IMG/VR virus record: IMGVR_UViG_3300050017_000023
Span: 1 to 43,826 of that record
Source of the DNA: a virus
Strand: one strand, 5' to 3'
Length of the DNA: 43,826 nt
The position numbers and the translations under genes are program-made. Positions 1 to 43,826 of the stretch are shown here, piece by piece. The notes under the pieces were generated by a model. It was not told the DNA's origin, searched no databases, and was given only the letters and a program-made list of their open reading frames with translations. Positions within the stretch are counted from its first letter, which is position 1; each line of letters begins with the position of its first letter.

Positions 1-1
1 C

Positions 2-508
2 GGAATTGGATTCAACGCCCTTCTCTACAACACTGCGGGCCAGAACAGCGCGGTGGGGTATGGCGGGCTCGTCAGCAACACCAGCGGTGGATTCAACACC
101 GCGCTGGGATATAACGCTGGGTACGGCCCATCGGCGACGAATGCCAACACTACCGGCTCTTACAATAGTTTTCTGGGTTGGGAAGCCGCGCCTGGCTCGA
201 CAGTCCAGCAGACTTACATGACCGTGATCGGCGCGGGCGCCACAGGCACATGCTCCTCGTGTGTGGTGCTGGGCAGGCCAGCGGACATGGTTGTTGTTCC
301 GAATGGCTATAAGATCACGCCGCTTTACTCGGTAGCCGGGACCGCCCTGCCGGCATGTTCCGCAACCACCCTGCTGGAGCACCTGGGCGTGACCGATGCG
401 ACCTCTATTACCCCTGGCACCACTTACGCGGGCAGTTCGACTTACACCGTGACGGTCGAATGCGTGTCAAATTCCACCGGTCCCACCTATACGTGGATCA
501 TAGACTGA
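2..508 (+). CDS. Fibre-like repeat protein, C-terminal part (5' truncated by window edge)
   Basis: The frame is open from base 2, so the start lies outside the window. About 168 residues are visible. The first 60 residues hold repeats of the GFNTALGYNAG / GSYNSFLGWEA type with short N-T/S-G turns, a pattern known from trimeric fibres and adhesin heads. A region with paired cysteines (CSSC) follows, then a short threonine/serine-rich C-terminal domain. This suggests a virion appendage or exposed fibre. There is no S74 chaperone domain in the visible part. The stop overlaps the next start (TGATG), indicating translational coupling. The receptor or ligand cannot be told. Confidence 0.6.
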   Translation, partial: GIGFNALLYNTAGQNSAVGYGGLVSNTSGGFNTALGYNAGYGPSATNANTTGSYNSFLGWEAAPGSTVQQTYMTVIGAGATGTCSSCVVLGRPADMVVVPNGYKITPLYSVAGTALPACSATTLLEHLGVTDATSITPGTTYAGSSTYTVTVECVSNSTGPTYTWIID

Positions 509-840
509 TGCGGCTTTTGTCGGTCTTCCTGGTGGCATGTGCGCTCCATGCAAGTCCCTGGTCGAAGCTCTATAAGATCTCAGTCGCCGTCGTGGCCGCC
601 GCATCGGTAGCCGACGCCGCGACGTCGATGGGCAAAGGCGAGCTAAACCCCGCGCTGCGCTCTCCGGATCAACGCTTCGGCGCGCGAGGCATCGAGATCA
701 AATCCGGCATTGTAGCCGGAACACTTTTAACCGGCTGGCTGGCGACGCGGAAACACTCGCGAGCCCCGGCCGTCGTCGCCAATTTCGCCACGGCGGCGGT
801 GTATGGCGCTACGGCGCTGCACAACACCAAGGTCAAATAA
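508..840 (+). CDS. Small membrane protein of unknown function
   Basis: This is a 110-residue protein. The ATG at 508 is chosen because it overlaps the previous TGA, which is typical coupling; a longer in-frame ATG at 355 would lie wholly inside the fibre gene. Residues 1-16 resemble a signal peptide or membrane anchor. Residues 23-40 and about 67-82 are further hydrophobic stretches rich in Ala, Val and Gly. It ends with a short basic tail. Its position behind a fibre gene would suit a holin-, spanin- or anchor-like role, but no motif proves this. I do not recognise the family with certainty. Confidence 0.6.
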   Translation: MRLLSVFLVACALHASPWSKLYKISVAVVAAASVADAATSMGKGELNPALRSPDQRFGARGIEIKSGIVAGTLLTGWLATRKHSRAPAVVANFATAAVYGATALHNTKVK

Positions 841-842
841 CC

Positions 843-918
843 GTGGATGGTGGCTGGTGGCTGGTGGCTGGTGGCTGGAAACACAACCACTAGCCACTAG
901 CCACCGACCACCAGCCAC
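843..918. repeat. TGGCTGG tandem repeat forming a long imperfect hairpin
   Basis: The gap between the membrane gene and the scaffold gene is filled by about five head-to-tail copies of GGTGGCT (arm 843-878), an AAACACAA loop, and an inverted arm of CCACTAG/CCAGCCAC units (886-918). The transcript could fold into a stem of about 30 bp. No T-run follows, so it is not a classic intrinsic terminator, but it could attenuate transcription or protect an mRNA end. Related CCAGCCAC words recur at 1955-1978 and, in frame, at 28080-28115. Confidence 0.7.
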
Positions 919-992
919 AAGTTTTCGGCCTGCTTGGCTCACACGGAGCTGGCTGGGCCACCCGCGCACTGTCGAAAGATAGCGCGCCCCCC

Positions 993-1952
993 ATGACAGA
1001 CAACGACACTCTTGTAATCCCTGCGCCCGGTGAGGCGAGCAACGAGCAGGCCGTCGAGCCTACTCTGATCGAAAGCGATTTTCGCGCGTACCGGAAATTC
1101 CGGGAAACGGGCGAAGAGCCTGCCCCGCAGGAAGAAGATGCTACGACCGCTGTTGGCGATGACACGCCGGCGGAAACCGCTGCCGAGGATACGGACCTGG
1201 CAGACACTCCGGAGGACGGGGACGAAGACGAACCCGAACCCAACCAGCCCAAGAAAAAGGGCGGCTATCAACGCAAGATCGACAAGCTGGCGCGTGAGAA
1301 AGAAGAACTCGCCGCGCGACTTACGGCTCTCGAATCCAAGCTGGCAGGCGATGCGCCCGCTGGCGAGGTTCTCCCCACAAAGGAAGCCGCCGCGGCCGAC
1401 GACAGGCCCGTACCGGAAAACTTCGATACGTACGAAGAGTATGTTGACAAGTTGACCGATTGGAAGCTCGATCAACGCGCCAAGACCGCCGAGAAGACCA
1501 AAGCCGAAGACGCCGGACGCGAACGCGCCGCCGAGATCGGCAAGCAGTGGCAGGAACGGCAGGCCGAGGCCCGTAAGGACCCGTCCATGCCCGATTTCGA
1601 TAAAGTGACGCAAGCCGACATTCCGGTATCCGACGCCATGGGCGCCGTGCTGCTGGAGTCTCCGGACGGAGCGAAGCTGGCCTATTGGCTGGGCAAGAAT
1701 CCGTCTGAAGCCGAACGGATCTCGAAATTGCATCCCCTGGCCGCCGCCGCTGAATTGGGCGGAATCATCAAGGATCTGAAAGCCTCCTCCAAACCGCAAC
1801 CCCCGGCCGCTTCACGCGCGCCCAAGCCAATCACGCCCGTCAATCGCGGCGGCACCACGGCTACCCATGCCGGCGGTGTCTACGACGAAAAGACGGCCAA
1901 CGATTTCACCGCTTGGAACAAAGCGCGCAACGCGCAACTGGGCAAGAAGTAA
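993..1952 (+). CDS. Capsid scaffolding protein (P22 gp8-like)
   Basis: The protein has 319 residues, against 303 for P22 gp8. It has a disordered, very acidic first third (runs of Glu/Asp about residues 30-88), then a Lys-rich hinge (PKKKGG) and a charged coiled coil (about 93-125). A helical Gln/Glu/Arg-rich middle follows, and a short basic C-terminus ends in KK. P22 scaffold binds coat through a basic C-terminal helical hairpin, and this layout fits. The gene lies directly upstream of the coat gene, as in P22-like phages. Function is assigned from composition, length and position, not from a strict signature. The role would be transient: co-assembly with coat, then exit from the procapsid. 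Confidence 0.8.
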   Translation: MTDNDTLVIPAPGEASNEQAVEPTLIESDFRAYRKFRETGEEPAPQEEDATTAVGDDTPAETAAEDTDLADTPEDGDEDEPEPNQPKKKGGYQRKIDKLAREKEELAARLTALESKLAGDAPAGEVLPTKEAAAADDRPVPENFDTYEEYVDKLTDWKLDQRAKTAEKTKAEDAGRERAAEIGKQWQERQAEARKDPSMPDFDKVTQADIPVSDAMGAVLLESPDGAKLAYWLGKNPSEAERISKLHPLAAAAELGGIIKDLKASSKPQPPAASRAPKPITPVNRGGTTATHAGGVYDEKTANDFTAWNKARNAQLGKK

Positions 1953-1957
1953 GTCAC

Positions 1958-1978
1958 CAGCCACTGACTAAGTGGCTG
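1958..1978 (+). other. Hairpin in scaffold-coat intergenic region
   Basis: A perfect 8-bp inverted repeat, CAGCCACT (1958-1965) and AGTGGCTG (1971-1978) with a 5-nt loop, starts 5 bases after the scaffold stop. No T-run follows. It uses the same CCAGCCAC word as the large hairpin at 843-918. It could stabilise an mRNA end between scaffold and coat, whose products are needed in different amounts. Confidence 0.55.
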
Positions 1979-2000
1979 TAACTCGCTTCACAACCAACTA

Positions 2001-2020
2001 CCGGCGTGATGCCGGAAGGA
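2001..2020 (+). promoter_or_regulatory. Shine-Dalgarno of coat gene with overlapping small hairpin
   Basis: GGAAGGA (2014-2020) sits 7 bases before the coat ATG and is among the best ribosome-binding sites in the structural cluster, as expected for the major capsid protein. CCGGC (2001-2005) pairs with GCCGG (2011-2015), so a 5-bp stem touches the first bases of the site and could modulate initiation. Confidence 0.5.
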
Positions 2021-2027
2021 ACACCCC

Positions 2028-3260
2028 ATGAGCAACGCTCTACTTACCCCGCAGATCATCGTCAACGAGCTACTGCGGCGCTTTCAGAACAACCTCGCTT
2101 TCGCCGGCGGAATCCGCCACGAATACGATGGCGAGTTCGGTCAAAAAGGCAGCAAGGTCGGGGACACGATCAATTTGCGCATCCCCGTGCGTTTCGGCGC
2201 TGCGGACGGCGCAACCCTCGTTGTGCAGGATGTGACCGAGTTGAAGGTCCCGTTGACCCTCAACAAGCAGAAGCACGTCGGCTTCTCTTTCACCTCCAAG
2301 GATCTGACTCTCACCGTGGATCGCTTCGGCGAGCGGTACTTGGATTCGGCGGCCGTCGCGCTGGCGAACCAGGTGGATCTCGACGGGCTCACCCTCGCAT
2401 CGACCGCCGCATTCAACGCGGTAGGCACTCCCGGCACCATCCCGACCGCGCTGAAGACCTATAACTACGGCTCCGCGCTGCTCGATAAGTCCGGTTGCCC
2501 GTTCGACGAAAAGCGTTCGACGGTGATCACGCCGGATATGAACGTCGAGATCGTCGACGCGCTCAAAGGCCTGCTGGTTCCCGCCAAGCAGATCGGACCC
2601 CAATACGAGAAGGGCCGCATGGGTCATGCGGTGGGCCTCGACTGGAAGACCGATCAGAACTGCGTCACCCACACCTACGGGCCGCAGGGCGGCGCGCCAC
2701 TGGTCAACACCGCCGGCCAGACCGGTTCCACGCTGCTCACCAAGGGCTGGACCGCCGCCGCCGCGCCGCGCCTCTCCGTTAGCGATCGTTTCACCATCGC
2801 TGGCGTCTATATGGTCAACCCGGTTTCCGGCGCCGTGTCCACCACGCTGCAAACCTTCGTCGTGACGGCCCCGTTCTCCTCGGCCGCCGATGGCACCGGC
2901 ACCATTCAGATTTCGCCGGCAATCTCTTTGCCCGGCACCGGCACCAACGGGATCAACCCGTATGCCACCGTGTCGGCCTCGCCCGCTGACGGCGCCGCGA
3001 TCACCGTGAACGGCGCAGCCAACGTGCTGAGCCCCACCGGCCTGATCTATCACCGCGATTCCATGGCCTTCGCCATGGCCGAATTGGAGCTGCCGCAGGG
3101 CGTCCACTTCCGCGCTCGCCAAACCGATCCGGACACCGGCATGAGTCTGCGGATCGTGTCGATGTACGATATCATGAACGATCTTTTTGCGACCCGCGTG
3201 GATTGCATATACGGTTTTGCCGTTGCTCTCCCCCAATGGTTGGTTGCAGTTCAGAGCTAA
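2028..3260 (+). CDS. Major capsid (coat) protein, P22 coat-like
   Basis: The protein has 410 residues (P22 gp5 has 430). The N-terminal part has the EFGQKGSKVGDTINLRIPVRF-type stretch (about residues 40-60) found near the N-arm of P22-like coats, then DRFGERYLDSAA and ANQVDLDGL. A later beta-rich segment (about 248-330) carries SDRFTIAGVYMVNP, equivalent to the GDKISFAGV element of P22 coat. An amphipathic C-terminal segment ends in a Gln/Trp/Val tail. The fold is expected to be HK97-like with an inserted domain. The start has a strong ribosome-binding site. It assembles the procapsid shell on the upstream scaffold product. Confidence 0.88.
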   Translation: MSNALLTPQIIVNELLRRFQNNLAFAGGIRHEYDGEFGQKGSKVGDTINLRIPVRFGAADGATLVVQDVTELKVPLTLNKQKHVGFSFTSKDLTLTVDRFGERYLDSAAVALANQVDLDGLTLASTAAFNAVGTPGTIPTALKTYNYGSALLDKSGCPFDEKRSTVITPDMNVEIVDALKGLLVPAKQIGPQYEKGRMGHAVGLDWKTDQNCVTHTYGPQGGAPLVNTAGQTGSTLLTKGWTAAAAPRLSVSDRFTIAGVYMVNPVSGAVSTTLQTFVVTAPFSSAADGTGTIQISPAISLPGTGTNGINPYATVSASPADGAAITVNGAANVLSPTGLIYHRDSMAFAMAELELPQGVHFRARQTDPDTGMSLRIVSMYDIMNDLFATRVDCIYGFAVALPQWLVAVQS

Positions 3261-3287
3261 CCACTCACTCACCAAGTAAGTAAGTTG

Positions 3288-3324
3288 CTGGCGGCGAGTG
3301 ACTCAGCGAGTCACAAGCCGCCAG
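3288..3324 (+). other. Nested inverted repeats after the coat gene
   Basis: CTGGCGGC (3288-3295) pairs with GCCGCCAG (3317-3324). Inside it GTGACT (3298-3303) pairs with AGTCAC (3309-3314). The two stems stack into one long hairpin about 28 bases after the coat stop. There is no T-tract, so it may be a transcript-stabilising or Rho-modulated element rather than a simple terminator. The rest of the 206-base gap (3261-3466) holds only direct CACTCACTCACC / AAGTAAGTAAG steps and no gene. Confidence 0.6.
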
Positions 3325-3466
3325 TGACCATTCACCTTGCAAGTACCTAACACAAGTTTCGGCAACGACCAAACCGCGTACCGTCGAGAGACAGAATGCG
3401 TGCGGCGCTGCCGCTCGGGGGTGAGGCCGCGGCCCCGCCCCCAACTTCCATTTCAGGAGCCCTCCA

Positions 3467-3718
3467 TTGTCACTGCAAAAGTTCTACCCCAAGATGCTGT
3501 ACTCTGCCACCGAACCCGCCATCGTCGTCCAGAACCCCGCCGAACACGATGAACGCCGCAAAGAAGGCTGGTCCGAGACGCCCGTCGCGACCGTCGATCC
3601 GCTGGCGGAACTGCGCGCCGAGAACGCCAAGCTCAAAGCGGAAAACGAGACGCTGCGCAACGCGATGGCGCTGCTGCCGGCCGTTCCCGAAGCGCCCGCG
3701 AAGAAGGCCGGTAAGTAA
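3467..3718 (+). CDS. Small coiled-coil structural protein, unknown
   Basis: The protein has 83 residues from a TTG start with CAGGAG 8 bases upstream. The N-terminal half is SLQKFYPKMLYS followed by a short TEPAIVVQNPAEHD stretch. Residues 46-68 form a leucine-zipper-like coiled coil (LAELRAENAKLKAENETLRN). The tail is Pro/Ala/Lys-rich. It sits between the coat and adaptor genes, and its stop is immediately followed by the next start. Proteins of this size and place are sometimes decoration or head-completion factors; no specific function can be assigned. Confidence 0.6.
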   Translation: MSLQKFYPKMLYSATEPAIVVQNPAEHDERRKEGWSETPVATVDPLAELRAENAKLKAENETLRNAMALLPAVPEAPAKKAGK

Positions 3719-4435
3719 GTGCAGGTTACATCGACCGCCCTCACTACCAGCGCGATGGTGCTGCTGAATGAAGTGTCTCCCGCCGAGACGCTTTCGGACG
3801 ACGAGTTAGCGGACGGATTGCAGCATACCAACGAGATCCTGGAAACGCTGGCCGTCGAACAATCGACCATCCCGTACCTCACCCACGAGACGTTTCCCAT
3901 GATCGGCGCCGCGAGCTACACCATTGGCGGCGCGCTGAATACCGTGGGCGGCACGCTGGCCTCGACGCGCCCGCTGCGTATCCTGGCGGCTTCGACGGTG
4001 GACATTGCCGGCGCGAGTCATCCCGTGCGCCTCGTGACGGCCGCGGAGTGGGAAGCGCTGCCGGATCGCACGCGCACCGGCCTGTTCGCCGAAGTGCTTT
4101 TCTCCGATGGCGGATTCCCCATGAATACGTGGTATCTGTCGCCGAAGCCGGCCGCCGGTTCGCTGGTCACCGACTCGCTGAAGCTGCTCACCGCGTTTCC
4201 CGATCTCATCACCGCCATCGAGCTGGCCCCCGGCTATCTCAATTACCTGCGGCATTTGCTGGCCGCCATCCTGGCCCCCGAGTACGGACGCGACCCGTCC
4301 ATCGTGGCGGGAGGTCTGGCGCTGGCGAAAGCGGCCGTCATCACGCTCAACGCGCAAACCCTCGGCCCGGTATCGCCGGAATCCATGCAGGCTACCGGCG
4401 CGGGGCAACCGCAGCAGCAGCAGCAGGCGGCCTAA
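3719..4435 (+). CDS. P22 gp4-like head-tail adaptor, first copy
   Basis: The protein has 238 residues from a GTG start adjacent to the previous TAA. A helical N-terminus leads into ETFPMIGAASYTIG, then a basic RPLRILAAS strand, FSDGGFPMNTWYLSPKP, and a C-terminal helix region (APGYLNYLRHLLAAILAPEYG). These match, in order, elements of the gp4-type adaptor that attaches below the portal ring in P22-like phages. It ends in a poly-Gln tail. The next gene is a paralogue with the same elements. P22 gp4 also carries a muramidase activity; nothing here shows that it is kept. Confidence 0.7.
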   Translation: MQVTSTALTTSAMVLLNEVSPAETLSDDELADGLQHTNEILETLAVEQSTIPYLTHETFPMIGAASYTIGGALNTVGGTLASTRPLRILAASTVDIAGASHPVRLVTAAEWEALPDRTRTGLFAEVLFSDGGFPMNTWYLSPKPAAGSLVTDSLKLLTAFPDLITAIELAPGYLNYLRHLLAAILAPEYGRDPSIVAGGLALAKAAVITLNAQTLGPVSPESMQATGAGQPQQQQQAA

Positions 4436-5182
4436 ATGTCGAGCCTCATCGTCACCGGAACCACCTTCATGCGCGGCGCGCTGCGCTGCATCGGACAGTT
4501 GCGTCCCGGGCGCGGTCCCGGTCCCTCCGAACTGATCGACGCCACGTATGTGTTCAACCGCATGCTGGACTACCTCGGCATCGATCGCGGGAACATCTTC
4601 ACCATCGCGATCAATCAGTATCCCCTGACGGCGGGCAAGCAGAGTTACCAGATGGGTCCGTCCGTCGTCGCTCCCGACTGGCCGGCGCTTCGGCCGGTCA
4701 AGATCGATATCGCGAACCTCATCATCACCAGCAATGTCGCCTCACCGCTCACGCAGCCGCTGGCGATCTGGGATGACGTGGCGTGGGCGTCCATCGCGCT
4801 CAAGGCGACGCCCTCGACGCTGCCGCAAGGCATCTTCAACGACGGCGGCAACCCGGTTTCGACCATCTGGACGTGGCCGGCGGAATCCATCGGCGGCAAC
4901 CTGGTCGAGCTTTATACGTGGCAGACCTTCCAGCAGATCCTCGATATCACCCAGCAGCTCGTCTTTCCCGATGGTTACTGTGAGGCACTCACTTACAACC
5001 TCGCCGTGCGCTTGTCTATCGAATGGGGCAGGCCGCTCAATCCCGGCGTGGCGGAACTGGCAAAAGAGACGCTGGCCGCCATCCAACGGATCAACGCGCC
5101 GCATCCGGTCCTGCACTGTGAGCCGATCATGCACGGCGGCGGTAAAAACTACTTCAACATCCTGACGGGGCAACCCACTTGA
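4436..5182 (+). CDS. P22 gp4-like head-tail adaptor, second copy
   Basis: The protein has 248 residues; its ATG directly abuts the previous stop. It has ATYVFNRMLDYLGIDR, FTIAINQYPLTAGKQSYQMG, a RPVKIDIANL strand, GIFNDGGNPVSTIWTWP, LVELYTWQTF, and FPDGYCEALTYNLAVRLSIE, a standard signature of the gp4-like adaptor family. It is closer to the family norm than the preceding gene. The two are likely an old tandem duplication, perhaps forming alternating or stacked rings under the portal. The TGA overlaps the next TTG start. Confidence 0.75.
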   Translation: MSSLIVTGTTFMRGALRCIGQLRPGRGPGPSELIDATYVFNRMLDYLGIDRGNIFTIAINQYPLTAGKQSYQMGPSVVAPDWPALRPVKIDIANLIITSNVASPLTQPLAIWDDVAWASIALKATPSTLPQGIFNDGGNPVSTIWTWPAESIGGNLVELYTWQTFQQILDITQQLVFPDGYCEALTYNLAVRLSIEWGRPLNPGVAELAKETLAAIQRINAPHPVLHCEPIMHGGGKNYFNILTGQPT

Positions 5183-6912
5183 AATTCGAGGCATTCACAG
5201 AGGGCTTTTATAGCTTCCCTTCGGTGGACGTGGCGAGTCAGTTGTGCATCAACTATTACCCCGATCTGCTCGAAGGCCAAGCCCCCTCCGTCACCAATCG
5301 CGCGGGCAGCGAAAAGGCGTGGAAAGTCCTCACGCCAACGCCTGGGCTGCAATTATTCTGCACCCTCCCCACGCTTCCGGTACGCGGGCTATGGGCAGGC
5401 GAGCAACGCCTGTTCGCGGCGGGCGGCGCCATCCTCTACGAAGTGATCGGCGGCGGCCTGGGCGGCGGCGCGGTCACTTTCGTCAACCACGGCAACATCG
5501 GCAACGACGGCAATCCCGTCCAATTCTTTCCCAACGGATCGCAGTTATTCATCGCGTCGGCGGGACAAGCGTATATCGACACCGGCTTGGGCGCGGTCAA
5601 GTGCCAATTCTCCTCGCAATTGACCGACCTCGTAATCGACGCCACCACCGGACGGCTCACCACCGTGACCGGAGGCGAGTTCGATGCTACCGATATCGGA
5701 TGCCCGGTCACCGTCACCGGCGGCGCGGGCTTCAACGTCGGCAGCATCACCATCACCGCGGTGGATGCCAACGGCATGGCTACCGGATCGTCGAGCTGGG
5801 GCACGGCGGGCTCGACCGGCGGCACCGCCATCGAATGGCTGGGGACTGTCGTCGGCGGCGCATTTGTGCCTTCCTACGTCACCGCTTCCTGCGGCGCATA
5901 TCTTGACGGCACGTTTTTTGCGGCCACGCCCTCGAACAAGACGGTCTATTTCAGCGGCGTCAACGACGGAGTGGACGGCTGGGATCCGCTCAACGTATTG
6001 AGCAAGATTTCCTATCCCGACAACGTGGCGATGATGCTCTGCGACCACCAGGAAATCTACTTGTTCGGCGACGAGGAATCGACCGAAGTATGGCGCGACG
6101 TGGGCAACGCCGATAACCCCTTTCAGAAAGATCCCGGCTGTTTCATGCACTACGGCTGCTGCTCTCCCTGGGCGACGGTGCGGGTGGGCGGCGGCGTGGC
6201 GTGGATCGGCGGCGACGTGCGGCGCGGCGAGCGCGTGGCCTTCGTGGCCGTGGGCTACACTCCGCAGCGGGTTTCGACGGCCGCAGTGGAGAAGGCCTGG
6301 GCTTCCTACGCGACCGTGGGCGATGCGGTGGCCTACAGCATCATCCATGACGGCCAGGAGTTCTGGGTCATTTCTTTTCCGACCGCCAATATCACCTGGG
6401 CTTATTCTCTGACCCTCGGCGAGTGGCACCAGCGCGGCTGGTGGAACGGCGCGGGCTGGGACCGCCAGCGCGGCGCTTTCCATTGCTGCGTGGCGCTCGC
6501 GACCGGCGCGACCCCATCGAACGAGCAGCATTACGTGGGCGATTGGCAGAATGGCAACATCTACACCATGTCGGCGGCCTATGCCACCGATAACGGTGTC
6601 GCGATCCACCGCCGCAGGCGTGCTCCACACCTCTCCAACGAGAACAAGCGCCGCTTTTATTCGCGCGCCGAAGTGGACGCCGACGTGGGCAGCGCGGATA
6701 TCGACGAAGCTCCCCAGCGCATCGCGTGGCGGCGCTTCGGCGAGGGCCGCGATCGGGTGTGGCAGCTCGATGACGATGGGGCGGGAAACCTCACTATCGG
6801 ATGGAGCGACGATCGCTGTAAAAACTTCGCGACCAAGACGGCCATCAACGTCTCCGACACTTCGCCGTCAGTGGTTGCGCTCTATTTGAGATTCGTCGAA
6901 GGGACAGCGTAA
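5179..6912 (+). CDS. P22 gp10-like packaged-DNA stabilisation / tail protein
   Basis: The protein has 577 residues from a TTG start overlapping the upstream stop (TTGA). P22 gp10 has 472 residues. The N-terminus (SVDVASQLCINYYPDLLEG...VTNRAGSEKAWKVLTPTPGL) and later blade-like repeats (RGLWAGEQRLFAAGG, YLFGDEESTEVWRDVG, GGGVAWIGGDVRRG, GEWHQRGWWNG) follow the gp10/Phage_stabilise pattern of a tail-hub beta-propeller. An extra threonine/glycine-rich insertion (about 155-220) explains the greater length. In P22 this protein sits below gp4 and seals packaged DNA. Gene order gp4 then gp10 is conserved here. Residues past 480 are rich in Arg/Asp and probably form the distal edge. Confidence 0.75.
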   Translation: MKFEAFTEGFYSFPSVDVASQLCINYYPDLLEGQAPSVTNRAGSEKAWKVLTPTPGLQLFCTLPTLPVRGLWAGEQRLFAAGGAILYEVIGGGLGGGAVTFVNHGNIGNDGNPVQFFPNGSQLFIASAGQAYIDTGLGAVKCQFSSQLTDLVIDATTGRLTTVTGGEFDATDIGCPVTVTGGAGFNVGSITITAVDANGMATGSSSWGTAGSTGGTAIEWLGTVVGGAFVPSYVTASCGAYLDGTFFAATPSNKTVYFSGVNDGVDGWDPLNVLSKISYPDNVAMMLCDHQEIYLFGDEESTEVWRDVGNADNPFQKDPGCFMHYGCCSPWATVRVGGGVAWIGGDVRRGERVAFVAVGYTPQRVSTAAVEKAWASYATVGDAVAYSIIHDGQEFWVISFPTANITWAYSLTLGEWHQRGWWNGAGWDRQRGAFHCCVALATGATPSNEQHYVGDWQNGNIYTMSAAYATDNGVAIHRRRRAPHLSNENKRRFYSRAEVDADVGSADIDEAPQRIAWRRFGEGRDRVWQLDDDGAGNLTIGWSDDRCKNFATKTAINVSDTSPSVVALYLRFVEGTA

Positions 6913-6913
6913 C

Positions 6914-7393
6914 GTGGCGAGCACTCCCACGCCCGCGCCCTCGATCCCAGTGGTTCCAATTCGAACCGCGATGTTTCAGGGGCAGCCGCTTCAGCCGCTC
7001 TCCGCGGTGTGGGTGGCTTTCTACGAGGACTTGATCCCTTCGGCGGCCACTTCGCAAGCCTACGGCCGCACGCTCGATCTCAACAATTGCACGGTGGGTA
7101 ACAATATCGCGCCGTGCCTCACCGCGCAGGCCTCCGGTACGGCCTTCGAAGTATCTGGCGTGCTGCGTAAAGCCATCACGGCGAATCTGGTGGTGCGAAT
7201 CAACGTCAATCAGAATCCCTTCATTACCTGCACCGTCAACGCGGTGGCGAAGCCTTTCACCGCCCTGACGTGGACGTCGTTCTCGACGGACGGCACGCTG
7301 GCGAAGGGCGACATTTTCAGCTTCGACGTGCTGGCCTCGGACGGCTCGATCGATCCCAATGGCATCGCGAGTTTCACGGTCCAATGGCGCTGA
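6914..7393 (+). CDS. Virion-associated protein of unknown function
   Basis: The protein has 159 residues from a GTG start one base after the previous stop. A short Pro-rich leader is followed by an all-beta type sequence: repeated V-x-V strands, an NNCTVGNNIAPC loop with two cysteines, and a C-terminal domain with FDVLASDGSIDPNG. The last 10 bases overlap the next gene. In P22 this position is taken by the tail needle gp26, but this protein has no needle-like coiled coil. I do not recognise the family; a tail-tip or fibre-attachment role is only a positional guess. Confidence 0.6.
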   Translation: MASTPTPAPSIPVVPIRTAMFQGQPLQPLSAVWVAFYEDLIPSAATSQAYGRTLDLNNCTVGNNIAPCLTAQASGTAFEVSGVLRKAITANLVVRINVNQNPFITCTVNAVAKPFTALTWTSFSTDGTLAKGDIFSFDVLASDGSIDPNGIASFTVQWR

Positions 7394-8379
7394 TTACTCC
7401 ACTGGCTTTGTCGCCGGATAACCCGCTGCCGGCGTGGGCGCTCAGTGGCGGCCCGCTGGTGTTTCAGCAGCTCGACGGATCGAGCGGCGCGGTACTGAGT
7501 GCGGCCCTGATCGCGGCGCTCCTGGCGGCCGGCTGGGTCGAGACGGCCACGCTATCGACCGGCGCAACCTTGCAGGCTACCAGCCCGCAGAGCCTCACCG
7601 TTCTACTCGACGTGACCTGGCTCACTTATGCGGGCACCGATTACGTGGGCGTGCAGCTCCACGGGACGGCGACCGGCTACCAGCATTACGTGGGATGCGC
7701 GGCGGCCCGCACGTTCCAGATTGTCGCTGGGCCGTGCCAAGGATTTCTCAGCCAGCCTGGCGTGGCGGGCCCGGCGAGCTATGGCAGCAATATCGCCTTC
7801 GGCATTCCGTATCTCGCACCCACCGATCCGGTTTATCCGGATGGCGCGCTGCCCGATGAATGCTGGTGGAGCAACGGAGACAAATGGCCTTCGGGGACGT
7901 CCAACTCGTTCCGCAACAACCTGGGCTACGTGGACGACAATCAGCCGGCCTGGTGCGCATACTTCCACCGGCCCGGCGAATCGACCACGCACTCGCTCGC
8001 GCTGCAGCACGGCGCGGTGGCGCTGATGTGCGTCGAGATGAGCTTCGGCGCGGGCGTTCCCACGCAGATGATCTATCCGCAACTTGAACCCTTCGCCCTG
8101 GAACCATTATTGGCGTGGGGCGATTGGTGCGCGGCCGGCTACGTATATCCGGCCGGCTTCGTTGGATTTCCGCCCAAGGTGCGCGGCCAACTTTACGATG
8201 CCATGATCCTCAGCGGCCCGCAGATCGGCAATGCCACGCCGGGCGGATCGGAACAACTGGTGCAACTCTACGGCGACAAAAGCATGTGGCTGAATTTCAG
8301 TTTTGGCTTGCCTCTGGCGAATCTCATGTTGCTCCTTCCCGGCGGCGAAAGCTCGGCAGTAGGGAACGTGGCTTACTAG
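7384..8379 (+). CDS. Tail/structural protein, paralogue of the 9653 gene
   Basis: The protein has 331 residues. The ATG at 7384 is preferred over an upstream in-frame ATG at 7270, which would overlap the preceding gene by more than 100 bases. It is rich in Gly, Ala, Trp and Pro and is probably all-beta. The N-terminal LIAALLAAGWVETATL matches LLEAAGWTQGPF of the 9653 product. A GQLYDAMILSGP element near residue 269 matches GQLYDAFVACAQ there, with an identical 18-base DNA stretch underneath. Both probably build the tail or fibre. There is no recognisable enzymatic motif. Confidence 0.65.
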   Translation: MALITPLALSPDNPLPAWALSGGPLVFQQLDGSSGAVLSAALIAALLAAGWVETATLSTGATLQATSPQSLTVLLDVTWLTYAGTDYVGVQLHGTATGYQHYVGCAAARTFQIVAGPCQGFLSQPGVAGPASYGSNIAFGIPYLAPTDPVYPDGALPDECWWSNGDKWPSGTSNSFRNNLGYVDDNQPAWCAYFHRPGESTTHSLALQHGAVALMCVEMSFGAGVPTQMIYPQLEPFALEPLLAWGDWCAAGYVYPAGFVGFPPKVRGQLYDAMILSGPQIGNATPGGSEQLVQLYGDKSMWLNFSFGLPLANLMLLLPGGESSAVGNVAY

Positions 8380-8392
8380 CTCAAAAATCAGA

Positions 8393-9628
8393 ATGAATGT
8401 GGATCTACATCCCAGCATCAACGTGCTCTCCCTCTGTTCCGGCTACGGCGGAATCGATCTCGGATTGCGACTCGCTCTCCCAGCTACTAGAACCATTTGT
8501 TACCTGGAAAGGGAGGCAACTGTCGCGCAAATCCTGGCTGCGCGTTTTGAAGACGGCGCCCTCGACGAAGCGCCTATTTGGTCGGACGTTAAAACCTTCG
8601 ACGGCAAGCCGTGGCGCGGCCTCGTGGATATCCTCTGTGGCGGCTACCCGTGCCAGCCTTTCAGTTGCGCGGGCAAGCAGCTCGCCGAAAAAGACCCGCG
8701 CCACCTCTGGCCGCACATCGCCCGCATCGTGCGCGAAGTCGAGCCCGAATGGGTCTTTCTCGAAAACGTCGATGCACATCTTCGACTCGGCTTCCATGAA
8801 GTCGCCGACGAATTGGAAGCGATGGATTACCGAGTTGCGTGCGGACTCTTTAGCGCGCAGGAAGTCGGCGCACCGCATCGGCGGCTCAGGCTATTCGCGT
8901 TGGCCCACCGCAATGGCGCAGGATTGCGAAGCGGCGGGATCGAAAAGCAAGGGTTATCTGACAAGCGCCGCGCAGATGTGGCCCACCTCGAGGCAGGAAG
9001 ACGCGGAGAGTTGCGGCAACCATCCAGGAGCGACGGACTCCTTAACGGGAGCATTGGCGCAATGGAAGACGCCCCACGGCATGTCGGGTCACGACAAGTC
9101 GGGCAAGGTAGCGGGCGGGGGCGGGGAATTCGCCAAGCAGGCACTCAGTTGGCAGACGCCGGCGACGGACTCATTCCGCTCTCGCGGCGGAGACCGGGTG
9201 GACGAACCGGGATTGGACCAGCAAGCGCGGCAGTGGCCGACGCCCAAGGCTTTGACCGGCGGAGCCAATTCGCAGCGGCTGAAACGGCGACGGAACGGCA
9301 AAGGCGGCCCGGGAGGCACGGACCTTCAGGAATCCGCGGAACAATGGCCGACACCTCAGAGCCGCGACTTCCGCTCGACCGTAACGGGCGATATAGCGAA
9401 GCAGAACAGCCGTCCGCTCTCGGAAGCGGTTGGGCATTTCCCCCAGGACCAAACGACCTACCAGGGTGGCAAGAGTTGCTTGCCGTATGCCCGCAGGTTG
9501 AACCCGCTATTTGTCGAGGCTTTGATGGGATTACCCCTCGGGTGGACCGATTGCGGGCACTCGGCAATGGCGTCGTTCCGCTCGTGGTTGCGCACGCATA
9601 CCGCACTCTTAGACGCGCTTTCGACTAA
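8393..9628 (+). CDS. C5-cytosine DNA methyltransferase (Dcm-type)
   Basis: The frame has 411 residues. Motif I is LSLCSGYGGIDLGL (about 12-25). Motif IV is GGYPCQPFSCAGKQ with the catalytic Cys of PCQ (about residue 86). Motif VI is FLENVDAHL (about 122-130). Motif VIII-like is VGAPHRRLRLF (about 160-170), and motif X is RLRALGNGVVP (about 388-398). It would methylate cytosine C5 in a short target, probably to protect phage DNA from host restriction. It is odd in lying between two related structural genes, and in that from about 8890 on third-position G/C preference moves to the +1 frame, which carries a different known C-terminus (next entry). Residues 172-340 in this frame are Arg/Gly/Gln-rich and look less like a folded domain. 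The catalytic half is certain; the true C-terminus is not. Confidence 0.85.
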   Translation: MNVDLHPSINVLSLCSGYGGIDLGLRLALPATRTICYLEREATVAQILAARFEDGALDEAPIWSDVKTFDGKPWRGLVDILCGGYPCQPFSCAGKQLAEKDPRHLWPHIARIVREVEPEWVFLENVDAHLRLGFHEVADELEAMDYRVACGLFSAQEVGAPHRRLRLFALAHRNGAGLRSGGIEKQGLSDKRRADVAHLEAGRRGELRQPSRSDGLLNGSIGAMEDAPRHVGSRQVGQGSGRGRGIRQAGTQLADAGDGLIPLSRRRPGGRTGIGPASAAVADAQGFDRRSQFAAAETATERQRRPGRHGPSGIRGTMADTSEPRLPLDRNGRYSEAEQPSALGSGWAFPPGPNDLPGWQELLAVCPQVEPAICRGFDGITPRVDRLRALGNGVVPLVVAHAYRTLRRAFD

Positions 9629-9656
9629 CGCGCAAGACGTACCGATAGCCGCATGA
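8913..9656 (+). CDS. Overlapping +1-frame alternative C-terminus of the methyltransferase (WPTP-repeat type)
   Basis: This frame lies wholly over the second half of the methyltransferase gene. It is open from about 8892 and the first ATG is at 8913 (247 residues). It shows repeated W-[PQK]-T-P motifs (QMWPTS, QWKTP, SWQTP, QWPTP twice). It ends with LNPLFVEALMGLPLGWTDC and FRSWLRTH, a C-terminus known from many phage Dcm-family proteins. Third codon positions are clearly more G/C-rich here than in the other frame. The stop TGA (9654-9656) overlaps the ATG (9653) of the next gene, as expected if ribosomes terminate here. Either a +1 frameshift near 8890 makes a fused product, or an old frameshift left two usable tails, or this is a separate internal gene. 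No ribosome-binding site is obvious. Confidence 0.5.
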   Translation: MAQDCEAAGSKSKGYLTSAAQMWPTSRQEDAESCGNHPGATDSLTGALAQWKTPHGMSGHDKSGKVAGGGGEFAKQALSWQTPATDSFRSRGGDRVDEPGLDQQARQWPTPKALTGGANSQRLKRRRNGKGGPGGTDLQESAEQWPTPQSRDFRSTVTGDIAKQNSRPLSEAVGHFPQDQTTYQGGKSCLPYARRLNPLFVEALMGLPLGWTDCGHSAMASFRSWLRTHTALLDALSTNAQDVPIAA

Positions 9657-10999
9657 TGCCCCTCGTCCGCTATAGCAACCGCATTGTAACCAGCCCCGAA
9701 CCCTTCGGCATGGATGTAGGACTCACCACCGTGGCGGCCGTCAACGCGATCGCCGGCAGCGGCGGCTTGCTGGAGGCGGCTGGCTGGACGCAAGGACCGT
9801 TTCCAGGCGGTAGCTATGCGACCGCGCATTTCAATTTCCCCTTCGGCGTTCCAGGTCTGAGCTTCGGCATTCCGGATTTCGAGGTCGATGCCGTCTGGTA
9901 TCGGTACGTCGCGGGCGGCACGCCTGGCCATCCGACGCTGAGCGGCGGCGTGGTCACCGTTCCGCTGGGCAGCGACTCCGACGACGCCACCGCGGCCGCG
10001 CTGGTGGCGGCAGCAGTCACACTGTTCTCGCAGTGGACCGCCACAGCCAATATGACCGGCGCGGCGTCGTTCACGCTCGATCTCAAAGCGAAGACCACCG
10101 GCACAGGCCCCAACGATTCGATATTCGGGTACAACGCCGAAAATTGCGTGCTCACGAGCGCACCTTCGGGCGGCTCTTGCACCTGGTTGTCGCAGACAAA
10201 CCCAGCCGGCTCGCAGATCCAAATCAGTCTGATCGCCGGGCCGAGTGAGTTCGGACTGACGAACTGCTCCATCCTGCTGACCTTTCCGGCGCCGCTGGGC
10301 GGCGCGCAGCCCGCTTACACCTGGGTGCTGGCGGCCCGCGGCGCCTGGAATTTCTGGGCCGATCCGTACTCGCTCTGCTTTTGGATGATGCCGGGATCGA
10401 GCGGAGAGTCCGGCGACCCGTATCCGGCGCACACGTTCTTTTTTGCCGGCGTCCCGCGCAACACGCAGGTGACTTATGGCGCGCTACCTTACGGCGGCAT
10501 TTCGCAGGCCTTTGCGCACTGGGATCCAAACCAGACGCTGATCGCGAACTACACCCCCGGCGTCGACGAGCTGAACGGAGTTTTCACCACCGGCGTTCCG
10601 AACTGCGCGATCGCGGCGCCGTCGATCGCCAGCTACGAGCTGGACGGCAAGGGAGCGGTCGATCCCATCGTCTCCGGACACGTCGGCTTGCCGATCCTGC
10701 TGCCGGCGCGGCTGGGACTTCCATTTCCCGGTGGCTATGGCGGCGCCATCACCACTTACGTGGTCGGCCAACTTTACGATGCATTCGTCGCATGCGCGCA
10801 GTATCCGCTGGGTACGGTGATCCCGTATGACGGCCACCAGTGGATTGCGATGCTTTCGCAACCCGGCGCGACCTTGTTCCTCTGCAGCGCGACGGCGGCC
10901 GGCGGTCCTTACGCGGTGGTGCCCTGGACAAGTGAGATCGGCGCGGGCGGCGATCCAGGCGGGGGCGGCGCGGCGGTGGTTGGGAATTTCGCTCTATAA
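9653..10999 (+). CDS. Tail/structural protein, paralogue of the 7384 gene
   Basis: The protein has 448 residues starting at ATG 9653, overlapping the +1-frame stop of the methyltransferase region. It is a Gly/Ala/Pro/Tyr-rich beta protein with an AGGTPGHPTLSGGVVTVPLGSD block and a long cysteine-containing middle. The GQLYDAF element near residue 373 matches its 331-residue paralogue. The C-terminus is glycine-rich. The two paralogues flank the methyltransferase, as if a methyltransferase cassette had entered a tail-protein pair. The likely role is fibre or tail spike; no receptor-binding or hydrolase motif is visible. Confidence 0.65.
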   Translation: MMPLVRYSNRIVTSPEPFGMDVGLTTVAAVNAIAGSGGLLEAAGWTQGPFPGGSYATAHFNFPFGVPGLSFGIPDFEVDAVWYRYVAGGTPGHPTLSGGVVTVPLGSDSDDATAAALVAAAVTLFSQWTATANMTGAASFTLDLKAKTTGTGPNDSIFGYNAENCVLTSAPSGGSCTWLSQTNPAGSQIQISLIAGPSEFGLTNCSILLTFPAPLGGAQPAYTWVLAARGAWNFWADPYSLCFWMMPGSSGESGDPYPAHTFFFAGVPRNTQVTYGALPYGGISQAFAHWDPNQTLIANYTPGVDELNGVFTTGVPNCAIAAPSIASYELDGKGAVDPIVSGHVGLPILLPARLGLPFPGGYGGAITTYVVGQLYDAFVACAQYPLGTVIPYDGHQWIAMLSQPGATLFLCSATAAGGPYAVVPWTSEIGAGGDPGGGGAAVVGNFAL

Positions 11000-11010
11000 G
11001 GCGGCTTCAA

Positions 11011-11655
11011 ATGGGTCATTTTTTCGATATTGTCAAGAACATCACTAACGGCGGCAACCCGCTCGCGAACGCCGCGAATCCCATTACCGCCAGCGGCGCG
11101 GCGAGTCCAGCACCGACACCGCCGCAAGGGCTACAGGCGATCGGTCAGGGCATCTTAGGGTCGATAATGGGAGGCGCTCCGCTTCCCACCACGCTCGCTC
11201 AAACTATGGATGCGGGACAAGCGGCCGCGACGCCGGCAGGAGCGGTGGCCACCGCTGGGCAACCGGCGGCAGCCGTCCCGGCAGCAGCGCCACCGGCCAC
11301 GGTCCCCGCACCAGCGCCAGAGACGGCGACGGCCACCACGCCCCTAAGTTCAGTCATGTCGGTTGGAACGCCGCCAGCCGTACAGTCACAGCCGGCCGCG
11401 ATCTCTCAACAAATGCCCAGCGCCGCGAACTACCTGGCACAGCAAATCGCGAACGCCCCGCCTCAGCAGCAAATAGAGCCGACCATCGACGATTTCTTCC
11501 GAAGGCTCTCCGCCGCGGGCGGCGCCTATGCGGGTGTCGGCCAGGGAGCCCAGCAAACCCAGCAAATGCAGGGATTGACTGGCCCGCGGCCCCCCGCCCC
11601 TAGCACCGAAGTCAACAGCCCACACGATGCGCGCTTGATGATGGGTCTGGCTTAG
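11011..11655 (+). CDS. Ala/Pro-rich virion protein, unknown
   Basis: The protein has 214 residues with AAGGCGG upstream of the ATG. Residues 20-125 are low complexity (Ala, Pro, Thr, Gln). A short helical segment, EPTIDDFFRRLSAAGGAYAG (about 152-171), is followed by a Gln-rich tail ending PHDARLMMGLA. It stands at the start of the putative ejection-protein group, and the next gene starts at the adjacent base. The composition is like that of small internal virion proteins. No family is recognised. Confidence 0.6.
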   Translation: MGHFFDIVKNITNGGNPLANAANPITASGAASPAPTPPQGLQAIGQGILGSIMGGAPLPTTLAQTMDAGQAAATPAGAVATAGQPAAAVPAAAPPATVPAPAPETATATTPLSSVMSVGTPPAVQSQPAAISQQMPSAANYLAQQIANAPPQQQIEPTIDDFFRRLSAAGGAYAGVGQGAQQTQQMQGLTGPRPPAPSTEVNSPHDARLMMGLA

Positions 11656-12108
11656 GTGCTCTTTGAGAGAACGCGCAATTACGAACTGGTGCGGCGCATC
11701 ATGGTCGAGCCGCATAACTGGCGCGCGGGCGCCGACGACTTCTCGCCGTCAGCCGCGGACTTCGACCCGCTCCGTCATCTGGACTACATATCTGTATACG
11801 ACGGCGGCGAGCTGCTTGGCCTGTTTGTGCTCCTCTGGCACTCTCCGATCCTGGTCGAGATCCACACCCGCCTGCTGCCCATCGCGCGCGGACGCGCGCG
11901 CGCGGCGCTCGACGGAATGCTCGCCTGGATCTGGGAACACACCGGCGCGCATCGTATCGTGACGTCCATCATCCAAGGCAACCGGCTGGCTCTGAAACTC
12001 GGACGCGATACGGGATTCACGGAGTACGGGATTAACGTACAGAGCTGCCTGAAGAACGGCCTGTATCGGGATCAGCACCTACTCGGCATCACCAAACCGA
12101 CTTACTAA
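11656..12108 (+). CDS. GNAT-like protein at the P22 gp14 position
   Basis: The protein has 150 residues from GTG immediately after the previous TAG. It reads like a GNAT N-acetyltransferase fold: an initial helix (YELVRRIMVEP), strands YISVYDGGELLGLFVLLW and LVEIHTRLLP, a central IARGRARAALDGMLAWIWEHTGA helix corresponding to the acetyl-CoA loop region, then RIVTSIIQGNRLALKLGRDTGF. The last element matches the N-x-x-A...x-G-F ending common in these folds. In P22-like phages gp14 lies here, between tail and DNA-transfer genes. Whether it acetylates anything or is a structural homologue is not shown. Confidence 0.6.
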   Translation: MLFERTRNYELVRRIMVEPHNWRAGADDFSPSAADFDPLRHLDYISVYDGGELLGLFVLLWHSPILVEIHTRLLPIARGRARAALDGMLAWIWEHTGAHRIVTSIIQGNRLALKLGRDTGFTEYGINVQSCLKNGLYRDQHLLGITKPTY

Positions 12109-12132
12109 CTCTTCGCAGAAAGAGGCAATCAT

Positions 12133-13113
12133 TTGTCACTCATCACCGGCGTCATTTCGGGCATTCAAGGGGCATCCGCGGCCCACAACGCAGCGAACGC
12201 GCAAGTCAAAGGCTACACCAGCGCCGCGGGAGACGTGAACGCGGCCGTCACGGCGGCCAACCCCGGCATTACCAGCGCGGCCCAGGCGGCCGGCGCGGGC
12301 GTAACTGGCGCGGCCTCCCAAGCGGCGACCGGCGCGACGGCGGCAGCCAATACAGCCATCGCGGGCGTGAGCCCATACACCTCGGCGGGGGCCAACGCCA
12401 CCCAAACACTGGGCGGCATGATGGCGCCCGGCGGCCAGCTCAATACGCCGTTCAACGCGTCCATGATGGCGCAGTCGGATCCCGGCTATCAGTTCCAGGA
12501 GCAGCAGGGCCAGAACGCTCTCGCGCGTTCGGCGGCGGCCTCCGGACTGACCGGCTCGGGCGGCACGCTCAAAGCGGCCATGCGCTACAACCAGGACTAC
12601 GCCAACACCGCGTATAACAACGCCTTCAATCAATACCAGACCCAGAACACCAACACCTTTAACCGTCTTTCGACGGTCATGGGGATGGGTCAGCAGGCTG
12701 GCGAGTACGCGGGAAATGTCGGGACGCAAGCGGCGCAATATGGCGGGAACATCAACACCGGCGCGGCTCAATACGCCGGGACGCTGAACAACACGGCGGC
12801 CGACAATGTGGCGAACAACCAGATTCAGGCCGGCGTTTACAGTGGCAACGCGGCCATCGGCGCGGGAAATGCGACCGCTCAGGGCGATATGAACGCCGCC
12901 AACGCCTGGAACGGCATGCTGAACGGCGTAGGCAGCTTCGCCAACACCGCCATGATGGGCGGCTTTTCGGGTGGAGGGAGCACGCTCGGCGGAATGATGG
13001 GATTCGGCGGCGGTGGTCCCAACGCCAACACGCCGTACTTCAATCCGGCCACCGGGGGCGCCTACGGCTCGACGCCGGCGCCTCCCGCATCCAACACCGG
13101 AACGATGAACTAG
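12133..13113 (+). CDS. DNA-transfer (ejection) protein, P22 gp7-like
   Basis: The protein has 326 residues from a TTG start with AGAGG 7 bases upstream. It is highly Ala/Gly/Asn-rich. The central block (DPGYQFQEQQGQNALARSAA, then GSGGTLKAAMRYNQDYA and TFNRLSTVMGMGQQAG, about residues 116-195) is the typical signature of podovirus gp7-like injection proteins. Such proteins sit inside the capsid and leave with the DNA to build the trans-envelope channel. The C-terminal third is Gly/Met-rich, with GGFSGGG and MMGFGGGG, and may be membrane-active. It is followed 10 bases later by the next ejection gene. Confidence 0.8.
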   Translation: MSLITGVISGIQGASAAHNAANAQVKGYTSAAGDVNAAVTAANPGITSAAQAAGAGVTGAASQAATGATAAANTAIAGVSPYTSAGANATQTLGGMMAPGGQLNTPFNASMMAQSDPGYQFQEQQGQNALARSAAASGLTGSGGTLKAAMRYNQDYANTAYNNAFNQYQTQNTNTFNRLSTVMGMGQQAGEYAGNVGTQAAQYGGNINTGAAQYAGTLNNTAADNVANNQIQAGVYSGNAAIGAGNATAQGDMNAANAWNGMLNGVGSFANTAMMGGFSGGGSTLGGMMGFGGGGPNANTPYFNPATGGAYGSTPAPPASNTGTMN

Positions 13114-13123
13114 GAACCCCACC

Positions 13124-14584
13124 ATGCCATTCGATACCAACGTCGCGCAGCCCGACCGGCTGCAACTGCAGATGCCGCCGATGCCCGACCCGCTCGATGC
13201 GGCGACGAAGATCCTCACGCTTCGCAATCTGACCCAGCAGGGACAAACGCAGGCCGCGCAGTTGCAGGGCCTCCAGATGGAGAACCAGCAGCGTCAACTG
13301 CAGCTCCACGATCAGCAGTATCTTTCGACCAACCTGCCGAAGATGTATAGCGATCCGCAATACCAGGACCAGCAGGGCAACGTGGACTTCGGCAAGATCG
13401 CGCGCGCGGTGGCGCCCAACGTCTCTCTGGCGACGGCGCAATCGATGTACAAGGGCGTGCTGGAGAATCAGAAATCGGTGGCCGAGATCACCAAGGCGCG
13501 CGCCGACACGTCGAAGACCAACCAGGAAATCCAGGCCAACGACGGCGACATGCTGGCGGGCGCGGCCTCGCGCTGGAAGACCGACGCCAACGGCAACTAC
13601 AACACCGCCGCCATCGGTTTCGACCTCGACCAGTTCCAACGCAGCCATCCCGAATACGGGCCGCAGCTCGAGCAGCTTCGCCAGCACCTTTCCGACAATC
13701 CCGACCAGATCGAGCAGACCGTCAACGGGATCATGGGCGGCGCGAAAGCCGACCGCACCCGCGCCAATGCCATCGCACTCGACGCGCAGAATACCGCCGC
13801 GCGCCTGAAGGCGACCATGCCCGGTCTGATCTCCGACGAAGAGGCGAAGCAGAAGGGTGCTATCGCGGGCACGCTCGCCAACTCGCGCAACTCCGCCGAC
13901 TATCAGCAAAACCTCTCGATGCTGAATGCCCGCGCCAACGATCCGGCGAACCCAAACCCCGGCGCGGCTCCGCAAATTCCGTTCGATCCGCAATCGCTGT
14001 TCGACCAGAATGGCAACTGGAAGCCGCAGGCCCAGCAGTACGTCCGCAACTGGGGACTCACCGACGAACAGCAGCAGTCCGCCATCAACGCGGCCAAGGT
14101 TCGCACGGATGCCGAAGCGGCGCAAGCGGGCGTCGCCAGCGGCCGCGCCGAGACGGCCCGTCACGATCGCGTGGTCGAAGGCCAGGGCCAGGACCGCATC
14201 GACAATTCGACGGCCGCGCAGAATCAGGCCGTCCAGCAGCAGCTCTCCCGCGCGCTCGCCGACGATACCTCGCACAGCCCCGCCAACGCTCTCCGCAACG
14301 TACAGCAGTTTTACCAGAACGACGACGCCATGGATGCGGTGCGCGGTAAAGTCGTCACCGCCCTGCAAAACATGGTCAACCCTCCGAAGGGCAGCGGCGG
14401 CGCGAATGGCGCGCTCGCGACCCTCGCCGCCATGGGTAAAGGCAAGAAGCCGCAACCGGCGCAGGCTTCCGGCGGCAACGCCGCGGCGGCCACCCCGGCC
14501 CCGGCGCAACCGCAGCAGCCGAATGCCGTACCCAGCGCCAGCGATTACATCAATAACCTCCAGAAACGCCGCAAGCAGCAATAA
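13124..14584 (+). CDS. Coiled-coil internal virion protein (gp20-like position)
   Basis: The protein has 486 residues and is Gln-, Ala- and Asp-rich with long predicted helices. Residues 35-70 form a coiled coil (LTQQGQTQAAQLQGLQMENQ...), residues 85-130 are helical, and the C-terminal 80 residues are Ala/Pro/Gln linkers ending NNLQKRRKQQ. It lies between the gp7-like gene and the giant ejection gene, the place of gp20 in P22. No enzyme motif is seen. It probably fills the capsid interior or forms part of the ejected conduit; this rests on position and composition. Confidence 0.65.
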   Translation: MPFDTNVAQPDRLQLQMPPMPDPLDAATKILTLRNLTQQGQTQAAQLQGLQMENQQRQLQLHDQQYLSTNLPKMYSDPQYQDQQGNVDFGKIARAVAPNVSLATAQSMYKGVLENQKSVAEITKARADTSKTNQEIQANDGDMLAGAASRWKTDANGNYNTAAIGFDLDQFQRSHPEYGPQLEQLRQHLSDNPDQIEQTVNGIMGGAKADRTRANAIALDAQNTAARLKATMPGLISDEEAKQKGAIAGTLANSRNSADYQQNLSMLNARANDPANPNPGAAPQIPFDPQSLFDQNGNWKPQAQQYVRNWGLTDEQQQSAINAAKVRTDAEAAQAGVASGRAETARHDRVVEGQGQDRIDNSTAAQNQAVQQQLSRALADDTSHSPANALRNVQQFYQNDDAMDAVRGKVVTALQNMVNPPKGSGGANGALATLAAMGKGKKPQPAQASGGNAAAATPAPAQPQQPNAVPSASDYINNLQKRRKQQ

Positions 14585-14602
14585 GGCTCTCCTCCCTTCT
14601 CC

Positions 14603-17600
14603 ATGGCCGACAATCTGACCCCGCAAGACGCTCTGAGCGATCCGCAGTTTTACCAACTGCCGCATGAGACGCGCGTCGCCGTGCTCCAGCAGCTCGATCC
14701 GGACTTCGGCAAACTGCCGAGCGAGGAGCAGGGTAAGGTCATCGCGTGGGGTTACTCTCAACTTCCCTCGTCTCAGGCCACCCTGCGGCCCAGCCAGAAC
14801 GTGCCTCGCCCCGGCGAGAGCTATGGACAGACTGGCTCATCGGTCCACGCCGGCAACGTGCCTTTGTTGACCGAAGACGAACCGCAGCCCACCACGGCCC
14901 CCGGCATCCTGCCCCCGGCCGCTGGAATGCCGCGCGCCGGCGCAGCGCAGCCCGCACTGCCCACCGAACTGCAAGCCAATCCCGCCCCCGTGATGGCCCG
15001 CCACGGCCGCGGCCAGGTGGAGGCTCCGGTCCCGCAGCCAAACCCGTACAACCCGCTCGACTCGCCCGCGACCGGCGTGCAGCAGATGGTCACTGGCGTG
15101 GAGCAAAGCGCGGAACCCATCGGAGCAGCCGCGCACGATGCCATGCGGCAGAGCTACCAAGATCCGGTAGCACTCACACCGGAATTGACGCGCCAGGGCG
15201 CGGGCGCGGCCTACAAGATCGGATCGGGCGCGCTGCAGGCCGCCGCTCCTCTCATGATTCCCGCCGGCATCGCGGCCCAGCCGCTCAAGGCCGCGGCAAC
15301 CCTCGGTATCAGCATCGCCGGAACGGAAGCCACCAGCCATGGGCTGAAAGCGGCGGGCGTCCCGGACGAGTACGCCGACCTCGCCTCCCTGGTGTTCGGC
15401 GTTTGGGGAGCGGGCGAATTCAGCAAGATCGTCGGCGGCGAGTTTCCGCCCGAGATCACACCCGAAGCGAAGGCCCTGGCGCAACAGACCGGCGGCATTG
15501 CCTCGCCCGACGTCACCCCCGCGCAGGCGGCGACCATGGCGGAACACATGCGCGGCGCAGGGCATCCCCTGGCGGCGAACGCCTGGGACAAGCTCAACAC
15601 CTCGAAACCGCTGCCGCTGATCGTCGACGGCCAGCCCGCGCTGCTGCACCCGCCCGAGTCCGCGCCGACGTCCACCAGCATCCAGAACCCCGACACGCCA
15701 TGGAACAGCCCCACGCCCGTCGTCACGGGCCGCATGCCCGCTGTGCGCGTCACCGATCTCGCCGGTAACACCATCCACCTCGATACCGTGAGCGGCATCG
15801 ATGGCTGGCTACGGCAGAAAGGCGTCATCGGCGATATTCCGCCGCAGCGCCCCGCCATCTTCGGCACGCCCTCGCAGGGCCTTTCACCCGAAGCGGAGGA
15901 AGGTATCGCTGCTCTCGGCCAGGAGCAGCAGTACATCCAAACCGCCGCCGGCCGGGTCAAGCTCCCAGACTGGTGGCAGCAGGCCATCCAAGACAACATC
16001 GCGGAAGTCCGCGCCGCCCAGGCGCAGCACGCCGTCAACCCCACGGCCCCCGCCGCGCCGCGCCCCATCGACACCTCGGGAGTCGCCGGCACGCCCGAAA
16101 ACGCGCCACAGGTCACACCAGCAGCCCCGCCAGCGAATCCGCAGGAAGCGCCTGGACCTACCGCACCCCCCGAAACCGTTCCCCCTGTTCCCACTCCACG
16201 GCCGCACGTCGCCGCGGCGAACCCCGCCGCCGGCTATCCGACCGGCGACACCGGCACGGTGAAGACCGCCGCCGGCACGCGCGCCGATTACCAGTGGGCA
16301 TGGCTCCCGCGCACGCAGGTTTTGGGCTCGCACGACGCGCAGGGCAACCCCAACCCGGATTTCCCGCAAGCCATTCAGCCGCGCGATCGCTCGCGCGATG
16401 CGCTCCAGGCCCAGGTCCAGCACATCGCCGCATCGCTCGACAACGAACAGACCGGACCCGACCCCATGGCGGATCGCGGCGCGATGCTGGTCGCGCCCAT
16501 GTCCTCTCTGGGCCAGCCCAACGATCCGCGCTTCGCCACCGTATCGGGCAACGGCCGCAAGGCCGCTTTCGATCAGCTCGCCTCGACCGGCCATCCGAAT
16601 TGGGACGGCTACCAGCAGTATTGGGCGGATCACGCCGAGGACGTGGGCGTCGATCCCAACCAGGTGCTTTCCAATCCGGACGGCATCATGACCCGCGTGC
16701 TGGTCCCGCATAAAAACCTCGACCTCGCGCGCTTCGCCGCCGAAGCCAACCAGGACGACAAAGCGGCCATGTCTCCCGTCGAACAGGCGAAAGCCGACGC
16801 CGCACGGCTCGCGCCGATTATGCCGCTGTTCCAGGCTGCGGAGAATGGCGAGATCATCCACCCCGGCAACCGCGATTTCATTCGCGCCTTCATGCAGGGC
16901 CTTCCCACAGGCGAGCAGGCCGGCTTGCAGACCCGCGACGGCCAGCTCTCCCAGGCTGGCGTCACGCGCATCCGCAATGCCGTGTTCGCGCACGCTTACG
17001 GCGCCGACACCGCCGCGCTCGAAAAGCTGGCCGAGTCTCCCGACTCCAATATCAGGAATATCACGAGCGGTATGTTGCAGGCCGCGCCCGCGTTCGCCTC
17101 GATGCGCCACGGCGTCGCGAGCGGCACGCTGTATCCCGGCACCGACCTCGCGCCCGACGTGTCGGCCGCCGCGGCGAAGCTCTCCGCGCTGCGCGAGAGC
17201 GGACAGACGATACCCGACTACCTGAAGCAGCAGGGATTGTACGGGCCGGAACTCACGCCCGAAGCTAAGATGCTGTTGCAGGCGTTCCACGCGCACCGCG
17301 CGAGCGCCAAGCGCATCGGCGCCATTCTGAAGAACTACGCGGCGGCCGTCGAAGCCGCCGGCGATCCGAAACAGCAAGGCATGTTCGGCGTGCAAAGCGC
17401 GCCGACGAAAGGTGAATTACTTGAAGCCGCCATCCATCTCGCAGCCAAAGAACCCATCGCTCCCGTCGTCGAGCCAGGAACACAACTACTTCCCGTCGAA
17501 CCGGCCGGCAATGGTGCGCCGTCTGATTCACCTGGTGCGCCTGAAGCAAGCGGCCAGCAGCCTGCCGGCGATGGCATCGCCGCGCCCACAGGGACTCCCG

Positions 17601-20600
17601 AGCCTGCCGAAGCTGCCGGGAGTGTAAGCCACGCCCTGCCGCACGCCCTCGCCGGCGCCAAGCCGCGCTATAGCTATGGCCCCAAACAGTTCGATCTGAC
17701 GTTCGCCGACGATCTCGATAAGGCCGCATACATCTCAGCGCAGCCCAAGCGTTCCAAGCATGACGCCGATTACGTGAAGTGGGCGCGCGAACAGTCGGGC
17801 GCGTCCGAACAGGCCGTGCGGGATGCCGGCGCGCACGTGCGCGATCACATCAAGGCAATGGCACGCAGCGCGGAGCCTGGCGTGTTGCACGTGCCGGCGA
17901 TCGCGCGGGAAAAATTGAAGGCGCCAGCCCCCAGCCCCGAACCCCCAGCCCCCGCACCCGTCATTCCGCCGAAAGCGCCGACCAAGGGCGACATACCGCC
18001 GCAAGTGCGCACGCGCGTGAAGTGGGCCGTCGATACACTGAACGGCATCGCCGAAAAGCTGAAGCACGCCCGCGAGGCGGATCGCCAGTTTGGCAATGAA
18101 GGCCGGTACGAGTGGGAGACGTGGGAGAGCATCAACGACCGCGACAAACACATCGCCCAGGCGAAAGAGACGCTGGCGCTGTTCCGCGAGATGGCCACCG
18201 GCAAAGGCATCGACCCCGAGGCCCTCATTAACGATCTGGGCGGCATCGGCGATTACGAACCGTCCGCTAAAGGCCGCGAGTGGGGCGGGCAGAAATCCTC
18301 AGCCCCCAGCCCCGAACCCCCAGACGCACCCCAGGCGGTCACCGCCGACGAGTACGTCGCGTCACTCACGGGCGATTCGAAGAACTTTGCCCAGCAATGG
18401 CTTGACCATCGAAGAGGAAAAGGGCCAGCGCCCGACGCCAGCAAATTCACATTCACCGAATCCGATGGAGACGCCATCGTCATTCGTGCGCGCATCAACG
18501 CCCGCGTGGACCAGGAAGAACAATCGCCCGTGGCCGCGCCAGCCGCCAAACAGCCATTGAAAGCCGGCTTTATGGTCGAAGGCCAGCCGTTCGCCATCGG
18601 TAAACTTCATTACGTCATTGCGGTGGTCAACCATCAGGGCAAGTTACTCGGCCAAGCGCATATGTTTTCGAGCGGCGCGCGCAGCGACCAGGTGGCAGGA
18701 CGCAACGGCGACGGCACATGGCACAAATCGGGCGCCTGGATAGGTCAGCAGTGGGCCGACGCGCACGGCGCGCAGCTCGAAGAGGAATACCAGAAGATCG
18801 CCGCGCACGTGGAACCCGCGGCCGCCACTATCCCGCCCAAAGCGCCGACGAAAATGGGCACCCCCGAACAGCGCCAGCAGGTTTATCAAATGGCCGCCGA
18901 CGCCCTGTTTACCTGGGCGAACGATGTGCAGCGCCAGCTTGCGCAAGTGGATTGGAAACCGCAGGCCGACGACACGGCGGTAGCGCAGCTCCGCAAAGTC
19001 ATTGCCCGCGCCGAAGAGATCGAAAAGACCGTCGCCGCTCCCGAAAATTCGCCTGCCGCCGACGCCCTGCACGCGCGCCTCCAGTTTGCGCGCGGACAAT
19101 TATCCGACTTGGAAAAGCGGATGGCCGCCGCGGAACCCGTTGCCAGCGAGCCCGACCTCACCGACAAAGAGAAAGCCTTTATCGACGCCGCCTACGAGCG
19201 CCTGCGCGGCGAAGGCTTCAAAGACAATCCCGACCTGCAGCGCTTCGCCACCGAAATCTTCGGCGGCGATCGCCACGCCGGCAAGTGGAACATCAAGCAG
19301 GTTTACGATCTGCTGGAGGCGGCCGTAGCCAAGTACATCGACAGCCACCGCCAGGGCTTCACGCCCAAAGCGGCCCTCGCCGAAGTCCGCGCGCTGATGG
19401 CGAAACTGCCGCGCCAGGTGGACCGTACCGCGGGACAAGAAGCCTTCCAACAATTCTCCACGCCGCCGACGATCTCGCTCCTCGCGGCCGTGGCCGCGCA
19501 CTTCGGGAAATCCGATATCGCGCTCGAACCTTCCGCCGGCACCGCCATGCTCGCCGTGTGGGCGAAGGCCGCCGGCGTCGCGCACATCGAAACCAACGAA
19601 ATCGATCCGCACCGCCGCGCCATCCTGCGCTATCTGGGATTCACTCCCACCGCGCACGATGCCGAGCAGCTTCACAACCTCACCGAAACGCGCCCCACCG
19701 TAGTCGTCATGAATCCGCCTTTTTCGGCGGCCGGCAATCGCGGCATCACCAAAGATCAGACCGTGGCGCAACGCCACGTCGAACAGGCGCTACACATGCT
19801 CGTCGACGGCGGGCGCCTGGTGGCGATCCTCCCGGGCGGACGCACCGGAATGCCGACCGAAGGCGCGGCGCTCGATGGCGGCTGGAGCAACTGGTGGGAG
19901 AAGATCGCGGCCACTTACAACGTGCGCGCCAACGTCTTGCTCCCCGGCAAAGAGTACTCGAAATACGGCACCACTTACCCGACGCGCCTCGTGGCGATCG
20001 ATAAGACCGGCGCGACACCGGGCGGGAAAAGCGCGATACTGAGCACAGATGCCGCCGACCTCGACGCCGCCCTCGAAATCGCCGCCCAGATTGGAAGCGA
20101 CCGCCCAAACCTTGCTCAACCAGGTGTGGGACCTGTTCAGCCTCGCGCTGGAGAAGTCTCCGGATCTGGAACAGATGTTGCCGACGTTTCAAATCCCGAC
20201 GACCAAGGCAGTCCACGACAGCCTGGACCAGTGGGATCCGATCGCGTTCCTGGCGAAGTGGAAGCGGGTAAACCCGAGCCTGCCGCCGCGGAGGGTAGCG
20301 GAGATCGCGGACCAGGACGACCCGAGCCTGCCGGATCTGCGGACAGTGGCGCAAGCGGCGATGCAAGTCCTCTCGCCGGAAACGGATTAGCGGGCGCGCT
20401 GGGCGTTTCGCCCGAAGACCTCATCGACCAGATTGCGGAAGCGCTCGGCGCTCCTGCTGCTGCTGCCGAACCGAGTTCTAAACCCACTCCCGCGGCAGCA
20501 CCGGCGCCCAAAAAACGCATTCCGCCGAAGGCACGCACCAAAGGACAGAAGGCCCCCGCACCGGCCCCGGCCCCGGTACCGGCGCCGCCCGTCAATCCGC

Positions 20601-23600
20601 TGAAGGCTGCCGCCGAGGCTGCCGCCAAACGGCTCCGCGACAAATACCTGAACGGCGCGCAGCTCAACATCGGCCTCGACCCCGCCGACGCGAAAGACGT
20701 CATGGTCATGGGCGCATCGCTCATTCTCGACGGCGCGCACAAGTTTAAGGATTGGTCCACGCGCATGGTGGAATCCTTCGGCCCGCTGCTGAAGGCTATG
20801 GCCGCGCAGATCGGCCAGAGCGTACAGAATCTCCTGCGCGACATTCACCAGCTCGCCGCCGCGGCGGCCAAGCGTTTCGGCGTGGAAGCCGAGGCGACGC
20901 CCGCCGCGGAGCCCGAAGCGAAACAGCATCCCGCCGTCAAGCTGGGCCTGAATCCCCTAGCGCATCAACAGCAGGACGTGGGCGGCGGTACGTTCACGCA
21001 TTACGTTCCGGCGAAGCTCATCGGCGGCGCACCCCACCCAGCCCCCATCGTCCAATCCGCGCCGCTCGCCGCCGTGGATCCGCCCGATATCACTTACCTG
21101 CCGAAGTTCGATCCCGCGCTCATGACCGATGGCCGCATATCGAACGTGCAGCTCGAAACCATCGCCTATGCAGGCCAGCGCCATGCGCGCAAACTCGCGG
21201 ACGGCACGCGCGCAGGTCTGTTTATCGGGGATGGCACCGGAGTTGGCAAGGGCCGCGAGATCGCCGGCATCATCCTCGACAATTGGGCGCAAGGCCGCAA
21301 GCGTTCGATCTGGGTATCCGCCTCGCAAGACCTGATCGAAGACGCGCAGCGCGATCTGACCGACCTCGGCGCGGCGATCCCCATTCGCGTGGTGAATGAC
21401 TGGAAAGCCTCGGCTCCGATCGATCTCGACGCCGGCATCGTGTTTCTCACTTATAACTCGCTGATCGGTGAGTCCGACGATCCGAGCGACCAGAATGCCG
21501 CGCCCAAAACGCGCCTCGACCAATTGACGAAGTGGCTGGGCGACGATGGCGTAATCGTCTTCGACGAAGGCCACCGCATGAAAGGGGCGTTCGACGACGG
21601 CGCCGGCGAACCCACCAAGACCGGACAAGCCGGCATCGATCTGCAGGACCATCTGCCGAATGCGCGGGTAGTCTACGCCTCGGCCACCGGCGCAACCGAA
21701 GTCCGCAACATGGCTTACATGACCCGCCTGGGCCTGTGGGGCGACGGCACGCCATTCCCGCAGTTCGGCAACTTCCTCGCCAGGATCGACCAGGGCGGCG
21801 TGGGCGCCATGGAGGCCGTCTCGCGCGATCTCAAGGCGCACGGCGCTTATATGGCTCGCACGCTTTCGTACGAGGGCGTCCAATACGACGAAGTACATCA
21901 TCACCTTTCCGACGCGCAAAAGCACGTCTATGACACCGCCGCGAACGCATGGCTCAAAGTCATCGCGAAAATTCAGGATGCCATCGTCTCGACGCACGCA
22001 CCAGGCCGCGCCCGCGCCCGCGCGCTCTCGCAATTCTGGGCGACACACCAATTATTTTTCAAGCGGCTCATTACCGCGCTGAAGGTTCCTACCGCCATTA
22101 CCGAAATTCAGAAGGCGCTCGACAACCATCAGAGCGTCGTGGTTTCCGTGGCCACCACCGGCGAAGCGCAGCAAAAACGCATGCTGCAACAGGCGCGCGA
22201 GAATGGCTCCTCGCTCGACGATCTGGATTGGTCTCCGCGCGAAGTGCTCGACCATCTCATCGCCCAAGTGTTTCCGATCCATGCCAACGAAGAGTATGTG
22301 GATCCGAAGACCGGCCAGAAGAAATGGCGGCCGGTCAAAGACGCGGACGGAAACCCCGTGATCGACCGCGTGGCGCTCGCCCAGCGCGAGGCCTTGCGCG
22401 ACTCCCTCACCGACGTGGCGCTCCCCGGCAACCCCATCGACTTGCTGCTCGAAAAGTTCGGTCCCGAGAACGTGGCGGAACTGACCGGCCGCAAGGAACG
22501 TATCCAGGCCAACGCCCAGACCGGCAAGAAGGAAGTCGCCAAAAGGAAATCCGAAGGCGTAGCGGCGAAGAAAAACAACCTCGCGGAAATGGCGGCATTC
22601 CAGGCGGGCAAGAAACACATCGCTATCATCAGCGACGCGGCATCGACGGGCATCAGCTTGCACGCCGACCGGCGCGCGGGCAATCAGCAACAGCGCGTAC
22701 ACATCGCCCTCGAATTGAAATGGAGCGCGGATAAGCAGCTCCAGGACTTCGGCCGCACCCACCGCTCGAACGAAATGAGCGCGCCTAAATACGTGCTGCT
22801 CTCGACCGACCTGGGTGGCGACAAGCGCTTTTCAGCGACCATCGCCCGCCGTCTCGCTTCGCTGGGCGCACTGACGCAAGGCTCGCGCGATGCGTCGGCC
22901 GGCGGCGAGATCGCCAAGTACAATTTCGAATCGACTTACGGCCAGCAGGCCGTGACGACTTTGCTCGCCGAACTGGCGCGGCAGCAATCCAGCCCGCGCG
23001 AGATGCAGGTGTGGGCCATCAAGCAAAACGCGTTTAAGAATTTCGGCGGCGAAGGCGCCCTCACTGCGCGCTACACCGGCGAACGCATGCGCGAGATTCT
23101 GGGCCTCCGTCCCGATCAAAATCTTAACGGCATCGGGAGTCCCGAGGGCCGCGGCATCATCCGCCAGCTCACCCGCCGCGATGTGACCATCGGCGACGAA
23201 TCGGCCGCGGGAACTTACCAATTCACCGACGAAGTACGGGACGCCACCGCACCCGCCCAGGACGGCCGCGAGCTGCTCGCCAAGATCGGCCTGATGCGGC
23301 GCAACGATCTGACGCGCTTGCCCGAGGGCAATCCTATCCCTGCCGGCGTGCCGCAATTCCTCAATCGCGTGCTTTCGCTCCCCGTGGCCGAACAGAATAA
23401 CCTCTTCGAACGCTTCGTGAACCTGTTCGCCAACGCCATCGAGACGGCCAAACGGCAAGGTTCGTTCGATGAAGGCGTCGAGGACCTCAAGAACGCCGAA
23501 GCTATCCGCGTAGTGCATTCCGACCTGGCGCACCAAGCCGACGATGGCGCACAGACCTGGCACTACCACCTGGAGATCGACGAGAAGACCGAACCGCTCT

Positions 23601-26600
23601 CCTGGGCCGACGCCAACCAGCGGCGCAGTCTCCGCGATAGCGTGGATCCGATCCGCAGCGGTCGGCCGTCCGGGTTCTACAAACAGAACCGCAGCGGCAA
23701 CATCGTGCTCGCCGTCAATGGCGGCACATCCACCAACCTGGACAGCGGCGCGACCTCGCGCAATTATGCCCTGTCGCGTCCCAACGGCGCGGTGGAGCGC
23801 ATGGCTACCGCCGAGTTCGACGAGAAGTACTCGCCCGTCTCGGAAGAAGAAGCGCGGCGCTGGTGGAACGAGAAATATCAGGGTGTGCCCAAGATCCGCA
23901 CGCGCGAGCTGCATTTGATCGGCGGCGCGATGCTGCAATTCTGGGATCACCTGGAACATGCCGGCGCGCACGGTATGCACGTCATCCGCGCGCAGGCCGA
24001 CGACGGCCAGCGAGTTGTCGGCGTCGAGATTCCCAACCGCGCCGTGGCGGAAGTGCTGAAGGCTTTGGGCGTCGGACGCGAAGCCACCGACCCCGCGGAT
24101 GTATTCGCCGCGCTGGGGCAAGGCGCGGAAATCCAACTGGCGGGCGGCCTGAAGCTGCGCGCCACCAAAGTCCACCGCGAGGATGCCTATGAGATCGCGG
24201 ACGCCAAGCTCGCCGACTTCTCCACCATCGAAGCGGCCGGCGCGATCGCCGAACGCATCGACGGCAAGAAGCGCTTTTTCATTCCGACCGAACAGGCAGC
24301 AGGCCTGCCCGTGCTGAAGGCAATTCTCGACCGCTGGCCCGTGATGCGCGCGAATACCGGCGATCAATTGCACTCACGCCGCCGGGGAGAGCGTGGGCCG
24401 ATTTTTGAACAGTTTCGTCACGACGAAAAGGGCGCCACGGCTGCCTTGGTAAAAGCTCAGAATGGCGAGGCCATCGGAGCACTTGAGGATAAGAAGTTTG
24501 GGTACGGCGACGTGGATCTAGTCTGGGGATACAAAGGCATCGCCCCTCCAGAGTGGAAACAAGGCTACGGCCTGGCGCATATCCTGGCAAAACATCCGTG
24601 GCTCAAAAACCATTTACAGGAGATGTTCGACCGAATGACGCGCGCGGCGGCCCATGGACCCGAGCGAGTCGATCTATCGAATGAGCGAGGTGAACACGCA
24701 GTACTCGCCTTGACTTGGTTTGGGCGGGAAAAGAAAACATGGCTTCTCACGGAATACGATAAGCCGCCAGCTTCCGAACGAATCCTTGACGGTTCCGGTA
24801 ATCCCGTTTCCGGGACCAGCAGGCCGACTTCCCCACTGACTGGCGGCTCCGATACTAGTGTGACGCCACCGAAGGCCCCAGTCAAGAGTGACGGCACGCT
24901 CGACGCACGGCGCGGTACTTCCCCTGGTTCCCTGGCTCCCAACGCGCCCCGCGCCGTCTACAAGCGCGGCGTCGTCTTCGCTAACCCCGCCGCCGTCGCG
25001 CTGATTCACCGCGCCGAAAAAACTCATGACGAATGGGACGCCACTCTATTGAGTGCCCCCAGCGCGTTCGCGCTGCGCGGCGCGCTGATGCGGATGTCGA
25101 TGGGCAACACGCCCGACAAAGACGCGCTGCGCTCGCTTGCCGAGATGCTGGCCGAGGCGCAGAAAGAAAACGCCGAGGTGCTCCTCACCGAAGTGAAGCC
25201 CGGCGAATCCTTCGCCTCGCTGAAATCGAAGATCCGCCACGAACGCATGCACCGCGCACAACACGCGCTGGCCGCCAGCGGCAGCGTGCGCGATCACGTC
25301 GATTGGGACACCCTGCTCAATCATCCGCTGGCCGGACGCGCCGCGAAGCGATTGATGAACGACGGCTATCCCGCCGACGATCCGATCCTGGCAGCGGAGA
25401 TCGGCGCGCACCTGGCGAGCGGACCCATAGGCTGGAAACGCATGGGACTCTCGGACGCCGATGCCTTCGCACTCTACCGCGCTTACGTGAATCTGTTGAA
25501 CGCCACGCACGTCAAGGACGTGAACGCGCACCTGGCGCATGTGGACCCGCGTTTAGCGACAATCAGGTATGGACAAGAAACCGCCGCACAACCCGACGCG
25601 CGATCTCATGCGGGCAGCGAAAGTGAATCCGAAGGCCTTCGAGGAGGAGTTTCGGAAGCAATTCCCGACAGCGGACCTCAGCAAGACCTGTTCGGATCCG
25701 CCGACAGCAACGCCGCAGCCGAAGCCGCCGGCAGAGCAAAACTCACCGCCGACCAGCTAACCGCCGAATTTAACTCGCCCACGCGCGGCAAGACCAAACG
25801 CGCTCCCAAGCCCGTCCAGACGTCCATCTTCGACGAGACGCCCGAAGACGATCAGCCATCGCTGTTCTCCCGGCGCCGCCAGTATCTCGATACGACCCAA
25901 GACCCCGCCACCACGCGCAGCGGCCGCGTCAAAGCGCAAGTGCTCGAACCGCTCGCCGACGTGGCGCATTTCGTCCACGAGACGCGCGACGATTTCCGGC
26001 GCGTCTTCAATCCCGCCGCGCTGCCACAGGCCGACCGCGCCGCGCTCAATCTGCGCTATCAGGCGGCCACGCAGGCCCGCGACTACGCGCGCGTCGAGCG
26101 CGCCCTGTCGAAAGCCCGCGCCTACTTCGCCGGCCAGCCATGGGATGACAACCTCGCTTTCATCAACCGCATCGAAGCCAACGAACCGCAACCGAACGAG
26201 CAGCTCCAACAGATCGCCGACGTCATGCGCGAGGCTCTCGACCGCTACCGCGATGCCGTGCAGGGCCTCGGCACGGGTAAGTTGTCTACGTTCTATGAGA
26301 CTTACTTCCCGCATCTGTGGCAGAGGCCGGCGCAGGCCGTCGACGCCTTCAAAATGATTTTTGCCCGCCGTCCGATCGAGGGCACCAAGAGTTTCCTGAA
26401 GCAACGTAAATTTCAGAGCTTCCAGGAAGGCGTCGATGCCGGCCTGAAACCAGTGTCGGAGAATCCCGTCGATCTGGTGCTGGCGAAGACCATGGAGATG
26501 GGCCGGTACTTGCTCGCGCATCGCTGGCTGGCGGAACAGAAGCGCATCGGCGAAGCGCGCTACGTGCCCGCCCGCATGCTCAAGCGCGCGCCGCGCGGCT

Positions 26601-29038
26601 GGACGCAGCTCCCCGACCCCATCGGCGTGGTGTACGGCAATCCGCGCGTGCCCGTGCGCGAGCTGCTCGACAAGGAAATGATGGGCGGCCTGGAGAAGCA
26701 GCTCGCGACGCTGGGCGTCGACCATCAGCGCGCCGTCAAGATCGGCGGAACCAGGTGGGGCTACGCCGTGGGCGACAAACACATCACCACGCGCTTTGGA
26801 GGCCCTGAATCGATCCTGATCCATGAGTTAGGTCACATCCTAGACGAACGGTACCACTTAGCCAGTCAGTTAGTAAATGTGAAGCCGTACCGCGAGGAAC
26901 TGCGCCAACTGGCCGACGAACGGAAGGACGATCCGAACGACCGCGGCAGCTATCACAAGTACGTGCGCAACGGCCACGAGAAGATCGCCAACATGGTGGC
27001 GGCCTGGGTCCACAACCGCAAGCGCTTCGAGCGCATCGCCCCCAACAGCTTCCGCTTCTTCAGCCGCTTTGTCGCGGCGCGTCCGGAGCTGGCCGAACTC
27101 GGCCGGCTGGAATACGGCATGAAGCTGGAGATGCTGCGCAACGAGATCGACACCGGCGGCCTGCTGATTCGCGGCTACTGGTACGTTCCCGCCGGCGCGG
27201 CCGTCGTCGCCAAGAATTACCTCTCCCCCGGACTCTCCCGCAAGGCGTGGTATCGCGGCCTGCGTGGGTTCGCCAATGCCACCCTGCAATTCGCGCTGGG
27301 CTTCAGCGGCTATCACGCCGGGTTCACCGCGGGCGAGGCCATGGTCTCGCGTCTCTCGGTAGCCATCGAAGCGGCGGCGGCCGGTCAAGGCGAACTGGCG
27401 ATCGCCAACGCGCTGAAGGTTCCGGTTTCCGCCGTGTCGAACGTGGTCACCGGCGACAAGATCATTCACGCCTACCTCGAACCGGCCGGCGCCGATCCCG
27501 CCATGCTGCGTTTCGTCGACGCGCTCACTCAGGGCGGCGGGCGCATCAAGATGGACGAACAGTATCGGACGCGCTTCCGCCAGCGGTTCTCCGACGCTTG
27601 GGCGAAGTCCGGTACCGCGGGCAAGCTGTTTCAGATCGCCAACCCGCTGCACGGCCCGCGCAACATCGGAGCCATCGCCGAGGCCGCCTCGTGGCCGGTC
27701 ATGGAGTGGCTTGTGCCGCGCCAGAAAGTCGGCGCGTTCGCCGCGATGGCCGAGCGCATCATGCAGCAGTATCCCGACGCCAGCAAGGAAGAAATGCGCC
27801 GCAGGTTCGCGCAGGCCTGGGACTCCATCGACAACCGTTTCGGCCAGATGGTCTATGACAATCTGTTCTGGGATAAGATGGCCAAAGACCTCGCCATGAT
27901 CTCCGTCCAATCCGTAGGCTGGAATCTCGGGACGTTCCGCGAGATCCTGGGCGGCCTGGGCGATTATGGAAAATTCGCCATACAGGCCGCGCGCTACGGC
28001 GCCGCGAAGATCGGCGGGCAGGGCAAGCCGCCCGACGACGACGACGAAGACGGCGCAACTCCCGCAGGCGGCGGAACTAATCCACCAGCCACCAGCCACG
28101 AGCCACCAGCCACCGGCAAGCCCTACGTGCTGCCGCCGGAAGTGACGCCGCGCATGGCTTACGTGCTGGCGCTTCCGATACTCACCGGCATGGTGGGCGC
28201 AGTGACCACTTACCTCAACACCGGCGAGGGACCGAAGGACTGGCGCGACTATTTCGCGCCTCCGACCGACGCCTCGCGCACGCGCCGTATATCGCTCCCG
28301 ACTTACATGAAGGACGTCATTCATTGGGCCGAGCGTCCCGGCCAGGCCGCGGTGAACAAGATCCACCCATGGCTGCGCACGGCCGTCGAAGGCATGCGCA
28401 ACGAAGGTTACGACGGCACGGAAATCTATAATCCGAAAGACCCGCTGGTGACGAAGGCCGTCGCGCTGGCGAAGCACCAGCTTGGAACCTTCGAGCCTTA
28501 CGCCGTGAGTAACACGCTGCGCTCGCGCGATGCCGGCGACTCACTCGCCATGCAGCTCGCGCCTCAGGCCGGTATCACCCGCGCGCCGAGTTACCTCACT
28601 CAGACTGACGCCGAACGGCGCATGTCGGAGATTGCCGACGAAGGCCACGGCGGCGCCGCGCGCACGCCGGAACAGGCCGCGCGATCGCGCGCCAAAGGTG
28701 AACTGACTCGCCTCGCGCGAGAAGGCGATCCGCGTGTAGGATCGCGGGCACAAGAGCTGTTCCAAAATGGAACACTTACCGAAAAGGATCTGAGAGACGT
28801 CATTCGCGATGCCTCGAAAGACGCCGACGTACAGCATTTCGAGAGACTCACCGCCGAGCAAGCTATCGAGGTGTACTCAGTCGCCACGCCCGCCGAGAAA
28901 CAGGCATGGCTGCCCGACCTGGCGAAGAAGATCACCACCCTGAATCACCGCTCGCCCGCGGAGTTTGAAGCGTTCGAACGCCGCTGGGCTCCGGAGCTGC
29001 AAACCGCCATCGCGGATGCACAGCACGCCACGCAGTAA
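14603..29038 (+). CDS. Giant polyvalent ejection protein: DdrB/ParB + N6-MTase + strawberry-notch helicase + RNase-toxin + zincins
   Basis: One frame of 4811 residues starts with a short helical head and an Ala/Gly-rich hydrophobic segment (about 208-275). Domains in order: DdrB-type ParB-like (about 560-930: RDRSRDALQAQVQHIA, SGNGRKAAF); a polyvalent-protein domain (about 1020-1105: FADDLDKAAYI); helical linkers; N6-adenine MTase (about 1518-1800: QFSTPP, EPSAGTAM, NPPF); strawberry-notch-type SF2 helicase (about 2115-2850: GDGTGVGKGRE near 2209, DEGH near 2317, QDFGRTHRS near 2714); a PBECR-like RNase-toxin domain (about 3277-3386); zincin HERMH (3546-3550); large-polyvalent-protein helical domains including ETYFPHLWQ; zincin HELGH (4074-4078); and a C-terminal helical region. 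Phage P1 DarB (MTase plus helicase) and DdrB are packaged and injected against restriction, and such fused proteins are known as polyvalent proteins. Here the gene holds the gp16 position of P22, so delivery with DNA is inferred. Linkers carry a repeated PPKA-type motif. Three stretches read better in the +1 frame, so proteolytic or frameshift products are possible. Confidence 0.85.
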   Translation: MADNLTPQDALSDPQFYQLPHETRVAVLQQLDPDFGKLPSEEQGKVIAWGYSQLPSSQATLRPSQNVPRPGESYGQTGSSVHAGNVPLLTEDEPQPTTAPGILPPAAGMPRAGAAQPALPTELQANPAPVMARHGRGQVEAPVPQPNPYNPLDSPATGVQQMVTGVEQSAEPIGAAAHDAMRQSYQDPVALTPELTRQGAGAAYKIGSGALQAAAPLMIPAGIAAQPLKAAATLGISIAGTEATSHGLKAAGVPDEYADLASLVFGVWGAGEFSKIVGGEFPPEITPEAKALAQQTGGIASPDVTPAQAATMAEHMRGAGHPLAANAWDKLNTSKPLPLIVDGQPALLHPPESAPTSTSIQNPDTPWNSPTPVVTGRMPAVRVTDLAGNTIHLDTVSGIDGWLRQKGVIGDIPPQRPAIFGTPSQGLSPEAEEGIAALGQEQQYIQTAAGRVKLPDWWQQAIQDNIAEVRAAQAQHAVNPTAPAAPRPIDTSGVAGTPENAPQVTPAAPPANPQEAPGPTAPPETVPPVPTPRPHVAAANPAAGYPTGDTGTVKTAAGTRADYQWAWLPRTQVLGSHDAQGNPNPDFPQAIQPRDRSRDALQAQVQHIAASLDNEQTGPDPMADRGAMLVAPMSSLGQPNDPRFATVSGNGRKAAFDQLASTGHPNWDGYQQYWADHAEDVGVDPNQVLSNPDGIMTRVLVPHKNLDLARFAAEANQDDKAAMSPVEQAKADAARLAPIMPLFQAAENGEIIHPGNRDFIRAFMQGLPTGEQAGLQTRDGQLSQAGVTRIRNAVFAHAYGADTAALEKLAESPDSNIRNITSGMLQAAPAFASMRHGVASGTLYPGTDLAPDVSAAAAKLSALRESGQTIPDYLKQQGLYGPELTPEAKMLLQAFHAHRASAKRIGAILKNYAAAVEAAGDPKQQGMFGVQSAPTKGELLEAAIHLAAKEPIAPVVEPGTQLLPVEPAGNGAPSDSPGAPEASGQQPAGDGIAAPTGTPEPAEAAGSVSHALPHALAGAKPRYSYGPKQFDLTFADDLDKAAYISAQPKRSKHDADYVKWAREQSGASEQAVRDAGAHVRDHIKAMARSAEPGVLHVPAIAREKLKAPAPSPEPPAPAPVIPPKAPTKGDIPPQVRTRVKWAVDTLNGIAEKLKHAREADRQFGNEGRYEWETWESINDRDKHIAQAKETLALFREMATGKGIDPEALINDLGGIGDYEPSAKGREWGGQKSSAPSPEPPDAPQAVTADEYVASLTGDSKNFAQQWLDHRRGKGPAPDASKFTFTESDGDAIVIRARINARVDQEEQSPVAAPAAKQPLKAGFMVEGQPFAIGKLHYVIAVVNHQGKLLGQAHMFSSGARSDQVAGRNGDGTWHKSGAWIGQQWADAHGAQLEEEYQKIAAHVEPAAATIPPKAPTKMGTPEQRQQVYQMAADALFTWANDVQRQLAQVDWKPQADDTAVAQLRKVIARAEEIEKTVAAPENSPAADALHARLQFARGQLSDLEKRMAAAEPVASEPDLTDKEKAFIDAAYERLRGEGFKDNPDLQRFATEIFGGDRHAGKWNIKQVYDLLEAAVAKYIDSHRQGFTPKAALAEVRALMAKLPRQVDRTAGQEAFQQFSTPPTISLLAAVAAHFGKSDIALEPSAGTAMLAVWAKAAGVAHIETNEIDPHRRAILRYLGFTPTAHDAEQLHNLTETRPTVVVMNPPFSAAGNRGITKDQTVAQRHVEQALHMLVDGGRLVAILPGGRTGMPTEGAALDGGWSNWWEKIAATYNVRANVLLPGKEYSKYGTTYPTRLVAIDKTGATPGGKSAILSTDAADLDAALEIAAQIGSDRPNLAQPGVGPVQPRAGEVSGSGTDVADVSNPDDQGSPRQPGPVGSDRVPGEVEAGKPEPAAAEGSGDRGPGRPEPAGSADSGASGDASPLAGNGLAGALGVSPEDLIDQIAEALGAPAAAAEPSSKPTPAAAPAPKKRIPPKARTKGQKAPAPAPAPVPAPPVNPLKAAAEAAAKRLRDKYLNGAQLNIGLDPADAKDVMVMGASLILDGAHKFKDWSTRMVESFGPLLKAMAAQIGQSVQNLLRDIHQLAAAAAKRFGVEAEATPAAEPEAKQHPAVKLGLNPLAHQQQDVGGGTFTHYVPAKLIGGAPHPAPIVQSAPLAAVDPPDITYLPKFDPALMTDGRISNVQLETIAYAGQRHARKLADGTRAGLFIGDGTGVGKGREIAGIILDNWAQGRKRSIWVSASQDLIEDAQRDLTDLGAAIPIRVVNDWKASAPIDLDAGIVFLTYNSLIGESDDPSDQNAAPKTRLDQLTKWLGDDGVIVFDEGHRMKGAFDDGAGEPTKTGQAGIDLQDHLPNARVVYASATGATEVRNMAYMTRLGLWGDGTPFPQFGNFLARIDQGGVGAMEAVSRDLKAHGAYMARTLSYEGVQYDEVHHHLSDAQKHVYDTAANAWLKVIAKIQDAIVSTHAPGRARARALSQFWATHQLFFKRLITALKVPTAITEIQKALDNHQSVVVSVATTGEAQQKRMLQQARENGSSLDDLDWSPREVLDHLIAQVFPIHANEEYVDPKTGQKKWRPVKDADGNPVIDRVALAQREALRDSLTDVALPGNPIDLLLEKFGPENVAELTGRKERIQANAQTGKKEVAKRKSEGVAAKKNNLAEMAAFQAGKKHIAIISDAASTGISLHADRRAGNQQQRVHIALELKWSADKQLQDFGRTHRSNEMSAPKYVLLSTDLGGDKRFSATIARRLASLGALTQGSRDASAGGEIAKYNFESTYGQQAVTTLLAELARQQSSPREMQVWAIKQNAFKNFGGEGALTARYTGERMREILGLRPDQNLNGIGSPEGRGIIRQLTRRDVTIGDESAAGTYQFTDEVRDATAPAQDGRELLAKIGLMRRNDLTRLPEGNPIPAGVPQFLNRVLSLPVAEQNNLFERFVNLFANAIETAKRQGSFDEGVEDLKNAEAIRVVHSDLAHQADDGAQTWHYHLEIDEKTEPLSWADANQRRSLRDSVDPIRSGRPSGFYKQNRSGNIVLAVNGGTSTNLDSGATSRNYALSRPNGAVERMATAEFDEKYSPVSEEEARRWWNEKYQGVPKIRTRELHLIGGAMLQFWDHLEHAGAHGMHVIRAQADDGQRVVGVEIPNRAVAEVLKALGVGREATDPADVFAALGQGAEIQLAGGLKLRATKVHREDAYEIADAKLADFSTIEAAGAIAERIDGKKRFFIPTEQAAGLPVLKAILDRWPVMRANTGDQLHSRRRGERGPIFEQFRHDEKGATAALVKAQNGEAIGALEDKKFGYGDVDLVWGYKGIAPPEWKQGYGLAHILAKHPWLKNHLQEMFDRMTRAAAHGPERVDLSNERGEHAVLALTWFGREKKTWLLTEYDKPPASERILDGSGNPVSGTSRPTSPLTGGSDTSVTPPKAPVKSDGTLDARRGTSPGSLAPNAPRAVYKRGVVFANPAAVALIHRAEKTHDEWDATLLSAPSAFALRGALMRMSMGNTPDKDALRSLAEMLAEAQKENAEVLLTEVKPGESFASLKSKIRHERMHRAQHALAASGSVRDHVDWDTLLNHPLAGRAAKRLMNDGYPADDPILAAEIGAHLASGPIGWKRMGLSDADAFALYRAYVNLLNATHVKDVNAHLAHVDPRLATIRYGQETAAQPDARSHAGSESESEGLRGGVSEAIPDSGPQQDLFGSADSNAAAEAAGRAKLTADQLTAEFNSPTRGKTKRAPKPVQTSIFDETPEDDQPSLFSRRRQYLDTTQDPATTRSGRVKAQVLEPLADVAHFVHETRDDFRRVFNPAALPQADRAALNLRYQAATQARDYARVERALSKARAYFAGQPWDDNLAFINRIEANEPQPNEQLQQIADVMREALDRYRDAVQGLGTGKLSTFYETYFPHLWQRPAQAVDAFKMIFARRPIEGTKSFLKQRKFQSFQEGVDAGLKPVSENPVDLVLAKTMEMGRYLLAHRWLAEQKRIGEARYVPARMLKRAPRGWTQLPDPIGVVYGNPRVPVRELLDKEMMGGLEKQLATLGVDHQRAVKIGGTRWGYAVGDKHITTRFGGPESILIHELGHILDERYHLASQLVNVKPYREELRQLADERKDDPNDRGSYHKYVRNGHEKIANMVAAWVHNRKRFERIAPNSFRFFSRFVAARPELAELGRLEYGMKLEMLRNEIDTGGLLIRGYWYVPAGAAVVAKNYLSPGLSRKAWYRGLRGFANATLQFALGFSGYHAGFTAGEAMVSRLSVAIEAAAAGQGELAIANALKVPVSAVSNVVTGDKIIHAYLEPAGADPAMLRFVDALTQGGGRIKMDEQYRTRFRQRFSDAWAKSGTAGKLFQIANPLHGPRNIGAIAEAASWPVMEWLVPRQKVGAFAAMAERIMQQYPDASKEEMRRRFAQAWDSIDNRFGQMVYDNLFWDKMAKDLAMISVQSVGWNLGTFREILGGLGDYGKFAIQAARYGAAKIGGQGKPPDDDDEDGATPAGGGTNPPATSHEPPATGKPYVLPPEVTPRMAYVLALPILTGMVGAVTTYLNTGEGPKDWRDYFAPPTDASRTRRISLPTYMKDVIHWAERPGQAAVNKIHPWLRTAVEGMRNEGYDGTEIYNPKDPLVTKAVALAKHQLGTFEPYAVSNTLRSRDAGDSLAMQLAPQAGITRAPSYLTQTDAERRMSEIADEGHGGAARTPEQAARSRAKGELTRLAREGDPRVGSRAQELFQNGTLTEKDLRDVIRDASKDADVQHFERLTAEQAIEVYSVATPAEKQAWLPDLAKKITTLNHRSPAEFEAFERRWAPELQTAIADAQHATQ
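17511..17627 (+). other. +1-frame coding-like island 1 inside the giant gene
   Basis: In the +1 frame, ATG 17511 to TAA 17627 gives 38 residues, MVRRLIHLVRLKQAASSLPAM followed by a Pro/Leu-rich tail; that frame is open further upstream to about 17412. Third positions are nearly all G/C in this frame. The long frame across the same bases gives a Gly/Ala/Pro/Ser linker with many A/T third positions. It may be a nested small gene, a frameshifted tail, or an overprinted old gene end. No clear ribosome-binding site is seen. Confidence 0.3.
20091..20390 (+). other. +1-frame coding-like island 2 inside the giant gene
   Basis: In the +1 frame, TTG 20091 to TAG 20390 encodes about 99 residues with amphipathic helices (TAQTLLNQVWDLFSLALEKS, WDPIAFLAKWKRVNPSLPP) and a normal Leu/Trp/Phe content. 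Third positions are mostly G/C. The long frame there is a Gly/Pro/Glu/Ala linker, between the MTase and helicase domains, with A/T-rich third positions. This is the most protein-like of the three islands. It may be an ancestral or alternative C-terminus, or a nested gene. Confidence 0.4.
25569..25760 (+). CDS. Possible nested small gene (+1 frame) inside the giant gene
   Basis: ATG 25569, with a weak CAGG upstream, opens a 63-residue frame in +1 phase. It is MDKKPPHNPTRDLMRAAKVN followed by a helical KAFEEEFRKQFP segment and a Pro/Lys tail. Third positions favour G/C. The long frame over the same DNA is a Ser/Glu/Gly linker between the two zincin-bearing regions. It is the only island with a plausible own start. 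Translation is not proven. Confidence 0.35.
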   Translation: MDKKPPHNPTRDLMRAAKVNPKAFEEEFRKQFPTADLSKTCSDPPTATPQPKPPAEQNSPPTS

Positions 29039-29067
29039 GTCGCGTGGGCTTGCCAATAACCCACTTT

Positions 29068-29658
29068 ATGACGACCGATAAACCTGTGCGCGCGGCGATC
29101 TACGCGCGTGTTTCGACTGACGATCAAAACTGTGAGATGCAATTGACCGATCTCCGCGAGTACTGCCAGCGGCGTGGCTGGGAGATTGTCGCGGAGTATG
29201 TGGACACCGCATCCGGCATCAAAGCCTCGCGCCCGCAGCTCGACCACTTGATGCACGAGGCCGCGACGCGCAAGTTCGACGCCGTGCTGGTGTGGAAGCT
29301 GGACCGCTGGGCCCGCAACCTGGGCAACTTCGTGACTAGCGTTTCGACGCTGGCATCGCTGGGCGTCCGCTGGCTGTCCATCACCCAGAACCTGGACACC
29401 GATCAAACGAACCCCATGGCGCGCTTCATGATCGGCATACTTGCCGTCTTCGCCGAGTTCGAACGCGATATCACGCGGGAGAGATGCCTCGCCGGCATCG
29501 CCAAGGCCAAGCGTAGCCGCGTGCAGTTGGGCCGCCACCTGAAGGTCTTCGACCGGGACCGCGCGCGCGCGCTCAAACGCGCCGGTAGTTCGGTGCGCGA
29601 GATCGGCCGCGTCCTCGGTGTGGGCAAGTCTACCGTCGCGCGCCTGCTGGCCGCTTAG
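29068..29658 (+). CDS. Small serine recombinase (resolvase/invertase family)
   Basis: The protein has 196 residues from ATG 29068 (MTTDKPVRAAIYARVSTDDQ); an in-frame GTG at 29044 would add 8 residues. The catalytic serine is in YARVSTDDQ. The family elements LVWKLDRWARN, FMIGILAVFAEFERDITRER and GIAKAKRSRVQLGRH follow. A C-terminal helix-turn-helix (SVREIGRVLGVGKSTVARLL) completes the standard length for resolvases and invertases. It is the last plus-strand gene of the late block and its stop overlaps the stop of the convergent gene. It could resolve, invert or integrate; no crossover site was identified. GTGGG...CCCAC at 29044-29064 is a small inverted repeat just before the ATG. Confidence 0.88.
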   Translation: MTTDKPVRAAIYARVSTDDQNCEMQLTDLREYCQRRGWEIVAEYVDTASGIKASRPQLDHLMHEAATRKFDAVLVWKLDRWARNLGNFVTSVSTLASLGVRWLSITQNLDTDQTNPMARFMIGILAVFAEFERDITRERCLAGIAKAKRSRVQLGRHLKVFDRDRARALKRAGSSVREIGRVLGVGKSTVARLLAA

Positions 29659-30125
29659 GCGCCCGCCGCGGCGGCCTTCTCGATTTCGTCGGCCTTCGCC
29701 TTAACGAAGCGGTAGCGCCCGCTGGCAAGCCGCCGGGTGATGCCCTGCGTCAACATCGCCCTATTCGCACTGTAGGCTTGCTGCTTGCGCTCGACGACGC
29801 CCCGGTCCATCATGGCCGCGACAAACTCGCCCGTGCTGAAGTTTCCGAGCACGCGCGCAATAGAGACACCGTGATCCTTGATCGACTCGTTCGCGTTCGC
29901 GATCTCTTCGAGCGATGGCGCCCGTGGCCCGCTGCGCTTCTGCTTCCGGCTGCCTTTCGCCTGGCCCGACACCTGCCAGTCTGACGCGCCCACCGTCGCG
30001 AGGCGGCTCTGACCGTCGAGCGATGCGCGGAACGCCACGGCCTGCGCCATGCGCGCCTGCAGGCTTGCGATCTCCACGTTCCACACGTCGATCTGCATGT
30101 CCAGGTTTTCGAGTAACGTACTCAC
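29655..30125 (-). CDS. Unknown protein with N-terminal coiled coil and wHTH-like C-terminus
   Basis: The protein has 156 residues. The GTG at 30125 is chosen because GGAGG lies just upstream and it overlaps the preceding gene by 4 bases. A coiled-coil start (LLENLDMQIDVWNVEIASLQ) is followed by a basic linker (GSRKQKRSGPR) and a C-terminal domain (SLEEIANANESIKDHGVSIA, GEFVAAMMDRGVVE, ITRRLASGRYRFVKA) resembling a winged helix. It is last in the leftward four-gene operon and might be DNA-binding. I do not recognise the family. Confidence 0.65.
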   Translation of the reverse strand: MSTLLENLDMQIDVWNVEIASLQARMAQAVAFRASLDGQSRLATVGASDWQVSGQAKGSRKQKRSGPRAPSLEEIANANESIKDHGVSIARVLGNFSTGEFVAAMMDRGVVERKQQAYSANRAMLTQGITRRLASGRYRFVKAKADEIEKAAAAGA

Positions 30126-30346
30126 TTCCCCGCCTCCTTCACCAGCCGGATAAATTCCCCCATGGAACTCACCAGCTTGTCTATGCGCGAATCGAGTAAC
30201 GCCATCGCCTCCTGGTGCTGGCGCATCGCGAGGTCGTGCGACTGCAGCCATTCCGAGTGATCCTTGAGCACGCGCCCCTGGCGCGCCTGCAGGCCACCCA
30301 TCACCGCCATAGCGTCCTCGACTTCCTTCCTCCATTGTTGCGTCAC
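30122..30346 (-). CDS. Small coiled-coil protein
   Basis: The protein has 74 residues from GTG with AAAGGAG upstream. It is helical throughout, with heptad-like spacing (VEDAMAVMGGLQARQGRVL, MALLDSRIDKLVSSMGEFIR) and no membrane segment. It overlaps both neighbours by 4 bases (GTGA), so the operon is translationally coupled. The upstream gene encodes a membrane-anchored coiled coil, so the two products may interact. Function unknown. Confidence 0.65.
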   Translation of the reverse strand: MTQQWRKEVEDAMAVMGGLQARQGRVLKDHSEWLQSHDLAMRQHQEAMALLDSRIDKLVSSMGEFIRLVKEAGK

Positions 30347-30612
30347 GCCTTCACTCCTTTCGTTATACTCATTGCACGATCGATCTTGATGAGCCGGATA
30401 TCCAGATCTGCCAGTTTAGCCATGACCTCGGAATGGTTGCGCTCGACGATGCGGAGCAACTCCTGAAATTGGGCGCGCATCTCGGCGCGCAGCGTATCCT
30501 TCGCTTCGCCGACACTCGCCCGCACATCGCCGATGCGCGAGTTCGAGTAGATCGGCAGACTCAGCGGCACGATGACCGCCAGCGCCAGGGTCAATAGTTG
30601 GATATCGGTCAC
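30343..30612 (-). CDS. Membrane-anchored coiled-coil protein
   Basis: The protein has 89 residues from a GTG overlapping the previous TGA by 4 bases. Residues 4-24 are a single hydrophobic segment (IQLLTLALAVIVPLSLPIYS). The rest is a charged coiled coil (EMRAQFQELLRIVERNHSEV...LADLDIRLIKIDRAM). One membrane helix plus a coiled coil is seen in some holin, spanin or superinfection-exclusion proteins. The early-operon position makes exclusion at least as likely as lysis. This is inference only. Confidence 0.65.
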   Translation of the reverse strand: MTDIQLLTLALAVIVPLSLPIYSNSRIGDVRASVGEAKDTLRAEMRAQFQELLRIVERNHSEVMAKLADLDIRLIKIDRAMSITKGVKA

Positions 30613-30767
30613 ACCTTCGCTCCTTTCTTCTTCACCTTCCTCACTTTGTCCCAGCGCGCATTTACGGCGGCCCGCCCTTGCGCCGATAGTTCCTCGGCCG
30701 AGAGTTTTTTGGCGCGAGCCTTGCCGCCAAGACTAGCCATCTCCGCAACCGTTAGCGTCTTCTTCAT
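30609..30767 (-). CDS. Small basic protein (MASLGGKARAKKLS type)
   Basis: The protein has 52 residues: MKKTLTVAEMASLGGKARAK, then KLSAEELSAQGRAAVNARWD and a Lys-rich tail. The KARAKKLS...GRAAxNARW pattern is a recurrent small bacterial/phage protein family of unknown role. The ATG has CAGG 5 bases upstream. It is the first gene of the leftward operon, with a TATACT -10 box just upstream at 30779-30784 (reverse strand). High charge suggests nucleic-acid binding; not shown. Confidence 0.7.
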   Translation of the reverse strand: MKKTLTVAEMASLGGKARAKKLSAEELSAQGRAAVNARWDKVRKVKKKGAKV

Positions 30768-30778
30768 ACCTGCCCGTT

Positions 30779-30784
30779 AGTATA
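30779..30784 (-). promoter_or_regulatory. -10 box of leftward operon
   Basis: On the minus strand TATACT lies about 12 bases upstream of the first leftward start codon. No good -35 hexamer is present at the right distance. A GCACGTA-type operator copy (30802-30808) lies just upstream, so a regulator bound there could cover the polymerase site. The short leader leaves little room for an untranslated region. Confidence 0.45.
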
Positions 30785-30849
30785 CCGCTCTTTACCCGCC
30801 CGCACGTAGCACACCACTCTCCTTTTTCCCTGTTTCGTACCTGCACGTA

Positions 30850-30879
30850 TTGACTTCTTTACGTGCTTGCACGTATGAT
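30850..30879 (+). promoter_or_regulatory. Sigma70-like promoter for rightward operon
   Basis: TTGACT (30850-30855), an 18-base spacer and TATGAT (30874-30879) lie 47 bases before the first rightward ATG at 30927. This is the clearest promoter in the window. Its spacer holds a perfect palindrome that runs into the -10 box. Confidence 0.65.
30860..30875. promoter_or_regulatory. Operator palindrome TACGTGC-TT-GCACGTA and half-site copies
   Basis: TACGTGCTTGCACGTA (30860-30875) is a perfect 16-base palindrome lying between the -35 and -10 boxes. The half-site GCACGTA also occurs at 30802-30808 and 30843-30849. Three spaced copies between two divergent operons are typical of a phage repressor/Cro-like switch. 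No repressor gene is recognised nearby. The rest of the 159-base gap shows no other signal. Confidence 0.6.
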
Positions 30880-30926
30880 TAAAGAGAACACAACAGCCGC
30901 GAGGCTCTAAAGCGCAAGGAGCGAAG

Positions 30927-31055
30927 ATGTTCTACTCAGTAACAGACCCCGCCTATGACCGGGAGCTTCCCGACGTGGAAGCACCGCCCGAAGATCCCGA
31001 ACCCCCCGAAGAGTTAGTTGCGATGTGGGAAGAGGCCGATGCCAATGCCCGGTAA
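30927..31055 (+). CDS. 42-residue acidic protein
   Basis: The protein is MFYSVTDPAYDRELPDVEA followed by a Pro/Glu-rich stretch (PPEDPEPPEELVAMWEEAD). AAGGAGCGAAG gives a strong ribosome-binding site. It is the leader gene of the rightward operon and overlaps the next gene by 17 bases. It is strongly acidic and small enough to be a DNA mimic or a host-factor inhibitor, but nothing in it identifies a target. Confidence 0.6.
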   Translation: MFYSVTDPAYDRELPDVEAPPEDPEPPEELVAMWEEADANAR

Positions 31056-31710
31056 AATCCGCTTCGATACAAACATACCCGTGACGTTGAGCCTGCTATC
31101 GCTCGACGCGGAAACGGCGCCGTCGCAGTTCGGAGGCGACCAGTTGAAATTCACCGCCCGCGAAGGCCCCTTCTGGGTGAGTGAGGCAGTCGGCTCGATC
31201 CTGCTCGATCAGATCCGCAAGAAGAATATCACGACGGCATCGCCAGTCGAAATCTGCCGGCGTGAGATCGCGCAGACAAATGGCCGCAAAGGGATTCACT
31301 GGCTGATAGACCAGCTTGGATTCATCCCCGGCGAACAGCCGGATGGCACGTTCGCCATCCCAGCCCCCAGGCCCCAGCCCCCAGGCCCCAGAAACGGCGC
31401 GAACGGTTCGAAGCCGCCCGCGCCGCCGGCTGCAACTCCACAGCAGCAGCCTCCCGTTTCTATTGTGCCTGACAGCCACAATGGTAGCGCGAACGGCAAC
31501 GGCAGCAACGGCCACGCCGCATCGCCCGCGCTCATACACTCCGGTTGGGCGGGCTCCATCCGCGAGCAGACCCAGACCTTGATCGACCTCTACGCCGACC
31601 TTTGCAAGTACGCGAGCGAGCGGCATTCCGGCGTAGTTACAAAAGATGACGTCCGCGCGCTCTTAATGAATCGGTTGATCGGTGGGGAGAAGAACGGAGG
31701 CGCGCGATGA
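31039..31710 (+). CDS. Conserved KIRFDTNIPV-type protein, unknown (possible DNA binding)
   Basis: The protein has 223 residues from ATG 31039, with AGAGG just upstream; an ATG at 31045 is an alternative. The N-terminal 95 residues start KIRFDTNIPVTLSLLSLDAE, then SQFGGDQLKFTAREGPFWVS, and SPVEICRREI, and look like an OB-type or similar small beta domain. A Pro/Gln/Asn/Gly-rich linker (about 98-165) contains CCAGCCCCCAGGC-type repeats. The C-terminal helical segment (REQTQTLIDLYADLCKYASE) may mediate oligomerisation. That plan recalls single-stranded DNA-binding proteins, and the same operon encodes a RecB/Cas4-like nuclease, which would fit recombination. Function not proven. Confidence 0.65.
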   Translation: MPMPGKIRFDTNIPVTLSLLSLDAETAPSQFGGDQLKFTAREGPFWVSEAVGSILLDQIRKKNITTASPVEICRREIAQTNGRKGIHWLIDQLGFIPGEQPDGTFAIPAPRPQPPGPRNGANGSKPPAPPAATPQQQPPVSIVPDSHNGSANGNGSNGHAASPALIHSGWAGSIREQTQTLIDLYADLCKYASERHSGVVTKDDVRALLMNRLIGGEKNGGAR

Positions 31711-31886
31711 TTGAGAAAATGCTACAGGCCGCCACGCTGGCGGCCCAAGAGTTCGATTCTCCGGAGGCGTTCGCCATCCGGATCTTGATTGATGTGTGCC
31801 GCACCCAGCAAACGGAGATCGAGCGGTTGGAGCGCAAGCTGCGCGATGTCGAGGCGGATGTGGACCGGCTGCGGAGGACGGCGTGA
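31707..31886 (+). CDS. 59-residue helical protein
   Basis: ATG 31707 overlaps the previous TGA (ATGA), and its own stop overlaps the next GTG. The sequence is MIEKMLQAATLAAQEFDSPE, a short hydrophobic helix (FAIRILIDV), then a charged coiled coil (TEIERLERKLRDVEADVDRL). It is probably a small accessory protein of the flanking recombination genes. No family is recognised. Confidence 0.6.
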   Translation: MIEKMLQAATLAAQEFDSPEAFAIRILIDVCRTQQTEIERLERKLRDVEADVDRLRRTA

Positions 31887-32905
31887 CCAGCCCCGACGTC
31901 CTGGCGGTGGAGAAGTTTCTCCACCGCTTCACTCGCCGATCGCTCGACGGCATCCCGACCGAGGGCCTGTTAGCGGCCAAGCAACGCATCGATATGGTGG
32001 TGGACGAACGCACCCGCCAGTTCTCGCTATTCGACGCGCCGCCGGAATGGGTCACCGACGCGCCCGAGCTCGAGCTGGCCCTCGTGCCAGCCCCAAAACC
32101 AGAACCTCCGCAATCGCAGATCGCCGACGTCCTATCGCCCTCCCAGGTGCGGAGCTTTATGGATTGCTCCGCGCGCTGGTGGTACAAGTACGGCCTGTCG
32201 CTGCCCGACCCCAAGGGAAGCTCGCTCGTGCGCGGCATCGTCACGCATCGCATGGTCGAGATCTTCCTCCGCGCGAAAGCATCGGGCGCTGCGCCAGTCC
32301 CCGAGGATCTCGCCGGCATCTTCGATCAGGTGTGGGACGAGCAGGTTTGTGAAGGCTCGTTCCAGCCCGACGAAGACCTCGACAAACTCAAGGCGCAGAC
32401 GGCCACCCTCACCCGCATGTACCTCGACGAGGTAGCGCCCGAGATCGAGCCCGCCCAGATCGACGGCGAACCCGCTATCGAGATGCGCGTCGCGGGCGAG
32501 ATCGCTGGCGTGAAGGTGCGCGGCATCGTGGACTTGCTCGACGCCAACGGCCGCATCTGCGACCTGAAGACGGCCGCGCGCAAACCGTCGTGCGTGGCGG
32601 CCGATTACGCCTTCCAGATCGCCACCTACGCGGAGATTGCTCCCCAGGTGACAGGAGAGGCTCAGCTTGTGACGCTCGTCGCCACCAAGACTCCGCAGCT
32701 AGTCACCATGACCTATCGGGTGTCCGACGCGGATCGGCAGCAAGCACGGGCGATCTACCCGCGCGCCCAGGACGCCATGCGAGCCGGCGCCGTGCTGCCC
32801 AACCGCGGCAGCAACCTCTGCAGCCGGAAGCATTGCAACTTCTGGCAGGCCTGCGAGGCTGAGTACGGCGGGCGCGTTAAAGGCGCGGGCGAACCCGCCG
32901 ATTGA
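31883..32905 (+). CDS. PD-(D/E)XK nuclease, RecB/Cas4-like with Fe-S cysteines
   Basis: The protein has 340 residues from a GTG coupled to the previous stop (GTGA). SPSQVRSFMDCSARWWYKYG (about 90-109) carries the first cysteine of the cluster. GIVTHRMVEIF gives the conserved His. GVKVRGIVDLLDANG and RICDLKTAARK give the Asp and Asp-x-Lys of the catalytic core. FQIATYAEI gives the motif III-like Gln/Tyr. NLCSRKHCNFWQACE (about 311-325) supplies three cysteines of a 4Fe-4S site. This is the Cas4/AddB-type exonuclease pattern. In phages it serves recombination, replication or end-processing. It is the last gene of the rightward operon. Confidence 0.85.
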   Translation: MTSPDVLAVEKFLHRFTRRSLDGIPTEGLLAAKQRIDMVVDERTRQFSLFDAPPEWVTDAPELELALVPAPKPEPPQSQIADVLSPSQVRSFMDCSARWWYKYGLSLPDPKGSSLVRGIVTHRMVEIFLRAKASGAAPVPEDLAGIFDQVWDEQVCEGSFQPDEDLDKLKAQTATLTRMYLDEVAPEIEPAQIDGEPAIEMRVAGEIAGVKVRGIVDLLDANGRICDLKTAARKPSCVAADYAFQIATYAEIAPQVTGEAQLVTLVATKTPQLVTMTYRVSDADRQQARAIYPRAQDAMRAGAVLPNRGSNLCSRKHCNFWQACEAEYGGRVKGAGEPAD

Positions 32906-33142
32906 TTAGGTGTTTAGTTTCCTCTTTTCTTTCCTCTTTTCGAGTCCTCTACTCACAAGCGCGGGCGACCATGAACGTCCGCGCTCCTCCCTCCTCGCAA
33001 CTGTCCCAAAATCCCCCCCCCTTACTGGCGCACGAAAACGCTGCAAATAAGCCTCTACGTTTGCCCTTCCCGCTGTCCCAGAAAGTAAACGTTTTGGGAC
33101 AGATTCCTTTGTTTTCTTGGCTTTACGGAGATTCAGGGCCTT
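32906..33142. other. Intergenic region between convergent operons
   Basis: I see no convincing gene. It opens with a pyrimidine-rich stretch (TTTCCTCTTTTC repeated) that could end rightward transcription through a T-rich tract but has no strong stem. It contains a run of nine C bases and three CTGTCCCA-type repeats (separate entry). One long frame covers it, but it is Pro/Ser-rich, lacks a ribosome-binding site and runs on into the opposite gene. Confidence 0.6.
33001..33102. repeat. Three CTGTCCCA(A/G)AA repeats, outer pair inverted
   Basis: CTGTCCCAAAA (33001-33011) and TTTTGGGACAG (33092-33102) are perfect inverted copies. A third direct copy, CTGTCCCAGAAA, lies at 33073-33084. Such spaced 11-base repeats in a non-coding gap suggest protein-binding sites (replication, recombination or regulation). 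No stable short hairpin forms because the arms are 80 bases apart. Confidence 0.55.
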
Positions 33143-33505
33143 TTAGGGTTTCCGGCCCGCCGCCGCGGCGCCCCCCGAGCGCCACCAGTCGCGACTGCTA
33201 CGAGGCGTTTTTCCGTGCGGCGGTTGCCCCGGCTGCCCCGGCTGCCCCCGTCCGTTCGTCACCGGCGGCAAAATCTCGAGATCGGCGATGACGCGCTGAC
33301 GCGGCCAGTAGACGCGCGTGACGCGCCAGCGTTCGGGCCAGCCGCCGATGCTGACGATATCGCCGACGGCGAACTCGACGACCAACGGAGGGCGCGGAAT
33401 CGAGATGAGCTTCGCGCCCGGCCGCCAGAGCAACCGCTCGGGATCGAGCGCGGCGCCCGCCAGCATCGCCAGGAACGCGCGCCGGCCGAGGTTCAATTCA
33501 GGCAC
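33143..33505 (-). CDS. Small exported-type protein (RRAFLAMLAG leader)
   Basis: The protein has 120 residues from GTG 33505. LGRRAFLAMLAGAALDPERLLW (residues 6-27) resembles a twin-arginine-like or short lipophilic leader. LISIPRPPLVVEFAVGDIVS and a GGWPERWRVTRVYWPRQRVI beta part follow. The C-terminus is low-complexity Gly/Pro/Arg. It is the last gene of the long leftward array. Proteins with this leader recur in Acidobacterial phage-like regions as far as I recall; role unknown. Confidence 0.55.
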   Translation of the reverse strand: MPELNLGRRAFLAMLAGAALDPERLLWRPGAKLISIPRPPLVVEFAVGDIVSIGGWPERWRVTRVYWPRQRVIADLEILPPVTNGRGQPGQPGQPPHGKTPRSSRDWWRSGGAAAAGRKP

Positions 33506-33650
33506 CCACGCGAATCGGGTCTTCGGGATGGCGTCGATTCCACTCGATCTTGAGATCGCGCAGAATTACTTGGGGTCCGGAAACAAGCTGTTTTACAAGC
33601 TCGTCCTCGCTCATGGCTTGGATTTGGTCTCGGAGCGGGAAACTGTCCAT
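33498..33650 (-). CDS. 50-residue hypothetical protein
   Basis: ATG 33650 to TGA 33498 gives MDSFPLRDQIQAMSEDELVK, then QLVSGPQVILRDLKIEWNRR and a short tail. It is helical and charged. It lies 5 bases after the upstream stop and overlaps the next start by 8 bases, so it fills the operon without gaps. Ordinary amino-acid composition and tight packing support it as real. No function can be assigned. Confidence 0.55.
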   Translation of the reverse strand: MDSFPLRDQIQAMSEDELVKQLVSGPQVILRDLKIEWNRRHPEDPIRVGA

Positions 33651-33655
33651 GGTGG

Positions 33656-34081
33656 TTATCGGAATCGGGCGGGCCGCTTGACCGTGATGGTGTCGCCGAT
33701 CTTCCGGCCGCTGAATAGCGGATCGTAGTCGAGATAGATCTGCCGGCGGAATGCCATACTGCTCTCCCAGGCGGCATTTATGTCGGCCGCGCTGAACAGC
33801 GGATACCGCTGGCCGAAGCGCGCCACGTCGAGATCGACGGCTGGCGAGCGCAAGGCGAACACATCGCGGTGAAAGAGCGCGCCATGGACGCGGATGAATT
33901 GCTCCCGGTAGAAGTTAGGGCCGACGCGAAAGAAGCCGGTCCCTCGCACCAGGTTGTGCAGCACGCAGCGGCCCAGCGGATCGCTGGCGCAGGTGCAGTC
34001 GATGGACGGCGCGGCAGCAGCAGCAGCAGCCGGTGCGGCGACCGCCGCGGCGATCGCCGCGAAGAATGCGCGGCGGTTCAT
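33656..34081 (-). CDS. Exported-type protein with coat-N-arm-like C-terminus
   Basis: The protein has 141 residues. The ATG at 34081 overlaps the upstream gene (ATGA). MNRRAFFAAIAAAVAAPAAA is a clear signal-like leader with twin Arg. CTCASDPLGRC has three cysteines. The C-terminal part (ADINAAWESSMAFRRQIYLD, FSGRKIGDTITVKRPARF) resembles the KGSKVGDTINLRIPVRF stretch of the coat gene in this window. Whether that is common descent or chance is open. It might be an envelope protein that touches virion components, for example in exclusion; this is speculative. Confidence 0.55.
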   Translation of the reverse strand: MNRRAFFAAIAAAVAAPAAAAAAAPSIDCTCASDPLGRCVLHNLVRGTGFFRVGPNFYREQFIRVHGALFHRDVFALRSPAVDLDVARFGQRYPLFSAADINAAWESSMAFRRQIYLDYDPLFSGRKIGDTITVKRPARFR

Positions 34082-34290
34082 GGATGCCACGGCTCCCGCG
34101 CCCGATCCCGATCCATCGCCTCGTGCTCGCGCGCCCAGGCGAGAGTTTCGACACTCAACGGTGGGTGCGGTTCGCGCTGGCACTCCGCATTGAGCGCCCG
34201 CCACAGTTCGCAGGCCACGCGCGTGGCGAGATCGAGCCGCTCCTGCAGCACGCGCAGCTCCGTTTCTTCTCTTCCGTCGTAGCAGGGCAT
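34078..34290 (-). CDS. Small phage protein (MPCYDGRE type)
   Basis: The protein has 70 residues: MPCYDGREETELRVLQERLD, a helical ATRVACELWRALNAE segment, then ETLAWAREHEAMDRD. This is a small helical protein type seen repeatedly in phage early regions. Its stop overlaps the next start by 4 bases. No enzymatic motif is seen and the function is unknown. Confidence 0.65.
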   Translation of the reverse strand: MPCYDGREETELRVLQERLDLATRVACELWRALNAECQREPHPPLSVETLAWAREHEAMDRDRAREPWHP

Positions 34291-34299
34291 CGTCTTAAA

Positions 34300-34554
34300 T
34301 TATGGCTCGAAAGTGATGGCAGCATTCGCCAGCATGCGCGCGTCCACGATGTGATTGATGGCGCGGGTGCGCTCTGGAGACGGCATCACATTCGCCACGA
34401 TAGCCACGACTGCCGCCGCGCACGCATCCCGCACCAGCTCGCCGCGCTCCACCTGGTGCTGCTCCCATTTCTGATACTGGAAGGTCTGATGGATAGCATC
34501 GCGCACTTCGGGCGTGAGCGAGATCGCGCGCGTGATATCGACGTCAACTCTCAT
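34300..34554 (-). CDS. Acb2/Tad1-hairpin-type protein, candidate cyclic-nucleotide sponge
   Basis: The protein has 84 residues from an ATG overlapping the upstream TGA. After a 22-residue lead it reads TFQYQKWEQHQVERGELVRD, AVVAIVANVMPSPERTRAIN and HIVDARMLANAAITFEP. This follows the Acb2/Tad1 hairpin pattern: F-x-Y, Q, R, V-R-x-A, then P-S-x-E-R-x-x-A-I, then A-x-M-x-A-N-A-A-I. Acb2 and Tad-type sponges sequester cyclic oligonucleotides or cyclic ADP-ribose signals and so block CBASS or Thoeris defence. Many hairpin-domain proteins of this size are untested, so ligand binding is inference. It sits in the early leftward array with other small genes, as anti-defence genes often do. Confidence 0.65.
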   Translation of the reverse strand: MRVDVDITRAISLTPEVRDAIHQTFQYQKWEQHQVERGELVRDACAAAVVAIVANVMPSPERTRAINHIVDARMLANAAITFEP

Positions 34555-35543
34555 AACGGCGCACTGGTGTAGTTGACGATCAGCCCGCAGATCTGCAGGA
34601 TGGTCGAGTTGGCGAGCGTGAACGACTGCTCGAAAGTGATGCGCTGCAGGTTCGCCGGCGAGATCGGCGTGCCGAAGCTGATCGTCTCCGCATTGCACTG
34701 GCCGCTGGTGGTGGTGGTGAGCACCAGGGACGCAGGGGCTACGGTCAACGTGCCGCCCGCCGTGGTGACGGTGGCGCCGGCCGCCACGCCCGCCGCGGGA
34801 TAGGCGACGGTGGACACTGCGCCCGCCGCAATCGACGTGATAGCGGCCGTCTGTGCGCCGTAGAGCAGGGTCACGCCGGTGATGGTCGATCCCTTGTTGG
34901 GCGAGTAGCGCCCGCCTTCGGTGACGTCGCACGTCGCGAGGAACGTGCCGTTGCCGGAAGCGCCGACCGTCATCTGGCCGACCGTTACATTCGCGGCCGT
35001 GCGGATCGTGGCGTAGGCCGTGCCGACCGTTCCGGTTCCGGCGGTGAGCAAGCAGCCACCCGGCGTGTTGTATTTGACGCCATCCGAGAACACATACGCC
35101 TGATCTTGCGCGAGCCCTACCTTACTCCAGAATCCAGCATTGGGACCGGAGGACGGGCAGCCCCACTGATCGCCGGATGGTACGACGATGACGGGCGTGA
35201 CGTTGAGACTCGAACAGGCGCCGGATGGTTCGGACTTCCAGAAGTACGACGGCGGTCCCCACCAGGCCTTGGCGTTGGTGGCGTGCGAGGATTGCCGCGA
35301 GGTGTCCACGCCGCGCGCCAGGATGAGGGGTGAGACTGAGATCACCTGTATCAGTTCGTGATCCATGTACAACTCGGTGTTCACGGTGGTGTCGCGCGGC
35401 AGCCAGCCGGCGGTCGACGAGAACGATCCGGTGGTGTCCGCGATCGCCATGGGTGCGGTGAGGGTGACCGTAGGTACTGCGGTTTGGGCGATGGCGATGC
35501 AAGCGAGCGCCGCGCCGAGGGTGAGAATTTTAGTGGATCGCAA
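34551..35543 (-). CDS. Secreted or surface protein, unknown
   Basis: The protein has 330 residues from TTG 35543 with AAAGGAAA upstream. Residues 1-24 form a signal peptide (MRSTKILTLGAALACIAIAQ). The mature part is beta-rich, Thr/Gly/Ala/Val-heavy, with an aromatic segment WWGPPSYFWKSEPSGACSSL and several cysteine pairs. Later parts look like repeated immunoglobulin-like or lamina strands (TVTTAGGTLTVAPASLVLTT). It is much larger than its neighbours and the only strongly secreted product. It may act at the cell surface (receptor masking, exclusion) or be virion-like; neither is shown. It is coupled to the Acb2-like gene by a 4-base overlap. Confidence 0.6.
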   Translation of the reverse strand: MRSTKILTLGAALACIAIAQTAVPTVTLTAPMAIADTTGSFSSTAGWLPRDTTVNTELYMDHELIQVISVSPLILARGVDTSRQSSHATNAKAWWGPPSYFWKSEPSGACSSLNVTPVIVVPSGDQWGCPSSGPNAGFWSKVGLAQDQAYVFSDGVKYNTPGGCLLTAGTGTVGTAYATIRTAANVTVGQMTVGASGNGTFLATCDVTEGGRYSPNKGSTITGVTLLYGAQTAAITSIAAGAVSTVAYPAAGVAAGATVTTAGGTLTVAPASLVLTTTTSGQCNAETISFGTPISPANLQRITFEQSFTLANSTILQICGLIVNYTSAPL

Positions 35544-35663
35544 TGGTGTTTTCCTTTCGGTTCTTTTTTTCCGCCGCGGCGGGCAGCGATGCAAACGGGA
35601 TGTTTAGATGCCTCCCGCCAAGGAGTCAACTACCCGCCGCCGACGGAGATCGTTGCTCTTGGT

Positions 35664-36083
35664 TTACGCCGCTGGCGGCGCGGCGGGCGGCGCGAAGATG
35701 GCCGCTAACGTATCGGTCTGCGTCTCCAGCGCGCTTCCCGTCGCATTCAGCGCGTCGAGCTGGTCTTGGGTCACCGGCTGACCGGCCACCAGGACAGCCA
35801 CCTGGGCCGTCAGTGCCGTCACTTGTGTCTGCAGGCCGGTCACGCCGGTGCCGATCACCGCCATATCCGCCTCGACCGCTTTCAATGTCGTTTCTAACTG
35901 CTGTTCACTGGTCATTAACACTCCCATTCCTGCCTGCAGCGCCGACACCGCGGCGCTCATCCCGTCGAGTTTTCCATTCGCCAAGGCAAGCTGCAATTTC
36001 ATGGGCGCCAGCACGGCGCTCACGGCTGCCACGACGGCCGCGGAGATGCCCGCGGCCGAGTCGGGTCGAGGGAAAAGTCCCAC
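35664..36083 (-). CDS. Coiled-coil, Ala/Val/Thr-rich protein
   Basis: The protein has 139 residues from GTG 36083, with GAGGGG upstream; ATG 36002 is an alternative start. It is almost wholly helical: AAVVAAVSAVLAPMKLQLAL, EQQLETTLKAVEADMAVIGT, then VTGLQTQVTALTAQVAVLVA, with TQDQLDALNATGSALETQTD near the end. Repeats of this kind are found in many short phage proteins with trimeric coiled coils. Function unknown. The 120-base gap after it (35544-35663) carries a GC palindrome next to an A-run but no gene. Confidence 0.6.
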   Translation of the reverse strand: MGLFPRPDSAAGISAAVVAAVSAVLAPMKLQLALANGKLDGMSAAVSALQAGMGVLMTSEQQLETTLKAVEADMAVIGTGVTGLQTQVTALTAQVAVLVAGQPVTQDQLDALNATGSALETQTDTLAAIFAPPAAPPAA

Positions 36084-36095
36084 TCACCCCTCGCC

Positions 36096-36398
36096 CTATT
36101 CGCCGCCGCCGGCCGTGCGGGTGAGTGGCGCCGGTGGGAGCGCCGATAGCGCCGGAAGCGCTTGCTGCGGGGGCGAGTCCATCCACGCATTGATGAGGGC
36201 CACCTGTTTTTTGTGGTTCTTCAGGTCTTCGGCGTTCGTCGATATCACTTCGTCGCCGTCGCGGAACGTCGCCACGATGCGCGCCGGTTCGTACCGATAC
36301 CGCGCGAGCTGATCGCCACGGAAAACGATTCCGTCGAGATGGAATGTGGGGATCTGTAGGTTCCCCCGAGTCGATGCCAATGACTTGCCGGATTTCAT
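36096..36398 (-). CDS. 100-residue hypothetical protein
   Basis: The ATG at 36398 has an excellent GGAGGT 6 bases upstream. The sequence has a small beta core (LQIPTFHLDGIVFRGDQLAR, then EPARIVATFRDGDEVISTNA) and a helical KKQVALINAWMDS part before a Pro/Ala tail. The conserved look of the YEPARIVATFRDGD segment suggests a folded domain. It is not recognised as a known family. Confidence 0.65.
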   Translation of the reverse strand: MKSGKSLASTRGNLQIPTFHLDGIVFRGDQLARYRYEPARIVATFRDGDEVISTNAEDLKNHKKQVALINAWMDSPPQQALPALSALPPAPLTRTAGGGE

Positions 36399-36455
36399 GC
36401 ACTACCTCCATTGGGTTAGGTGGGAGTGCGGGCGGGAAGTTCTCAGAAAGGCACG

Positions 36456-36713
36456 CTACGGGGCTAAATTCGGCGCTGGCGGGGCTGCGGACTCTTCGGC
36501 GAGGGGGGGGCGTCGGGTGCCAGGGTCTGCTGGTGGGACCATTTCATCAGATCGAAGATCGGCGAATGAAAGCGAGCGGCGCATCTTAGTGCCCGGCGAG
36601 GCGTAAGCGTCCGGATCGTGCCGCAGCCAGTCGGCCAGCAGCTCGTCGAAAGCGCGGTGCAGTTCGATGTGGCGCTGTTTGTGTTCTTCGTCGGTCATGG
36701 TGGGCTTGCTCAT
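36456..36713 (-). CDS. Small phage protein (DEEHKQRHIELHRAFDELLAD type)
   Basis: The protein has 85 residues from ATG 36713. Residues 7-27 (TDEEHKQRHIELHRAFDELL and following ADW) form a widely seen helical element in short phage proteins of unknown role. The C-terminal half is Pro/Arg-rich and probably disordered. The start overlaps the upstream stop (ATGA). Confidence 0.65.
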   Translation of the reverse strand: MSKPTMTDEEHKQRHIELHRAFDELLADWLRHDPDAYASPGTKMRRSLSFADLRSDEMVPPADPGTRRPPLAEESAAPPAPNLAP

Positions 36714-36874
36714 CGGATCACAATGCGGCCGTCGGGCATCCGGCTTACTTCGGAAATCTCGGGATATTGCTCGGCCCATCCAGGAGCTTCGCCGGTGTCG
36801 TCCAGCACGGCCTTCGCGTCGGGGTTGCGCGCGGCTAACAGAGTCAGGCGAAGGATCAGTTCGTGGACGGTCAT
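36710..36874 (-). CDS. 54-residue hypothetical protein
   Basis: MTVHELILRLTLLAARNPDA followed by KAVLDDTGEAPGWAEQYPEI and a SRMPDGRIVIR strand. It overlaps both neighbours by 4 or 5 bases. It has a compact alpha/beta look, and the HELILRLTLLAARNPDAKAV segment resembles a recurrent phage small-protein type. Function unknown. Confidence 0.6.
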   Translation of the reverse strand: MTVHELILRLTLLAARNPDAKAVLDDTGEAPGWAEQYPEISEVSRMPDGRIVIR

Positions 36875-37125
36875 CGTCGTCTCCGCGCTTCGCCAATGTG
36901 CAGGCCGAGGTGCAGGCCGTAGGTTAAAGCGCCGGCCAGTATGGCGTGGAGTATGCGGTCGACGCCGGGGGAGCCGCCGACCCGCGTCATCCGCGCCAGG
37001 ACAGCCGCCAGGATCGGATCGCGCAAGGCCAGCAGCGATAACTCCGCGGTAATGGGGGCGTCGGGCCCGTCTTTGGTGATGGCGTCATATCCGGCTTGGA
37101 TTTCTTCCTTGGTGGGGGCGGTCAT
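36871..37125 (-). CDS. 84-residue hypothetical helical protein
   Basis: ATG 37125 is coupled to the upstream stop; a longer in-frame start would run through the neighbour. The sequence is MTAPTKEEIQAGYDAITKDG, then ITAELSLLALRDPILAAVLA, and a hydrophobic ILHAILAGALTYGLHLGLHI segment before an RRRR tail. One possible membrane helix. Function unknown. Confidence 0.6.
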   Translation of the reverse strand: MTAPTKEEIQAGYDAITKDGPDAPITAELSLLALRDPILAAVLARMTRVGGSPGVDRILHAILAGALTYGLHLGLHIGEARRRR

Positions 37126-37241
37126 TCGGGATGTTGTCTCCAGTCTTCTCGGTTGGCGGATTTCTTCAGCTCCTGGCGATCCTCTCTCTCGCGCCGGCGG
37201 GGACCCGTGAGCCAGCCGATCAGCCGTCGCCACCAGGTCAA
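37122..37241 (-). CDS. 39-residue basic protein
   Basis: The TTG at 37241 overlaps the upstream TGA (TTGA), with AGGTGG upstream. The product is MTWWRRLIGWLTGPRRRERE followed by DRQELKKSANREDWRQHPE. A short aromatic, possibly membrane-touching N-terminus precedes a strongly charged helix. Small and uncertain, but the operon spacing fits. Confidence 0.45.
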   Translation of the reverse strand: MTWWRRLIGWLTGPRRREREDRQELKKSANREDWRQHPE

Positions 37242-37507
37242 TTGCTGTCCACCTTTCGCCGGCAGGCGATACGCACGCTGATCGGATCGTCCGCTCGCCC
37301 GGCTGCGCTGATGCCGATCGTCAGCGGGCACTCGTCGCATTCCACCATCCACATGCCGCACTCTGGCGCGGGGTAAGGTAGCGACACTTTACAAGCTGGT
37401 CCTGCTCCTGCGCCGTCGATGGCTATTCCGTCCGGATACTGCGGATTGGGCGGGCACTGCGCCTTTCCGCGTCCGGACGGCTTGAACACGATGCGCGGAT
37501 TTTTCAC
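37238..37507 (-). CDS. Cys-containing small phage protein (KPSGRGKAQCPPNPQYP type)
   Basis: The protein has 89 residues from GTG 37507. KPSGRGKAQCPPNPQYPDGI, then CKVSLPYPAPECGMWMVECD and ISAAGRADDPISVRIAC. Five cysteines, including C-x(2)-C, suggest a metal site. This pattern is common among short proteins of phage early regions, with no known function that I can name. It overlaps the next gene by 4 bases. Confidence 0.7.
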   Translation of the reverse strand: MKNPRIVFKPSGRGKAQCPPNPQYPDGIAIDGAGAGPACKVSLPYPAPECGMWMVECDECPLTIGISAAGRADDPISVRIACRRKVDSN

Positions 37508-37779
37508 TGCGTGGCCTTTCGTTCCCCGCGCGCCACGATGACGTCCACGCGCGACCAGTTGAAGAGGACGAACCGGAATATGAGGAGGTAGCGTCGGGCG
37601 GCGCGCGGTCCGAAAAGAAAATACTGGCCGGTCCAGAGAGCCGGCGCCACGCAAACGCCCACGGCCACGCGGAGCAGCGCCGCCCAGATGCGCGTCGGCA
37701 GCAGCAGGTTGGGCAGCATGGCGACCACGAAGATAGCTGCCCACGAGAGGAGCAGCGCGCGCAGCCTGGGGCGTCTCAC
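37504..37779 (-). CDS. Small membrane protein
   Basis: The protein has 91 residues from GTG 37779, with GGAGG 7 bases upstream. Two hydrophobic segments are visible: ALLLSWAAIFVVAMLPNLLL (about 7-26) and WAALLRVAVGVCVAPALWTG (about 31-50). A basic aromatic segment (RRYLLIFRFVLFNWSRVDVI) follows. It is probably an inner-membrane protein. In an early operon this could serve superinfection exclusion; not shown. Confidence 0.6.
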   Translation of the reverse strand: MRRPRLRALLLSWAAIFVVAMLPNLLLPTRIWAALLRVAVGVCVAPALWTGQYFLFGPRAARRYLLIFRFVLFNWSRVDVIVARGERKATQ

Positions 37780-38051
37780 GGCTTCCTCCCCGCTTTCACT
37801 TGCTCGATGAACTGCCTTTGCACCGCGGGGCTCAAAATGAGGGCTTCCAGCTTGCCGACTTTCTGAGCCATTTCGGCAGCGGTCAGCCCGCAAGGGTTAC
37901 AGAAGGACATGCCCCCGGCCGCTATATGCACCTGACCGGGCGGGGACACTTGCAATTCAAGGCCGCAGGCCCTGCACCGATATCCCCGCTTGTAATCAGG
38001 CATGAGCGGATCGTCCGCGCGCCGGCACACGATCAGGAATTGTGCGCTCAT
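37776..38051 (-). CDS. Zinc-ribbon small protein
   Basis: The protein has 91 residues. CRAC (about 26-29) and CNPC (about 51-54) form a treble-clef or ribbon zinc site around a GLELQVSPPGQVHIAAGGMS beta part. A helical C-terminus (LEALILSPAVQRQFIEQVKA) follows. It is coupled to both neighbours by 4-base overlaps. It is one of several zinc proteins in this array; the target is unknown. Confidence 0.65.
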   Translation of the reverse strand: MSAQFLIVCRRADDPLMPDYKRGYRCRACGLELQVSPPGQVHIAAGGMSFCNPCGLTAAEMAQKVGKLEALILSPAVQRQFIEQVKAGRKP

Positions 38052-38473
38052 AAGTCACCGAACCATGCCATGCCGCTCTCCCACATCCGAACTTTATCGT
38101 CTTCCAGGGCCGCCAGCACGCCATCCCACATCTGCACCAGGAACCAGGACGGCACGCCCGCGACGTATTTGTTGAGGATCGACACGCGCGCCACGAGCGA
38201 ATCCAGATCGCGGTCGCGCACCAACGGTTCACAGAACACGCACGCGCACCAATGACCGCCGCAGTACTCCATCCGCTTGCCTCGATCCGGTTCGACACAC
38301 ACCGGCCGCACGCGCCGGCACCAGAGACGGTCAACTTCGCTGGAACAGAAATCGCACTTCACCCTTAGCGGGCGGCGCGGGACGGGGTCCGACCCACGAT
38401 AATCGAGGCGCTGCTGGACATGACCGTGGCTGTCGATCTCCAGCGTGCGCTTGGGTTCGGGCAGGGGCTTCAT
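38048..38473 (-). CDS. Cys-rich zinc-binding protein
   Basis: The protein has 141 residues from ATG 38473 with a GGTGAG site; an upstream in-frame ATG at 38545 lacks support. CDFC, then CRR...C, then CGGHWCACVFC give seven or eight possible zinc ligands. A helical RDLDSLVARVSILNKYV part follows. A C-terminal SWFLVQMWDGVLAALEDDKV segment completes it. The pattern FC-S-x...W...C-x-x-C...D-x-x-x-L-x-x-R resembles a recurrent phage protein with an early zinc site and a following helix. Role unknown. Confidence 0.65.
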   Translation of the reverse strand: MKPLPEPKRTLEIDSHGHVQQRLDYRGSDPVPRRPLRVKCDFCSSEVDRLWCRRVRPVCVEPDRGKRMEYCGGHWCACVFCEPLVRDRDLDSLVARVSILNKYVAGVPSWFLVQMWDGVLAALEDDKVRMWESGMAWFGDL

Positions 38474-38567
38474 TGGCTCACCCGCAGGGCTTGGTGGTTC
38501 CGTTGCCTCGGTCGACCTTTCCGCTGCCGGGCACAGAGCGCGCACGATCCGCCGTGGCCTTGAGGTT

Positions 38568-38786
38568 TCATCGCTCGATCACCCGCCGCAAATGAGCCAC
38601 ATTACCCTTCCGTGTGCGGTAGGGGCTCGGGAGATCGACAAGCTCGACTCCGGGCTCGCGTAACAGGCGATTGACGACGCCCGGGTTAAGTTCGCCGCAT
38701 GGGCGAGGCCCGCGGTCGAGCGATGCAAGCGCGGCGCGCGCGCATTCCGATAGCGGATGTGTCTCGGTTCCGTTGAGCGGTTTCAT
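38568..38786 (-). CDS. Small winged-helix-like protein
   Basis: The protein has 72 residues. LSECARAALASLDRG, then CGELNPGVVNRLLREPGVEL and VDLPSPYRTRKGNVAHLRRV. The order helix, recognition-like helix (NPGVVNRLLRE), wing (PSPYRTRKG) matches small MarR-like winged helices seen in phages. It may bind DNA. The 94 bases behind it (38474-38567) hold no gene. Confidence 0.65.
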   Translation of the reverse strand: MKPLNGTETHPLSECARAALASLDRGPRPCGELNPGVVNRLLREPGVELVDLPSPYRTRKGNVAHLRRVIER

Positions 38787-39013
38787 CGCGTAATCTCCAG
38801 CCCGTCAATCCACGGCCCCGGCCACCACGCGCGCGCCAGGCGGATCCCGTCGGCGATGGTATCGACGGCGGCCAGCTCGCGGACTTGTTCCTCGGTCACT
38901 GGATAGCCCCGGTCCCAAGCCATGGACGCCACACCCAGGCAAAAGGCTCCTTCGGCAAAGCCCGGCTTGTGGAGGATGCCGGCGGCGGCAGCGACTTCGG
39001 ATGGGTCGATCAT
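38783..39013 (-). CDS. 76-residue hypothetical protein
   Basis: MIDPSEVAAAAGILHKPGFA then CLGVASMAWDRGYPVTEEQV and ELAAVDTIADGIRLARAWWP. It is mostly helical with one cysteine. It overlaps both neighbours by 4 bases. Not recognised. Confidence 0.6.
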   Translation of the reverse strand: MIDPSEVAAAAGILHKPGFAEGAFCLGVASMAWDRGYPVTEEQVRELAAVDTIADGIRLARAWWPGPWIDGLEITR

Positions 39014-39474
39014 GGCTTTTCCTTCGCCTCGCTGAGCATCTTGGGCCGGATCTGTCCCTCGTAGAGAGTGAGCCCGTGCGCTCCCAGCATGTAAGGCGTG
39101 AAGACTTCGGAATTTTCAACCATTCCCATGTCGATGATGCCAAACTGCGCCTTCAGCCACCAGACCAGCAGCCGCCAGGCCGTGCGTTCGGCCTGCGCAC
39201 GGTCCCGTTCGGCGGATCTCGCCCGGTTCTCCGGTGGCCGCGCCTGCTGCAACCGCTCGAACACTGGATCGATTCGCAGCGGCAGCTTGTAAGCAACAAT
39301 GCCGGCAGGCGTGGCTAAATCGAACGAGACGGCGGTGACCCGCTGGCCTTCGTAGTTCATGTGCAGCGATCGCGCGCCGGATCTCACCAGTAAATCGGTG
39401 ATCTCGCCGACACTCTTTTCGACCGGCACGTCCGTTTCCGCGGCTAAGAACGACGATGCTTTTCGGGTGCTCAT
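39010..39474 (-). CDS. Phage protein of the V-x-x-E-K-S-x-x-E-I type, unknown
   Basis: The protein has 154 residues from ATG 39474. VPVEKSVGEITDLLVRSGAR (about 17-36), then a beta hairpin (SLHMNYEGQRVTAVSFDLAT) and YKLPLRIDPVF. A charged helical part (NRARSAERDRAQAERTAWRL) and LVWWLKAQFGIIDMGMVENS follow. This arrangement (a V-x-x-E-x-S-x-x-E-I helix, a Y/G-rich strand, a LPLR strand, a Q-A-x-R-x-x-W-R helix) is a widespread uncharacterised phage family. Function unknown. Confidence 0.7.
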   Translation of the reverse strand: MSTRKASSFLAAETDVPVEKSVGEITDLLVRSGARSLHMNYEGQRVTAVSFDLATPAGIVAYKLPLRIDPVFERLQQARPPENRARSAERDRAQAERTAWRLLVWWLKAQFGIIDMGMVENSEVFTPYMLGAHGLTLYEGQIRPKMLSEAKEKP

Positions 39475-39692
39475 TGTTGTGGCTCCATGACGATAATCAC
39501 TCCCGCGCCGCCGTGCGCGCCTGGCTGGCCGGCATAATCGGCGAACGCACAAGTCGCCTCGTTCGGAATTTGGCCCCGCAGCTCCATCACGCACGGCGAG
39601 TACTGCGTGGTGATCGCTCCGCATTGGTTGCCGAGCTGGTCGATCAGATGGCCGTCGAGGGTCTGGTGCTTGCCATAGTATCGGCAGGTCAT
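39471..39692 (-). CDS. Cys-rich small protein, first of a paralogous pair
   Basis: The protein has 73 residues: MTCRYYGKHQTLDGHLIDQL, then GNQCGAITTQYSPCVMELRG, EATCAFA and a Gly-rich tail. Four cysteines in a C-x(20)-C-x(9)-C-x(13)-C layout suggest zinc binding or an Fe-S site. The same layout recurs in the gene ending at 39910. It is a common short phage protein pattern with no known role that I can name. Confidence 0.65.
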   Translation of the reverse strand: MTCRYYGKHQTLDGHLIDQLGNQCGAITTQYSPCVMELRGQIPNEATCAFADYAGQPGAHGGAGVIIVMEPQQ

Positions 39693-39913
39693 TCTGGCAG
39701 CTCCGTGATTTTCGCTTTGGGAAACCTTGTACGGCACAACTCTTCCGCGGCATCCATCAGCATCCGTCCGTTGTGTTCGTTGTACGGCACGCCCTCGGCT
39801 TCGCATAGCTCCGCAACTGAGAAGTGCACCGCGTGGCCCTGGACGTAGACTCCCGGCATCAGTTTCCGCATTCCCTTCGCCCACTCCGGCGTGCGCGTGA
39901 CCGGCGTGCTCAT
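39689..39913 (-). CDS. Small phage protein (PEWAKGMRKLMPGVYV type)
   Basis: The protein has 74 residues from ATG 39913. TPEWAKGMRKLMPGVYVQGH then AVHFSVAELCEAEGVPYNEH and a helical LMDAAEELCRTRFPKAK end. This is a recurrent phage early protein of unknown role. It sits between the two Cys-rich paralogues and is coupled to both. Confidence 0.65.
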   Translation of the reverse strand: MSTPVTRTPEWAKGMRKLMPGVYVQGHAVHFSVAELCEAEGVPYNEHNGRMLMDAAEELCRTRFPKAKITELPE

Positions 39914-40188
39914 AGCGCCACCGGCTTTCCCTTCCTGGACTCCTCGGCGATCGGACACGCGCCTTCATCGGGCTTCGCGCCGGCGATCTCCATGGCGCAC
40001 GGCGCGTAGCTGGTAGCAATCAAGGCGCACTCGTTCCCTCCGCTCATCAGCAGGCGTCCGGTCGCGCGCAGCACGATGGCGCTGTTGCCATAAAACTTAC
40101 AGCCGGGGTTTCCGGCCGGCTTGTGCCGAATCTCGCGCGGCGAAAGGACCGCCGGCAGGCCGTTGTAATCTTCAGCGTCGTCAGGCAT
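39910..40188 (-). CDS. Cys-rich small protein, second of a paralogous pair
   Basis: The protein has 92 residues from ATG 40188. After a leader with SPREIRHKPAGNPGCKFYGN it reads GNECALIATSYAPCAMEIAG and GACPIAEE, matching C-[RK]-[YF]-Y-G, G-N-[QE]-C, [SA]-P-C-x-M-E and C of the gene at 39471. The two copies flank a third gene, which suggests duplication of a cassette. Metal binding is likely; role unknown. Confidence 0.65.
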   Translation of the reverse strand: MPDDAEDYNGLPAVLSPREIRHKPAGNPGCKFYGNSAIVLRATGRLLMSGGNECALIATSYAPCAMEIAGAKPDEGACPIAEESRKGKPVAL

Positions 40189-40385
40189 CGGGGTTCTCCT
40201 GGGGGTAAGTCGATACATGCTTTTTTCGCCCCACAGTACGGGCACTGTTGGTTGGCTCGCATAAAACGCGAGAAAGCGATTGCCAGAATAGGGAGTGGGG
40301 GTAATAGCAAAAACCACTTCTTGCCACACTCCGGATTGACACAGGCCATAGGCCAGCTCTTGTAGACATCGGGATCGTCAGGCAT
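40047..40385 (-). CDS. Zinc-ribbon membrane protein, frame runs into next gene
   Basis: The annotated frame has 112 residues. CVNPECGKKW and QQCPYCGAKK make a zinc ribbon, with a hydrophobic FLLLPPLPILAIAFSRF segment between. After the GAKK codons (GCG AAA AAA G) the frame continues 142 bases over the start of the next gene with an Arg/Thr/Cys-rich, shadow-like tail. The +1 frame from the A-run would end at 40181 (HVSTYPQENPDA), a normal short overlap. So the real C-terminus may need a frameshift, or there is an indel at the A-run. Confidence 0.55.
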   Translation of the reverse strand: MPDDPDVYKSWPMACVNPECGKKWFLLLPPLPILAIAFSRFMRANQQCPYCGAKKACIDLPPGEPRCLTTLKITTACRRSFRRARFGTSRPETPAVSFMATAPSCCARPDAC

Positions 40386-40763
40386 TCAATCGCTCCTTTC
40401 CAACTTTTCAAATCTCTCGCCCCACGCGATAATCTCATCGACGGCGCCCTGCGCCGACTGTCCACGCTCCAGAAACGTCCGCACTTGATCGAGTAGCGGC
40501 CGCCCGGCGTCCTTCCGGTCGAGGCGCGTCTCCTTGGCTCTAGGCTGCGCCACCGGATAGTCGCGTCGGCAATGGCACTTCCGGCACAGGGCGGCCAGGT
40601 TACCGGGATCGTCGTTGCCGTTGTCGCCGTCCAGGTGCGCTACATCGAGCTTCTTGACCTTGTGGCACGTTTGGCAGGGTCCGACGCCCTGCACCGCGCC
40701 TACGCGGGCCAGGACTTCACGGCGGGTATATCTGCGCCACTTCCATCCGTAAGGTTTCGCCAT
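40386..40763 (-). CDS. HNH endonuclease-like protein
   Basis: The protein has 125 residues from ATG 40763, with GGAGGAGG upstream. CQTCHK...LDVAHLDGDNGNDDPGNLAALCRKCHCRRD carries the C-x2-C, His, Asn and C-x2-C...H elements of HNH nucleases (first 70 residues). A basic linker (AKETRLDRKDAGR) and a helical end (VDEIIAWGERFEKLER) follow. Roles in phages include packaging-related nicking and homing-like activity; the early location is not near a terminase. The stop is adjacent to the next start. Confidence 0.7.
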   Translation of the reverse strand: MAKPYGWKWRRYTRREVLARVGAVQGVGPCQTCHKVKKLDVAHLDGDNGNDDPGNLAALCRKCHCRRDYPVAQPRAKETRLDRKDAGRPLLDQVRTFLERGQSAQGAVDEIIAWGERFEKLERSD

Positions 40764-40764
40764 C

Positions 40765-40986
40765 TCAAGCCCCTCCTCCAGGGTTCGCGATCCTGCGGCC
40801 GCAGCTAGGGCAGTACTTGAAAGCCGCCAATATCTTGTCGCACCCGCAGTGCGTGCATCGGAACCAATCGGCAAAGATCTCGTCGGCGCAGTCCAGCTCG
40901 ACGGATGTCGTGCCCGTGCCCGCTGCTCGCTTGCGCAGATCGGCCGCGTATCGGATTTTGACTGACTCAGGATCTACCTTCGCCAT
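40765..40986 (-). CDS. Zinc-ribbon protein
   Basis: The protein has 73 residues. A helical first half (KIRYAADLRKRAAGTG...VELDCADEIFADWF) is followed by CTHCGCDKILAAFKYCPSCG, a C-x2-C...C-x2-C ribbon. It could be a nucleic-acid- or protein-binding adaptor. It lies one base after the previous gene's stop. Unknown role. Confidence 0.65.
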   Translation of the reverse strand: MAKVDPESVKIRYAADLRKRAAGTGTTSVELDCADEIFADWFRCTHCGCDKILAAFKYCPSCGRRIANPGGGA

Positions 40987-40987
40987 T

Positions 40988-41275
40988 TCAGTTACTCCGG
41001 CTCCGCGACATCTGACAGAGCGCGAGGGCGCGTAGCAGTTCGGCCCTGATCGCTGGGTTACGCTCGATGGACCGTATTTCCTCGGCTGTCAGTTGCCGCA
41101 GCCTGTTCCGGTCGTCGAGCGCCATCACCGCGCCGCATCGCGCGCACACCGTCAGCACCACGTCGCCGGGCTCCAGGTGGTCCGGGATCGGCTCGCCGGC
41201 GGACTTGAAAATATTGGACTCCATCCCGCAGGAGTAGCAAGCCCCTCCGTTAATTTGCCGTTCGTCGCTGTCCAT
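40988..41275 (-). CDS. Zinc-ribbon protein with helical tail
   Basis: The protein has 95 residues from ATG 41275, chosen because GGAGAA lies 5 bases upstream; ATG 41299 lacks such a site. CYSC (about 13-16) and CARC (about 44-47) form a ribbon around a PIPDHLEPGDVVLTV strand part. ALDDRNRLRQLTAEEIRSIE and a helical ALLRAL-type end follow. It resembles small zinc-ribbon proteins of bacterial phages. Unknown role. Confidence 0.65.
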   Translation of the reverse strand: MDSDERQINGGACYSCGMESNIFKSAGEPIPDHLEPGDVVLTVCARCGAVMALDDRNRLRQLTAEEIRSIERNPAIRAELLRALALCQMSRSRSN

Positions 41276-41603
41276 TGCTTCTCCGTTTTCTTGGCTCATC
41301 GATGGCGATAGGTTGGGATCCCGTTTCTCTCGCCGGCGGTTTGCGCAGGCCGCGCAACTCTCGATCGATCTCGGACGGGTGGCGCCAGCCGCGGCGCCGC
41401 AGATCGCGTTCGGCTTCGGCCTCGGCTACCAGCTCGCGTTCGCGTTCCGGCGTCCACCAGGTGACTTCTGGAACTGGCGGGCAGTATCTGTCCACCAGCT
41501 CCAGGCAACGCAGCCAGGCTTGGTGCCGTTGTTTGGCGTACGTTGGACTCTTCAGCAGCCGCAGGACCAGCCGGTCGAGAGTAGCTTCCCGTTGGGAGAT
41601 CAT
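41250..41603 (-). CDS. 117-residue helical hypothetical protein
   Basis: MISQREATLDRLVLRLLKSP then YAKQRHQAWLRCLELVDRYC, PPVPEVTWWTPERERELVAE and a long charged helix. The C-terminus is basic (EPRKRRSNGQRRTAN) and overlaps the next gene by 26 bases. Not recognised. A nucleic-acid contact is possible because of the basic tail. Confidence 0.6.
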   Translation of the reverse strand: MISQREATLDRLVLRLLKSPTYAKQRHQAWLRCLELVDRYCPPVPEVTWWTPERERELVAEAEAERDLRRRGWRHPSEIDRELRGLRKPPARETGSQPIAIDEPRKRRSNGQRRTAN

Positions 41604-41836
41604 AGGGTGCCTCTGACTCTGGCGCGGAAACGCGGCCGCAGGCTTTTCTGGTAACTCCTGGGGGCTGGCTTCGGTGGCTTTGGCGGCTTCGGCGAGACTC
41701 GCGCGTCGTCTGCCTCGGCGGCGCGAATCCTGGCGGTCAGGGCTTCCAAAGTGGCGCGGCCACGCAGGATCTCCTCGTCGTGGTCGCGGAACAGGCGGGC
41801 GGTGGTGAGGCGCTGGAGTTTGTCGAGCACGTCCAT
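41600..41836 (-). CDS. 78-residue hypothetical protein
   Basis: MDVLDKLQRLTTARLFRDHD then EEILRGRATLEALTARIRAA, a coiled-coil-like helix, and a Pro/Lys/Arg tail (KPPKPPKPAPRSY). It overlaps the next gene by 4 bases and lies 7 bases after the large gene. Not recognised. Confidence 0.6.
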   Translation of the reverse strand: MDVLDKLQRLTTARLFRDHDEEILRGRATLEALTARIRAAEADDARVSPKPPKPPKPAPRSYQKSLRPRFRARVRGTL

Positions 41837-41843
41837 AGGGGCA

Positions 41844-43349
41844 TCACTGCTTCAGAATCTCCCAGAGCTTACCGGTGTCGCAGGTGCAGCTTTGGTGCCC
41901 AGCAGCGAACAACGCTTGCGCTTCCTCTCCCGAGTGGCATGCTTTGACGTTGGGAAAACCGGATCCACCGCACTGCGGGCAGACTTCGGGCGGGGCGGCG
42001 GGTGGTGGTGGGGCGGGAGTCTTCGCAACCGTCTCCAACCACGCCTTCCATGCATCTGTAGCCAACCCAACCAGCAGCGGCCACGAGGTGATCTTGGCCA
42101 TCCGCTGACCGATCCGGCGGGCGAACCATTCGAGCGGCGTATCCTGTAACGCTACTTGCACCGCATTTAGCACCGCCGCATCGCATACGCTCGCCAGCCG
42201 CTGGGTGATTTCGACCGGGATAACGGCCGCGATGGCCTCCAGGCTCGATATCCCTGGCGCTTCTGGAATCGGAGCCTTCCCTGTGAGTGAGTGAGTCCCT
42301 GTTCCACCACCCACACACTCACTCACAGGTGTTCCTGTGTTCGTGTGTTTAGGAATATAAGGACAGTTCCACCCCCAAGGACAATATGTTGCGGGCGACG
42401 GGTCATTTCCCGGCGCGTGGCCCGCAGTTTCCGGCGCTGGTTGCGCAGCATTCGGCGGCGCAACAATCTGCACCAGGGATCGAGGCGCAGACTGTTGCGC
42501 GGGCGGTCCGACCGGCGCGACCTGCCGCAACGCCACTTCCGCAGGAGACTGCGCGGCGACGCGAGGGTCATTTTCGGCGCTATGTTTCGCCTTGTGTTCG
42601 CCAGATATAGGCGAATGTAAGGCGAAATCGAGCGCAATATCGACGCTCGGATTCGCTCTATCTTCGCCTTTTTGGCGGTCCAGGGCGGCGATAGCCTCGA
42701 TCTGCGCTTTGAGTTGCGCAATTTGTTGCGCTCGCTCGTCGGCAGTTTTGGCCGGCGTTACCCGCAGGGCGGCCTTATCGCGCGGGGCCAATTGAGAGGC
42801 TTCTCCCTTTGGCTGTCGCCGCTTCTTCTCCTCGCGGGGCATTGCTATCGACTCGGCCAGCTTGTCCAGCCGTAACCGGTACTTGCCTTTGTTGTAGCGA
42901 AGCTCGGGGTGCTCGCGCGCGATCACGCCACGCCTTTCACCCTCGGCGATGGCCTTCTCATTGGTACGTCGCTGCTTCCCCGTAATCCTCTCCAGTTCTT
43001 GGTCGGTGACGTCCACCCAATCGGGCTTTTTGCCGGCGTCCTCATCGGGATAGTCGAAGGTCTCCCCCGCAATGTGCTCGATAATATCCATCAGTGCGGG
43101 GTGGTCGAATTTCCCTCGCAAGAGGTATTTATCCGCCCGGTAGAGCTTGATGTAACCGCCCCAGACGACCGTGCGGGCATCGCCAAACTTAGGATCGCGG
43201 ACGGGGTTTCCATACTCGTCCCGCATGATTTCCCGTCCCCAGCCGCGGCCGTCGCGCTCGGGGTGCTTCTTGTTGTTGCCGGGGAATGCCCTGCTTACCA
43301 GCAGCGGCGGAGGGATTGGAGGCGGCCCAAAGTCTAGGCGGGGGGTCAT
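41844..43349 (-). CDS. Replication-initiator-like or regulatory protein: winged helix plus zinc-ribbon C-terminus
   Basis: The protein has 501 residues from ATG 43349, overlapping the upstream stop (ATGA). Residues about 50-180 (GGYIKLYRADKYLLRGKFDH, then VTDQELERITGKQRRTNEKA and HPELRYNKGKYRLRLDKLAE) look like a winged-helix DNA-binding domain as in phage replisome organisers. A long Gln/Pro/Ala linker follows. Next comes a helical segment (GISSLEAIAAVIPVEITQRL). A DnaJ-like C-x2-C-G-x-G ribbon with further cysteines (VCPQCGGSGFPN...CHSG...CTCDTG) is near the end. First large gene of the leftward array; a replication or gene-control role is plausible. The family name is not certain. Confidence 0.6.
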   Translation of the reverse strand: MTPRLDFGPPPIPPPLLVSRAFPGNNKKHPERDGRGWGREIMRDEYGNPVRDPKFGDARTVVWGGYIKLYRADKYLLRGKFDHPALMDIIEHIAGETFDYPDEDAGKKPDWVDVTDQELERITGKQRRTNEKAIAEGERRGVIAREHPELRYNKGKYRLRLDKLAESIAMPREEKKRRQPKGEASQLAPRDKAALRVTPAKTADERAQQIAQLKAQIEAIAALDRQKGEDRANPSVDIALDFALHSPISGEHKAKHSAENDPRVAAQSPAEVALRQVAPVGPPAQQSAPRSLVQIVAPPNAAQPAPETAGHAPGNDPSPATYCPWGWNCPYIPKHTNTGTPVSECVGGGTGTHSLTGKAPIPEAPGISSLEAIAAVIPVEITQRLASVCDAAVLNAVQVALQDTPLEWFARRIGQRMAKITSWPLLVGLATDAWKAWLETVAKTPAPPPPAAPPEVCPQCGGSGFPNVKACHSGEEAQALFAAGHQSCTCDTGKLWEILKQ

Positions 43350-43492
43350 GCGTCCACTCCCTTGCCCCACTGCGCATAGCGGAGAGCCAGCTTTTGTTCG
43401 ACCAAAGCCAGGCGGACCAGCCGCATATTTCGCAGGTGCGCATGATCGCCTTGGCGACCCCGAACTCTTACGATCCTGTCTTTGCTGGGCAT
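43346..43492 (-). CDS. 48-residue basic protein, first gene of leftward array
   Basis: ATG 43492 to TGA 43346 gives MPSKDRIVRVRGRQGDHAHL then RNMRLVRLALVEQKLALRYA and a short tail. GGAGGAG lies about 12 bases upstream, slightly far. The stop overlaps the next ATG by 4 bases. It is basic and helical, possibly DNA- or RNA-binding. It is small, but the coupling supports it. Confidence 0.55.
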   Translation of the reverse strand: MPSKDRIVRVRGRQGDHAHLRNMRLVRLALVEQKLALRYAQWGKGVDA

Positions 43493-43601
43493 TCTGCCAA
43501 AATCTCCTCCGTCCGTTCCCGGACATAAAACTTTAGTTACAGGCCTTGCGAATGAGGGGAAGAGTTGGCAAACTGGAGGGAAGCTCTAGCCCTTCACGCG
43601 C
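43493..43601. other. Leader region of the leftward array
   Basis: This stretch should contain the promoter of the long minus-strand operon. On that strand I see only weak candidates, such as TTCGCA, 17 bases and TTTATG near 43515-43545. No operator palindrome like that at 30860 is seen. No gene is evident. Confidence 0.35.
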
Positions 43602-43826
43602 ATGATGACGACTCGGTGGCTGCGGTTCAAATCTGCCAGAAGCGAACGCAGCTATTGGGTTTTAAGTGAAAAGCGGGGGGGGACCTTCCAGAGCTTAACT
43701 GGGCCCCACAATAACTACTATTTGTGGGGTCCGGGCACGGTGGATCCGAAGGTGGTGATTGTGATTGGGGGGAGTTTGGATGTGGCTCGCAGGATGTTCA
43801 GGGAAGTGCGGGCCGGGGGCCGGATC
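43602..43826 (+). pseudogene. Truncated glycosyltransferase-like fragment, runs off window
   Basis: The frame is open from ATG 43602 to the window end (75 codons) and is preceded by an in-frame TAG at 43587. From about 43692 it reads SLTGPHNNYYLWGPGTVDPK followed by VVIVIGGSLDVARRMFREVR. The P/SGHN-N-Y-x-L-WGP...VVIVIGG pattern is, to my knowledge, the C-terminal part of large GT39/ArnT-type membrane glycosyltransferases of Acidobacteriota. The N-terminal bulk is absent here, so this is a remnant or junction product. It may mark the end of the phage and the start of host DNA. CCCCACAA...TTGTGGGG forms a hairpin inside it (43704-43727). Confidence 0.45.

Follow-up and report, generated by a model that had tools for sequence, protein, structure and literature searches.

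The window, a virus record of 43,826 bases, carries at 8393-9656 two open reading frames (ORFs) that overlap almost completely. Computation demonstrated dual coding of this DNA, together with selection acting on both frames, the distribution of motifs between them and the existence of in-frame and split relatives. We consider it probable (about 0.8) that the locus specifies a heterodimeric C5-cytosine DNA methyltransferase, the two subunits of which occupy different frames of one DNA stretch. The alpha subunit (frame 0) would provide the SAM-binding and catalytic core with motifs I-VIII, a disordered linker and then motif X. The beta subunit (+1 frame) would contribute motif IX as well as the DNA-recognition region, the latter consisting of arrayed WPTP modules. 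The start codons of the two subunits would be separated by a few bases only and probably share a single ribosome-binding site, with beta being translated from 8397. Beta is expected to bind alpha, and the resulting active complex would methylate the DNA of the phage at targets determined by the beta array, in which single modules may have a recognition role. Methylation probably serves to evade host restriction; this would give the enzyme an anti-restriction purpose.

Table 1. Features of the two-frame methyltransferase locus (positions in the window)
Feature	Position	Strand	Basis
Alpha subunit ORF (frame 0), C5-cytosine DNA methyltransferase, motifs I-VIII and X, 411 aa	8393..9628	+	PF00145, AF2, Foldseek
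Alpha motifs I-VIII: I = VLSLCSG 8423, PCQPFS 8648, ENV 8759, VIII = GAPHRR ending 8884	8423..8884	+	Motif positions
Alpha C-terminal segment FPPGP...RLRALGNGVVP, motif X at 9548-9580	9437..9616	+	AF2, motif positions; conserved in A1 and A3
Beta subunit ORF (+1 frame), 419 aa, begins MWIYIP	8397..9656	+	Stop depletion, substitution test, phrog_1008 (1.8e-18)
Beta N-terminal extension, overlapping alpha motifs I-VIII	8397..8900	+	+1 stops 32 vs 274 expected; dNN/dNS 0.60 and 0.54
Predicted target-recognition region of beta: six arrayed WPTP-type modules with linker	8901..9497	+	Motif positions; single-chain actinobacterial relatives
Beta motif IX-like segment LNPLFVEALMGLPLGWTD	9498..9551	+	Motif position; directly before motif X, in one frame, in relatives
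Overlapping start codons ATGAATGTG: alpha ATG 8393, beta ATG 8397, alpha GTG 8399	8393..8401	+	Sequence; same layout in relatives
ATGA: beta stop TGA 9654-9656 overlapping ATG of next ORF (9653-10999)	9653..9656	+	Sequence

The methyltransferase locus is located downstream of virion genes: ORF 5179-6912 matches head closure Hc3 (phrog_578, 2.5e-58). For the flanking ORFs 7270-8379 and 9653-10999, no PHROG family was matched, and the two have in common only a short GQLYDA-type stretch (E 0.13). A very long ORF on the plus strand (14603-29038, 4811 aa) matches several PHROG families of unknown function. Within it, aa 1612-1749 weakly resemble a DNA methyltransferase (phrog_6263).

Both frames are under purifying selection

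Stop codons were counted in 121 related loci, mostly IMG/VR phage contigs, and compared with a null model in which synonymous codons were shuffled within each gene, keeping frame 0 and its codon usage. Across these loci, the +1 frame contains 162 stops, and 623 are expected. No depletion was found in the +2 frame of the same loci (1685 vs. 1722 expected) or in the longest other ORF of each locus, which served as neighbouring-gene control (0.96 and 0.95). At the window locus, one +1 stop was observed vs. 5.5 expected, a number as low as this being reached in 0 of 200 shuffles, and the +2 frame has 15 stops vs. 13.7 expected. The single +1 stop is the TGA immediately before the beta ATG. In the N-terminal half, 98 of the 121 loci are free of +1 stops; here, the figures in Table 1 are the unbiased count, which replaced a count on beta-selected loci that was biased by construction. 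In the reverse test, the beta codons of the recognition region were shuffled, and 69 stops were found in frame 0 vs. about 560 expected, with 126 of 131 loci being stop-free. All 69 fall in only five loci (L029, L030, L058, L078 and L080), where their number is neutral-like (69 vs. 60.6). Since frame-0 stops are absent in 126 loci and +1 stops are depleted, both frames are kept open in most loci.

In addition, substitutions were sorted according to what they change in each of the two frames, using 45 non-redundant sequences per clade from two clades (clade 1, L139-L218; clade 2, L219-L298). These selection tests cover the family of the window locus rather than the locus itself, to which only the near-identical contigs L001 and L002 are close. 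In the recognition region of clade 1, dNN/dNS of the +1 frame is 0.09 (interval 0.06-0.13), and amino-acid identity amounts to 0.929 in +1, 0.741 in frame 0 and 0.727 in +2. Frame 0 is near-neutral there (dNN/dSN 0.65, 0.41-1.05). This means, the recognition domain is really coded in the +1 frame. Over motifs I-VIII of the same clade, the strongly conserved frame is frame 0 (identity 0.931), yet constraint on +1 persists (0.60, 0.37-0.87); for the short C-terminal region, the interval of the +1 frame contains the value 1. In clade 2, the +1 frame is constrained in all three regions (0.54, 0.54 and 0.37, every interval below 1), with 0.54 (0.46-0.65) in the recognition region. When +2 was taken as the alternate frame, all dNN/dNS values exceeded 1, with 4.7 and 1.2 in the recognition region. 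Consequently, both frames are under purifying selection, and alpha and beta constitute an overlapping gene pair. The original prediction had regarded both C-termini as selected over the same 700 bases, and no neutral drift of either frame across all relatives was found. Its dual coding stands; the confinement of +1 coding to the second half of the gene does not, as this frame is open and constrained from the very start.

Proposed division of the enzyme between alpha and beta

Alpha contains the catalytic core with PCQ, ENV and the SAM-binding motif I, which identifies it as a C5 methyltransferase. Its match to PF00145 (4.2e-33) comprises aa 10-192 and only profile positions 2-181 of 324. Both this first half (with motifs I, IV, VI and VIII) and RLRALGNGVVP had been assigned to frame 0 from the outset, and correctly so. 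A recognition domain and motif IX are missing from the alpha chain; the array and a IX-like segment are found in the +1 frame. The AF2 model of alpha shows a confident core and a motif X segment with a disordered region (180-345) in between, and Foldseek aligned alpha to M.HhaI over the large domain only.

In beta, W[PQK]T[APS] occurs at 8901, 8979, 9063, 9150, 9234 and 9345, defining modules of about 30 aa. The repeats and the LNPLFVEALMGLPLGWTD ending were found in the +1 frame as foreseen. The identity of beta can be deduced from relatives in which the parts are joined. Single-chain proteins with motifs I-VIII, several LLPTP modules, IX and X are encoded by a Tsukamurella plasmid (WP_074850583) and by the phages MelBins of Gordonia (gp5) and Akhila of Mycobacterium (gp60). 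The same protein is split between two tandem genes in Gordonia phage Float294 (gp62/61) and Arthrobacter phage KBurrousTX (gp79/80). BLASTP ties the arrays of these actinobacterial relatives to those of overlapping betas (L301 vs. L032, 6e-11; L302 vs. L040, 7e-8; L137 vs. L092, 2e-8). Because the same array, IX and X lie in frame with motifs I-VIII in these relatives, comparison at the sequence level identifies beta as the putative recognition domain plus a putative motif IX. The motif IX-like LNPLFVEALMGLPLGW in beta precedes X in the in-frame relatives, whose joint IX and X profile gives a weak match (E 0.03). Its DNA in the +1 frame adjoins the motif X DNA in frame 0 with a 4-nt overlap. 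Contrary to the original suggestion, the C-termini do not represent alternative endings that belong to different variants of an enzyme: one frame carries X, the other the array and the IX-like segment, and single-chain relatives contain both.

Profile searches with the in-frame IX and X region yielded as top match the motif IX-X region of the plant C5 methyltransferase DRM2, which is weak (E 0.03). A profile built solely from beta tails found no methyltransferase, and profiles of full betas or beta tails found no solved C5 methyltransferases. The AF2 model of beta alone is poor, and Foldseek detected no fold match for it; a recognition domain that is split from its core may be modelled poorly on its own. 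All 130 betas match phrog_1008, a PHROGs family named DNA methyltransferase. Beta is already known as a sequence family, but, as far as found, it is not on record as an overlapping partner. Annotation usually shows one of the two proteins only. On the Sphingomonas paeninsulae plasmid NZ_CP032828.1 (L132, 712795-713886), for instance, RefSeq annotates solely the beta frame as 'hypothetical protein' (WP_239025738), and the overlapping methyltransferase frame is missing.

Mode of expression and alternative readings

In the relatives, a conserved M(x)W[LI][YHLI][IVL]P opens the +1 ORF. In most loci, this start lies upstream of motif I, in others it is located atop motif I (NGLALCAG / MAWLYVPG). 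Because its position relative to motif I varies, conservation of the beta start is not simply explained by frame 0. The NTG start of alpha accounts in part for the tryptophan at position 2 or 3, but not for the residues that follow. In the 121 loci with a conserved beta start, an alpha start codon is always found within -30 to +40 nt of it, most often as a GTG at +2 (ATGTGG, 82 loci) and in 21 loci as an ATG at -4. At the window locus, ATGAATGTGG contains the alpha ATG, the beta ATG and the alpha GTG. A Shine-Dalgarno-like sequence was detected under a loose rule in 70 of the 121 loci; the window locus lacks a clear one. In three-piece relatives (L029, L030, L057, L058 and L078), motif X is encoded by a separate ORF with its own ATG; in L030 and L078, a clear Shine-Dalgarno sequence precedes this ATG.

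Programmed +1 ribosomal frameshifting near 8890, as originally proposed, would join alpha motifs I-VIII to the beta array and IX and thereby produce a second enzyme form. Along the DNA, frame 0 holds I-VIII, +1 the array and IX, and frame 0 again X, an order that a +1 and a subsequent -1 shift would indeed make canonical. Such a mechanism is nevertheless quite unlikely. A simple consensus search combined with inspection of the junction revealed no common slippery site, and a conserved shift site with a stop context was not found there: in split relatives, alpha ends with TGA, TAA or TAG in unrelated contexts. A single shift would yield a product without motif X, and alpha is kept open through the array. 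Independent initiation of separate subunits is favoured over frameshifting by these sequence comparisons, because constraint on beta extends upstream of the junction to a conserved start of its own, no common slippery site was seen, three-piece relatives have a separate start even for motif X, tandem two-gene variants occur and the start codons nearly coincide. Alternatively, beta could be a separate overprinted protein with a function of its own, e.g. in anti-restriction or regulation, and not a methyltransferase subunit. The 165 N-terminal aa of beta have no counterpart in single-chain relatives, and the missing fold match would fit this idea, too. We regard it as unlikely, as the module array and IX belong to the methyltransferase in both single-chain and tandem relatives. 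Furthermore, alpha has no recognition domain of its own, the corresponding region being disordered in the model and near-neutral in clade 1.

An extremely improbable explanation is that the +1 frame merely represents a codon-usage shadow of frame 0 or that the split results from an assembly or sequencing indel. Conserved frame-0 motifs limit the +1 residues to some extent, and a few contigs (L016, L034 and L035) do contain an indel. However, shuffles that preserve frame 0 yield four times more +1 stops than observed, the +2 frame and neighbouring genes show no depletion, and across the array of clade 1 the +1 frame is better conserved than frame 0. Chance and a codon-usage shadow are ruled out by the synonymous shuffles together with these two controls. 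A sequencing error near 8890, which the original prediction had named as a possible refutation, is excluded because over 100 independent contigs, as well as deposited phage isolate genomes and plasmids, show this arrangement, too. Synechococcus phage Yong-M2-251 is an example of an isolate with such a layout.

Known systems, modules and distribution

The two-subunit reading can be compared with naturally two-polypeptide C5 methyltransferases. The coding sequence for beta of M.EcoHK31I lies within its alpha gene in a different frame, and M.EaeI has a similar organization. M.EcoHK31I (YGGCCR) is the closest known system. Like the large subunit of this enzyme, alpha comprises motifs I-VIII and X and lacks IX. 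The large subunit of M.EcoHK31I additionally holds the predicted recognition domain, and only IX is located on the small one (PMC3404938). By contrast, the predicted recognition domain of the phage family lies in beta together with the IX-like segment; the respective alpha region is disordered, and +1 is constrained there in clade 1. Furthermore, the phage beta covers the alpha gene over its full length, begins next to the start of alpha and contains an array of modules that recur in distant phages; the arrangement is also widely distributed. M.AquI (CYCGRG) similarly uses two polypeptides for one C5 enzyme that is split between motifs VIII and IX. However, M.AquI is divided within the variable region and has both IX and X on its small subunit (PMC3404938), whereas motif X of the window locus is in frame 0. 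The joint arrangement of IX and X fits instead Float294, KBurrousTX and L080, which shows an AquI-like split with both motifs in +1. The single-chain LPTP-module enzymes of actinobacteria and actinophages (MelBins gp5, Akhila gp60, WP_074850583) share core, array, IX and X, but have all of them in one frame. Multispecific single-chain C5 methyltransferases with several tandem recognition units between VIII and IX are encoded by the Bacillus phages SPbeta and phi3T. Here, the likeness to the two-frame family is one of arrangement. A different type of nested gene is the ShiLan-type element, a hidden HNH endonuclease out of frame inside a phage DNA methylase gene (PMC11855218); it is a homing insertion in the third frame and not an enzyme subunit. 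HNH-endonuclease-like frames in or next to the methyltransferase gene of L026 and L112, in the third frame near the C-terminal end, recall this element (PMC11855218). In the literature searched, no description of this phage methyltransferase family was found.

Modules were delimited by a simple pattern, which gave 642 modules in 140 loci with 1-9 per locus and a median length of 35 aa. As single-linkage clustering placed 440 of the 642 in one group, sharing is reported by pairwise identity only. In 59 locus pairs, the catalytic domains are less than 50% identical and nevertheless a module is shared at >=65% identity, at different array positions in 38 of these pairs. Module 4 of the window locus, WQTPATDSFRSRGGDRVDEPGLDQQAR, is 81% identical to its counterpart in L044; the alphas are 47% identical. 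This sharing between distant loci fits an exchange of modules. Tentatively, and with somewhat less than even odds, a widespread phage family can be envisaged in which one gene with two near-coincident starts and two frames yields both subunits. The +1 frame would consist of shuffled recognition modules of about 35 aa with one target each. Module swaps would re-target methylation, and the other frame would stay open and only link motif X to the core.

If the two-subunit reading is true, double-stranded DNA phages possess a long overlapping gene pair with a readable reason: the two subunits of one enzyme. The family is common enough for measurement, with clear selection signals in two clades. 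It would make accessible the maintenance of dual coding, the feeding of two frames by one ribosome-binding site and module exchange inside a dual-coded stretch. Annotation can be corrected, since databases list just one of the two frames, under the name 'DNA methyltransferase' or 'hypothetical protein'. The modules may also serve as recognition parts for methylation tools.

In a tree of the catalytic domains, most overlapping loci are set apart from the single-chain and tandem actinobacterial forms, next to which L041 is placed; three-piece forms are found at several positions. The tree is unrooted, so that no direction is claimed, and L130 was entered twice under two labels. The indel in L016, L034 and L035 lies inside the array and shifts both frames together, reflecting either sequencing error or decay. 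In the Mycobacterium phages ByChance and Polka14 (L303 and L305), frame changes interrupt the single-chain gene, which is annotated as two CDS in each phage.
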